Assembly (NCBI GenBank): GCA_011033025.1
Contig: WFMF01000562.1
Location: forward strand, 39,488-103,487
Length of the DNA: 64,000 nucleotides
Direction: 5' to 3'
From: Beroe forskalii
Lineage: Eukaryota; Ctenophora; Nuda; Beroida; Beroidae
Shown here: one piece after another, positions 1 through 64,000 of the stretch
Layout of the letters: each line of letters opens with the position of its first letter
How positions within the stretch are numbered: position 1 is the first letter of the stretch
The notes under the pieces: model-generated
What the model was told of the DNA's origin: nothing
Database searches by the model: none
What the model saw: only the letters and a program-made list of their open reading frames with translations
Position numbers and translations under genes: made by a program

Positions 1-263
1 ATAAGCAAGGACCGCAACGGACAAAATAAGTTACGGAGCCACTTGAAGCAACAAAATAAAGAAGCGTTTAACTTTTAACCCCCCTCCCCCCATTCATAAA
101 AGAAATGACGCATTTACCCACCCCCACCTGTCTAACTAAGATTTTGTGCTTTTGCAGTAACCGGCAGTAATTAATGCTGCTGGAATTGGAATTGGAATTT
201 TTGGGAATTTATCGCCTCTATAACAACACAAAATATAATAGCCTGATTTAAATTCAAACTCAC

Positions 264-1607
264 CAAAGGTCTTTGCCATCCAAGATGGGTTTAAATCCAC
301 ATCCCTAGCTAGAACGTTGAACTCTGTTGTGAAACTGCTGTTTTGTTTCTGCAAGTACAATACACGATCATCACGGGGGTTCTGGAGTTCCTCAAGAAAA
401 TGCCGGAATTCAATTTGTCTGAGGGAAGAGAATAGGGGAATATTTAATGCGAATATTCCCTGCTTTTGAATACCTTAGGAGGTGTATTTATGTGGGATAA
501 AATTTCGGTATTTAAAATTTTGGTAAGTTGAAAATATGGGGATTTTTCAAGTCATTTCTATTGTTAACATATGATAATGACATCATTGTGAAATTTCATG
601 GTGTGTGAAGAAATGGGGATTTTTCTGAAAAATCCCCAAATTACAACCTTTTTAAATAAACCTCCTAAGGTAGTATTTCATGTATAAAATAGGAAGGTAT
701 GCCTTATATTTAACACTAGATATTTAAGGAATGCCTGAATAGGTATGTAATAATTTTTACAGCTTGATTTAGGATGGCATGAAAGGTACGTATGAGGTAT
801 TATATTAGGTCAATTTTGATTTGTATTTAATTTTCATAAGCATTCAATTTTTCAAAATTTGTGATAAAATTTTCCAAGGTAATTCTATGTTTCATCTAAC
901 ATATTTTTATCCCTCAAATAGGTTCTTGACAATTTGAAAACGTTTCATCGAAAAGTATAATTTGAAAGACTTTGTTCTAATTCAAGAAGTCTCAATTTTG
1001 TCTGTGACATTTTAATAATGTCCTGAAGGTAGGACAAATCATAGTAGCAGATTCATAAACTAACTTTTCAAACGGTAAAGTGAACTTAGAATTAAGGATT
1101 GCATCTGCCAATCCATTAGGAGTTATTGCGACTGTAACTTTTTCATTTGCCAGCTCAGATAACAGATATTCATCTGACTTCCATTTTGATAGAGCTGCCC
1201 AGTGATCCAAACAACCTGACTTTGTTTACAAAGGTTACTACTCTAGATTATTGATAACATAGCAATAAGCAATCAGGCAACTAGTCAATTTGGTGCTGAA
1301 CATAGGGAAATCAATGCTCATCCAGCACGATTTATGAACACAATATAGCCATAAAACGCCACAGTCAAGCAACATTCAAACATTCAATTACAATGTTACC
1401 ATAATACATCAGTAAATCACCTGTTATTTTGACAGGAATATTTTTCTGTACAAACTTGCGGTAGAAAGACAACACTTCCCCATCAGTAGACGGTGCAAAA
1501 ACAGATTCTATCTGAGTAGGAATGTAAAGCTCCGACAGGTCACTTGCAATATCCTTTAATTTAGATGATACATCAATGACAGAAACTGGGACGACATCAT
1601 CATTCAT
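264..1607 (-). CDS. JMJD7: JMJD7-like JmjC hydroxylase/lysyl endopeptidase, 5' exons (partial)
   Basis: Three minus-strand exons join in phase. Exon 1 is 1607-1421 (ATG at 1607, donor GTGATT), exon 2 is 1215-1065 (donor GTTAGT) and exon 3 is 418-264 (acceptor after CCCTCAG, donor GTGAGT). The joined protein is about 164 residues and follows the N-terminal half of animal JMJD7. Matches seen are VLSFYRKFVQKNIPVKI, then GCLDHWAALSKW, VTVAITPNGLADAIL, and VLYLQKQNSSF, in the family order. JMJD7 is an Fe(II)/2-oxoglutarate oxygenase that hydroxylates lysine in DRG GTPases; a protease activity on histone tails has also been described. The Fe-binding HxD...H half is not in the window and should lie beyond the left edge. 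In-frame codons continue 102 nt upstream of the chosen ATG, so an earlier start is possible, but this one gives the usual family N-terminal length. A 198-bp miniature transposon sits in intron 2. Confidence 0.88.
473..670. mobile_element. TA-flanked miniature inverted-repeat element, CCTTAG family (copy 1)
   Basis: The left end CCTTAGGAGGTGTATTTAT is mirrored by the right end AAATAAACCTCCTAAGG. Both ends are bordered by TA (471-472 and 671-672), as expected for a Tc1/mariner or pogo type target duplication. It has no coding capacity. It lies in intron 2 of the JMJD7-like gene and contains an ATGATAATGACATCAT motif that recurs in the window. Confidence 0.75.
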
Positions 1608-2769
1608 TCTCAGATTTATTGAATTAATTTTAATTAAGAAATATCTGATGAAACTTTGATTCATTATTTCATAATTAGATTCCAATATACAATTGATTGT
1701 AGCGGACATTCTACAACATAGGTCGTGATATAATTGATTAAATAGGCGGTTTTAATGCTTGATAGGATTTATATCCATATTATGACGCTTGTGCAGAGTA
1801 GCTAAGAGATTGCCATACTTTGCCTTGATATGATTTAACAGATTTAAATTTGCTGATCGCTTCATCATATAATATTCTGAATGCTACTTGCACTATCGTG
1901 TTTGATATTTTTCGACCAAGATCACCTTTCTTTGCTTAAACCGTTCAAAATTTATGGCACTATATTGCCTGTCATATTATGATTATTAAGCCATCTGCGA
2001 GATTCAAATCTGTCAAGTTAAAAGTTTAGTGCGATGAGCACTGAGCAACTTATCAACTTATTATGTTGAATTGATCATGACAATCTTGGCCACCACAAGT
2101 ACTTAGGTTTACTATATAGAGGCAATCTTCACATATCACTATTTGCTTCGTCAATAAATAGAATTGTTCTTAATTAATATTAAAATATTTTATGATAATG
2201 AATAAATATCAAGAAGTTTTAACATAACAAATTTAATAATTACACTCCTCGTGCAATATGCAAAATAATTTGCACGTTCAGCCTCACCATATTGTGCAAT
2301 TATTTCAATTATCGCGTTCCCAGGAATACTTTTACTGTATATTAATGACCTAGTCTTAATAATACCTAGCTTTGATTTCTAGTTTTCAAGACAACTTGAA
2401 AATAAATTTCTTTATTTCAATTCAACAAATAATTTATTTCAATTCTGGGCATTGAACAAAACTTAAATACGTGGAGGGAGGAGATATAGAGTCAAAGAAA
2501 TAACAACATTCCTGGAAAAGGACAATATTTTCTTGGGTGTTTTCCTTGAAACAGACTAGACTATTATTTCTGCCAACTTGCCTCTGAAAAACATTCCTAT
2601 GTTTCATGATAAAAAAGAATGCCTTTTGCCCATGCTAGAAACATCATTAAATTCCAACAAAATCTGAAATTTCATGAACTGTTTGTCATTTGAAACGAAC
2701 TATCCATAGACACTGTTCATGTCATATGAACTTGGAATTTAGATGATAGATTCAAATGAATCATGGAGT
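1608..2769. other. Intergenic spacer between JMJD7-like and cyclin H genes
   Basis: AT-rich spacer between the start of the JMJD7-like gene and the end of cyclin H, both on the minus strand. It should contain the JMJD7-like promoter and the cyclin H 3' UTR. An AATAGGCGGTTTTAA motif at about 1740 recurs at about 10646. I see no further exon. Confidence 0.5.
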
Positions 2770-4032
2770 TCATCCATTGGTTGCATTTGTTTCCATGTCG
2801 TCAACAGTTTTTCTTCTTTTGGAGACCCTGCCTTCCTGTTGGTTTTCATCAGCAGAGTCTTCTTCTCCATCAGATTCCAAATGCTTTCCTATTGAATGAC
2901 ACTTCTGTTCTAATTCCTGTGATAAAATTACACTTTCGTTACATTGACCCAAGCAAGGCAATTTTTTTCCTTACATCGCTATACTGTATTTCCTTACATC
3001 ACGATACTGTACTACTAAGCACTAATGCTTATAACACTAAGTGAAGTGGAGGAATATTTTGAAGGTCCTTTGAATTTAACATTTTACTGTGTAGACAAAT
3101 GAAAAATAACCATGGTACTCCAGGATAAATTACAGAATGTATAGATCATTAACAAGTTAAATTTACAATCTACAGAGTAGTATTTGGTTAGGTATGTGCC
3201 TACTGCCTAGTTTCATGCAGACCAAACAAAGAAACAATTGCCAAATATGTGAAAATAGCCAATATTAAGATTACCTACATAAAAATGAAGATTTTTGCTG
3301 AAATTCAACCCATTACATCAATCAAATGATTATGGGACATGGGTGACAATGCTAAATTTAATGTCCCCACTATTGCTGAGCATTAGTGTCACATCAGAAG
3401 TATACTATTAACCTTGAGTTTTGTACTTGTTATTTGAAACTTGTAGTTCATCTGCAAATGTTTTCTGATATCTGATATAACTTGAAGCAATTTATCCAAC
3501 ATAGAATCCTCAGATGTTAATGACTTAACATAGTCACTGATATCAAGATTATTCTGTTCAGCACTGTAAAAGTAGAATTTAGTGCAAGATTATAATTCAG
3601 CACATGATTCATTGAATTGTTATTACATACATAACATAGGACTTACATACTGTAGCCTTGAAACTTTGAAAGCCAGTAACAGTTTCAATATAACTGAAAA
3701 TCAATGATGAACCACAAAACACAATGTTATCCTGAACACATACCTATAAACTAATGAAGCAAGGGCAATTTGAGATGGGCTATATAGTAATGTTACATCT
3801 GTCAATATTGCATCATTGATGAAAGACAAAGCATGCTTCCTGAGTATATCTACCCTTTCATTTCCATACAAACTTTTCAGTTCAATGAAAAATCCATCAA
3901 GTGGACGATATGAATTATAAACAGTTAGTGAGTAATCTAAAGCCTCCATCAAAAGAAATTCATTGCTCAATATGAATGATCCTGTCTCGTACCGTAAGCT
4001 TTCTTCTAACATTGAAACAAACTGGTCAATAC
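2770..4032 (-). CDS. CCNH: Cyclin H, C-terminal three exons (partial)
   Basis: Minus-strand exons 4032-3744, 3563-3413 and 2916-2770 join in phase and end at a stop. The first covers the end of cyclin box 1 and much of box 2: YNSYRPLDGFFIELKSLYG and LLYSPSQIALASLVY align with the family's HNPYRPFEGF...LLYTPSQIAL. The second (AEQNNLDISDYV...) fits the C-terminal helices. The third starts ELEQKCHSIG and ends in an acidic then KRRK-containing tail, as in cyclin H. Cyclin H pairs with CDK7 and MAT1 in the CDK-activating kinase, which is part of TFIIH. About 195 residues are present of a usual 320 or so. The exon at 4032 starts in phase 1, so upstream exons must exist. I could not find them between 4.03 and 7 kb; they may be short, divergent or further upstream. 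Confidence 0.88.
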
Positions 4033-4126
4033 CTGCAAAACCATTTGTAGAAAGATGGTTCATATAGAACAATAGAATTTTGATACTAAATAATATAATC
4101 ATTCTTTTATAAACATTATATCATCA

Positions 4127-4335
4127 CCAGAGTCCAGGCACTACTTTAATCCGATACATGCTTTGGGAGCCTGGGAAAAATTTGTCAGAAACAAAGGAGA
4201 GGGATGGGTTTCCAAATGGCGTTGGTTGCTGAAAGGGGGCCGAGGCTTTGATGATTTCAAAAAATTTAAAATTATATATTACAGTGATTCTGTAATCTGG
4301 TGAGCTGTGTTTGATGGTTGGTTCTTCTGCCTTGT
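4127..4335. repeat. Dispersed repeat, copy A
   Basis: Starts ACCAGAGTCCAGG, contains TTTCCAAATGGCGTTGGTT, and ends around TTACAGTGATTCTG. The same blocks in the same order recur at about 5268-5440, with substitutions and small indels. It lies upstream of the cyclin H exons, probably in an intron. The element class is not recognised. Confidence 0.6.
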
Positions 4336-5267
4336 CTCTCTCATGCAAGTATAAAGACTAGCTTATACAGGGTGTTTCGAGTCTCGTGTCTAGAAAGTAA
4401 ATTTTTATTGCTGAGTTTATAGAGGAGCAAATGTTTGATTTTCGTTTTGTATGTGTCAAGAAGGGTCCCTCATTTGATTTTCCAATGTTTTTGGAAAATT
4501 ATATTGGATTTCAAATAAATTTGGGCTTTACCAAAATCAAGCCACGAAAATTGTCAATATTTACTACAAAAATAACCAAAAATGAGGTCGATCATTATTT
4601 TTCAAGAATCGAGTAAATATTATGTATTTATATTGCTGATTACCACTTTTCTAACAAAACTCAAATGGGCAAGTGAACTAGTTATTCTTAGTATCATTTG
4701 AAATGATTGATTTATAAGTATTACTACTTCTTCCTCAGCAGCTCTTACAAACAACAACCAAAAATACATTATGTCATTGTGTAATGGATGATGACTAATA
4801 GGCAGATATTAATTTTCATAAACTAGATGAGAGCTATAGAATATAACTGGGCAACCTCATTCCAATGATCACTCATACAATAATGATAACTCAGCTAGGT
4901 GTTATTTTCAGATGGGATAAATGATTAATAGGAGATAATGATGAGAAATTTGGGTATTTTCCATGTCATAAAACCTTTAATACTATTTAATTGGTTTTTA
5001 TTCTGAAATTTAAATTTAAATTATTTATCTTAAATTATGATTTTAATTTTAATTATTCTATTTATTTCTGACAGCAAATGGTTAAACTTTATTGCGCAAT
5101 AAACTGTACCTATTTCCTCAAATTGTTAATTTGATTTTAATTACTGTTGAAACAAAGGTGGTACCAAGTTGCAAACCATTTGTAGCCGCAATGGTTCAGT
5201 TTAGAGAAATTAAATACCAGGTTATTATCTGCTGTCTTTTCAGTTTTATAATCTTTGCATTTATTAC

Positions 5268-5440
5268 CAGAGTCCAGGAACATTACTTTAAGAACAGCTT
5301 TTCATCCTGAGAAAAATTGGTAAGCAACAATAGGAGAGGGATTTGGGGTTTCCAAATGGCGTTGGTTCATTCCTAGTACTATTAGGTTTGATGTTAATCA
5401 AAAATTTAAAATTGTCATTACAGTGATTCTGTTAATATGG
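5268..5440. repeat. Dispersed repeat, copy B
   Basis: Second copy of the repeat at 4127-4335, in the same orientation, sharing ACCAGAGTCCAGG, TTTCCAAATGGCGTTGGTT and AAAATTTAAAATTGTCATTA-type blocks. Confidence 0.6.
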
Positions 5441-7009
5441 TGTAATGTGCTACTAAATGTAAACTTATTTGTTGTGTGACTTATTTGTTTTATTCTGTGT
5501 TTTAGTGCAAAGTATAAACAAGCACATGCCAAGTATATAAAATCAGAATGAAAATAAAATAGTACTGTGTGAGCATCAATTAATGTCAAACGCAAGGAAA
5601 CATTTCCATTGCACAGAGGGAGTAAATTTTCATAGTACTAATGGATGGGTAAGTGCCTAACCATGGTGAACTCAGTGTACAGCATGTTAAACAAGGAATC
5701 AAAACTGAGGGGCTCCATGCAGGCCATTGCTATAGTGAAAAATGTGATTATACAGCCAAGATTTAGATTAAAAGTAAAGAACAGCTAAGTTTCCTGCAAA
5801 ATTCAAAGGCTTATTGCTTCTGTAGGTTACTTGAAATAAGCATTTAACAAGGGTTATCTTTAATGCTGATAATATTAGCTAAGGGAGGGGGCTTCCCATG
5901 CAGACAAGGGGAGGGAGGGGAATGAAATGGCCTCATGAATTGATATTATATTTGGGGAAAAATTGAAAAAAGGGAAGTGAATTTGCTTCATTTCCTACTT
6001 GCATATTTAAGACATGATTGACACCGTAATTCCACGATTAATTTAAGAATTATCCAGTAGTATAGCTTCAAATCCAGAAAGCCTGTCAAACGCAAATTAT
6101 TATATTATGAATTCTCATTCAAAATATATAATTTGCTAAATTTAGATTAACTAAATATATAAATTTTAAATTTACTTTGATCCAGTTTAAAATCTTTTAA
6201 CATGTACACAAGTCTACATAAATAATATAATTTATTATCGCATAATAGCATAATTAATTACTGGCCTTTGTAAACGTGGATAATGACTATTATGTGTGTC
6301 TTTGATTAGGAGCTGTAATTTGTAACAGTCAACTGCTGAATTTGACTGATTTTTCTCCAATTTAGATTAACTAAATATATAATTCGGCCAACAGATTGGA
6401 ACGAGTATAAATCACAATGTTAGAATCTTGAGATCGTTCAACTTTCTCGAACTTTCATTCAACTGTAGGCTGTTGGATTTCGTTTGAATCGTAGGCATAA
6501 GTTGTCATCATTATTTTGTCTGGACTTATATCCGCTTTATTCCTGACCTCCGTAATTCATTTTGACTTTGGCGATACGGCGATGCAATCATGGCATGGAC
6601 TTGCTACTAGTTTTACCACTGATATTTTGATCCCACTGGTCGTGTTTTTCTCAAGTCTCAATCCTGGCCTTTTAGACATCTGGCATTTGTTGTGCGACGG
6701 AAGTTTCAATTTTCATTCTTTCGTTACAAGAAAATTACTGCATACCTTTAGTATTTTTCGGTCAAAACACGCGTTGAGCCTTTGAATTTCTGTTTTTTAG
6801 ACAGGAAAGGATGATATCTGTTTTTCACGGTAGCTTTCTGTGAATTTATTGTCGGACAAAATGCAGCCATATGATATTTTAGTATTTTTATTCAATTTAC
6901 TAAACGTTGATGTTTTCGAAAGGCCTGTTCGCTTTTTTGGGTCAATTTCTAAATGTACAAATCTCTATGCAAACATCAAATATATTGAAGACTGAAGTAT
7001 TGACACCAT
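5441..7009. other. AT-rich non-coding stretch
   Basis: No exon with convincing splice sites was found. The 6516-6785 plus-strand reading frame opens on TTG and shows no recognisable domain. A TTTAGATTAACTAAATATAT block occurs twice (about 6139 and 6361). The missing cyclin H N-terminal exons may lie here, but I could not see them. Confidence 0.35.
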
Positions 7010-8770
7010 TCTGACACCACTTCCATGTCTACTAAAAAGTGTTGACACCACTTCAATCTGACACCACTTTCATGCCAATCTGAAAGTTTTGGCACCACTT
7101 CAATCTGACACCACTTCCGTATCCATCAAAAGGTATTGCCACCACTTATCAACAAAGCAACAATTCTGAGATTATAGCTGAAGTTCTGACATGAAGCCTG
7201 AGCACTATCGAGCTATCAGCATTCAGCGTTGTGAAGTACAGTTAATTTCATGCTTAGCGACTATGCGAACTATTTCTTTTGTCATTTTGGATACACTGAG
7301 AATATGAAAAGGAGATAATTGCAACGCAGCTTTACAATTTCAGAGTATGACTTGCATTGTTATGTGTAACAAAAGAAGAAAATCTAAAACATCTGCAATG
7401 GAAAGCTTGCCTACATGTTTTCTCGATTTGAATTGTTGTCATATTATCTAACGGAATTTCGCTCGAAAGTTTGTTTGTGCTGACATAGCTTCATTCCGGG
7501 GATGCCGACACTGCATTACTGAAACATTCTGATATCAGTCACTCCTCATAGTACATTTTTTCACCCTGACACCACTCCGCCCTGACACCACTCCAGGCAC
7601 TCCACTCTGACACCACGCCGCCCTGACACCACTCCGCACTGACACCACTCCGCCCTGACACCACTCCGCCCTGACACCACTCCGCCCTGACACCACTCTA
7701 CCCTGACACCACTCCACTCTGACACCACTCCACTTTGACACCACTCCACTCTGACACCACTCCGCACTGACACCACTCCGCCCTGACACCACTCCGCCCT
7801 GACACCACTCCGCCCTGACACCACTCTACTCTGACACCACTCCACTCTGACACCACTCCACTTTGACACCACTCCACTCTGACACCACTCCGCACTGACA
7901 CCACTCCGCCCTGACACCACTCCGCCCTGACACCACTCCACTCTGACACCACTCTACTCTGACACCACTCTACTCTGACACCACTCTACTCTGACACCAC
8001 TCCACTCTGACACCACTCCACTCTGACACCACTCCACTCTGACACCACTCCACCCTGACACCACTCCACTCTGACACCACTCTACTCTGACACCACTCCA
8101 CTCTGACACCACTCCACTCTGACACCTCTCCACTCTGACACTACTCCGCCCTGACACCACTCCACTCTGACACCACGCCGCCCTGACACCACTCCGCACT
8201 GACACCACTCCACCCTGACACAACTCCGCCCTGACACCACTCTACTCTGACACCACTCTACTCTGACACCACTCCACTTTGACACCACTCCACTCTGACA
8301 CCACTCCGCCCTGACACCACTCTACTCTGACACCACTCCACTCTGACACCACTCCACTCTGACACCTCTCCGCCCTGACACCTCTCCGCCCTGACACCAC
8401 TCGACTCCGACACCACTCCACTCTGACACCATTCTAATCTGACACCACTCCACTCTGAAACCACTCAACCTTGACAATATTTCTATCTGGCACCTTTCCA
8501 CTCTGACATCACTGTCCTTTTACACCAATTCGCCTTGACACCTCTTTGTTCTGACACCGCTTCACTCTGACGACTGACACCACTTGAAACCACATCACTC
8601 TGACACCACTCCACTCTGATACCTCTTCCTCTTGACACCACTTCACGACTCACGTTGACACCACTCAACTCTGACACCACTTCATGTGAAGTGGTGTGAG
8701 AGTAAAGTGGTATCAAAGTGACACCACTTTTTTTACCATGACCACCAATATCCTCTGACACCACCCCACA
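7010..8770. repeat. Minisatellite, 16-bp unit with TGACACCACTCC core
   Basis: Dense tandem array from about 7561 to 8500. Units run CTGACACCACTCCACT or CTGACACCACTCCGCC. Degenerate units flank it at 7010-7140 and 8500-8770. Because 16 is not a multiple of 3 and the unit lacks minus-strand stops, all three minus frames stay open. Each encodes a 16-residue period such as EWCQSGVVSEWSGVRV. These frames are a by-product of the repeat, not genes. Confidence 0.95.
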
Positions 8771-8792
8771 GTTTGCAACTCGACTTCACGAT

Positions 8793-9802
8793 GGCCCGTA
8801 TGCAATGTAAGTAACTAGCTAGTAGTTACTAGGTAGTGACTAGGTAGTGACTCACTAGCTAGTGGTTACTAGGTAGTGACTAGGTAGTGACTAGGTAGTG
8901 ACTACTAGGTACTAGGTAGAGGCTCAATTGGATTTAGTTCTACTTTTTTAATTCTATTTTTTAAGAATACTTTCAGGTTAAAATCATTTTTCCTTCAGTT
9001 CGAAAAATACAAATTAATTATTAAAAAATTCATAATTAATTCCAGCAGCGTCCAAAAATTACAGTTTACCGTCAAAAATTCTAAAAATAGGTACAAATCA
9101 TTGGTAGAAAGCTCGTTTAAAAATAATTTTTTTCTTCTTGACGAAAATTAGCAATTAAATATTCAAAAATTCATAATTAATTCTAGCAGCGTCCAAAAAT
9201 TACAGTTTTACCGTCAAAAAATTCTAAAAATAGGTACAAATCATTGGTAGAAATTATGAATTTTTGAATATTTAATTGCTAATTTTCGTCAAGAAGAAAA
9301 AATTATTTTTAAACGAGCTTTCTACCAATGATTTGTACCCATCTTTAGAATTTTTTGACGGTAAAACTGTAATTTTTGGACGCTTCTAGAATTAATTATG
9401 AATTTTTGAATATTTAATTGCTAATTTTCGTCAAGAAGAAAAACTTATTTTTAAACGAGCTTTCTACCAATGATTTGTACCCATCTTTAGAATTTTTTGA
9501 CGGTAAAACTGTAATTTTTGGACGCTGCTGGAATTAATTATGAATTTTTTAATAATTAATTTGTACTTTTCGAATTGAAGGAAAAATGATTTTAACCTGA
9601 AAGTATTCTTAAAAAATAGAATTAAAAAGTAGAACTAAACCCAATAAATTTCAACACTGAATTGTATATTTAGCTGGAATTGAGCCTCACCTAGTACCTA
9701 GTAGTCACTACCTAGTCACTACCTAGTAACCACTAGCTAGTGAGTCACTACCTAGTCACTACCTAGTAACTACTAGCTAGTTACTTACATTGCATACGGG
9801 CC
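8793..9802. mobile_element. 1.0-kb foldback (palindromic) element
   Basis: The left end GGCCCGTATGCAATGTAAGT is mirrored exactly by the right end ACTTACATTGCATACGGGCC. The two arms, about 480 bp each, stay complementary to a centre near 9250-9260. The outer part of each arm holds short repeats of ACTAGGTAGTG. The inner part holds a block of about 140 bp, repeated twice per arm, containing AGCGTCCAAAAATTACAG. There is no reading frame. No clear target duplication is visible at the ends. Confidence 0.88.
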
Positions 9803-9890
9803 TATATCTGAGTTCTGACCCTACATGTCACGCACTCCTTCATGAGTCCCTCCACCGGACACGTTCACCCGGATTGCAACTCACAAAATA

Positions 9891-10506
9891 CCTTAGTACA
9901 TGAAATTAAGTAAGCAGAAAATTAAGCACTCCAGCCGCCAAAAATGCTTAATTTGATGTAACGTAGTAATGTGCTTTCTTAATTAAATGGTCCGACATTA
10001 AATGCGTTCTTAATTTATTTCAGAACCAAATCAAAACGTGCACCGCGCATATTTAATCATGTCATTAGATAAACAGGTAATCAGACAAAGTAGACACACA
10101 CGCACGAGCAATCTCCAAGTTTCTTCTGGTTTCTTTAAAACAGAAGAAGGAAGGAAGATAATAATCAATGGGTGGAAGGGAGCTGGTATTCTCAGAGCGA
10201 TTCAGGAGTGTAGGAATCCATCAGTAGACCAGCTACTAGATCCGTTCTCAAACGTTCAAATTTGTGATTAAGAATTTAAGAAGCCCAATAAATCATTATA
10301 TTTACTTTTGTTATTCTACTTAAATGAAAATGGACTCATTCTTACTGCCTAAATTAAACTCGAATTAATTACGTGCAGGAAATTAAGAAAGCATAAAATA
10401 AAGTAGCATAAAATTAAGCACTGGGGTCACAAAAAAATGCTTAATTTGGTGCTGCGTAATATTGTGCCTTCTTAATTTTCGGAGATCTTAATTTCCTGTA
10501 CTAAGG
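9891..10506. mobile_element. TA-flanked element with CCTTAGTACA ends (CCTTAG family, copy 2)
   Basis: CCTTAGTACATGAAATTAAG at the left and CTTAATTTCCTGTACTAAGG at the right form terminal inverted repeats. They are bordered by TA at 9889-9890 and 10507-10508. Inner blocks around AAAATGCTTAATTTG are also repeated. The ends match three other elements in this window. It contains the 10038-10271 reading frame. Confidence 0.82.
10038..10271 (+). pseudogene. Possible transposase C-terminal remnant
   Basis: 77-residue frame inside the TA-flanked element. The stretch IIINGWKGAGILRAIQECRN followed by a DPFS motif vaguely recalls the segment after the catalytic core of pogo/Tigger-type transposases (a GW..AGI pattern). 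A TTTATTTCAG acceptor-like site lies just upstream. The catalytic DDE/D residues are absent. TA target duplications would fit such an origin. This is resemblance only and may be chance. Confidence 0.25.
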
Positions 10507-11004
10507 TATAACAAAGGACAATTACCATCTTCCCCAACAATGAGTCCCTAATCAAATCACACTTGATGCGCCGCAAGGTGTGATTAGATTACATGTTAAA
10601 TATCCAGAGTCCTCTTTGCGGTTATACGGGCTTCAGACGACAAATAGGCGGTTTTAAGTCAACTATTTCCTACTTCCAACTCTGATAATGACGTCATCAC
10701 TTCCCACATGATATCCTGACTCGACAGATCTATATTTTCCATGATTTTATTAAGATCTATAATATTATACGTAGGACCATGTTTTATCTATCGTATATAT
10801 TTTCCACTTCTGGCTCGGCTCCATAATAACATGCGTGTGTGTTTGTGTGTCCCAGGACACAAAATATAAAATGGAAATTGTTATTTTTAGCACCATAAAT
10901 AACACCTCAAGGCCCTAGCACTTGATCATATATAATTTGTAATAATTTCTGGCTCGAATAATATTAACTAGGAAGTCATATGAAAACCCGACGATTGAGT
11001 TGCG

Positions 11005-11778
11005 TTATATAATACGTTGAAATTGTTTTACGCAGCCACAGGATTTTGTTTCCGTATTTGATGTTTCGCAAGCACCATGAACTCTTTTCTCTTTCTCTTT
11101 GTTGTGAGGTGACATGAACTTCAATGAGTTTGCCGGTTTTCTTTCTGTTGTGGATGAAGTAATTTCTGTAATTTATTGATAAAATTTGACAGGAATTAGG
11201 TTATTTTTTACTTTAGTCTGTACTTCGGTAACCATGAATTCAATTGATATTAATTTACCGTCAAAACATTTCCTTGTGGTCGCTGGGACCGTGTACAGAG
11301 TGTGAACTGTGCTTGCAGTAACTTTTTATGCAAAGTGAAGTGGTTGCAGTGACTTTGTGTGGAAAGTTAAGTGACGACAGCAGTCCTTATTTTCACAGGC
11401 TTCCACCCCTAGAAACAAAAGTGTCAAACTCGGGCTGCCTTGCCATCTTTTTACATGTATCAAGTTCACTTCCAGAGCAACGTCATCACAATAGATAAAC
11501 GGTTAAGATTGCGTCATTATCATAGCACAATGTAGTAAGTTAATGACGTTCTACTTTTCCGCGCACGGACAAGCTCTGTTCTAGAGCAAAGTCTGCAATG
11601 AATCACCCGGACTTGAACCGTATATATTCATCACACTTACGTCATCCTTTCCAAGAGAGTCCGTAGAATTTACTGCATGTTCGTATTCAGACAAGGTTCC
11701 TGCTGGAAGAAGTAAAACCACCGCGGATCTGCTAAATCGGGCGTTTCTCTTTGTTCTTCTGACTTCTGACTTGGGCAT
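11005..11778 (-). CDS. Candidate small two-or-more-exon gene, function unknown
   Basis: A minus-strand first exon at 11778-11641 starts with ATG and reads MPKSEVRRTKRNARFSRSAV then a Leu-rich stretch. It ends in phase 0 at a consensus donor GTAAGT (46 codons). Downstream, an acceptor after AATTACAG at 11166 opens a 53-codon frame to a stop at 11005. That frame is Ser/Thr/Lys-rich with CETSNTETKSCGC near its end. The two do not join directly in phase (0 versus 1), so a missing exon or a wrong boundary is likely. No family is recognised. The first exon is the better supported part. Confidence 0.33.
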
Positions 11779-12824
11779 GTTACTAGAATACTATAGGTTT
11801 ACGCTGTCTGAAAACAGATTTAACTGGTTTGATACTTTTCTGTGTTCTTCAAACTTCTCGCATGAGCAAAGTTACTGCAAAGCTGCAATACTGGGTTGAT
11901 ATAGTTTTTCAGTTAGTCTCAAAACAGTTTTTACATCGGTTCAATACTTCTGACTATTATTCACGTTTCACTTCAGACTTGAGCATGTTACTGCAATACC
12001 CTGTGTTAGATAAAGCTGTTTTCGCTGGTATGAACTCTGAAAGATGTTTTTATCGGTTTAAAGTTGTTCTCAACTTCTGACTTTAGTTTGTCACTGGGCA
12101 ATATAGGTTTTCGCTGGTCTAACTTCAGTTTTTGCCGGTTTTATACAAGTTTCGTTGGTCCATGCCAGATTGATACACGCCTTAAATCACAGCGGTCATT
12201 GATCAATTGGTTCCTATTTCCTAATTCCCGACAGCTGACAACAGTAATCACTGTGCGGTTCCAAGAGTGGTCAGTGAACCCTGACAACAGCTGCCAACTC
12301 TGACAACAGCTGACAACGGCTGACAAGTTCAATAAGGGCACGCCTCACTTCCTTGCGACATATATTCCGCTCTTCTGGTTTCTATTTTCGTTAGTTTCTA
12401 CTCAGTACTTCTGTCGTTAACTACCCAACTTTCACTAAATTCCCGAATATATCACGGAACTATCAGCTTGATCGTTGACAGGTAGCTACCTCACTTTCCA
12501 ACTTTCACCAAATGCCCGAATAAATACTTAAGATAAGTTGATAGGTAGCTGGTATCGTTTACAATTCTCTCGCTATGGTTACGCGATGCACTTTCTGTGA
12601 TAAATAAAGACTGTTCGACAAGTCCCGCAGCATAGTCCGTCCAAGTGCCATTAAATTTAAATTGACCTGAATTGATATGTACTAACAGATTTATAAACAG
12701 TTAACAGTAACACATTGCGTGGATATCACCTCCATGGTTGGGAGATGACGTCATTATCATAGCTTAAAATGGTACGTTACTGACGTTAAGCAGTCTATTA
12801 TTTTGCCCGGAATTATCGTATTAA

Positions 12825-15432
12825 CCCATATTCTCCCGAACCTCGAAAACGTCAATCTTTTGAGCTGATTTTTTGTCTGAAGACTAGTATAACCCTAACT
12901 AAGGTTTGAGGAAAGTTTTGAGCCCCAACCATCTTCTGCACGTGCGCGGCGGCCCGTACTATATATAGGACGTTATTTGAAAAATACCCTTAGCTGTACT
13001 TTATAAAGGACATTATTTCAAATATGATGTACTATATATAGTACGGGTCTCATAAAACGTAGTAGGGAGTCAATAAGTGGACAATCCGGCGAAATTTACA
13101 GATGTTTTCAAACATATTGAAGGAAAAACTGGAGCAAAAACTTATTTTGGTCCTATGAAAGTGTACAAATGACTCTCTGACTCCTGGCAACTGTATACTG
13201 ACCCCTGATGAACCTCTCCTGACCCCTTGGTTAATGGTAAACCTCTCCTGACCCCTTGGTTAACCAGCTCCTGACCCCTTGGTTAACCTCTCCTGACCCC
13301 TTGGTTAACCAATAACCACTCCTGACCCCTTGGTTAACCTCTCCTGATCCCTTGGTTAACGCCTCTGACCCTTAGTTGGCCTCTCCTGACCCTTGGTTAA
13401 CCTCTCCTGACCCCTTATGTTAACCTCTCCTGACCCCCTTAGTTTAACCTCTCCTGATCCCTTGGTTAACCTCTCCTGACCCCCTAGTTAATGGTTAACC
13501 TCTCCTGACCCCTTGGTTAACCTCTCCTGACCCCTTGGTTAACCTCTCCTGACCCCTTGGTTAACCTCTCCTGACCCTTTGGTTAACCTCTCCTGATCCC
13601 TTGGTTAACCTCTCCTGACCCCTTGGTTAACCTCTCCTGACCCCTTGGTTAATGGTTAACCTCTCCTGATCCCTTGGTTAACCTCTCCTGACCCCTTGGT
13701 TAACCTCTCCTGACCCCTTGGTTAACCTCTCCTGACACCTTTGTTAACCTCTCCTGACCCCTTGGTTAATGGTTAACCTCTCCTGACCCCTTGGTTAACC
13801 TCTCCTGACCCCTTGGTTAACCTCTCCTGACCCCTTGGTTAACCTCCTGACCCCTTAGTTAACCTCTCCTGATCCCTTGATTTAACCTCTCCTGACCCCT
13901 TGGTTAACCTCTCCTGATCCCTTGGTTAACCTCTCTGACCCCTTAGTTAACCTCTCCTGACCCCTTGGTTAACCTCTCCTGACCCTTGGTTAACCAGCTC
14001 CTGATCCCTTGGTTAACCTCTCCTGACCCCTTGGTTAACCCCTGACCTTGGACCCCCTTTAACCTCTCCTGATCCCTTGGTTAACCTCTCCTGACCCCTT
14101 GGTTAACCTCTCCTGATCCCTTGGTTAACCTCTCCTGACCCCTTGGTTAACGCCTCTCCTGATCCCTTGGTTAACCTCTCCTGACCCCTTGGTTAACCTC
14201 TCCTGACCCCTTGGTTAACGCCTCTCCTGATCCCTTGGTTAACCTCTCCTGACCTATGAAAGTGTACCAATGGCTAAATAAATGGACAAGACGTGTTGAT
14301 AAGCGATTGAAAATGGTCAGTTTAAATAGTGATCAGACGGTGGTCCAGAGGGATCAGTTGGGGGTTTGTATACACGTACTAGTTCATGTTTGCACGGCAT
14401 TTAAATTAATCATTCAGTAACTTTTTAACTTGGAGGAGGGAAGTTGATATAATTTCCTGTAAATGCAGTTCAAATAGACGCCAGGCATTTGCGAGGTGAT
14501 GTCCAGTGGCCCCTGTGCTGGCAATTGGCAGTGTCCTTATCCATTGAAACGAGGCTCAATCAATGCGAATATTACCACAATATGATAGATGTAGACACCA
14601 CTTGGTAGAATGTAAACTGTTTTCATACATGTTGATTCCTGGGCAAAATAGACTCCGCTGGTGGACTGAGGAGTTCGTTATGAACTATTTTTCGCTAATG
14701 TAGAACACATGCATGATATAGGAGCAGAGTTCACTTGCGGAGCAAATTCTGCTAACAACTTCCATCAGTAGAATTGATTGACGGACAAAAACTCCACTAC
14801 AGGCTTTACTCCATGGTGGTTTTTACTCTGCAGCAAACTTTTTTTGGTGCTAAAGGCCCAATCAAGTCCACCAAACATATTTAAGTGAGCTTTAGCCGAG
14901 TCTGTTGAGGCTTATATGTCGAGATACGTGCTATATGTAGAGCATTATTCAAAATTAATGTCCTACATATAGTACGTGCTATATTAGGACATAAATTTTC
15001 ATATAATGTCCTACTTATAGGACGTACCAGATATAGTACGTCTATTTTTCAAATAACGTACTATATATAGTACACTCAATTATGCATGAATTTTATGCAA
15101 TTATGCATTTCTTATATACAAAATTTAACCGCCCATAATTATTTGCACATGCCTTGGCTATCGATAACAGGTAAAAAACAAGATTCATGCTGGTCCAAAT
15201 TTTGGGAAATATCACGCTAGGTCATGTTAATTGGAAATCATGAAAATTGTACCACTTTCTATGCATATATCATGCATTCAAAAAATAACCATGCATTCAG
15301 GTTTGTTTCTACGACCCAATACATCCTTCAGGCATGCAGTGCAAAAGAAATTGAGTAAAAATAACGTTTCTCTGCAAAATGAGGCTTCTATATAGTACCT
15401 GTCCTATATATAGGACAATGGGAGAATATGGG
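12825..15432. mobile_element. TTAA-flanked piggyBac-like non-autonomous element
   Basis: Inverted ends CCCATATTCTCCC (12825-12837) and GGGAGAATATGGG (15420-15432) are each directly bordered by TTAA (12821-12824 and 15433-15436). TTAA duplication with CCY-starting ends is the piggyBac signature; Kolobok and Sola3 also use TTAA. Subterminal zones at both ends carry GTACTATATATAGTAC-type palindromes. The middle is filled by a 22-bp minisatellite. There is no transposase frame. Confidence 0.85.
13190..14255. repeat. Minisatellite, 22-bp unit containing CTCCTGACCCCTTGGTTAA
   Basis: About 45 tandem units with C/T changes (GACCCC or GATCCC) and occasional inserted GGTTAA or shortened units. It lies wholly inside the TTAA-flanked element. 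Confidence 0.95.
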
Positions 15433-15469
15433 TTAAGGCTGAAACGAAGTATAAGTTTGTACATGAGTA

Positions 15470-16279
15470 GGGGAAATCACGGTCAAATGGGATACCTTGG
15501 TTAAGTCAAAAATTTAAATTGAATCTTAAGCTTTTATACTCAAATAGTCCAATAAAGTTACTTATTATAGTTGTCTTGATCATATAATCAATGGTTTAAT
15601 CGCTCATAGTGGTTTCTTTTGTGGTTATAGACGAATCAATTTTGACCCCAAAAATTTGGTCAAATGGGAATGTTTGGTCAAATTGGATAGTGTGCCCTAA
15701 TCAGCCAAAAAGCTCTACATCATGATTTCCGTCTTCATATGTTCTTCAGAAAGATATAAACTCTAGGGATAATATGATTTGATGGTATCAAACTGTAGGA
15801 TATTAATGCTATTGCATCCATTATTTTCTGGTATCCCATTTGAACAAATATACAAATATACAGTAAAATGCAATACCATTTGACCAAAATCCCATTTGAG
15901 GGAAACAAATTTATATTGATGGCTGGAGGAAAAACTCAAAAATTTGGCATCATAATTACTTTAGGTACAAGACAGGGTAGTATACATAGAGAGTAAATAT
16001 TCCAGAACACGAATAACCAAAGAATGAACTGAACTGACGCACTGAAACAAATTTATAGACAGTTTTTTTCAGTGGTTGATCCAAAAATATTTTAATTTGA
16101 TGCATTTTTTTGAAAATATCAAAAATATCTTTAAATCCAAATAAAGTGAATCCATTTTTTCTTTCTGAAATGGTTCCTAAGGGAAATCTTAATGATGAAA
16201 TGGGGTTGAAATATGCTGAAATAGTGCCCTTTTCCGATTTCCCATTTTACCAAATTTCCCATTTGACCGTGATTTCCCC
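15470..16279. mobile_element. TA-flanked 810-bp element with GGGGAAATCACGG ends
   Basis: GGGGAAATCACGGTCAAATG at the left and its reverse complement at the right (ending CCGTGATTTCCCC) are bordered by TA at 15468-15469 and 16280-16281. The interior holds several more TCAAATGGGA/TCCCATTTGA blocks in both orientations. No transposase is present. It begins only 37 bp from the right end of the piggyBac-like element. Confidence 0.82.
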
Positions 16280-16281
16280 TA

Positions 16282-19200
16282 CCTACATGGAACATTAATT
16301 TCATATCATTCATTAATTTTCACAGAGATATCAATTCAAGACAATATCCCTGACATGGATCACAAATCCATACTATTAAACCAGTTTTGGACCAGTTTAC
16401 TAGCATTGGTTCTATGCATTGGGGCTTGGATCCATGCCTACATTGGTAATATTGAAGAAATTCTAGTTGCAATCCATAATCCATGCTACATTTCATGAAT
16501 CTACACTTTTGAACTGGTCTTTTATAGGTCCTATAGTGTGGGTCCATGCTTCCAATCCATAAGCAAACTGGTAGGCTAATGGTATGCTACCAGTTTTCTG
16601 GAGTGGATCTCTGCAAAACGAACTCATCAGGAATAATCCTTGTCACATTGTGCACATGCCATACTTCTCCGTCTTGCTGAGACTTCCACCTCGTCACAGT
16701 CTGATTTTAACAATTATGTCTTTGATGTTCACTTGAAAAATGTCTTTGAAAATCACTTTAACTGATATTAAGTTCTATACCATTAGTAAGTTAGTATAAC
16801 ATCAGTGGCTCCTATCTATTTCTTTATTCAGCATATACCTAGTCAATCTTCTTCATATATTGTATGATAAATTGTATAATGGGTTGCTAAAGTACTAAAT
16901 GAATCTCATTACTCGTATAGGCATATACACACTGCTGCATATACCTACAGCAATGTGTTATTACGTCATAATAAGTTTTTAATGGGCGCTTATTGCTAAC
17001 AAAGGTTAGTTTCGACCTCCTGCCACCTTCATTAAACTTAGTGAGCAGTAGGTCTCTAACGATTATGCATTATTAATGCCTACTGGAGGCATGTGCTGAT
17101 TTCATAATTAACTTTTTGTTACTTACGTTTGCCTATCAGTAAATGTTCACAGCTGGCCAAGCTATAAGGTCTTCAAGGTCCTCCAGTGACTTATGACATG
17201 TTTATTGTTGTTGAATACATGCAAAGAATACATGCTAAGATGTACATTAGGTCTACTATGGGGTCTGGTGTAACTAGGCAAATGCCAACTGTTCCTCAAC
17301 AGCGACAGTCATGATATGAGATCTTCTCGCCTACAAAATACATGATAGCGATAATGACAATAGGTACTGACTATTTTGTAGGTAAATGTTGTTCATATAT
17401 TCATGATATATTGCCTCTTGTATACCTACCTACCTACTGTCGCTGCGAGGTTGCATTGAACTATTTGTAAATATTGGTACACAAAAGATACATGACTCTC
17501 CAATGCTGCATAGCAAATGACCATGATATGCTCATCAATAGCAAACTAAGCATACCTCTTCTCTAAACGTCCTTTAATAAGCCCTAGCTGCCGGGTCCGA
17601 AGTATTGAGTTGCTGAGTTGGCAGTTAATTCATCTTACTGTTGACATGAATAAACAAAGACAGATGCTTTATTTGAGATGGACAATAGCTTTATTTGTGT
17701 GGAATTTAGAATTTTGGGATAATTACCCGTTGCACAATGCACATCATTGGCAAAATGTCACGTATTTACAGCTACAGTATTACCGTTTCAAGCCATGCGA
17801 TCTATCCTTGGACGTAAGCTCTATATCCGAAACATTTCTTTGTTCCCCATTATAAATATATATACCTCGGACCGCAGATAAAAATACCTGATCTTCGTCA
17901 CATACTCTCTCCATAACTGAAGTTCTGACTACTGAGGTTTTTTTACTACGAAGATAGCAACATATAATATTTCGCTTCGAATTAACGTACGGCTATATAT
18001 GTAAGTTTACAGCAAGACGCTCAGTAACATTCGAGCTACGAATGTTAGTATATCTGATGAAACAAATATCTAGTCTTGCCCTCATCTTTTTTCTACTACG
18101 ACGTTTTGGTACGCTCTAAGCTATAACAATATAACCTTTCATCTTATTAACCTTCTGTAAGTTCATTGTACATGCTTGCAAGGCTACTAAGTATAACTGG
18201 TGAAACGAATGTTGGTCCTTTTTAAAATTCCTTTCCTGCTGTTTTAGTATTTCGTCACTTCCTCGAGATTTCAACGATATTTCTGAAATTTCTGAAATTC
18301 ATTCTGCCACCGTGTCTCACTATCAAATATTACGCTCGCTTTCCATATTTTAGACTCTCTTCAGGAGCCGGATATGGATGGATTCCTCAGTATAAAGGCT
18401 GGTAATGTCGGAATGAATGTCTTTCATTCCAACAAAAAATAGTACCTTCCACCACGCTGCTATCTTTTTTCCGAGAATCGAGTGCCACATCAAAGATAGC
18501 TGGGCTGGTATTACATAGAATATATTTTTTTCAATCCTAATATTTTTTACCATGGAGGTTGTCATGTCACAATTTTCTCTACATACCTGATTACGAAACG
18601 AGTATATTATATAATTTTCAAGAATTCTGTCCGCTGTAAATTACATGAAAACATAGATCATCACCGGAATTTGTATACTTAACTCCGTTAGATGTACATC
18701 CAATCAAACCTTTAATGAAAACCAACTATGTGATAGGATAGGAAAAATTCAGCCCAGAAATCATTCAGTCTCATTCCAATTTTCAGTCATCTCAGTAAAC
18801 TTTATTGCCATATCATTTTAAATCGGAAGTCTACCGTTACAGGAGTTCGTCACGCTTTTGCCTCACCAAAACCTGCTGAGTATGGTCTTGAGAGATTTGT
18901 CAACACTTTATAAAGTTTATATATAAGCGGACCACTCTGAAAGACGTAGACCTCTCCTCGGGTATTCGAGCAGTCCGAACGGATATATTGGTTATTTCAA
19001 AGTACTACTAAAACAAGTTACATCATCGCGCAAAGGTTTTTTTACTTTTTTGTTTCCCCCTTAATTCCATTGGCGCTTCTGTCTTTGTTTTTTGTTGGAG
19101 GATTATATATACGAGTTTGTGTTTTGTTTTCTATGTTTGATTAAATCTATATTCGTGTGTTGCAAACTGGGATATAGTTGTTGAGCTGGCGATTATTGCT

Positions 19201-20275
19201 GGACAACGCAAAGTGCAGAGAACTCGTCAATTTTCGGAGAAATGTTCGTTATTATGATAATTTATGTAATTATGTGTGCCGGCATACAAGCCTAACGTTT
19301 GGCGTTAGCCTATACAGCGCTGATCAATAACTTCCTCGTTTCTTTACGCCTATCATTTTACAGAGGTTTTGTGTATAAAAAGCCCTTTTGTTACGATTTG
19401 TTCCCTCTTTTTTCCTTATATCATTCTTTTGCTTTAGTTTAATGCAACTCGTCAATATGCAGAATTACAGAGATGTGAACATCGTGCACAACAGATAGGA
19501 ATGCTTTGTTGGATATATCTCTGACATTTCGCCACAAAACACTTCGCTGATTACCTGCTTTTTCAAGCACAAAAAAGCGCCGCATCGCAAAGTTTACCCA
19601 CTATTGTACGCTCCTTAAGTATATTCTTAGCGCGGTACTTGGCATTTGTTGAAGTAATGAAATATTTGGAAGAAACCCTATGAAGAGTGCCAGTGATATA
19701 AGTAAAGCGTTTCATAACAATGTATTATATACGACAATTGTTGAAGTTATTTGGAACTTTGTCCTGCTTTATTCGAAGTTTTTTGAAGATTACCGATCAC
19801 TGGTATTAGGTGTCAGGGATATCCCGCCTTTCATCGCCTACTTAAGGCGTTTAATAACGTTTATATCTGCTGCTGTATTTATATTAAATGAACTTTTTTT
19901 TCTTTTTCACCTGAACGCCGACTGTTTGACAGTGGTATTTGCCTTGTTGATATCAAGGACCTGATGATATGGGTTTTCTGCCAGTTTTAGTTTGGAACTT
20001 TAGAACTTTGTAGCAGTGTGATGGTTAGTGATCAGCTTGATTTTTCACTGAAAGCACATTGTATTTTATTCCGATTAATTGCGTTAACACCTACATCCGA
20101 GCAGGCGCAATCAATCTTTTACTAAATTTTACTGCCGCTTATATACAAATTCATGAGCGATAATTCTTCATTTCTGTCTCACGAAAATACATTTTTTTGC
20201 GAACGAAAATACGTTTTTAAATCAATGTGTCTCACGTTTTGTAACGTAGCTCACTTCCCCAGGACTTATCATGTA
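16282..20275. other. Non-coding stretch without recognised genes
   Basis: No exon pair with consistent phase was found. The longest frames (17610-17855, 19680-19964 plus; 18350-18565 minus) lack recognisable domains or supporting splice sites. Confidence 0.35.
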
Positions 20276-20433
20276 CCTTAGCATTACGTAATTGTTGTGC
20301 ACTTAATTAGTGCGACTTTCAATTGAACAAAACATTATGAGAACACAATGTCAGTAAGTTCGCACTTAATTAGTGCAAGTCTATCAAAAACGCAGCAATA
20401 TATTTTTTTACGCAGTTCTTTTATGTGCTAAGG
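20276..20433. mobile_element. 158-bp TA-flanked miniature element, CCTTAG family (copy 3)
   Basis: CCTTAGCATTACGTAA at the left and a matching TGCTAAGG at the right are bordered by TA (20274-20275, 20434-20435). The interior has two copies of GCACTTAATTAGTGC, itself a palindrome. A CTTCCCCAGGA sequence lies on both outer sides, about 20 and 10 bp out. Confidence 0.65.
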
Positions 20434-20573
20434 TAACATTCTTCCCCAGGATGCTTTCAGCTCATGTCATGACGGAAAGGTGAATGTTAAATCCGTTCTA
20501 CCCGCGGTGGAAGGAATACCTATAATCAGGACAGATAGACAAAGCAGACGGCAGACAGTGGACAGACAGTGGA

Positions 20574-20670
20574 ATGGTATTTTGTCTGACGGGCAAAGGG
20601 GGCATTAATTTCAGCGAAGTGCGGTACTCCAATGAGAATACTAATGATAACATCTACAACATTCCAGCAG
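20574..20670 (+). CDS. Candidate single exon, unknown product
   Basis: Frame from ATG reading MVFCLTGKGGINFSEVRYS and on to NIPA. It ends at a good donor, CAG followed by GTGAGG, in phase 1. I found no convincing downstream partner exon, so this may be chance. Confidence 0.2.
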
Positions 20671-21640
20671 GTGAGGACTTCTCACTGAGAATTCTTAGAT
20701 TTGCTTGTTTTGCTTTCGTATTTTACTTGGAATGTGTAAAATTATATATTGGGTTGTGAAAAATTATGTATTGGGCTGTGAAATACCACTATTTCTTTAA
20801 GCTACTACGGGAGTAATGTTTATGTCAGATAATCATGCCGTCTGCGGACTGCGTTATAAAATCAAATGTGATCATTACACAACCTCTCCTCTTACCTGTA
20901 GGCTGTACCTACACTGATCTCCATTGTGAATCAAACTGAAAATCAGATCCCCGGATGATAATATGTACTCTCTTATCACAATTACTCTATATCCCATGCT
21001 GGTGACAGTGCGATGTACCCAAATCGCTGTATACAGTGGCTCGGTACCAGCAGTCTGCATTCTGCGTGTGTACACCTACCATGCTGTATCTGATTACTAT
21101 ATTCATGTTGTTTACCATTATCATCATGACAATGCAAATGAATGGAAATTACGCGGCGTTAGCCACCAAGGTCGGAGGCGTGCTCGTTTAATTCTCCCAT
21201 TATCAAATCTCCGACCTGCTGCGTTTAAACAACTCATTGCAGCGAGAAGGCTGGGCCATTAAATTATCTCCATGCAATTACACACATGACTCGTTCATCA
21301 TTGAGAATGGCTGAATTAATAAAGCGTGCTCGCCCATAATATGGACGCTTTGGAGCCTCTAATTTCTTGCTTTAAACCCTGATAATGACGCATACCACAA
21401 ACCCCTATCATTCGTATTCTACCTATCAGGTAGATGTACAAAACGTGATAAAAGTTCGTGTACACGCTCAGTGATCTGGCCGCATACACAACCAGATGTG
21501 TGGTCGTTGATCCATAATTAGTGTACATTTTCAGGCCATCAGAAGCGTACGATATAATACTAAGGTTTGGTTGTTAGGTCGGGAATCAAAATGAAAAGTA
21601 CGTGTCTTTATGTACACTTTCGGCGCCCCGGTCTGTCTAG

Positions 21641-21780
21641 AACTGTCTGTCTAATTGTCCGTCTGTCTGTCTGTCTGTCTATTGTCTGTCTGTCTGTCTA
21701 ACTAACTACTCATGCCTGAAGCTAGTGTCTGTCTATCCATCTGTCCGTCTGTATGTCTGTCTGTCCTTCTGTCTGTCTAG
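21641..21780. repeat. (CTGT)n microsatellite
   Basis: Imperfect tandem CTGTCTGTCTGT tetranucleotides, interrupted at about 21696-21725. Confidence 0.9.
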
Positions 21781-22159
21781 TGTCTAGAGCTGTGTGTAAT
21801 CTATCATGCAAACTCTGAGGGATCCTCTAATTCCACAAGTTTATAATCCTGTAGCTCTGGGAGCGATAACATACCAAGGAAAAATCCTGCTTATCCTGCA
21901 TCCTAGTGCTTTAGTGAATCGTGAATGCGCTTGAAAGTAGCCAAGTCTAGAATATAGCTACTGCAAGTAAAGAATTTCGCTAGAATATTGCGATGAATTT
22001 CGACAAAACCCTGGTCTCCTCGGAGCTCCAGAATGTTCAACTGTCGATATTAATAGGGGATTTGGTGTCACCAACACATATTCTCTTTCCTCTGGTAACA
22101 CTGGCTCTCCTGCGCCTGTCGCCTGTCATTCCTACACAGTCTCCATCCATAGGAGGGCA

Positions 22160-22220
22160 CGATGTCACACACACTGACATAACACACTGATTTACTGACA
22201 CACACACTGACACACACGTG
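22160..22220. repeat. CACACTGACA short repeat
   Basis: Several tandem copies of a CACACTGACA-like unit. Confidence 0.6.
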
Positions 22221-23060
22221 TCCTATGAAGCTACTCGCTTGGCTGGACCCCTGGAAGTAAGAGCTAGACGAATATAATGCACAGTTAAAAACTGGAACCA
22301 GAATTATCAGGCGCACTCAATAGTTTTCGGAGTCTTTCAGAATCCCATGATTTACTGAATTTTGTGGCTTCACCCACGGATATATGCACTGCAGGGCTCA
22401 CTAGGGTATACATACATGTCCGTTGACTTATTAAGTAATTACTGGTCGGGGTAGTAAGTTGGTTTAGCTTTACTCTTTCTAAAAGTCTCTCTGTGAAGGT
22501 GTACATACCAGCTGAGTGCGCCGCTACTCCTTCAGAAATACTGCGGATTCCTTTCTTTTCTCACACGGTTTTTTGAAGTCCAAGAACAGAAAATCGATAA
22601 TTGTCCGGAAGAAGAGTATAAATTCTGATAGTGTCAGCATTAATTCACCGGACAAGATATGGGTTCTTTTGTTAAATAAATCACGGTAGATATTGAGCTG
22701 TGTTAAAATATTATGTAGAAATGTTAAAATAATTCCTAGGTTGTCTTTGTATGTAATATGGATAGGTTAGGATATTCTATTGTGATAGCATATTATTTGT
22801 AGGCAAACACACACATGCACCAGTCATATAAACGAAGCCTGAATCGGTTGCGTTTGGTGGTGCATTCCACCGCTTAGAAATTATTCTACCCTACATTCTG
22901 TAGCAAAAACGAGCCGCAAAAACTCATACCGAAACGGCATAGCGGCAAACTGGCACTGCACCTGTTAGGCTGTTAATGGTCGAAGCCATTAACCAACAAG
23001 AAATTATAGGGTCGGGAATAAGACTGTGATGACACCTTTGCCTATTTTCCTCACCCAGGC

Positions 23061-24557
23061 ATGTCTCAGCCATTCACTGAAACCCTTTCAGGGCGGATGG
23101 TTCTGAACAGAGAAAAGGGGTGTCTGATCTTCAAGTACTCTTGGCTCTACATGATGTCAAGGAGCTTCGAGGTTCCGATCAACTGCGTAACTCATTGCAA
23201 ATTAAGTTGATTAGTTGAAAATTCAAGGAGCAAAATTTACCTCCAATTAGCTGACATAGATTCTATTCGTCTTGTTTTTAGTAAATCAACCAGTGTTAAT
23301 TGTATAATTCAGAAATTAAACTTCAGTGGTGAAATAATTTTGAAATCACCTTTCAGTTATTGGACAGAGATGAAATAGAAAATCATCCTTTTTATGAAGA
23401 TTCGTCGCGATGCTTTAGAAAATGCTTCAAATCAAAGCATCGGATTGTGGAACTGAGGTGAGTCCAGCATTATGCTATCTGATGTTTCATTATAAAGTTA
23501 TCATTTTAATGTGCAAGTTGAGATTATCTCGAAATGTTGTTTAAATAATCGTCAAATTTTGGGGAGACTGGTTCTATGGAATTAGTCTGCTCAGGTTTTT
23601 TTTAATAAGATTTCTGAGTTTATAGTCTGCAACCTTTCAATTTAATCTGATATTTTACTATTTATTTCATCTAAAGTTACTCGCTATAATACATGCACTG
23701 AACCATGTTAAATCACTCTTAAATTAAAGAAAGTGTTTTGCCTGGTGTGTGTATTAGTTTCAACAGATTATACAATTGACAGGTTTTTGAACAAAATATA
23801 CCTTTACACCTGAAAACCTAGCTGTTTTTAATGGTTCTTTTTACGTCAATAGTCACGTGACAATTTAGTTGACAGGTATTCGTTCTAACTTCAGCCGGCG
23901 TCAGCGAATCGGTTGTCAAGGAGGTCAACGAGTGGTTCATAATTGATATCAAAAAACAGGTGTAGAAAATTATTTTTCAAGCTTCCATCCAAATTCTAAA
24001 AATATACGACACCAACCGGCGCTAACTTAAATTAAAGTAAAATAACGTACTGATATGGTGAAGTTAGGAAGTAATTTACATGCCGCTCCAAAAATTAAAC
24101 TTAAATTCGGCTCAATTGTTTATGACAGAAAACGTGTATTATTGAATTCATAGTTCTGTCATTTCCGTAAAATAAGTACATTGCTATCAAACACCAAGCG
24201 GAATTTTCACATTTTAGAACTTTAGAATTCACCGCGATTTGAAAAATTACCTAGTTACTTGATGCCCTGTATGTGAAATTTCTATCAGAATTCACTGCTC
24301 TCTGCTGAGTTAAAACAGAAAACTTCCTACTAATAACTCGTTAAAATATCCCAGAGTATTGTTGTTGTGAAACCTGTGACATGGGGCTGGCATGTCCCGG
24401 CATTATCAACTTTTTACATTTTAATTTGTATTAGTAATTACTAATATTTTTAACAATAATACCGATTATGTTTTTATCGAAACCTTATAGAAATTCATTC
24501 CAGGTTTACGGAAGGGGTGGTAACGAAACTAGTGACGATAAAACTGCGGAAGTATAA
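23061..24557 (+). CDS. Uncharacterised small four-exon protein
   Basis: Four plus-strand exons join in phase. They are 23061-23186 (from ATG, ends at donor GTAACT), 23357-23457 (after TTTCAG, donor GTGAGT), 23905-23959 (after GTCAG, donor GTGTAG) and 24504-24557 (after TTCCAG, ending at TAA). The predicted protein is 111 residues and Cys- and charge-rich, with no signal peptide evident. Recognisable parts are LLDRDEIENHPFYEDSSRCF in exon 2, ESVVKEVNEWFIIDIKKQ in exon 3 and a C-terminal GNETSDDKTAEV. No family is recognised. Exon 1 is preceded by TCACCCAG, so it may be an internal exon of a longer gene. A second frame over exon 1 is also open but does not fit the splice phase. Confidence 0.5.
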
Positions 24558-27500
24558 GCAAGTAATCCGGAACATTGATCACCAAAAGCTCGCTAATCAC
24601 CCTAATTAGCTCCTTATCCTAATTAGCTCTCATTAGTTAGGGTGCAATGAGTTTCTCCCATTTGGTTGCTGGACTGATGCTGTGTAACGAAAAGATGGCA
24701 TTTTGGAAGTTTGGAAGATGGTATTTTGGAAGTTTCCGCAGAATCATACTGACATCAGCAGCAGCAGCAGCTACTCTGGGTGGAAAATGCTAAATAAATT
24801 CTTACAGCAAACATTCCTGCTTCTCTCTCACACATCTCACCCTGACAGCTGAACTATGTATGATTAACCGGGCGTGACTGCCGACTACTCAACAGATTCT
24901 TAGAATATAATCATGAGATATATAATAATGATGACGGGGATAAGTTGATAATTTGTACGCCGTCGCTATTTCTCCCACAACCTGAGACGATGACCAAGAG
25001 AATATAATTGGTGTTCATTATGTTATTATCGGCTGCGATGTTTCAGAAATCTTGCCTAATGCCTACTTGGGTTTTTCTCCCTTCTATCCATGAGCTGGTG
25101 TCCTTCATAGCTCCATGTAAATATGCAATGTGCGGCATAGTGAGGTATTCCATGACGCAATTAATGAGGCAACGAGTCGTTGCTGTGCTTTAAGTACATC
25201 CCAATTACATGCTGTATTCTATTGTGGCCTATGGGAAGAATGACCTTTAAAACCTGTGCACATACAAAATGCTATAATTGTGAACATCTTGATTCTTGGA
25301 GTCTTTAGTTTTATGTTTTTAATAAATTACAAGAAAAAAGGACTTATTAGTGACAAAGGCAAGGTCACTTTGTTGTAGGGCCACGTTAAAAAGTGCTAAG
25401 ACTGGCCTTATTCTTTTAAAGTTTTGAAAAATAAACGAAGACTTTCGTGACATGCTTTCCTTAGAATTAATTTTTAAAATAACGATAATGCTAGATATGG
25501 CCATATAGCTAGCTACCTTTGAATAAAGTTTAAAGAGGGCTGGGAAAACTTTACTGAATCGAACAATAATAAATTAAGATGCAACATTACTTTCATGAGA
25601 GAGTTTGCGATTCTCTGGGCAGAATGTAGATTCAAGATCAGAAATCATCAATAACAAATACTTCCGCCTACCATATTGGCTCGTTAATTCAACTCCTATC
25701 ACTCAATCTTAGAGTTATGTCTGATATTATATTATGATGTTTTAATAAGGTTTTTAATTGTCTATTTTATGTCAAATTCAGATGTATTTGAGTTATATTT
25801 TGTAATCAATTAGAATGGTACTTTCATTCAGATTTTTTATGATGACCCTATTTCACCCGAACGGGGATAGAAGGGAAATTGTTCCCAACTGTCGAGCGTT
25901 GCTTCATCCCCCATGAATAAGGTACCCTGAGAAAAACCATCTCGACATTTCTCGAAATAATTGGCCATCATCCTCGACCAAAAAATGAATCTAATTACGT
26001 TATATGAGTATATATCTCGACTAAATTTTGACTTTAAATATCGTCTAATTCTGCAAGATTTCGTCGGTCGAGAAGAATATTCAAACCATTTAATTCGATC
26101 TCCCTCTCCTAAGATACATCTCTGTACACATGATCTGGGTAAGACTCACGGCCTGTGTAAACTTATTTCTGAATATACGGGCTGGATTTATTTAGACTAC
26201 ACTGTATATATTATTATATCGCCTGCTGCAGCCCGAGTTAGGAGGGAACTGGGGGATTAATGCTAGACCTGCTTAGACTAATGTCGGAGAAGATAATATG
26301 AGGGTCGGGAAGCTGAGTATGAATTACTTACACCAGAGAGAAATGGGAGAGCTCGCTGCTGCTAGGGTTAATTCTAAGCTTGGTTTTAGACTTTTAGAGT
26401 ATTATTATCATAATTATTTTAAAGCCATACTTTAAGATCATAGGTACTTACATTCAAGTGTATAGCTACGGGATAAGAGGATATTTCTTCAATATTTCTA
26501 GAGAATCAGGACACAGGGCACAGGCAGGATTCGTGATGTTGCCAACTATTCGTGATGTTGCCAACTATTCATCAACTATTCACTAGTCCATTACCGCGCC
26601 ATTGTTTTAATTTGCTATTTCACCTTCCTCGCTGGTTACACCAGCTACACGATCATATATCTTATAAGCAAGTTAAGAGAATAACTGATTCGCAGCATAA
26701 TGATTTAAGATGAGAACACTGATCATATTCAGTGTGGATATGTTACCACCATTGTAAATGGATAAGCACTGTCTAGATATGGAGGAAACGACTGTCTAGT
26801 TGAATCATGAGTAATGTGTCTGGATATCATTAGTATCATTCGTACGTTTCACAAGCCAAGCCCTCAGCTGATCATCTGTTGAGTGAGTATTTGCAGACCA
26901 TTCTGCATCAAAATTCAAACTCCGAATGTCAAATTATTGGAAAACATTTGATTTTTATCCACTATAAAGCATAATATGTAGTTTTGGACATTTTTCGAGA
27001 AGCCCGACCAGCTCTGGTAGTACGTGGAATTATATAATTCCGGTCACTGGTTCCAGACACCCTCAGTGCATAAGAGAGCCCACAATAGCTGAATCAGCCT
27101 GCCCTACTAAAGCCAGGGTGCCCATATAACATCGTTATGGTATTTTTGGAATCGAGCCAGAACCTATTAATTTGTCTACCAGCAAAATGCTGAATTATGC
27201 CAGCAGTTCAAGGTATCTAGATGTTTTCTCCCAATTTAGCTGCATGTACTGGTATCATGATACATATAAAACATGGCCATGTTTAGAGAAGGCTGTTAGC
27301 TGCTATAATTCCCAGCAAACCTCTGGTACTACCACGCACTAATACCCAATTACGGAACGCTAATGGATATGAAGTATTTTGGTTCGTGGTAATTGCGCGA
27401 AGTAAAGAAAGATAAGTAGTCGGGCTATGGTGTGAATTGAGAACTCTTATAGGCTGGGAATGTGTAAATGAAGGGAGAAAATGTGCTAAGGTTGCATGTG

Positions 27501-29324
27501 CTGCATTATATCTTGGGGAATCAAAACAAGGGAGTAATTGATGGCTCGCACTTTGAAGTTTGAACGTCAGAGGTGGAAAAGAGTCGGAACTCGGAAACAC
27601 AGTATCTTTGTGAAGGTGGGTAACTAAATCGTACCATCTTCAAGTGCTTTGATCCACATTTTCCTAATGGTAGATGGTGGGATCATAATATCCATAGAAA
27701 GGAACCAGGTGTTTCTATCGAATACAAAGGCTTTGATCCTTACTACCCAAAGTGACAAAATACCTGTTTTAAAAAGCCTCTAAATTATGAATTGCTGTCT
27801 GGAAACTCAAAAATGCACGCTATTGGTTTTGCGATTTGAACAATCTCCAAAATTAATCCGTTGCAAATAGGTACCTAGATCTGAGGCCTGAGCTGACAAA
27901 GAGCTTCCATTTTTCTGATTTTAAAGATTTCTAGTCTCTTTCGATGTAAATTTTGATCGGATCAAAGGACCAAATATGGGTGTATCATAGCTGTGTAGAA
28001 GAAACATTAATGAAATGATAGAAGATATTATTCGATTGCCAACAATAACCTAATCAAGATTGGGAATACCGGCATTGATCATGCTTCATCCTAGGCTCCA
28101 TCCTACCTTGCAAACAAAAGATCAAACGATAGAAATGATGGAGGTGTTTACCAATCACGAAGTGATCCGACAAAAATAGCAATTTGTCTGGTTTCTATCA
28201 TGGTTTTCGAGGAAATCCCTGCCCTGCCCAAATATGCCTTTATTCTTTTTCCTATCAATTTACTTCTAAAGTTTAAACATGTTTGGTACCCAGATACTCA
28301 CATGCTCTTGTATTGAACACTCGGTACCTACCTACATTCAAACGTCCCATACACATTACACAAGTACATAACTACCTTATTTCAGATATTTAGGTATTTT
28401 GGGCGGCAACACTCTTTACATCCTTTGTATCGACGTATTGGGCACGTTTCAAGTATTTATATTTTGTAAACGGCTAGTTTCACGGCCACGTCTCTTCCAA
28501 GTGAAAGTCAAGCGACTGTAAGACTGAGCCATTGTTTGAGATATCATAGAGAATGAACAACGTGACGACTCATTTCATTAGCTATCCTTGCGGATTGCTG
28601 CATACATTCAAGTAATCGGAGCTTCTGCAGATATTCTGAGCTTGCTACTCGATCCTTAGTGTCGGCAATCGTAATCGATAAACGTGATGGAGGAATAATA
28701 TGCGCGCGCGAAAGACATTTGTTATTTCTGTGTCACAAAATTGGTAACGACTTTGTTTTATTTTGCGCGCGTTGGACGCCCGAAGGTTAATTGCAGCGCA
28801 TAAGATGCATGGTTTAAATTGCACAAGTGAAATTTTATGCTGTTTCACTCCATCCACTAGCCAGAAATCTACTTACTTGTGCAGTACTTTCATATAGGGC
28901 CAAATCGATGGTTGGAGTGAAATAGGTGTACATTAAGGATTGAATCGTTCACTTTGATTTTTGAAGAAATTTGTAAAAAAACAGTGCTTCTGATTTAGAC
29001 ATCGAAAAACTCATCGTATAGTAATCAAAATCAATATTTCTTATCTTACAATTGTAACATTTGCCTCATAATCTGACAAAAATCGTTAAAATGGACATGA
29101 AAAGAAAGGATTAAACCATGTTGATCATCAATTTTCCAAAAATGTGTTCATTATTCATAAAGTTTTGAAACTGAGATTGATCTTCTGTAGAAAATTGTGC
29201 AATGGCGAGAATAGATCATAAATAAGAGGAAACTACTTTGAATCAATACCCGGTTCAACATTTAGCAAGTGATCAAGCTCTATCAATACAAATGCTATGG
29301 AACAAAACTCGAGTCCGCCCCAAG
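24558..29324. other. Intergenic stretch without recognised genes
   Basis: AT-rich. The frames at 25961-26260 and 27283-27600 have no splice support or recognisable domain. A duplicated CGTGATGTTGCCAACTATTC lies at about 26530-26570. Confidence 0.35.
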
Positions 29325-31834
29325 TCACAAATGTAGTGAAACATGTGAAGATCCCTGAACTCTATTCATGGGATGCAGTCCCCTGTAATTCCTGTAGAAC
29401 GTAGAACTCTGCGATGAAACCTCCTCATTTCCCCTCTCACTACTATACCCCTCGGCTCCCGCCTCACTCTGCGCTGCGTGTAGGAGCAGGTCAGGAGGTC
29501 GGTAGGTTTGTCTGATGCTTCGTGTGATGGAACTTTCTGAGGTAGGGGTGATGGAGGGGCTGTTCGGGTGTCCGTTCTTAGGTCGTGAGTCGGGAGGAGA
29601 TCGCCTGGAATCCCTGGGGTTTATGAATATATGAAATAAACTACATCAGAGGATAATCAGGTACATATATGTCGAAAAAGGGATTCAGCAAGCATAGTTT
29701 AATATTAAAACGAAAAAATATTATAAATTTGACATCAAATTTGGAAATTGGCATCAAACTTCGCATGAAACTCACGCTCTATCAGAAGTGAGCAATCCCC
29801 CTGCAGCTGCAGGTGTCTTTATCTTCTGCTTCACATACTCCACATTCCTTAACGCTCCTGACTTCTTCCCCTCCTTCCGGGGCGACTGCAGATCCCTCAG
29901 AGTCTCAGCATTGCTTGCGGAATGGGAATTGCTTGCAGAGTGTGAGTTGCTTGCGGAGTAGTTGCTGCAGCTGTTGCCATGGATACTGGAGCAGGGAAAG
30001 GATATGTCGAGGTGTGGAGGAGTAGAGTTCATGGGTCTCTTTCCCAGTCTCGGAGTTGAGGAGTACACGTAGCTCTGGTTGGGGGGACGAGAGAGGCTGG
30101 CGGGGATGGAGGGGTGGGTCGCTGTTTGGAGGGGTCAGTGGGCAGGGAGGTCAGGTGAGCGGGGGTACGGCTTTTGTCCTGGAAAAAGAGGGAAAATTAG
30201 CTACATTGGTTTTAAATCTTTACATCAATTCATCGACGTGAATTGGTGATGAATCTGAATTTTCAAGTCAATGAAAACTTTGAAAATCTTAATTTTGCCT
30301 TCAAATCATGGATGAATAGTGAATACCTGAATACCGCCGCTTACAAACCTGTGGATCATAAGCGAGATGTAGGTTTACAGTGTTTAAACATTCGTTGTTG
30401 TCAGACAGAGTGCCAGATGATGCTGAACAGGGGTTGGAATTTTAAGACATAATCAAAGCGCAGTTCAGAAGTTTTATAATCAACATCAATTAAAAACTAT
30501 GTATACCAGGTTTAAATTGACGTTAAACGGAACGTACCTTTGGACAGATTCGGGCTTGATCGCTTTGGCTTAGGGGGTGCTGAAAAGAATGCTGTTCAAC
30601 GTTAGTAAACAGTTATTGAATAAGCTGTTAGTTTTAATTGAACATTAATGAGGTCATTCATAGTTCGAGAAGAAGGCAGTGATAGGGAACATTTATGAAA
30701 AACACCACTAAATTTCAGTCTAGTAGTCAACCGTCTAGTGGTCTAATGTCAATAGCACTCACGGGCCCTAGCAAAGAGTTCTTGTAGGAAAGTGTCCATG
30801 GCTGCTCCCGATGTTTCCAGCCTCGTTAACCACCGGCTGCCGCTCACCACTCTCTCCTGTGGGTGGAAGTGTGAGTGAAGTGCCAAGAAATTCCAAGATG
30901 GGTGAGATGGTGGGATGATTATACCCTTTAAACCCTGAGATGAGAAATGGGTCCCATGTGAAAGAACGTAATGTGAAGCTCATATTATCAGATTGAATAC
31001 GAAATTACATCGTGCAAAGTCATGAGGCCACAAATTCTAAATGATCACTCACCAGAATACAAGCTTAGATCAGTTGAAAAAGTGTCGGCTATTTCCGCAA
31101 GAGTTTGTGTGGCCATGGGGTGCCATGTTGTCGGTTACCAAGCAGCGGTGGACTGTTGCTTAGCAACGGAGATGAACCGTACTCTGAACCGTAGTATTGC
31201 ATCGGCTGCATGGAACAAAAGATGAAAATCTGGCATTCTGGCATTTAAAATCAACAGTTTCAAAACATAGATTCAAAACATATGTTGAACATAAAGTTCG
31301 ACAGAAATCGAATATCGATTAAAAAAAGTAAAAAGCAATGAAAACCTTCGGACTGGTGGACTTCGGAGGTTGGTATGGGGGAGGGCTGGCCGTACAACTG
31401 TTGTTAAATCTGAGGGATAGCAGCAAGGATTTAATAGCTTGGCATTGCACATCAATTATACTCCAATTAGGTAATGGCTCATCATGTTTAGCGTTACATG
31501 AAAGGGCCTATTACCTTTGTAATTAGCATTATATCAAGTTCTGAATGCCTCAATGAACACAGGACAGGTAACAAAGGGAGGTTAATAAGTTCGATAATAT
31601 TGCAATCATATGCCCAAATCTGCCGTGGTTTTGGTAGTGGTACTCAGACTGGGCGTTTCCATGGTACTCCCTCTGTGGGTACTGTTCCTCAGGCTGGAGA
31701 TTAGGGCAGGATGTCCATTGGAGGGGGGCTTGGCCTGGTAACCTGCCCTTCTGAGCTAACCAGTCCTCCGTTGCGACCGTCTCGTAGAATTGGGACTCGT
31801 GTTGGTATGGGGCTAGAGTTAGGAATGAGGTTGT
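29325..31834 (-). CDS. 3' exons of the dystrophin-family gene: Ser/Pro/Tyr-rich tail
   Basis: These exons have no known domain. They encode low-complexity sequence, including [43 protein letters not shown] repeats and [15 protein letters not shown], ending SHVSLHL. Splice phases chain without a stop. The strongest boundaries are 30579-30538 (CAG/GTACGT), 30121-29776 (GTGAGT donor) and 29613-29325. At 30858-30763 another frame (containing [12 protein letters not shown], donor GTGAGTGC) also splices in phase into 30579. At about 31113-31040 an ATG in good context opens [20 protein letters not shown], ending at GTGAGT. These could be alternative first exons or a wrong boundary choice on my part. 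Confidence 0.5.
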
Positions 31835-34800
31835 CTTTGAGTGAAAAACCCCAATCAATGATAACAGGGAATGATTTTTTGAAGTTTCGTATGATTCAAG
31901 CCTAGTCTATAATCAAGCCTAGTCTATAATCAAAAAGCTTAGGAAAGTCTTACTTGTGACATCGTAGATTTTGGTTTTTCGTCACTTGGATGCCTGGAAA
32001 ATAAGTTGTAATTATTACCTCTGTATTCTGTAACCTGATATTAACATCTGAATAGATGGTGGGACATGGGTACCAGTTCCAGTCTTCAATTCATAGCGTG
32101 TAACAGAGCACTGGAAGACTTAATCTTTTAATCTTTGCACTCTAATTCATTGATAGGCTGGCAGCTTTGATACCGTCTATGACGACATAGCAAAAGTTGC
32201 ATGAAAACAGAATGCAGTCAATGTCCGGTGCTAAGTGAAGAAGGATGCAAGTGAATCTAAATCGTACAACGTAATTAATTTTGAGTCCAATTATAGCTGA
32301 CAAGCGCGAAATAGAGCCAGATTACACATGTGCGCGTCACGCGCGCCGCGCCGCGCACATGTGTAATCTATGATGATATTTCAAATTTGTACAGAATAAT
32401 TTTATCGCGCGTTCCGCGAAATTTCTGGAATTTGCCAAATTTTGAGTGTAATTCGGAATTGAATTTGAGTGTAATTTGGAATTGGTTTATCTCGGGACAA
32501 CACACGTCAGGAGCAGCTTTTGGTTCCTCAAAATCAAATCAGAATACCTGCTGACACTTTTCACTGATTTCGGCTTCAAATACGTCTTTATAACGGAAGT
32601 AAGATCTTTGATGCTTTCAGATGTTGATCCCTGGATACATTATATTAAGATAAGCATGTTATATACAGGTATTATATTGCCTTCTTACTTTCTTAACTTG
32701 ATTTTACACGTCAACAGACTCTATGTTGGTTTGCATGCAGTAGTAATTCAATTTGAAGACTTTAGTGGAACGGTATATGATTTTATGCATGCTATTTTGG
32801 GCAATATTTAGAGGCAAGGTGTACGATTTTACTTTCATTATGAGTTATTTATTCTCTCCGCAAATTTGAATAATTAAGATATTAGAAAATGGACAATGGA
32901 AATTCATTGAAGTGAATTCATCCCCCGATCTCTACCTTGTTGATGTATTCTTTAAGTGGATGGGTTTGGTCGTGGGTCTTCACAGGCTTTCCGCTAAGAA
33001 AACATTCCTGAAGATATCTCAAGTCAGTAAGTTAGAATTGCAAGTTAGATATTAAGATATTAAATATTAAAATTGATAGAAAAATTAGCATTTTTGATTG
33101 GCGCAGTTGGTTATAGACTAAAATTCCAAATACCTAGGTACATGATAATCGTCGTATTTTGTACGACGTTTAAGCACCAAATGTAGCAGTGAAAGCCATC
33201 ATGATTTGATTCAAATTTCCAAAACTTTAAACTCTGTCAATAGAAAGAACAGATCAAAACACCATAAATACAACCGATTCAACAACAGTAAGCGAATTTA
33301 AGCCGTTAGCCCAAAGTCAATGACAATATTATAGACGAGTTATCGCTTGACAGTAATGTACTCTATGCTTTGGGCGATTATGCCTATTCGATAGATGAAA
33401 TCATCGGATTCTATACAGAGAATTGGAATTAAAATTTCTTAATTTGACAATGGATGATCAAGTCAATAATTTATTCAACTATTTACGCTTGTTCTCAATT
33501 CAAAGTCAAAGATCGGTCGACGCAGCAATAGTGAGTGGTCTATAACTGATGTGACTAATACTTTATCTTAAATTTAGAACTTAAATAACTGTAGTAAAAT
33601 AGAATGATACGTGACTGACGGGCTTGGCAAAGCACATTACGTAATTACTGAATTAATCAATAGGGAAGTTGTTGTCGTGATTTTGACAGCTTAAAATGAT
33701 TGATCACCGTAATCATCATTTATCTCCAGAAGCTTATAAATTTTTTATTACTTTATAAAAATTTTGATATTTTCGCAATTTGAAAAGGAAGTTATTCCAA
33801 AGCACTATTGCTTCGAATCTTAAAATTCAGCCATGACTGAGGTTTCATGTTTGAGCGAACTTGAAAGATCATCCTTTGAAGTTGCAAGACCTCTTTGCAT
33901 CTACGTACCTATCTAATATCTACGTACCTAGTAATTTAGGCAATACCCTAGTAGTAATTTAGCCAATACCCAAATAATAAGAATGCGTTAAAATGTTAAA
34001 AACCTAACATGTAATCCTATAGGACATTCCAGAACGACCAATGCCACTCAGTGGTACAGGATCGTCAGCATTATTCCTACTTTCCTAATAACGTCTATTA
34101 CTGATTACATCGAATACACTACCAGTGCCGTATTGTCTGCCAATGCTCTACTGGGACAGATAATGTAATATAACCTCGAAGTTAATATTACTTCGGAATT
34201 GATATTACCTCGGAATTAATATTACCCAGAAATTAATAATAACTACACTTCTACAACAGGTGAGGACCAGAGAATGCTACCCTACAGTAATTAGATTATA
34301 TTAACACCACCATCCGTATGTATGAACGTGTCTGTATATTATAGAGTGCTCAGAAGTAGCTACCAGAACAATCATGTCTGCCCCTCTTCGTAATATAATA
34401 ATCAATAACCTCTTACTTGTTATAAAATCGTCAATCTGCCCCACAAACTACAATCAGCGAGAGAAAGAGTAGGATGGCGTCAGTAGGATGGGAAGGATCA
34501 GGCAAGAAGTGACTGTAGACAGAACATACACACTACCAATACACACACCTCTCTAACAAGGTCATCACTACAGTATATACCCCACCACCATTCCTAGAGT
34601 TACCATGACAACGTGTTAATTACACACGGCGTATAGACCGTGGGAGGTGGGATGACCGACTGAGAGACCCCCCTCAGTAGTGTTTAACACTTATAATACG
34701 ACGCGTGATGTCGACAGTTTTACATGTTAAACTGTCATAATGACGTCACAAACAAGCGAGTTAAAGTCGAACACAAGGCTATCGAACTTCAAGCTACAAG

Positions 34801-37800
34801 GACAGAGCAATGCATCCATTGGTTCTGATTAATGTGGTCATCATCATCGACAGTTGTAGTAGTAAAGAGCAATACCATTGGAGAGGGAAGTGCCTTACTA
34901 CTTCATTAGCAGTTAAAAGGGCACAACGTATACCATTATATTATTTAATAGTACTATTATTTTACTAATAGCACTATTTCCGCTATTTCCAGTACATTGG
35001 AAGGGGTATGTGCATGCGAATGGGGGTTCAACGGACCATGGCCTGCGTTGCTTTGGCACATGATATACATAGCATGAAAACGAACTAAGCAATATTATAT
35101 ACAGGCTGTGGATATAGCAAGTCATGATTTGGATGAGAAAAGAGCTACGCACACAAAAATAAACCTTTGAGAATGACGTCATTATGATAGTTTAAAACAA
35201 TGAATATATTGCTGAACTCCCTGATTTTACGCAGGCAGCAGCAGGCACGAAGGGTATATATACTCCACCACAAGGAGATGGATTATGATCTGGATAAAAT
35301 GCACACAGTTAGTGTGATCATAGGGCTCTGCGTGGTGGTGGGTTCTAGTCTAAACGATATGATCCCGTGTTAGGTCTGGGAAATAATAGGCGGTGCCATG
35401 GCATCAGATTACCATTGTTAGCCATGATAATGACATCACTCTCAACCATATTCCATTCGGCTGCCGCAAATGTCCGAATGATTCTCAGGAATAGTTGTTC
35501 CTGCTGCACCACAGCTTGATTCAGTTAGAGATATCTGAGTGTATTGGCATATCTCTTTCCCTTTCTCAAATCTCTCTTCAATTCTATGGGTGTGTAAAAG
35601 GTGTGAAGGTGTGCAGGGTGTGTATATTGAAGGCCTGAAGGGAGATAATCATTGAATATCGCTTTATTCTAATCCTCGATCATTGATTAATCACCTTTAT
35701 TATACTACCGTGAATTATCATCTCAAGAATAACTCGCGTCTGCATTGTGTAGAGACTAAAGAGGAGGAATGGTTTATCATTAGTCTCTAAATAAGACGAA
35801 TAGGAAGGTGGAGGTGCCTGGTGTTATTTTATCTTCAGAAATAACTGTGGGAAATTCGGTGTTGCCTTAGTTCCTTCCGAACTCTTTCAGTGATGGAAAA
35901 GCGAGTAATTGAGGATTGGTTCGGAAAGAAACTTCTGGGAAAATTTCCACGATAACATCCAGGAAGCTTAGATTTAACTTTAGAATACGGACATCCAAGG
36001 GTGTGGTAGTTGATTTGTGAATCGTCTGATTTGAAGAGGGAAATCGAGAGAGTAATGTTTTACACTTGAATCACGCGAAAGTAATTACAATCATACTTCT
36101 GAAAATGGAAGGCAATTCATTCGAACCCACATCAGCTATATATTTCATGGCTGATATATTGAACTCTTGACGAATGAGCACATGGAGACAAGTAGAGGTT
36201 TGAATGTTTAAATTTGACCTTTCAATGCTGACCATTGACCAAGCAAGATTTCAGTGCCACTGAGTAGTTCAAGGGTACTGGTTCATGTGATTTTTGACAA
36301 AGGTTTGTTTCAATTTACATCGTAGAAACCAGTCGAATTCTGCAGTATTCAAACCTAATTCTCTACTTCACTCCACCATATGTCATTTGATACGGTTTAT
36401 CTCACTACAGTGAGATTTTAAGAGTACTGCCACAGCAACACCACAATAACAAGGCTGAAGGGTGAATTGTCTAATAAAATACGTGGCCAAAATAACGAAA
36501 ACTATTCGGCAATTGATGGTGATGTCATTATCAGGCTTCAAGACTGTGAACTGCTGAAATCAGTTTACCATGGCGTTTCAGAACAGTAAAAAAAACCTGA
36601 CGAATAGCAAGCAGAATGATGTCATAATCATGGTTAATTATTGTGAACTAATGACATCGTTCTACCAATCCACAATTAACATTTTTACAACTCACCTGAC
36701 AAAGGTGGAGGTTGGGACACTGAAGACACCTGTATCGGAGTCCTAAGATAGGGTAACACCCACACCCGCCACACTTAGCATCGTGCTTCACTCAAATGAG
36801 GGGGAATTAGGGAATAGGGAATAGGGAGTAGGAAATAGGGAATACGGAACAGGGAACAGGGAACAGGGAGTAGGGAACACCCACACCTGCCACACTTAGC
36901 ATCGTACATCACTGTAATGAGGGAGAATTAGGGAATAGGGAATTGAGGAATAGGAAATAGGGAGTAAGGAAATAGGGAACAGGGTAACACCTGCATCCGC
37001 CACACTTAGCATCATGCTTCACTGTTATGAGGGGGAATTAGGGAATAGGGAATTGGGAAGTATGGAATATGGAATTGAGAACAGGGAATAGGTAGAATTG
37101 GATTATGATGAATGGGGTTTATAAGGAGGAGAGAGGAGGAGGGAGTAGGGAAAGGTAAGTAGAGAAGAGGGAATGAGAACATGAAATAGGAAACTGGGAA
37201 CGGGGAAGTATGACACAATCACTTTGTGATTTCATTCAGTAAAATTGAAGAATGAAGATATAAGTGGAAGAACAATGGCTATGGTGGTCTAATATTGCGC
37301 CATTAACTGATTGTCTTGATGATGCGCATTCCTATAAGCTCATGTCAGTGATAGATTTATTTATAAAGCGGAGTTTAAAATCATGCATGTTAAAACTCCA
37401 CATCACGTATCAATCCATTCAGTGCAAAGAATTCAAATTGAAAGTTTTGGAAGGACGTAGCATAACAAGACTCTTCATATCAGATGCTGATGAACATGAG
37501 TAGGCTTTTTCTCTGTTCACAAGTGTATGATTGTTGCGCTATACATGATGCCTCTTGATGCTTTAAGACGACGTATGCTTACAGAAATCAAACAACACTT
37601 TCAAATCGCGAACAAGACGTTTTAGTACAACTGGCTCAAATACGCGTTGATTTCAAAAAATCATGATGATTTTATCAGGAGCCACAACGAATCAGAGCTC
37701 ATTCGAAGGGCAAAACGTGTAGCGGGATATTTAGGCGGCGATTAGGGTTTGCAACCGATATTATCGGCGATAAATTATCGCCGATAAAACGCGAAAAATT

Positions 37801-40800
37801 ATTATCGGTTATCGGCGATAAAATCTGACCGATAATACCGATAATTTAATGGGTAGAATTTATCATCTTTTGAAGAATAGGCATGACCCGACGCCTGCAC
37901 TTTTAAAGCACTTAAAACACTAACATCGCATTTCCACTTCACTTTTCCCTGACACCAATTTACTATGGCACCACTCAACCCTGACACCACTCAAATCTGA
38001 CACCACTTTACCCAGAAACCACCCAGTCCTGACGACAGCTTTCCCTGACATCAATATCTCGCCCTTACACCACTTTACCCTGACACCACAAAACCGCAAA
38101 ACTTGACACTACCTTGCCCGGTAACCGCTTTATCATGGTAGCATTTAACCCTGACATCAGTCAATCCTTATGACACTTCAGTCTTCACCTCGAAACCACT
38201 AAGCCCTGATGGCACGTTTCACTGTAGTACATTTTTCCTGGCAGCCATTTGCCCGGATACCACTATATCCTAACCTAGCTGACCATGACAACACTTTACT
38301 GTGCCATCACTTCACCATGTCAGGCAGTTTTCCTAGACACGAGTTTTCTCTTGCTGCTGGCATTAATTCTTAACCTGACACTACTTTGCCATGACACCAT
38401 TTTGTTCTGACACAACTCAACACTGGGATCACTTCACAGTTACACTTACTCTGACACCACAAGCTATTTACACTGACACCACTTAACCCCAAAACCTCTT
38501 CACCCCCAAACCAGGATATGACTCAGGCTCCAATTTACCCTGACAGAACTTTAACTTTTAAAGCACTTAAAACCCTAACATCGCATTTCCACTTCACTTT
38601 TCCCTGACACCAATTTACTATGGCACCACTCAACCCTGACAACACTCAAATCTGACACCACTTTACCCAGAAACCACCCAGTCCTGACGACAGCTTTCCC
38701 TGACATCAATATCTCGCCCTTACACCACTTTACCCTGACACCACAAAACCGCAAAACTTGACACTACCTTGCCCGGTAACCGCTTTATCATGGTAGCATT
38801 TAACCCTGACATCAGTCAATCCTTATGACACTTCAGTCTTCACCTCGAAACCACTAAGCCCTGATGGCACGTTTCACTGTAGTACATTTTTCCTGGCAGC
38901 CATTTGCCCGGACACCACTATATCCTAACCTAGCTGATCATGACAACAGTTTACTCTGCCATCACTTCACCATGTCAGGCAGTTTTTCTAGACACGAGTT
39001 TTCTCTTGCTGCTGGCATTAATTCTTAACCTGACACTACTTTGCCATGACACCATTCTGTTCTGACACAACTTAACACTGGGACCACTTCACAGTTACAC
39101 TTACTCTGACACCACAAGCTATTTACACTGACACCACTTAACCCCAAAACCTCTTCACCCCCAAACCAGGATATGACTCAGGCTCCAATTTACCCTGACA
39201 GAACTTTAACACCAGTCTAACCCTGCCACCATTTCACCCTGATACTACGTAACCCTGGCACTATTGTGCCCTGATACTTCATCACTATTTGACTCTGACA
39301 CCACTTCATCATGACACCAGTTTACCCTGACACTAATTTAACCTGAAACCAATTTAGCCTGATACCATTTCACCCTGACACCTAACCCTGTCACGATTTT
39401 ACCAAGACACCACTTTACATTGCAGGGACCATTCAATTCCATTACAACGCATTACCTCGACACCACGTCACACTGACACCATTTTTACCTGACTTCACCC
39501 CAGTGACTAAAGTTTTCATTTCGACTTATGCCTAATGCCCTGGAATTAGAAGCGCATTTTGATTAATTTCGGGTTAAAATCGACGAATTCCTTGGTTGAA
39601 CTTTTCAGGCGATCAGGCTCTTTATTGCTAATAGTAAAAAGCTTAGGGAGACCACCCTAATTACTAGATCGCAGAACATAGATCTGATAGAACGATAGAT
39701 CGGCTTCGTAATCGTAGCTCGACAGGCTGATAGAACGATAGATCGGCTTCGTAATCGTAGCTCGACAGGCTGTAGAACATTGATCGTATCTCAGTAGTTC
39801 GTCATTTCACTAAACCCTGGCATCTCCTAACCAATACACAATTTAACCCTGACACCACTTTCATTTGACACCACTTTAATACCCTGACAACGCATTATTA
39901 ACTCGACACCACTTTACACCGACACCATTTTGCCCTGACAACACTTCATTACTTCATAATGTACTCTTAAACCTTTCAAATAAAAAGTAAATGGCGTCAG
40001 GGTAAATAATATAATGCCGACACGTAAGTTAGTAGTTTAGCCGTACACCTCACTACACTTGCTGATCAATTCATCGAAAATTGTGTCAATGACTACGGCC
40101 AAAAGTAGGTTAACATTTTATCGGCGATAATTATCGGTATCGGCGATAATTATGAAAAATTATCGGTTATCGGCGATAAAAATTTTTGAACCGATAATGC
40201 AAACCCTAGCGGCGATAAGGAAAAATTACAGCCCATCGTGAATTTTTATGATTTTTAGCTGGTATGCACTAAATGTTGGATTGATGTCGGATATGACCCG
40301 GGCAGAATCATAAAATCACCAATTATTGCAGGTCATTTATTTACTCATCTATTTCGTTTGTACGCATTATTCACACGTTAAAATCATGATTAACAGTTTA
40401 TTGCAAACAATGAATGTAAAAAAGGAAGTGTAAGAATATATGCCAGCCGCTTACAACATATTCTCAACATTCTAAAGAACAACTAACAACCTAACAAGCG
40501 ACTTTTCCGTGGAATCTGGTGAATGATTATGTTTCATATTCATCATATTTTACATGTTTTTACGTCTCCATATGCCCGCTATCTGCTACCGATACCGTTC
40601 CTAGATACAGACACAACGCGATACGAGGAAGTATATTTAATAAGAGCAGCTGATACCGACCGAACGCTCGAAAAAACAAAATGTTTGGTTTTTTAGACAC
40701 GATGACTTCTTTTTTCCTTTCCCCTTTTCCTAATTATGCGTAGCAAAACAACTGGAATCATGAGTTGTAATATTTTTGAGGGATTTCAGCATTCCTGCAG

Positions 40801-43800
40801 AAAAATAACCGTATGGATGATGGTATAACCACAGCAACGATTTCAACAAGATATATAATATTTAGAGTACTCCAAAGGTTTTTACTTTTTTATAATGAAC
40901 TTCAATAGTTTTACGTAATCGATTTTGAAAAACCCAACCATTTGGAAGGATTCCCAAATGTGCATGTTTTAAAATCATTCCTGCAGCATTATTCATAAGT
41001 AAACAGTTAACTCACGTCATAACCCACATAGTGATTCATAGGAAATATTCGGTTATATTTAGATATTTGTTCTACTAAAGAACTAGAGTGGCAGTGTTTC
41101 GTGAATCTAACATGATATGAATGCTTCATATTCAGGGTCTGTGCGATACTCCGATGCTGCCAATTGATGATGAATACCCCATTCAACTCCCTTACCATGC
41201 ACCAAGTCACATTGTCACAAAATATGCCGCTGGAATATTTACGCTGTGATCTACAGCTTCGCGCGATGATTAAACGAGCTCTTATATTATACGGTTGGGG
41301 AGCGTGAAGCGTAAATTGGGAACATTACTGCCACCAATTAGCAGATGATGATTCAGCGTATTAGATGTCTCAGGCTAAATCCATCCCTCGCCTTTCTTCC
41401 TTCTTCTTCTCTTCTCCCCTCCTCTCAGCTGTAGACACATGACAAACCCGTAGGTTGGCAAACTTCCAAGGCAAAACCAGGAAGACGGTCAAGGTAAATG
41501 GCTGAGAATTTTCGATATCAACTCAGATAAAAGGGTAGTATTTCTAAAATGGTATAATTTAACAATTCATCAGTAATTTATCAGCTTGGATATTTCTTCA
41601 ATAAGATCGTAGCTATTTCATATTATTTCATAAGTTTTATTTCTGACCAACGTTAATTTTCAAGAGAATTCCTGTTTTCATCATAACCCTTAAAATATTT
41701 CAGAGAAGCATTGAGATAAGAGTCTTAGCCAGTTTCCCAGGTAGAGCTCAAAGAGCAGATTGTAAGATAAGCTTATGATGCTATGCTGGATCTCTCAAAT
41801 TATCACTGAACTATGCAATGATACGATTACATATTATGATTACATATGATTGATCACATCCTCATCCTATGTTCCGACAATTCTGCTGCAGCTTCTGGAT
41901 AAAGTACGCTTCAGTAAGTACAGTTGCCGTCCAATGGCTGATTCCTTGGTCGATGGTCACGAATTCCTCTGTTCACAGGATCTTACCAATTTACTGCCTG
42001 ATCTGCCAATACAGCACACACAGTGCACACTGTAGTGGATTCATGAGTTCATTATATAAAGACAGAGGGAGATAGATCTGCTGTTTGCTTGTTCAGGCAA
42101 GAAAATTACTATCAAATTGAGCTATATATAACAATTACTGTATGTATGGCTGTGCGTGTAGGTGATCACACTGATGGATGCTTTCCTCCCATTAGCGCAT
42201 TCACAAGTGATTTGCTAGATTTGTAGTCATGCACATTCAGCAGCAGTCAGAACGTGTTATGAACAGATTACAGCTTGTCTGTGTGTTTGTGTGTTTGTCA
42301 GTGTGTCAGTGTTTGTGTGTTTGTGTCTCTGCGTATTGCCACTGAGAGTCTATCTATGAATGAAATAGAGGAATAGCCATTAGAGACCGTGTATGCGTGT
42401 ATGTTTAATTATAAGATCTTAAGATATTATAAACAAACTCAGTTTCCATTTGTCAGAACTTGTGCCTCTTAATAAAACGCAGACAATTCATTGTCAGCTA
42501 TGAGTTACGTCAGTATCAGCGCTCAGAATGTCGAGTTGATGACGTCAGCATGTCTACTGCGTACAAGATGTAGAAAACATGGCTCATATCTTTAGGAGCT
42601 CACTTAAAAGCAAACAATAGTCCGCAAATTAGCAAACCAATGGAGGCTCGAGGTTCCAGCATTTCTTCCTTCTTTCCTTTAGACTTTTAGAGGAATTGTT
42701 CATCCACTTAGAAAATGGATGACTTCATCAGTAAGTTGACATTTACTCATTTATAAGATTCGAACGTCTCTGATATCTAGCCTAACACTGGTCTAGACTT
42801 CTAAAAGGCAACGTATTTTTCAACTAAAGAGGTACGCATTTGAAATCTGTTTGGATCTGTATACGATTCATAAAAAGCATACCTAAAAATAAATCTCCTG
42901 AGAATATCAAACACATCATGCAAGACAAATTTAACACGAACATGCATGTTGACCAATACAAATATACACAAACATATAAAATTTACACTCAATAACATGG
43001 TGGGTTTTCCTCTTTTGATATTGGAAGATTACACAAGAACACTTGCAGTGCTTGCACAGTGAACGCCGCCCTTAAATTCAAGGTACCAAGTGAACATTTA
43101 AACTTGAGGACAAAAGTATTAATTACATGCACAATACAAAACGTGCCAAAACAGCGATACTCATACAAAAGTAAGAATAACACAACATTACTGACTGGTT
43201 TGGCTGATGTTAAGGCGGTACAAGGTAGGAACCCAAGAAAGGTACTCTGGATCAGACTGGATCCACTTCAAGTACTGCTCCAGAGTCAGACCGCGGTGTG
43301 GAGACAGATCATGGAAACCGTAGCAACAATGTGCAACATTCTGTGAGGTCGAACCCCCTGAAATGAACGGAGTTATACGGGATATGGGAATGAGAACTCG
43401 AGCTACAGAGGGAGTCCGGAATGGAACTCAAGCCAAGAACGACATTGATTTATGAAGCCTGCTTTTTGACTTAAGCCTGTTTCAGAAAAGAGCCCCTGTT
43501 AGCCTGTTGGATAGTGGGTGTAAATGAGTAAATGAGAGTTATAATTTCTGTTATACGGAAATTAGTAAAACAGAGGATAATAAAACAGAAGAGCACATTG
43601 AGCCGACCTATAAGGTTGTTTTCTCCGCAGGACATGATTAGGTAAGAGGATAGGTGGAGGAGGTGAGATAGCTGCTGAAACGATAGCTCCTTCCCAGACA
43701 ACCTCGCCATCTCGAACAGCACTGAAATTAATAAACTTTAAAACAACAATTACAATCAAATTTGAAGATATCAATACAGTGGTTTCCTAGGAGCATGGAC

Positions 43801-45409
43801 TGCTCAAAATATTTCCCGCCTCCCATTGCATTCGTCTGTAATTTTCATTAACTGTGTTTTATTTTGATAATTCGGTTTCACTTATATCTTCCTCAATATG
43901 CTTTAAGTTGACGTATATGATTTTATCGTGTAATTGATGAGTTTAAATTATTTATGGTACAGAAGACACACCCCACATTGATTGTTTCATTTATTGTATC
44001 AACTGCATTAAGCGCAGTGCAGTTATACAATTATCATATTAAATCATCAATTCTTTCCATTCACAAGTTCAAATAATGTTTAAAACTGTGTTCTATTAGT
44101 GGGATGCGTGCTTTAGCACAAACAAGTAAACATAATACATTTAAACAAGTCATTTTCTTGTCATGCATGTGCGATACGAAAGTTAGCAAAGCATTGGTCA
44201 GTTAAATTATATTCGATTGGTAGAAAATTTCAGTTTAGTTAATGTGAAGCGACTTAAAAGTTGTTCAGCAACATTTTTCCTGAAAACTGTAATCAATGGT
44301 CAGTATGAATCTTGGTAAAATGAAGTTTTTATAGTCAATGATAGATGATAGATTTTGACAGAAATACTGACTAACTGGCAGCTTGCCTAGCATTAAACGG
44401 CATTAGTACTTGGATATGTAAGTAGAGTCAGAAGGAATGGAAGTTAAAGACTTATTGAGTGTACTCATAAGTAAGAAAATCCTTGACAATGCAGGTCACA
44501 CAGATACACATAGATTGATTGTACTCACTCCTGTGCTTGGAGAGAGTATCTGAGTTGGAGAGGAGAATGATAGGTATGTGAAGTTGGAGGGATGTTAGGG
44601 AAGTGTGGGGATACAGAATGGATAGGTAGGAGAGGATTAAACGAGCGGTTTCATCTTGGTTCACCGGGTTTCCAGCCTCCTGCAAATCAAAGTAATTGGT
44701 TGCATGAAACTGCATAGGTAAATTATAAATACTAAATAACTTGATTGCTTTGGATATAAGTTGATCAGATAATTCTCACAGAATGAACTCTTCAGTCTTC
44801 CTGGGTTGCAGGTAGGTAAGAAATTATCAAAAGCTGACTTCACAATTTATGAAATAGCAAATAAATATTAGTCCCCCCTCTAACTATCTGAAGAGTGGGG
44901 ATATCTAACCTGTGAGACAGCTTGAAGAAGTGAAGTTATCACAGAGCTAATTTCTGCTGGCTGCAACACCAAGTTAGGATTTTCTAGACAGTGTTCTTCA
45001 ATGATGGCCATCCACATATCAACAGTCACATGACACACTGCAAATAAAATGCCATATGATCATGGTCTTATTTTTAGTCAAACATCAATCATCTTGCTGC
45101 TACAACAAAACTCCTTAACTCACAAATTACAGTTCAATGATTTAAACTTTTAAAGATGATATTAATTTAAAAAGAAAGAACGATTTTTGAAGCAAAAAAC
45201 TCACACTTTGTTTTCTTCTGTATGAACCGGAGTTTCATTGATAATCTGTATATTCCATAAGGGATGCTGTTGAAGTCTGCTAAACTTCCAAGCATTTGTT
45301 GCAGAAGATCAGGCATTAATAGCACCATACTCAAATTTGATTGAACAGCATTGAAATGTGACATAATGGGCTCAAAAACACAAAAAATTGTGGATTTTGG
45401 TCCATTCAT
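29325..45409 (-). CDS. Dystrophin-superfamily protein, dystrotelin-like (EF-hand region, ZZ zinc finger, Ser/Pro-rich tail)
   Basis: Minus-strand exons chain in phase: 45409-45205, 45037-44910, 44679-44529, 43721-43608, 43357-43196, 36790-36696, 33007-32936, 32630-32548, 31993-31954, 31834-31778, 31205-31139, 30934-30848, 30579-30538, 30121-29776 and 29613-29325 (stop). The product is about 645 residues. [20 protein letters not shown] matches the dystrophin/dystrobrevin EF-hand 1 entry (SLADLNN...YRTAMKLR). The two EF-hand-like domains follow. [20 protein letters not shown] leads into WVPTLYRL, the equivalent of FLDWM..EPQSMVWLPVLHR. Next come a ZZ finger and a short ZZ-following domain, then a Ser/Pro-rich tail. 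No WW domain or spectrin repeats were found, so it resembles dystrotelin. Family members act as scaffolds binding dystroglycan-type complexes. The start may be the ATG at 45409 or 45364. The exons from 31834 to 30848 are the least certain. Confidence 0.82.
32320..32370. repeat. GC-rich hairpin with AGATTACACATGTGCGCG arms
   Basis: GATTACACATGTGCGCG and CGCGCACATGTGTAATC face each other across a short CG-rich loop. The structure lies in an intron of the dystrophin-family gene and is probably a miniature element. Confidence 0.65.
33008..36695. other. Intron of the dystrophin-family gene
   Basis: The sequence between the ZZ exon and the ECFLSG exon. It contains several copies of the TGATAATGACGTCA-type motif (about 34738, 35174, 35425, 36523, 36628). 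No further exon is evident. Confidence 0.6.
36696..36790 (-). CDS. ZZ zinc-finger exon of the dystrophin-family gene
   Basis: This 95-nt exon encodes [20 protein letters not shown] followed by [11 protein letters not shown]. Spacing of Cys and of the LRYRC motif equals the ZZ finger of dystrophin, dystrobrevin and dystrotelin. Phase 1 entry gives MKHDAKC. The downstream exon 33007-32936 opens [20 protein letters not shown], completing the last Cys pair and the His pair of the ZZ fold. The acceptor is TTTGAG rather than CAG, while a nearby duplicated copy has a CAG acceptor. The donor is GTGAGT. Confidence 0.9.
36751..37200. repeat. Local triplication of a splice acceptor and ZZ exon 5' end, plus GGGAATAG repeats
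   Basis: A block starting at 36751, 36873 and 36982 contains GCCACACTTAGCATCGT and then TGAGGGGGAATTAGGG. The first copy is the genuine acceptor plus 5' part of the ZZ exon on the minus strand. The other two are partial copies. GGGAATAGGGAATAGGGAG-type repeats fill the spaces. Confidence 0.85.
37900..39209. repeat. 655-bp tandem duplication inside the hAT-like element
   Basis: 37900-38554 and 38555-39209 are near-identical, differing at a few bases (for example GGATACC versus GGACACC). Each begins CTTTTAAAGCACTTAAAA and ends with GACAGAACTTTAA. Confidence 0.92.
37930..39960. repeat. Degenerate TGACACCACTTTACCC minisatellite
   Basis: Loose units of 15-20 bp with CTGACACCACTTTACC cores in the same orientation as the 7-kb array. 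It continues beyond the 655-bp duplication. A separate 54-bp exact duplication (GATAGAACGATAGATCGG) sits at about 39687-39771. Confidence 0.85.
40217..42980. other. Intron remainder upstream of the ZZ exon
   Basis: Intron sequence of the dystrophin-family gene, with GTGTTTGTGTGTTTG simple sequence at about 42280-42330. A minus-strand frame at 43070-42987 ([11 protein letters not shown]) mimics a ZZ start but is superseded by the better ZZ exon at 36.7 kb. Confidence 0.5.
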
Positions 45410-46412
45410 AAATGTGAACTAATATTATGCAAACAGGGACCATGTTAGGGCTATGTAGTTTAAACCCTACACACTGCAGTGCAATTCATAACAATTTATC
45501 ATGGTCTAGTCTTGTAGATCAATGTGCCTTAAAGGATTTATTCTGGATTCTTTTAAACATGGTCTAGTGAAGCATGATAATCTATTATGGTGCATTAGAA
45601 GAGCATATTCTACTGCATAAAGCCCCAAAATAATTCTATTGGATTTAATAAATTAACGTTGTCCCAGCACTCAAAATAAATGCACATATGAGTGCAGAAT
45701 ATACCATGAATATAATGTGAGTGCAGAATATAAGGTGAATATACTTAAGTAGATACTAACAATTGCACATAAGAGCAATTATTGACCAGCCATCTGCCCA
45801 CTGTATGAGCATGTGTGATCTAAAACAGTTTTTCCTGAAAGAAAAATGGTATAATCTTCAAAAAAACTCTTATTATCCCTCCTTATTATCCCTCTTTAAA
45901 TATCCTTTTGATGTGTTATAGGGTGGTGAAATGGGAGAATATTATACAAAATGGGCAAAGTTGTGAAAATTGAACTGCCCATAAAATTTGGATAAGTGAG
46001 CTTTTGATTAACTTTTTTTACAAAGTGTATTACCTAAATTTGACTACAAATATGGCTGTTTTACTTCTACAATAAGAAGAAGGTCACTATTTTTTTTCAA
46101 GAAAATAAGATAATGGGTTAGAGAGCAAGTTAAAACGTTTAAATGATACGATAAACTTTAAATCAGGAGCTTTCGAAAATCATGTGATTATCGTCGTCAG
46201 CTGAAGATGGAAGGTGAGAGGATGCTTATAAATGAAATGAGTGGTGTCAGGGAGTGGGGGAAGGGTGGAGGGTGTGAGTGATCAGGTGACGGGATAATCA
46301 AATACATGGGAAATGCATTTAGAAATCGTTTAAAAGAAAAGTTTAAAATCCTAACCATCTTGACTAGATCAAGATTGTAAATGATTGGAAAAGGGATTTG
46401 CAGTTGTCACAG
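45410..46412. other. Region 5' of the dystrophin-family gene
   Basis: About 1 kb between the first recognised exon and the palindromic element. It may hold the promoter or an intron if upstream exons exist. No WW-domain exon was seen. Confidence 0.4.
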
Positions 46413-47596
46413 TACGGTGTACCAGAAGGATAAGTTATTGTACCTTTTTTTAAAAATAGAAATAACTTATCCTTCTGTTACAATATCCCAAAGGATAAGT
46501 TATTTTTATTTTGAAAGAAAAATAACTTATCCTCTGTTACAGTGTGTCCCAAAGGATAAGTTATTTTTATTTTTGAAAGAAAAATAACTTATCCTTCTTA
46601 CAGTGTGTCCCAAAGGATAAGTTATTTTTTATTTTTGAAAGAAAAAATAACTTATCCTATTTACAGTGTGTCCCAAGGATAAGTTATTTTTATTTTTGAA
46701 AGAAAAATAACTTATCCTTCTGGGACACGAGTGTGTCCCAGAAGGATAAGTTATTTTTAATTTTGAAAGAAAAATAACTTATCCTTCTGGGACACGAGTG
46801 TGTCCCAGAAGGATAAGTTATTTTTAATTTTGAAAAAGAAAAATAATTTATCCTTCTGGGACACGAGTGTGTCCCAGAAGGATAAGTTATTTCTATTCTA
46901 CAATGTAGGCGTGTGTACTGTGTATGCACACATCTTTCTTTGGGGAAGCATGAAGCTGCACTGCGCAGGCGAGTCTGGCAGAAGTGTCATGCACGGTGGC
47001 ACACTTGTCAGGCGTTGCCTGACCCCCTTGCTTAACACATATATCCCTGTCTGGCTCGCATGTGCACACACCTATGCAGGCTTAGGAACTGACCCCTACT
47101 TGCAGAGTTGTGATCCTGAGCCGCACAGGATGCACACCGCGCAAGCCAGACAGGGATATACATGTTTAGCAAGGGGGTCAGGCAACGCCTGACAAGTGTG
47201 CCACCGTGCATGACACTTCTGCCAGACTTGCCTGCGCAGTGCAGCTTCATGCTTCCCCAAAGAAAGATGTGTGCATACACAGTACACACACCTACATTGT
47301 AAAATAAAAATAACTTATCCTTCTGGGACACACTTGTGTCCCAGAAGGATAAGTTATTTTTCTTTTTCAAAATTAAAAATAACTTATCCTTCTGGGACAC
47401 TCGTCCCAGAAGGATAAGTATTTTCTTTCAAAATAAAAATAACTTATCCTTTTGGGACACTCACCAGGATAAGTTATTTTTTCTTTTCAAAAATAAAAAA
47501 TAACTTATCCTTTTGGGACACACTCGTGTACCAGAAGGATAAGTTATTTCTATTTTTAAAAAAAGGTACAATAACTTATCCTTCTGGTACACCGTA
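46413..47596. mobile_element. 1184-bp palindromic element with 5-bp target duplication (copy 1)
   Basis: TACGGTGTACCAGAAGGATA at the left end is mirrored at the right end. The flanks are an exact 5-bp duplication CACAG (46408-46412 and 47597-47601). Each arm is a series of alternating inverted AAGGATAAGTTATTTTT units. The inner arms (ACAATGTAGGCGTGTGTAC and on) also pair. A central unique part of about 50 bp starts near TATGCAGGCTTAGG. There is no transposase. Five-bp GC-rich duplications and an NACGGTG start recall Transib/RAG-type ends (CACWGTG), without proof. Confidence 0.88.
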
Positions 47597-48681
47597 CACA
47601 GTACTCAGAATATATGGTAAATAACTTTCCTGAAGGTAAAAACTGCTTAAGCTTCAGCACCACAACTGTAAATTGCCATTTTGACGAAGTTGCCATTGAC
47701 TGATCAGTAAGCAAAACCATATTTATTTTATTTCATTTTATCTTTAATGTGATCCTTCATGATATCAAGTGAATGAGATATAGTAAGGGTACGACTGTAA
47801 CCCCCTGTGAACTAAATAGTTAAGTAGGTCTGAGAACGTTTTTCGGTAGTTCATAGTCCATAGATTCACCAGAAAAAAACTCCCCGGATTCCGAGTTGGG
47901 GAAACCCTTTTTGGACCCCTTTTTTCTCCCGAATTGGGGCACAAACTTCAACCGGCAATATCTCAGCTTCTGATTGAGATACAGGCCATATCGTTATACC
48001 AAACTATGCAGGATGAGCACATCATAGGCGACGAAGCATAGTTTCAAAGTCGTAACCCCTTTAGTTTTGGAGTTATGGACGAAAAACCTCTTTTTAGCCC
48101 TACGTGTAACCCCAAAATTGCCCCTTTTTGATAAATAGAATCTGAAGGACCTAGAGAACTCAACGAAGACGCTACCCCATGCAGAATCATCACATTATGG
48201 GGGGTAGAACATGGTTTCAAAGTGCTAACCCCCTTCGTTTAAGAGTTATGGACGAAAAACCCCTTTTGAGCCCTACGGGTAGCCCCAAAATTGCCCCTAG
48301 TCAATAAATAGAATCTGAAGGACCTAGAGAACTCAACAAGGACACTACCCTATGCAGAATCATCACATTTTGGGGGGTAGAGCATGGTTTCAAAGTCCTA
48401 ACCCCTTCCGTTTAAGAGTTATGGACAAAAAACCCTTATTAGCCCTATGCGTAACCCCAAAATTGCCCCCATTTCAAAGATAAAATCTGAAGGTCGTAGA
48501 GACCTGAATGAGGACCCTATCTTATGCAGAATCATCACATTATGGGGGTAGAACATGGTTTCAAAGTCCTAACCCCTTTCGTTTTTGAGTTATGGACGTA
48601 AAAACCTCTTTCAACTCCTCAACTCCAAAATTTTTAATCCAAAATGGAATAGAGCTTGGTTATGTAAGATAGGGATAAAAA

Positions 48682-50826
48682 TCAAATGAACACGTCATGA
48701 TATTCCACAATAATATAACTGTAAAATTTACATAGAATAATCGAACCTTTTCCTAAAAGAATGCAGAGGAAGTTTATAACATGATAATACCTTGGTACTT
48801 TGAGCGCCGCGCGTGATAACGCTCGAACGAAGTGAGAGCGTTTGCGCGGCGTCTCAAAGTAATATACCTGAAGGATCAATTTTCTGCGATTTTTCATGTG
48901 AAAAGCAGTTAAATAGTCGGGGCCAATTATTTGACTGTGAAATGTATGTCCAATACTCACTCTCGGGAGCTTTTTGAGAGATTTACCTCTTCTAGAAAGT
49001 AAATGTTGAAAGTTTGAGTATAAATCTTCGAATTTTTTCAACCAACAGAAAGTTATTGCAGCAAAATGTCAGAAATAACAGCACAACTATCAAAGAAACA
49101 ACAGATTGAACACTGAAATAGACTGAAATTCTTAAATCAGGAACAGGATATTGATGATCTATGAAGCTGTGACAGGTCCGAGGGCTGATAAGGCTGATAT
49201 GTATCTACATAAATCATAGGTCAGAAGCATCAGATCGTAAAGTAGGTAGAAAAAGTTAAAAAGGTTGGCAAAATGTCTAATAAACTGGGGCAACGGTGCT
49301 CTACTCGAACTTTCTACTTGTGATTTGTGAAAACATATTCAGATATTGGTCAGAACCAAGGCTGCAAAATTCAATTCAATTCCAAACTTAGTGTATAGGC
49401 ATGAGTCGCAATCAAACCATGATTTAACTATTGAAGACACTGTGAATTCTGATTCAGGAACTAGCAAACTCCGAACATTTTCGTGAGCCACAACTAAAAT
49501 CCACAAAACGAGAAATTGAAATTGGTTGAAATAACGCATGCATCTTTTGAGAAATGACTGGATTGTGTAATTTTAAAAAGCACTGAACACTGATATGCCA
49601 ACTCAAAGAATGACACATCTTTGAATGGGAACATTTTCTTGACCTGAAACGTCCTTAAAACAACACTACAACGTATGATAATTGCATCACAAAAAACATT
49701 TGAAATATTGAAAGGCTCTGTCGAGGGTGCCGACTTAGAAGTCGCACAAACAATATGCCCTCACATTGGTACCAGCAGTAACGATCCAAGCGCCTATGAC
49801 GCATAATATGCCCGGGCAAGTTAGACACAGTCTGGGAAATGTCGCCAAGTTGTTATGAAACATGGTGCTCGCTCGATAATTAGCGGGATACAGTGTTTGA
49901 AATGTCTAGAAGGTATTATGGGATATAATTCTCTCATGAGAACGGATTATCACCGTATGCTGACAATATACTCTCCACGCACATGAAGGTTATCAATCAT
50001 GAAGCACCATGAGGGTTATCGGAAATAACGTGCTTGAAGGTATTATAAAGAATAATTATGACACAACAAATATATCTTAACTAACTTAAAGTGTTCCACT
50101 TTCTATAATGTAAACATGTCTCTTTTTTGCAATAGTTTACGACTACAGCTGCTATCAGGTTTAGGATAACCCTGATCTGATTTACAGCATAGACCGGAAT
50201 AGTTTTTGTTATGAAGTTATGAGCCCAAGGAATATCAACACTCAGTGTCATACTAACCATGTTCAACTCATAATCAGATAAAACACATTTTATGAATCCT
50301 CTTGAGAAATCCAAAAAACGTGGCACGTCATTGTGGTACATACTACATATTATAGTTTCATTCATACCCAGGTATCCCGGAAGATGCTCTCTACCATGTC
50401 AGTATTCAATATGTTGTGCAGCACGATGCCCTCACGTAATATTTTTGGGTGTGATTACTCCAATATATATATCACGTATGTACATTGTTAACCTCAGCAC
50501 CCTTGATCGTAACGTGAATGTGAAACCCACTTTAATTTCATTATCACAAAACAAAATCCCGTTAAACTCTCAATACCATGATCAAGTTGGCGTTCTAGAT
50601 CAATGATACCTTCACAAATGACAACTTGTTTCCGACCAATTGTGGAATAAAAGCTTTGATAACATGAACTGAAAAATCTCAGTATTCTCAAAATTGTCCT
50701 CATAGGCTCATATGTCATTATTATTGAACGCGACTCACGGTCTAACAGCTTTGGATTTCCTCCTGGTGTAGTGTGCCTGACCTTTTTTGACCTGGTGTAG
50801 TGTGCCTGACCTTTTTTGAAAACCAA
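48682..50826 (-). CDS. Possible exons inside the 4.1-kb foldback element, unknown
   Basis: Several minus-strand stretches look exon-like: a frame with GRKQVVICEGIIDLERQLDH (within 50826-50494); GIVLHNILNTDMVESIFRDT ending at GTATGA (about 50430-50368); RFLDFSRGFIKCVLSDYELN (within 50365-50081); MRYFNQFQFLVLWILVVAHE, a signal-peptide-like start at 49539; and KKFEDLYSNFQHLLSRR followed by GTAAAT (about 49040). I cannot chain them or name a family. They may be a transposon-borne gene or chance. Confidence 0.2.
48791..48868. repeat. CG-rich hairpin, TACTTTGAGCGCCGCGC arms
   Basis: TACTTTGAGCGCCGCGCG pairs with GCGCGGCGTCTCAAAGTA. An inner stem AACGCTC/GAGAGCGTT sits around a short loop. Confidence 0.75.
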
Positions 50827-51919
50827 TTCAATTGTATCTTAAAAGGCACACGAAATTCTAACCGAGCAAAATAGTAAATGAAACTTTTTTGTCTACTATA
50901 ATAATTTATTGATAATACTTTATTAAGTTCATTAAAGGTTCCTACCACTGGATTAACACACCAGGAAACCATCAGCAACCGGAACACCGATCATCATTCG
51001 TCCAGTTTTTCAAATGGTTTCAATTTCAATCATACAAACTTCTTTCATTGCTCGCCTGTACGACGTTCACAGAAAGGGGACTATTTTGTTACTTTGTTAC
51101 CCATGGGGCTAAAAATGGGGTTTTCGTGCATAACTCAAAAACGAAAGGGGTTAGGACTTTGAAACCATGTTCTACCCCCCATAATGTGATGATTCTGCAT
51201 AGGATAGGGTACTCGTTCAGGTCTCTACGACCTTCAGATTTTATCTTTGAAATGGGGGCAATTTTGGGGTTACGCATAGAGCTAATAAGGGGTTTTTGTC
51301 CATAACTCTTAAACGGAAGGGGTTAGGAATTTGAAACCATGCTCTACCCCCCAAAATGTGATGATTCTGCATAGGGTAGTGTCCTCGTTGAGTTCTCTAG
51401 GTCCTTCAGATTCTATTCATTGACTAGGGGCAATTTTGGGGTTACCCGTAGGGCTCAAAAGGGGTTTTTCGTCCATAACTCTTAAACGAAAGGGGATAGG
51501 ACTTTGAAACCATGTTCTACCCCCCCCCATAATGTGATGATTCTGCATGGGGTAGTGTCCTCGTTGAGTTCTCTAGGTCCTTCAGATTCTATTTATCAAA
51601 AAGGGGCAATTTTGGGGTTATGCGTAGGGCTAAAAAGAGGTTTTTCGTCCATAACTCCAAAACTAAAGGGGTTATGACTTTGAAACTATGCTTCGTCGCC
51701 TATGATGTGCTCAACCTGCATAGTTTGGTATAACGATATGGCCTGTATCTCAATCAGAAGCTGAGATATTGCCGGTTGAAGTTTGTGCCCCAATTCGGGA
51801 GAAAAAGGGGTCCAAAAAAGGGGTTTCCCCAACTCGGAATCTATGGACTATGAACTACCGAAAAACGTTCTCAGACCTACTTAACTATTTAGTTCACAGG
51901 GGGTTACAGTTCAGAGCAC

Positions 51920-52992
51920 AAATCGAATCGACGAATCGAATCGACGAATCGAATCGACGAATCGAATCGACGAATCGAATCGACGAATCGAATCGACGAA
52001 TCGAATCGACGAATCGAATCGACGAATCGAATCGACGAATCGATTCGACGAATCGAATCGAATGAATCGAATCGATTTAAATCGAATCGACGAATCGAAT
52101 CGACGAATCGAATCGACGAATCGAATCGACGAATCGACCGACGAATCGAATCGACGAATCGAATCGACGAATCGAATCGACGAATCGAATCGACGAATCG
52201 AATCGACGAATCGAATGACGAATCGAATCGACGAATCGAATCGACGAATCGAATCGACGAATCGAATTCGATCGAATCGAATCGACGAATCGAATCGACG
52301 AATCGAATCGACGAATCGAATCGACGAATCGAATCGACGAATCGAATCGACGAATCGAATCGACGAATCGAATCGACGAATCGAATCGACGAATCGAATC
52401 GACGAATCGAATCGACGAATCGAATCGACGAACCGAATCGACGAATCGAATCGACGAATCGAATCGACGAATCAAATCCACGAATCGAATCGACGAATCA
52501 AATCCACGAATCAAATTCACAAATCGAATCGAAGAATCGAATCGAAGAATCGAATCGAAGAATCGAATCGAAGAATCGAATCGAAGAATCGAATCGAAGA
52601 ATCGAATCGAATCGAAGAATCGAATCGAATCGAAGAATCCAATCGAATTGAATCGAATTGAATCGAATTGAATCGAATTGAATCGAATTGAATCGAATTG
52701 AATCGAATTGAATCGAATTGAATCGAATTGAATCGAATTGAATCGAATTGAATCGAATTGAATCGAATTGAATTGAATTGAATTGAATTGAATTGAATTG
52801 AATTGAATTGAATTGAATTGAATTGAATTGAATTGAATTGAATTGAATTGAATTGAATTGAATTGAATTGAATTGAATTGAATTGAATTGAATTGAATTG
52901 AATTGAATTGAATTGAATTGAATTGAATTGAATTGAATTGAATTGAATTGAATTGAATTGAATTGAATTGAATTGAATTGAATTGAATTGAA
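51920..52992. repeat. Satellite with stepwise unit change: 13 bp to 10 bp to 5 bp
   Basis: 51920-52515 is tandem CGACGAATCGAAT (13 bp). 52515-52640 is a GAAGAATCGAATC variant. 52640-52760 is AATCGAATTG (10 bp). 52760-52992 is pure AATTG (5 bp). All are built of GAATC/GAATT pentamers. The open frames on both strands (SNRRIESTNRIDE and NSIQF repeats) are consequences of the repeat and not genes. Confidence 0.96.
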
Positions 52993-53019
52993 TCCACTCA
53001 ACTCGACTCGAATCCGCTT

Positions 53020-53150
53020 ATCTGAATCCTCTAAGACTCAGCTTAATCCGCAAAGCTAAGACTAAGAGGAACCGCCAAGCTAGCGGATCCGCTTAGCTTT
53101 AGACTTAGTTAAGCTGATCCGCTTAGCTAAGCGGATCCGCAGTCAGAGCA
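53020..53150. repeat. Palindrome-rich AAGCGGATCCGCTTAGC block
   Basis: Several overlapping inverted copies of GCTTAGCTAAGCGGATCCGC and related words. It directly follows the satellite. Confidence 0.65.
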
Positions 53151-53167
53151 GTTTCACTGAGCTAATT

Positions 53168-53346
53168 ATATACGGTAAATACACACATGGGTGTGTAATT
53201 ACCACATTAATTCCACGAGCTTGCGAGTGGAATTCATGCAATAAATGCACGAGCTTGCGAGTGCATTTATTGGAGTAATTGCACGAGCTTGTGAGTGCAA
53301 TTACGATGGTAATTTACACACCCAAGTGTGTATTTACTGTATTATT
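53168..53346. mobile_element. Miniature element with three hairpins sharing one loop
   Basis: Outer arms ACGGTAAATACACACATGGG and CCCAAGTGTGTATTTACTGT pair. Inside are three successive hairpins. Each has the core CACGAGCTTGCGAGTG (GTGAG in the third) on a different stem: ATTCC/GGAAT, AAATG/CATTT and AATTG/CAATT. Confidence 0.8.
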
Positions 53347-53438
53347 ACCCTGCCATATACGCATCAATCAAAGTAGACGGTTTGAAACTTAAGCATTCGA
53401 ACTCAATGTTTTATGAATAATGGGTACACTATTTCATA

Positions 53439-53943
53439 CCTTAGTACCAGAAATATAGGCGACAAGAAATTAAGGCGATTTTGGAAAAATCGCCTTAATT
53501 TCTTGTCGCCTTAATATCTGATCGTCTAAATATCTGGTAGTCTTAATTTTTTAAAGACTTTATTTTCAGTTATTTTTTCCCCAATCGACTTTTTCAATTT
53601 AGCAACATATTAAATAACTTAATAGCCAGTTATCAGTGCAACTTTTGGTATCACTGACGATGTGGCACGATGTAAGGATGTCGGTATTGACTCTAAAATG
53701 TTCATTGATCCGCTTGAAAAGCTCAGGATATGATGTACTGTATTTTGAAGGCCCACTCGACAAGACTTTTTTGCATTTTCGTTCAATTTTATATTCATTT
53801 CATAGCCATTTTAATTTAAAAAATCGTTTATTTTCGGGAAAAAAAAACTTCAATTAAAACTCCAGGAAAAAATCGCCTTAATATCTTGTCGCCTTAATAT
53901 CTTGCGCCTTAATTATTAGTCGCCTATATTTCTGGTACTAAGG
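53439..53943. mobile_element. TA-flanked element with CCTTAGTACC ends (CCTTAG family, copy 4)
   Basis: CCTTAGTACCAGAAATATAG at the left is mirrored at the right end. TA borders lie at 53437-53438 and 53944-53945. Internal hairpins are made of AAGAAATTAAGGCGATTTT and ATCGCCTTAATTTCTTG. There is no transposase. Confidence 0.85.
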
Positions 53944-53945
53944 TA

Positions 53946-54955
53946 ATTGAAACAGATGAGAATTTTGGACAAATTTGCCAGTGATTTGTAAGAGTCAGAA
54001 TCGCATCATCATCGTATCGGGGTCAATTCAGCGAATAAGTTCAAAAGTCCAAATGATACAACCAGCGCCCAGCATTGATACATACTGTAAGTGTATGACG
54101 TAGTGTATGTATATGTACTTTACAAAAATTTTGTTATGATCTTTCATTGCCATAAAAACATGAATCATGAAAGTTAAGTCCTCAGTCGAAAAGAAAAACA
54201 ATTCACACCACAAACATTAATAACAACTGACTCGAGAGCTACAATCTTATGCGGATCTCGTTTAGAATCTTTCCTTAAAGAAAAACACGATCACATGTGA
54301 ATGTAGTCAGCTCAATCTTAAGAGTGCATCAAAATGTATGTATGTACTCCTCAGTTGAACAATATGAATAAGTTTTGCACCATAATCATTATCTTCATCC
54401 CGATCTAAAATAAGTAACGAACGCTGACAGATAGAAATGACAGCGCACAGAAATAATGTAAATGAAATTGATAAAACGGAGCAATACACCCTATATTATG
54501 CGGCGCCACAAGTCTGCGTTATATCTCTAACACTAGATAAATAAACATTGAAACACGGATGGAGTTATCAAGCCCGTCTGAGTGGCGCCAATTAGGTGTA
54601 TAGTGTATACGATAGTGTTCCTTCTATCTATTTTATCTTTAATCTTGTGTTGCCCCATAATATCGTTTAGATATATCGTATTTTATAAATTGTGCTGATA
54701 TTTACTTTATCTTGTGCTACCGAATGTGCCATGAAGAATATAACATACATCGTACCGAACATTTTCTGCTCCTTATCACTATTTTATCTTGTTTTACAGT
54801 ATATATACGATTAAGAAAAGATTATATCGAATCGTTTTGTAATATGAAAAGTGCGATAACAGATATCATGGGAGCTTATTATTCTCCTATTTACATCCAC
54901 AGAGATAGCAAATAGGTTAGAATCGTGCGAATGGCCGTTTCAGAAAATTTGGTAG
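53946..54955. other. Non-coding stretch
   Basis: AT-rich, with no supported exon or structured repeat. Confidence 0.35.
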
Positions 54956-55095
54956 TAATTCAACAGTAGTAATTCAACAGCTGGGAATAGTAATTCAACA
55001 CTTGAATAGTAATTCAACAGTTGAGGTATAGTAATTACACACTTGAACAGTAATTCAACTGCTGGGTACGGTGATATTACATGATTAATATTGCT
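54955..55095. repeat. Degenerate AGTAATTCAACA tandem repeat
   Basis: About seven imperfect copies of AGTAATTCAACAG-like units, some with ACAC in place of CAAC. Confidence 0.75.
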
Positions 55096-55139
55096 CAAAA
55101 ATTCGTAGAGTAATTACACTGCAGGGTAATAATATTTAT

Positions 55140-55447
55140 AATTTAGTAGTCTAATATCGCGTCGGCTTTGGGTAGGCTTCGCGTTCGTCGATGACTATTT
55201 CCAGGAAGTTCGTAGGATGTTACCAATACCCTACCCTCGCGCGCGGCGGAACGTTCCACATTTGGACGTCACTTCGCGCTCTCCGCTCTCGCCATCCAGT
55301 CAAAAGAAATAGACGGGCAACGTCCGTCGACAGGAAGTGCGCGGCGTGACATTTCTTGAGGGGGATCACTGGCCAGTCCTCCTCACTTATAGGAGCGGAC
55401 AAGTTTCATTTGTGATTTGACCCCTTTCCGCCTTCGACTTCCCCTAA
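55140..55447. other. CpG-rich unique block next to a transposon
   Basis: Markedly richer in CG than its surroundings (TCGCGCGCGGCGGAACG, GTCCGTCGAC). A minus-strand frame with EEDWPVIPLKKCHAAHFL and an Arg-rich end spans 55390-55220, but has no ATG. It may be a first-exon/promoter region, or chance. Confidence 0.25.
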
Positions 55448-55452
55448 CCAGG

Positions 55453-56653
55453 TACGGTGTACCAGAAGGATAAGTTATTGTACCTTTTTTTTAAAATAGA
55501 AATAACTTATCCTTCTGGTACACGAGTGTGTCCCAAAAGGATAAGTTATTTTTTATTTTTGAAAAAGAAAAAATAACTTATCCTTCTGGTACACGAGTGT
55601 GTCCCAAAAGGATAAGTTATTTTTATTTTTGAAAAAGAAAAAATAACTTATCCTCCTGGTACACAAGTGTGTCCCAGAAGGATAAGTTATTTTTTATTTT
55701 TGAAAAAGAAAAAATAACTTATCCTTCTGGGACACGAGTGTGTCCCAGAAGGATAAGATATTTTTAATTTTGAAAGAAAATACTTATCCTTCTGGGACAT
55801 GAGTGTGTCCCAGAAGGATAAGTTATTTTTAATTTTGAAAAAGAAAAATAACTTATCCTTCTGGGACACGAGTGTGTCCCAGAAGGATAAGTTATTTTTA
55901 TTTTACAATGTAGGCGTGTGTACTGTGTATGCACACATCTTTCTTTGGGGAAGCATGAAGCTGCACTGTGCAGGCGAGTCTGGCAGAAGTGTCATGCACG
56001 GTGGCACACTTGTCAGGTGTTGCCTGACCCCCTTGCTTAACACATATATCCCTGTCTGGCTCGCATGTATGTGCACACACCTATGCAGGCTTAGGAACTG
56101 ACCCCCCTACTAGCAGAGTTGTGTTCCTGAGCCAAACTCGCCTGCACAGTGCAGCTTCATGCTTCCCCAAAGAAAGATGTGTGCATACACAGTACACACC
56201 CCTACATTGTAAAATAAAAATAACTTGTCCTTCTGGGACACACACGTGTCCCAGAAGGATAAGTTATTTTTATTTTTCAAAATTAAAAATAACTTATCCT
56301 TCTGGGACACACTCGTGTCCCAGAAGGATAAGTTATTTTCCTTTTTCAAAATTAAAAATAACTTATCCTTCTGGGACACACTCGTGTCCCAGAAGGATAA
56401 GTTATTTTTCTTTTCAAAATAAAAATAACTTATCCTTTGGGACACACTCGTGTACTAGAAGGATAAGTTATTTTTCTTTTCAAAAATAAAAATAACTTAT
56501 CCTTTTGGGACACACTCGTAACAGAAGGATAAGTTATTTTTCTTTTCAAAATAGAAAATAACTTATCCTTTTAGAGTTTACTTGTGTACCAGAAGGATAA
56601 GTTATTTCTATTTAAAAAAAAGGTACAATAACTTATCCTTCTGGTACACCGTA
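55453..56653. mobile_element. 1201-bp palindromic element with 5-bp target duplication (copy 2)
   Basis: Same TACGGTGTACCAGAAGGATA ends and alternating AAGGATAAGTTATTTTT hairpin units as copy 1. It is flanked by CCAGG on both sides (55448-55452 and 56654-56658). Relative to copy 1 the inner right arm lacks about 130 bp, so the central palindrome is incomplete. Confidence 0.88.
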
Positions 56654-56895
56654 CCAGGGGCGCGGGCGTCGCTTCACCGCACGCGCGTAAAATGCAGGGA
56701 TTTGGTTAGAGCAACAATCAAGCACAATAAGTACATTCGGTGGACGCGCGCGCCCGCCGAAGGCGATGGGGTCACCTGACTTGTCAGTCGTTGCCTGACC
56801 CCCTGGCGACGTCAGACAACCTGACATTTGACAACGCCTAGGCCTGAAAGTGAAAACTTGGCCGTTTTGTGTTTCGTGACTGGTGACGTCATGTC

Positions 56896-57350
56896 CTCGG
56901 GCGTAGCCAGATTTCTGAAAAGGGGGCGGCAAGTTACATTCAAAACCTGTTTGATGTTTCATTTTGTTGGCTCAAAGCTATCATTTTATCATATCAAAAT
57001 GAACAAAATTTTCATATCACCTGTCCAAAAAGGGCTATAGCTATAGCTAGTGTCCCATATAACTCTGGGCTCTTCATTATCTATGATAATGACGTCAGTC
57101 AGAAGAATATAGTTAAGCGTATCTAGCGCTTTAAAGGTTAGGGTTAGGATTAGGGTCAGGATTTGTTAGGTTTAGGAACAGGATTAAGGTTAGGGTTTTG
57201 GTTAGGGCCATATTTAGGTTTAGGATACAAAAAAATTGACCTTTAGGTCTGTGACGTCACTCAGCCAGAGTTATACTTATATGGGACACATACCCCAAAA
57301 AGGGGGAGGCAGCCGCCTGTATCGCCTGATCCCCCCTGGCTACGCCCCTG
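56896..57350. mobile_element. hAT-like miniature element, interrupted by a nested insertion
   Basis: The left end is CTCGGGCGTAGCCAG and the right end is CTGGCTACGCCCCTG. An exact 8-bp duplication GTCATGTC lies outside (56888-56895 and 57351-57358). The ends are a CAGGGGCGTAGCCAG type seen in hAT-derived elements. The element at 57033-57294 is inserted within it. Confidence 0.82.
57033..57294. mobile_element. MITE with TGTCCCATATAA ends and telomere-like core (copy 1, nested)
   Basis: TGTCCCATATAACTCTGG and CCAGAGTTATACTTATATGG/GACA arms are flanked by CCAAAAAG on both sides (57025-57032 and 57295-57302). The interior has TTAGGGTTAGGATTAGGG-type sequence and ends of TGACGTCA type. The left terminus carries a small CTATAG expansion. 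Confidence 0.8.
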
Positions 57351-57655
57351 GTCATGTCATTGTCAGGCGTCATATTGCGCCGAAGCGAACAAATTATTTT
57401 CGCCGCGCGCGGACAATTTTACGACGTACGTACAGTGTACCGTGTTTGAAGGCACCTCGAGGAAATTCCGAACAACTCACAGTAATGGGGTTTTTTGCAT
57501 TGTTTAGAGGAAAGATAGCCCTATCTGATGTTTCTTCTCTCGTTTCCTGAGTCCATTCCAGAGCCGAGTTAACTCTCTATGAAAATGCGCAAAAATAAGG
57601 CTTTTTCATCGGGCTATAACTCAAAAAGTACTCAAATGTCCATGTTGAAACCTTC

Positions 57656-57904
57656 GGTACGTCTCCCATGTAAACGGGAGCCTTCATTATCTATGACAAT
57701 GACGTCACTCAGAAAAATATAATTAAGCGCACCTAGCGCTTTAAGCATTAGGGTTAGGGTTCTGATTAGGGTCAGGATTTGTTAGGTTCAGGGTTAGGAT
57801 TAAGGTTAGGGTTTTGGTTAGGGCAATGGTTAGGTTTAGGATACAGAAAAATTGACGTTTAGATCTGTGACGTCACTCAGAGCCGTTTATATGGGAGAGA
57901 TACC
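57656..57904. mobile_element. MITE with TCTCCCATGTAA ends and telomere-like core (copy 2)
   Basis: GGTACGTCTCCCATGTAAAC at the left and its near mirror ending GGGAGAGATACC at the right are flanked by AAACCTTC (57648-57655 and 57905-57912). It shares the order of internal blocks with copy 1, including TTAGGGTTAGGG and GTGACGTCACTCAG. Confidence 0.85.
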
Positions 57905-58589
57905 AAACCTTCGGCATATTAAAATTCAAAGCTTTATCTTTAATTTTATATTTGGTTTGACAAGGCGAAACTAAGCGATCATATTCAAAATTGGCAATCA
58001 AAATGGACACCCGAACAATTTTTTCGCCATTTCGCGTTTGCAGAAAGAGAGAACGCGCACAGTATAATTTGCGCATTCTCTCTTTTCTGATTCGTATATT
58101 AAACCGAACGTCAAACAAAAATACTGAGGGAGCCGCGCGCGCGTAAGAAATTTGCATCTACTCGAGCCCGTGACGTCACTGATTTCGGCACTGGATAGCG
58201 TTACCTAGCAACACCGAGCTCAGCTGGCGTTACGCGTTGTTTTGAGGTGATCTCCACGTTGTATTTGGCAGAAGTGAGATACGAATAAGAAAGGACAGTT
58301 TTTGCTTGACGATAAACAAATTATTTACTATTTACAGAACATGAAACATTGTTCAATTCATTCAAGCTCATGCTCCACACATTTTTAAGCATTCAAATTC
58401 AATAGTCTGCACTCTGCAAATAAATTAAAGCAATGCGATGCGATATATTCGGCCTCAGAAATATTCAAATGCTCAAACAGGGAATCCCTCGATCAAAAGT
58501 TTCTAAATGCTCAACTGCTCACTTTAAGTATCAGTTTGGTTTAAAATAACAGAAACTTAGATGCCAGAATCCCATGGAATGGGTCAGAG

Positions 58590-58990
58590 CACCTCGAACA
58601 GTCTGCAGTGTCCCGGCATCCGAAGAGTCCCGGCATCTGAAGTGTCCCTGGGTGTGAAGAGTGTCCCTGGGTCTGAAGAATGAGGAGTTTTCACGATATT
58701 GTGGGTCAATCCGACGGACTTGAGTGTCCTGGATTCCGTAAGGCCCGGGTTTGGAGTGTCCACAGTCCCTTTCCATTTGCCTGGAGTATCTCGGAGGTGA
58801 GGTGCGTGTCCTCTTGTCTAGAGAGTGTCTTGAGAATGTTTCGAGTCTTGTAGAGTGCCTCCTCTAATGCCTAGATAGTGTCCGGAGGTCTGCACTAAGC
58901 TGTGCCCTCTTGTCCCGAGTGTCTCCTTCTCCGGAGGACATCACGTTGTCTGCATTTGGTCCCGGGGCCTGGAGCGTCACTGAAAATTAA
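58590..58990. repeat. Degenerate GTGTCC-rich repeat block
   Basis: Repeated AGTGTCCCTGGGTCTGAAG and AGTGTC(C/T) words at irregular 15-30 bp spacing. I see no coding signal. Confidence 0.6.
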
Positions 58991-59419
58991 GATTTGAATC
59001 AGAGGAGAGTATTAAAGTACAATTTGAGGCCAACAAGCATGCTTGCTGCTTGTATTTCTATACAAGCAATTGGAGCATCAATACCTATGTACCAAATTAC
59101 GCGTAAAATTGTTTGCAATGCGCGTCGGCGCGCGCAAAATAACGTTATTTTCTGAGATATTCATCACACCAGAATTGGGACAAAACTAGCAATAGCCTGA
59201 TAAAACAACTCATTTCATGAAGAATGTGGCAAATTGGGCATAATGACCAGGACCTTCATTGTATTGAGCAATGAGTAAGGATGTTAGAAACAAACAAGCC
59301 TGTTCCTGATGAGATTAAAGTTGAAGGAAGCCTCTATCTTAGAAGCATCGCGGGAAATTCGCATGCGTACCAATTATCATCACGAATGGCCGATACATAG
59401 GAACCTACGTGCTCATTAC

Positions 59420-60450
59420 AGATAGGTGTGGGTCCACACTGGTTTCAGGAATGAATAGGCTCAAGACTGATATCAGTCATGTATCAGAGTCGAGACTGGT
59501 GCCCAGGTGCCAGAAACGCATAAGAGTCCAGACTCTTGTCCGGGTGCGTTCGGGTTCAAAATGGTGTCAGGTATGCACCAAAGTCAACACTGGTGTCACG
59601 AACACATCAAAAACCAGAGTGGTGTTAGGAAAAGTCAGAACTTTGATTGATGTCACGGATGAATCAGAGTCCAGATTGGGGTAAGTAACGCATCAGACTC
59701 GAGACTGATGTCACAGGCACATTAGCATCCAAGCTGGTGTCAAAGATGCATCGGAGTCCAGACTGGAGTCATTGATACGGCAAAGTTCAAACTGGTGCCG
59801 GGTTCTGCATCACAGTCGAGACTGATGTCACGAATACATTGGAGTGCAGAGTGGTGTTAGGGAAAGTCAAATATAGACTGATGTCACGGATGCATCAGCA
59901 TTCAAACTGGTGCCAGAGATTCATCAGCATTCAAACTGGTGTCGTGATGTATCAGAGCCCGGAATTGTGTAAGAGATGCATCTGAGTCAAGTCTGGTGAC
60001 CGGGTACTTCACAGTTCAAACTGCTGCCAGGTATGCTTCAGAGTAGAGACTGGTGTTAAGATCGCATCAGAGTGCGTTGGTTAAGGAATAGTCAGAGCTT
60101 AGACAGGTGTCAGGGATGTATCAGAGTCTATACTGAGGCGGTCAGGAATACGCCAGAGCCAAAATACTGGCCATCTGCAACGGGTGGGAGAGATGCATCA
60201 GATTTCAGACTGAGGTCAGAAAAGCATCACACTCAAGAAGTCCAGACTGGTGTCAGAGATGCATCGAAGTGCAGACTGGTGTCAGGAATACCACAGAGTT
60301 CAAACTGGTGTCAAGTATGCATGCATCAAAGTCGAAACAGATGTCACGAATGCATCAGGATCCAAACTGTTGTCAGAGATACGTTAGATTCCAGAGTGGT
60401 GTGTGTCCGGGCACTCCAGACTGCACACTGCTTCCAGGAACGCAGGATTA
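59420..60450. repeat. Minisatellite, ~30-bp unit with ACTGGTGTCA core
   Basis: About 30 degenerate units of the type ACTGGTGTCAGGGATGCATC followed by AGAGTCCAG. TGGTGTCA is the reverse complement of the TGACACCA core of the 7-kb and 38-kb arrays. Confidence 0.88.
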
Positions 60451-60464
60451 AACAGGATTAACAG

Positions 60465-62200
60465 TATGTCGACGAGGGTGTGGTGAATATGCCCGCACAT
60501 ACCTTTACAATTTTATTACAGACAAACCATAGCTGCTAGAAAGCTGATTTTCACTCTATCTTCGATTTTGCCTATTTCGAGTATGACTGAATAAAAATAA
60601 ATTTTCAATTTTAATTAGTTCGTTAATTAAGGCTAATTTGATTAAAGATGGTTGCAAAAAAGTACCTTAAAAACTAGCGTGTGGTATTTTTACCCTACAG
60701 AGGCGCATGACATCAAAGGAATCTAATTGCGGTTGAGAAATTAGACCCAGTCCCTCCTTGCACCCATCTTTGGAACTCGTAATTCGATAACAATTAGTGC
60801 GAGGGATGGGATAGTGTAGGAAACCTAATCATGTGGAGACTTCATAAATACACAGGGAAATTATTTTGAAAGTGTAAATAACGATTTAGCGGCAAGAAAA
60901 ACGATGAGATCATGTGTGCCATTTATAAAGTAGATCTTTGCAAGAGTGACGTAACTATCATTATCCAGAGTGTGGAATTGATATCGCCCGTGAGTCAACA
61001 ATTTTGCTTCGGACAGATTATCCATCAGATGATATTACAAAAGTTGAAATACCCTTACTGTTTGTGTTAAGTATACCTTACTTAACAAAAGTGCACTGTA
61101 TGTATGAGGATTTCAATGCCAGCAATTACCTAGAGCACTGTAATACCTTATCACCTTGTCTGTCAGAACGCGAAAAAAATTGAGCTTATCAGCTACTAAG
61201 CCATTATGGCCTTTTGATTACTTCTTTCTGCAGTACACCTATTAAATCGTAGGTAATTATGACTTAATGATAATCGATAATTTTAGATAATCAGCAATGT
61301 TATAACACTTCCTACCGGGTAGAACGTCAAAACGTAGTTGGTAATCTTAGAAAGTTGTTAGCCGTACGATTTGGCCTTGTTTTTGGTCGATAACGGAGTT
61401 TTGAGTCTGGAGAATGGTGCAATGATCAATAATTGCATTCCTAATATGGAAACAGAAGCCGTATCTTATGGGACAAAATTATCACGGACGACATTCACGC
61501 TGATAACCTCAGCATGAAGATTAACGTCCGTGAAGATTTTTTGCGGTGATACTAATGTCCGTGAAAATTAAGTCAGTTATTTCCTCTTAAAATTTATCGG
61601 TAGAGACGCAATATTTCTTGACTTTACTGCTTTAAATGCAGAAATAATGAAAATTTCTAAGGAAATTTTACCTCTTTTCGTGAAACATGGAAATTTATCA
61701 TAGGTACATATTAATTACTTAACGAAAAAAGTGAAAAATCTTCAATTCAAGTGTTCAGATCGTGGAAAAATTTGGAAAGCGAATTTTTGTCTTTTTGTTG
61801 CAATTTGAAATGACAGGATCGATCTTGAATATTAATGATGTCTGTGAAATTTTAGCTTTTTAGGTCCGTGAAAATTGAAACTTAATCCGTGATAGGTAAT
61901 TATGTCCGATAAGGTAATTCTCTGTTGGCATACGGCAGAGATTGGCCATAATAGTTGGTGCATTTCTAAAAGGAAAGCTGAGCCACTCATGAATTCTGAA
62001 AAACGTATCATTTTCTGAACCTTGTCGTTGGAAGTTGGCTTCGGTCAAATATGAAATGAAAGTACAAAATTCGTCCCTGAAACGGCGTTTTATCTGCGAT
62101 AATAGGTACCGACGCTTTTTCCTACAATACCATACAATTTCCAATGTTGGTGAAACAAACATTGTCTGTTGTTTTTACTATTTGATGAGATACATCAGCT
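60465..62200. other. Non-coding stretch with one inverted-repeat candidate
   Basis: No supported exons. At about 61467-61913, CTTATGGGACAAAATTATC faces GATAGGTAATTATGTCC/GATAAG. Several GTCCGTGAAAATTAA blocks lie inside, suggesting a further miniature element of about 445 bp. Confidence 0.4.
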
Positions 62201-62860
62201 ACACGTTAGCTGTGAGGCAACTAAACTGTTTCATAGTTAGCTGTATGATACTGTGTTAGCTGTGAGGCGACTGTGTAATAGTGGGTGAAATCTGTAGGTA
62301 TTAGATATTATAACAGGCTACAGTGTACCTATTAGGGGACGGTGACATTTCATCCAAGACACTATTCATCTCACAATAAGTATATCAGCTCTCTGCAAGG
62401 GTAAGGTTATGGGTTTGGATCAAAGTTGGGGTTTGGGTTTGGGTCATGGTTAGGCAGGGAGATAATGTGACCTGGAGATGAAATGTCGTGAGATTAAGAA
62501 ATCGCCCACCCGGTCGGTGTTATAGTTAGTTGTATGAATGCTGTGTTAGACTGTTAGCTGTGAGGCGACTACCGTCATGAATACTGTTAGCCGAGATAGT
62601 AGATACTATAACAGTATAACAGGCGACAGTGTCATAGTTACTAGTTAGCTGTATGGATAATGTAACATCTTTTCTTAGATGAGATATAACAGGCGACAGT
62701 GTCATAGTTAGCTGTATGGAAACTGAAACATCTGCGTTAGCCGAGATATAAAGATATAACAGGCGACAGTGTCATAATAAGCTGTATGAATACTGCGACA
62801 TCTGTGAGGCGACTGGTCATAGCTAACTGTATGAGTTTGTATGACATTTTGTGATGCTCT
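62200..62860. repeat. Tandem GTTAGCTGT-AGGCGAC repeat, interrupted
   Basis: About five to six copies of a 60-75 bp unit containing AACAGGCGACAGTGTCATAG and TTAGCTGTATG. A TTTGGGTTTGGGTC-rich insert bounded by GACATTTCATC and GATGAAATGTC (about 62344-62491) separates the copies. Confidence 0.75.
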
Positions 62861-63524
62861 TCTTAGCTTTTAATGGTTTTTAACAATTTACGATATTATA
62901 CTGGTGTCTACTGCAAAAATTTTTATCTTTCACGTCAAAACTACAGCTTTCGGGCTGGTAATTTCTGTAAGTTTACGAGGCCAGGCTCTGTTCACAGAAT
63001 TTTGTTTGCGCTACCTAAAGATTTTACATTAATCTTACACTCTTGAGAGATTATCATGTCTGTAATGTAATCTGAACATTATCACACTATCACCGGCAAC
63101 ATTACCTTAGCAGGCCGCAAATCTAATTAGCTGCAGGCAAGCCCACTCCCACCTTTTGGAGAAGTGTTTCAAAACCTAATTACGCATCCACTACAGAAGT
63201 TGAATCCTTAATTATTTAATTAGTAAAATTTTTGCAATGTTAGAAGTTGGAAAAAATAAAATAGTGGGAGTTCAATACGCAAGCTTTGTATCACAGTCAC
63301 ATAATTTTTTAAGAAAACAAACGTTCAGAAAGTGTAGGACTTTTTCACCACACGCTCGTCCACTCTCTACCATGTCTAGTCCATAAACTGTTAAACAAAT
63401 TATGGTCAAATTACAATCGTAATGTCTGATCCCTATATAAAAGAAGCGTTAAAATGATATCAAGGTGATCAATTTTAAGAAAACGTAAATGAGTAAATGT
63501 AAATCAAATTTTAAAAGAACTAAG

Positions 63525-64000
63525 AGTCCATAAGAGTCCAGACTCTTGTCCGGGTGCTTTCGGGTTCAAAATGGTGTCAGGTTTGCATCAAAGTCAACAC
63601 TGGTGTCAGAAACACATCAAAAAACCAGAGAGTGATGTCAATGATTGTAGAGTGGTGTCAAAGATAAGGAGTGATGTCAAGGATAAGGAGTGATGTGAGA
63701 TGTCAAGGTTAAAGAGTGGTGTCAAGGGTTGTAGAGTGGTGTCAAGGACTGTGGAGTGGTATCAAGGATAAAGAGTGATGTCAAGGATAAGAAGTGATGT
63801 CAAAGATAAGGAGTGATGTCAATGATTGTAGAGTGGTGTCAAAGATAAGGAGTGATGTCAAGGATTGTGGAGTGATGTTAAGGATAAGGAGTGATGACTG
63901 ATGTCAAGGTTAAAGAGTGGTGTCAAGGGTTGTAGAGTGGTGTCAAGGACTGCGGAGTGGTATCAAGGCTAAAGAGTGATGTCAAGGATAAGAAGTGATG
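63525..64000. repeat. Minisatellite, ~19-bp unit GAGTGGTGTCAAGGATTGT, running off the window
   Basis: It begins with about 105 bp nearly identical to 59518-59625 (AAGAGTCCAGACTCTTGTCC and on). It then becomes tandem GAGTGRTGTCAAGGATAAG units to the window end. Confidence 0.9.

Follow-up and report, generated by a model that had tools for sequence, protein, structure and literature searches.

The 64,000-nucleotide stretch of DNA analysed here (the window) carries on its minus strand an intact-looking, intron-rich gene that, judged from its sequence, probably codes for a short cytoplasmic adaptor of the dystrophin superfamily. We put the probability of this reading at roughly 75%; the figure covers a short superfamily adaptor. 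Two of the rival readings weighed below, that the gene is dystrophin proper or a stem branch, differ from it only in the branch assigned and partly coincide with it. We modelled nine core exons by hand, running from 45409 or 45328 to 31954, in phase and with GT-AG at every internal border (Table 1). No stop or frameshift interrupts the nine exons. Exon 1 has two in-frame ATGs, at 45409 and 45328, which give core products of 350 and 323 codons, respectively; in the sequence, the start context is better at 45328.

Table 1. Exons of the dystrophin-superfamily gene: nine-exon core (1–9) and ab initio tail (10–16).
Exon	Coordinates	Strand	Content	Basis
1	45205..45409	-	EF-hand_2 start; ends in phase 1	splice border, Pfam, aligner (45283-45205)
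2	44910..45037	-	EF-hand_2 continued, LCHVTVDMW...AVSQ	splice borders, Pfam, aligner
3	44529..44679	-	EF-hand_2 end, EAGNPVNQ...LSKHR	splice borders, Pfam, aligner
4	43608..43721	-	EF-hand_3 start, to ...ENNLI	splice borders, Pfam, aligner
5	43196..43357	-	EF-hand_3 end, carries WVPTLYRL	splice borders, Pfam, aligner
6	36696..36790	-	ZZ finger, first part	splice borders, Pfam, aligner
7	32936..33007	-	ZZ finger, second part	acceptor-plus-motif scan, then splice borders, Pfam, aligner
8	32548..32630	-	post-ZZ segment	splice borders, aligner (to 32568)
9	31954..31993	-	post-ZZ segment, begins (R)	hand model only; in phase, GT-AG
10	31650..31834	-	probable tail exon	ab initio parse
11	31346..31409	-	possible tail exon	ab initio parse, weak
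12	30763..30934	-	probable tail exon	ab initio parse
13	30538..30579	-	possible tail exon	ab initio parse, weak; another frame slightly higher
14	30327..30422	-	possible tail exon	ab initio parse, weak
15	29776..30121	-	probable tail exon, Ser-rich; 18-bp in-frame tandem repeat	ab initio parse
16	29325..29613	-	probable last exon, with stop	parse end; own codon score -20.8

The spliced product strongly supports membership of the dystrophin superfamily. Pfam recognised EF-hand_2 (1e-16; 61.6 bits, cut-off 27), EF-hand_3 (1.2e-10; 42.0 bits, cut-off 21.7) and ZZ (1.3e-10; 41.3 bits, cut-off 21.4), so that all three domains of the original prediction lie above cut-off on the spliced translation, and the nine-exon core has them in the predicted family order of EF-hand region, ZZ finger and post-ZZ segment. 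In the unspliced DNA, exons of the same three domains are visible to Pfam, each just below the curated cut-off. In a phmmer search of the PDB with the spliced core, dystrophin was the best match (2e-39, residues 37–339 aligned), 43 bits ahead, and dystrobrevin matched at 3e-26; the other 11 distinct sequences of the 17 matched through the ZZ finger only. Three of the eight internal introns fall at human dystrophin introns 64, 66 and 69 in the same phase, the last being the intron after the ZZ finger at the human 69/70 site, and human introns 63, 65, 67 and 68 have no counterpart in the model (by a provisional human exon table).

Spliced alignment with a dystrophin-only query recovered eight of the nine exons with all internal borders as in the hand model, leaving exon 9 unreached. 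The score of this alignment was 328.1, compared with 112.5–145.0 when six shuffled queries were run on this DNA, and 89.4–141.0 for the real query on seven other 15-kb strands of the window. A dystrobrevin query scored 261.5, recovering exons 1, 2, 6 and 7 and misplacing the middle exons. Exons 1, 2, 8 and 9 did not appear in an ab initio parse of 45500-31000, and the match of exon 8 to the dystrophin post-ZZ region is weak when taken alone. To locate the rest of the ZZ finger, we scanned for an acceptor followed by x-Cys; nine candidates were found, and the one at 33007 fits. Positions 36022, 35647 and near 32000 were also inspected by eye for the second half, and showed no in-phase Cys/His pattern. 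In the resulting finger, the paired zinc ligands are all present in the sequence. The acceptor of the first ZZ exon is weak, with two stronger decoy copies upstream, and a minisatellite has triplicated the first part of this exon.

Downstream of the core, the gene probably continues into a Ser/Pro-rich tail that reaches 29325. The full parse adds seven tail exons to the nine core exons and gives 720 codons from the ATG at 45328, with uncertain tail borders. An in-phase minus-strand chain had been predicted at 15 exons and about 645 codons; the core of the chain is borne out, but the counts are not, the parse having 16 exons and 720 codons. The codon model used for the tail was built from 1,873 training codons (8 stop-free slices of 10). 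The tail parse scored 88.8, more than all 24 tiles of the window; eight of 60 tiles overall outscored it, all of them in other genome loci, some of which supplied training codons. Over its 397 amino acids the parsed tail is 15.6% Ser and 10.6% Pro, so that the predicted composition and the predicted end at 29325 both agree with the parse, but the exon borders are uncertain and the tail itself is only probable. By a crude count on this ab initio model, the longest Pro-free stretch is 40 amino acids and a single 28-amino-acid stretch has 6/8 hydrophobic heptad positions; two C-terminal coiled coils are not evident in it. Pfam searches of the minus strand over 28001-36500 and 20001-29000 detected no family and no further downstream domain, and three hand-joined tail pieces likewise matched no Pfam family.

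The predicted absence of WW and spectrin domains holds as far as the contig reaches, that is, to 64000. Pfam searches of the three minus frames over 46001-64000 at E 0.5 found no WW or spectrin domain and gave only a repeat match, Pentapeptide_4. A loose WW motif scan of 45200-64000 yielded 10 matches, seven of them in satellite-like repeats and none WW-like by eye, and when upstream donors were screened for a preceding WW-like end, one unconvincing candidate emerged, at 45705. For 45501-46000 the coverage is that of the motif scan, and a WW domain split over exons could escape these searches. Position 45279, which corresponds precisely to the human 63/64 intron site, has an AG, with an acceptor score of only -1.6. 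Because the contig ends at 64000, exons may lie far upstream. A search of the window with Rfam at gathering scores returned no matches.

The original prediction had placed the gene on the dystrotelin branch, and our comparisons do not establish this. Identity over the core is nearly equal for dystrophin (29.4%) and a provisional human dystrotelin sequence (28.9%), and is 26.8% for dystrobrevin; by BLASTP bit score dystrophin leads with 143, ahead of the provisional dystrotelin at 119 and dystrobrevin at 100. The superfamily relatives were compared in trees as had been proposed, but none of the three placements was rejected: with a single, provisional dystrotelin, quartet AU p values were 0.565 for a grouping with dystrotelin, 0.527 with dystrobrevin and 0.152 with dystrophin, and the AU confidence set retains eight of the 15 five-taxon topologies. 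Domain by domain, EF-hand_3 scores 96 against dystrophin, 83 against the provisional dystrotelin and 63 against dystrobrevin; the ZZ finger scores 144 against the provisional dystrotelin (DYTN), 135 against dystrophin and 132 against dystrobrevin; and EF-hand_2 scores 102 against dystrobrevin and 101 against dystrophin. The short post-ZZ stretch weakly suggests a fit to dystrophin rather than dystrotelin. Shuffled sequences matched it as well in 0 of 300 cases for dystrophin, 143 of 300 for the provisional dystrotelin and 197 of 300 for dystrobrevin, whose reference stretch is only about 17 residues. When the search for the exon is taken into account, with 145 candidate exons open to each query, six of 200 shuffled queries equalled the match; among the window's 3,490 acceptors, three others score as high as that of the chosen exon.

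By architecture, a short WW-less, dystrotelin-like member is our first choice of branch, at about even odds, and a trimmed dystrophin is the next. The gene resembles DYTN in that no WW or spectrin domain was found here and the protein begins near the EF-hands, in its identity over the EF-ZZ region to the provisional human sequence, and in a ZZ finger that scores highest against DYTN. It differs in a parsed tail that shows no clear coiled coils, in a post-ZZ stretch that does not match DYTN, and in its parsed length of 720 amino acids (tail uncertain) compared with 640-670. Insect DAH is grouped with dystrotelin here, the comparison figures being from DYTN. The cysteine-rich region of dystrophin (the Dp71-like part) gives the best database match and shares the three intron sites with their phases (provisional table) and an alignable post-ZZ stretch, but no WW or spectrin domain was found here within the contig and the C-terminus is different. 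Dystrobrevin shares an EF-EF-ZZ core without WW, and its EF-hand_2 scores as well as that of dystrophin; by contrast, among the three relatives it gives the poorest match, both in EF-hand_3 and across the comparisons as a whole, and no coiled-coil part is seen here.

The strongest competing reading, a minority one in our estimate, is that this is the dystrophin proper of its lineage, with WW and spectrin either lost or encoded beyond the contig end. The PDB ranking, the EF-hand_3 score, the post-ZZ alignment to dystrophin and not to the provisional dystrotelin or dystrobrevin, and the intron at the 69/70 site all point in this direction, as does the failure of three domain searches to reveal a full dystrophin elsewhere in the genome. 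However, neither domain was found upstream within the contig even though no core intron exceeds 6.4 kb, correction for the exon search leaves only a modest post-ZZ match, and of the quartet placements the one with dystrophin receives the smallest AU p. Moreover, domain searches miss split exons, as one of them did the ZZ finger of a dystrobrevin-like paralogue in the same genome (locus C192), so that a full dystrophin may have escaped them. Somewhat less probable is an ancient stem branch outside dystrophin, dystrobrevin and dystrotelin. The best of the 15 five-taxon trees does place the gene outside dystrophin plus the provisional dystrotelin, and identity to all three branches is 27-29%, but this tree leads the dystrotelin tree by only 0.53 and the dystrophin tree by only 1.11 log-likelihood units, which amounts to no preference, and fast evolution would look alike.

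A decaying copy is improbable. Partial copies of both superfamily genes exist in the genome: locus C266 copies exon 1 of the present gene but has lost a single base at two places in the coding sequence, and the 10 kb examined of locus C847 contains only the first exons of the C192 gene. The minisatellite triplication in the ZZ exon could also be taken as decay, but all nine exons keep an open frame and a matching phase, and every internal splice site is kept. It is highly improbable that the exons belong to two genes, one with the EF-hands (43-45 kb) and one with the ZZ finger (33-37 kb). The intron between exons 5 and 6 is the longest of the core and contains a repeat-filled insert, but the reading phase is maintained from one side to the other, the domains follow one another in the order and at the distances typical of the family, and a single dystrophin query can be aligned across the two parts.

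We return to the short superfamily adaptor as the preferred reading. The family member is real but of an ordinary kind. In dystrophin, the muscular-dystrophy protein, the ZZ/EF part docks on membrane-protein tails. If the present gene is transcribed with the tail as parsed, its product would have a pair of degenerate EF-hand modules, then a complete ZZ finger and a probably disordered Ser/Pro-rich tail; the rigid EF-ZZ block may bind a cortical partner without needing calcium, and the tail may carry short motifs for other partners.

In PMC1790709, dystrotelin is the short WW-less member in vertebrates, with possible ascidian and insect (DAH) counterparts; two C-terminal coiled coils are reported for dystrotelins, and the relation of dystrophin, dystrobrevin and dystrotelin is left as a trichotomy. 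A figure legend in the same source describes the invertebrate genes compared there as intronless, so that an invertebrate member rich in introns, several of them at preserved sites, is a useful data point on the relation among the three. A review (PMC10293626) reports that dystrobrevin first appears with cnidarians and that comb jellies have no dystrophin, and an earlier survey (PMC4582122) likewise reports none in comb jellies; given these reports, the gene would bear on the timing of the family split if the animal is a sponge or comb jelly. It is also conceivable, although distinctly unlikely, that the lineage runs the superfamily without full-length dystrophin, using this bare EF-ZZ core gene, with a disordered tail and no WW, spectrin or coiled coil, together with the C192 gene, whose dystrobrevin-like protein retains a helical region and a vestige of the WW end. 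If so, both genes would show the EF-ZZ block working alone, whether it is what is left of a larger protein or the form in which the family began.

The studied gene cannot be seen in any single reading frame of the window. By hand, we chained nine minus-strand exons that join in phase, with GT-AG at every internal border. The 350 joined codons matched three Pfam families, EF-hand_2 (1e-16), EF-hand_3 (1.2e-10) and ZZ (1.3e-10), arranged in the family order. A PDB sequence search with the spliced core matched dystrophin (2e-39, residues 37-339) and dystrobrevin (3e-26); the other 11 distinct sequences among the 17 listed matches matched the ZZ finger alone. Because the hand exons had been picked with knowledge of the family, we wrote a splice-aware protein-to-DNA aligner and tested it with dystrophin alone as the query. 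This alignment recovered eight of the nine exons, from 45283 to 32568, with borders identical to those of the hand model and a score of 328.1. In control runs, six shuffled versions of dystrophin scored 112.5-145.0 on this DNA, and real dystrophin scored 89.4-141.0 against seven other 15-kb strands of the window. With dystrobrevin as the query, the score was 261.5, exons 1, 2, 6 and 7 were recovered and the middle of the alignment went astray, indicating that the gene is more readily found from dystrophin than from dystrobrevin. Exon chain, domains, dystrophin match and aligner controls all bear out the original prediction of a dystrophin-superfamily gene at this site.

Positions in the window of the core gene and of other features
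Feature	Position	Strand	Remarks
Core, nine exons	45409 (or ATG 45328) to 31954	minus	
ZZ finger	36790-36696 + 33007-32936	minus	split across two exons
First ~14 codons of ZZ exon plus acceptor, three tandem copies	36802-37101	minus	starts 37021, 36911, 36790; CCCTATT-type minisatellite between them
Block in long EF-to-ZZ intron	~37735-40210		imperfect inverted ends, TTATCGGCGATAA-type
AATCG-type satellite array	51921-53014		long; several frames open
Cyclin H gene exon	3704-4120	minus	PDB cyclin-H 4.8e-16

The ZZ finger is complete: it has all three Cys-x2-Cys pairs as well as the His pair that closes it. No canonical calcium loop was seen in the EF-hands, and the second EF-hand loop aligns as three residues shorter than in dystrophin; calcium binding is therefore predicted to be unlikely. 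The acceptors of the two truncated ZZ-exon copies scored 3.2 and 4.3, higher than that of the real exon (-0.9). GTGTCAGGGT-type minisatellite fills the block in the long intron, along with a ~655-base direct duplication; the block looks like a non-autonomous mobile element.

We searched the assembly (216 Mb, 1,134 contigs) with EF-hand_2, EF-hand_3 and ZZ, and identified a second superfamily gene on another contig, C192 (C192:694000-713999; EF-hand_3 5.1e-20, EF-hand_2 1.8e-17, ZZ 8.9e-5). Its ZZ finger has lost several ligands. Its best PDB match is dystrobrevin (7.7e-37), followed by dystrophin (9.2e-33), and its sequence is dystrobrevin-like. In our parse, the region after the ZZ finger appears by eye helical or coiled-coil-like, and there is a long disordered part. 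The N-terminal exon aligns with the last part of dystrophin's WW domain, and three dystrophin matches start at query position 34; Pfam found no WW domain in the C192 product. C847:419000-428999 carries part of the C192 gene again, as a diverged copy of its first exons (77-88% DNA identity). The exon 1 region of the studied gene also has a copy, at C266:33000-42999 (3325-4113), 93% identical over 800 bases; its coding part is broken by two deletions of one base each, and the copy ends just past the exon, with none of the following exons in the aligned part, which marks it by sequence as a pseudogene fragment. The exon-by-exon domain searches of the genome, which also missed the split ZZ of the C192 gene, found no full dystrophin. 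ZZ-finger genes at four other loci (L001, L002, L003 and L004) resemble p62, ZSWIM2, CBP/p300 and Mind bomb in sequence.

Three introns of the studied gene, two of phase 1 (within codons 42 and 135) and one of phase 0 (following codon 282), fall exactly at the human dystrophin 64/65, 66/67 and 69/70 sites, respectively, where we assume the exon ends of the public exon table and take the first Leu to be dystrophin residue 3095, by 1eg3 chain numbering with a presumed chain start. Human introns 63/64, 65/66, 67/68 and 68/69 are absent from the model. The C192 paralogue has introns at the 64/65, 66/67 and 68/69 sites, and an additional one at the 63/64 site with a well-scored acceptor/donor pair (3.9 and 3.4). 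The studied gene has an AG exactly at the 63/64 site (45279), with an acceptor score of -1.6, lower than all acceptors in the model. Reading through this AG from the well-placed ATG at 45328 gives a 20-residue stretch, which may be a new N-terminus derived from a former intron.

To place the gene within the superfamily, we compared it with dystrophin, dystrobrevin and human dystrotelin, the last represented in all comparisons by a single provisional reference sequence. Over the EF-ZZ region, identity was 29.4% to dystrophin, 28.9% to dystrotelin and 26.8% to dystrobrevin, with BLASTP bits of 143, 119 and 100, respectively. By segment, dystrophin was highest for EF-hand_3 (96 vs 83 for dystrotelin and 63 for dystrobrevin), dystrotelin was slightly ahead for ZZ (144 vs 135 for dystrophin and 132 for dystrobrevin), and EF-hand_2 did not discriminate (dystrophin 101, dystrotelin 90, dystrobrevin 102). 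For the post-ZZ stretch, none of 300 shuffles was as good as the match to dystrophin; neither dystrotelin (143 of 300 shuffles as good) nor dystrobrevin (197 of 300, with a reference stretch of only ~17 residues) matched. Repeating the exon search over 145 candidate exons gave a result equal to the post-ZZ match to dystrophin for 6 of 200 shuffled queries; three other acceptors among the 3,490 in the window also tied with it. Maximum-likelihood quartets rejected none of the three placements (AU p: dystrotelin 0.565, dystrobrevin 0.527, dystrophin 0.152). Eight of 15 five-taxon trees remained in the AU set; the best three all joined C192 to dystrobrevin and differed only in the position of the studied gene. 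Superfamily membership is certain, and these comparisons do not decide between the branches. The dystrotelin assignment of the original prediction is possible from these comparisons; its superfamily part stands, but dystrotelin is not singled out, since identities are alike and all three quartet placements survive. The 2007 survey in which dystrotelin was named describes the same trichotomy (PMC1790709).

The tail was parsed ab initio over 31953-27000, using codon log-odds trained on 1,873 codons in eight stop-free slices from fetched loci and the gene's own core, together with simple splice-site scores. The parse gave seven exons with a score of 88.8, stopping at 29325, the same codon as in the original prediction. 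Among 60 equal-length tiles on both strands (24 from the window, 36 from nine fetched loci), eight outscored it; each of these eight lies in a fetched locus, and some of those loci had given training codons. No window tile reached 88.8, the best (67.3) overlapping the tail itself. The last tail exon has a negative codon score of its own (-20.8), and exon 30579-30538 scores slightly higher in another frame. Applied to 45500-31000, the same parser found core exons 3 to 7 and missed exons 1, 2, 8 and 9, indicating low sensitivity. The tail as a whole is probable, and its exon borders are uncertain. The full model (nine core and seven tail exons, 720 aa) does not reproduce the 15 exons and 645 codons first proposed; the 397-aa tail, at 15.6% Ser and 10.6% Pro, is Ser/Pro-rich as predicted. 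A crude heptad count found no clear coiled coil in these 397 aa.

Upstream, Pfam searches of the three minus frames of 46001-64000 found neither WW nor spectrin, the sole match being a low-complexity repeat. The same procedure on 36501-45500 detected EF-hand_2, EF-hand_3 and ZZ, each just below the curated cut-off, a control that is working but not strong. Scanning 45200-64000 for motifs yielded 10 loose matches, none convincing. The window spans bases 39488-103487 of its contig, and these scans are bounded by its right edge (64000), which is the end of the contig (103487); an intron-split WW could escape them. The predicted absence of WW and spectrin is supported as far as the contig end. The AATCG-type array is probably the source of pentapeptide-repeat matches.

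By analogy with dystrophin, the EF-ZZ block of the studied protein would serve at the cell cortex as a rigid unit for docking other proteins. The WW domain is the usual binder of the beta-dystroglycan PPxY motif; because the studied protein appears to have no WW domain, binding of this motif in the usual mode would not be expected, nor, because coiled coils appear absent, would pairing with dystrobrevin in the usual mode. The Ser/Pro-rich tail would instead bear short motifs, probably phosphorylated.
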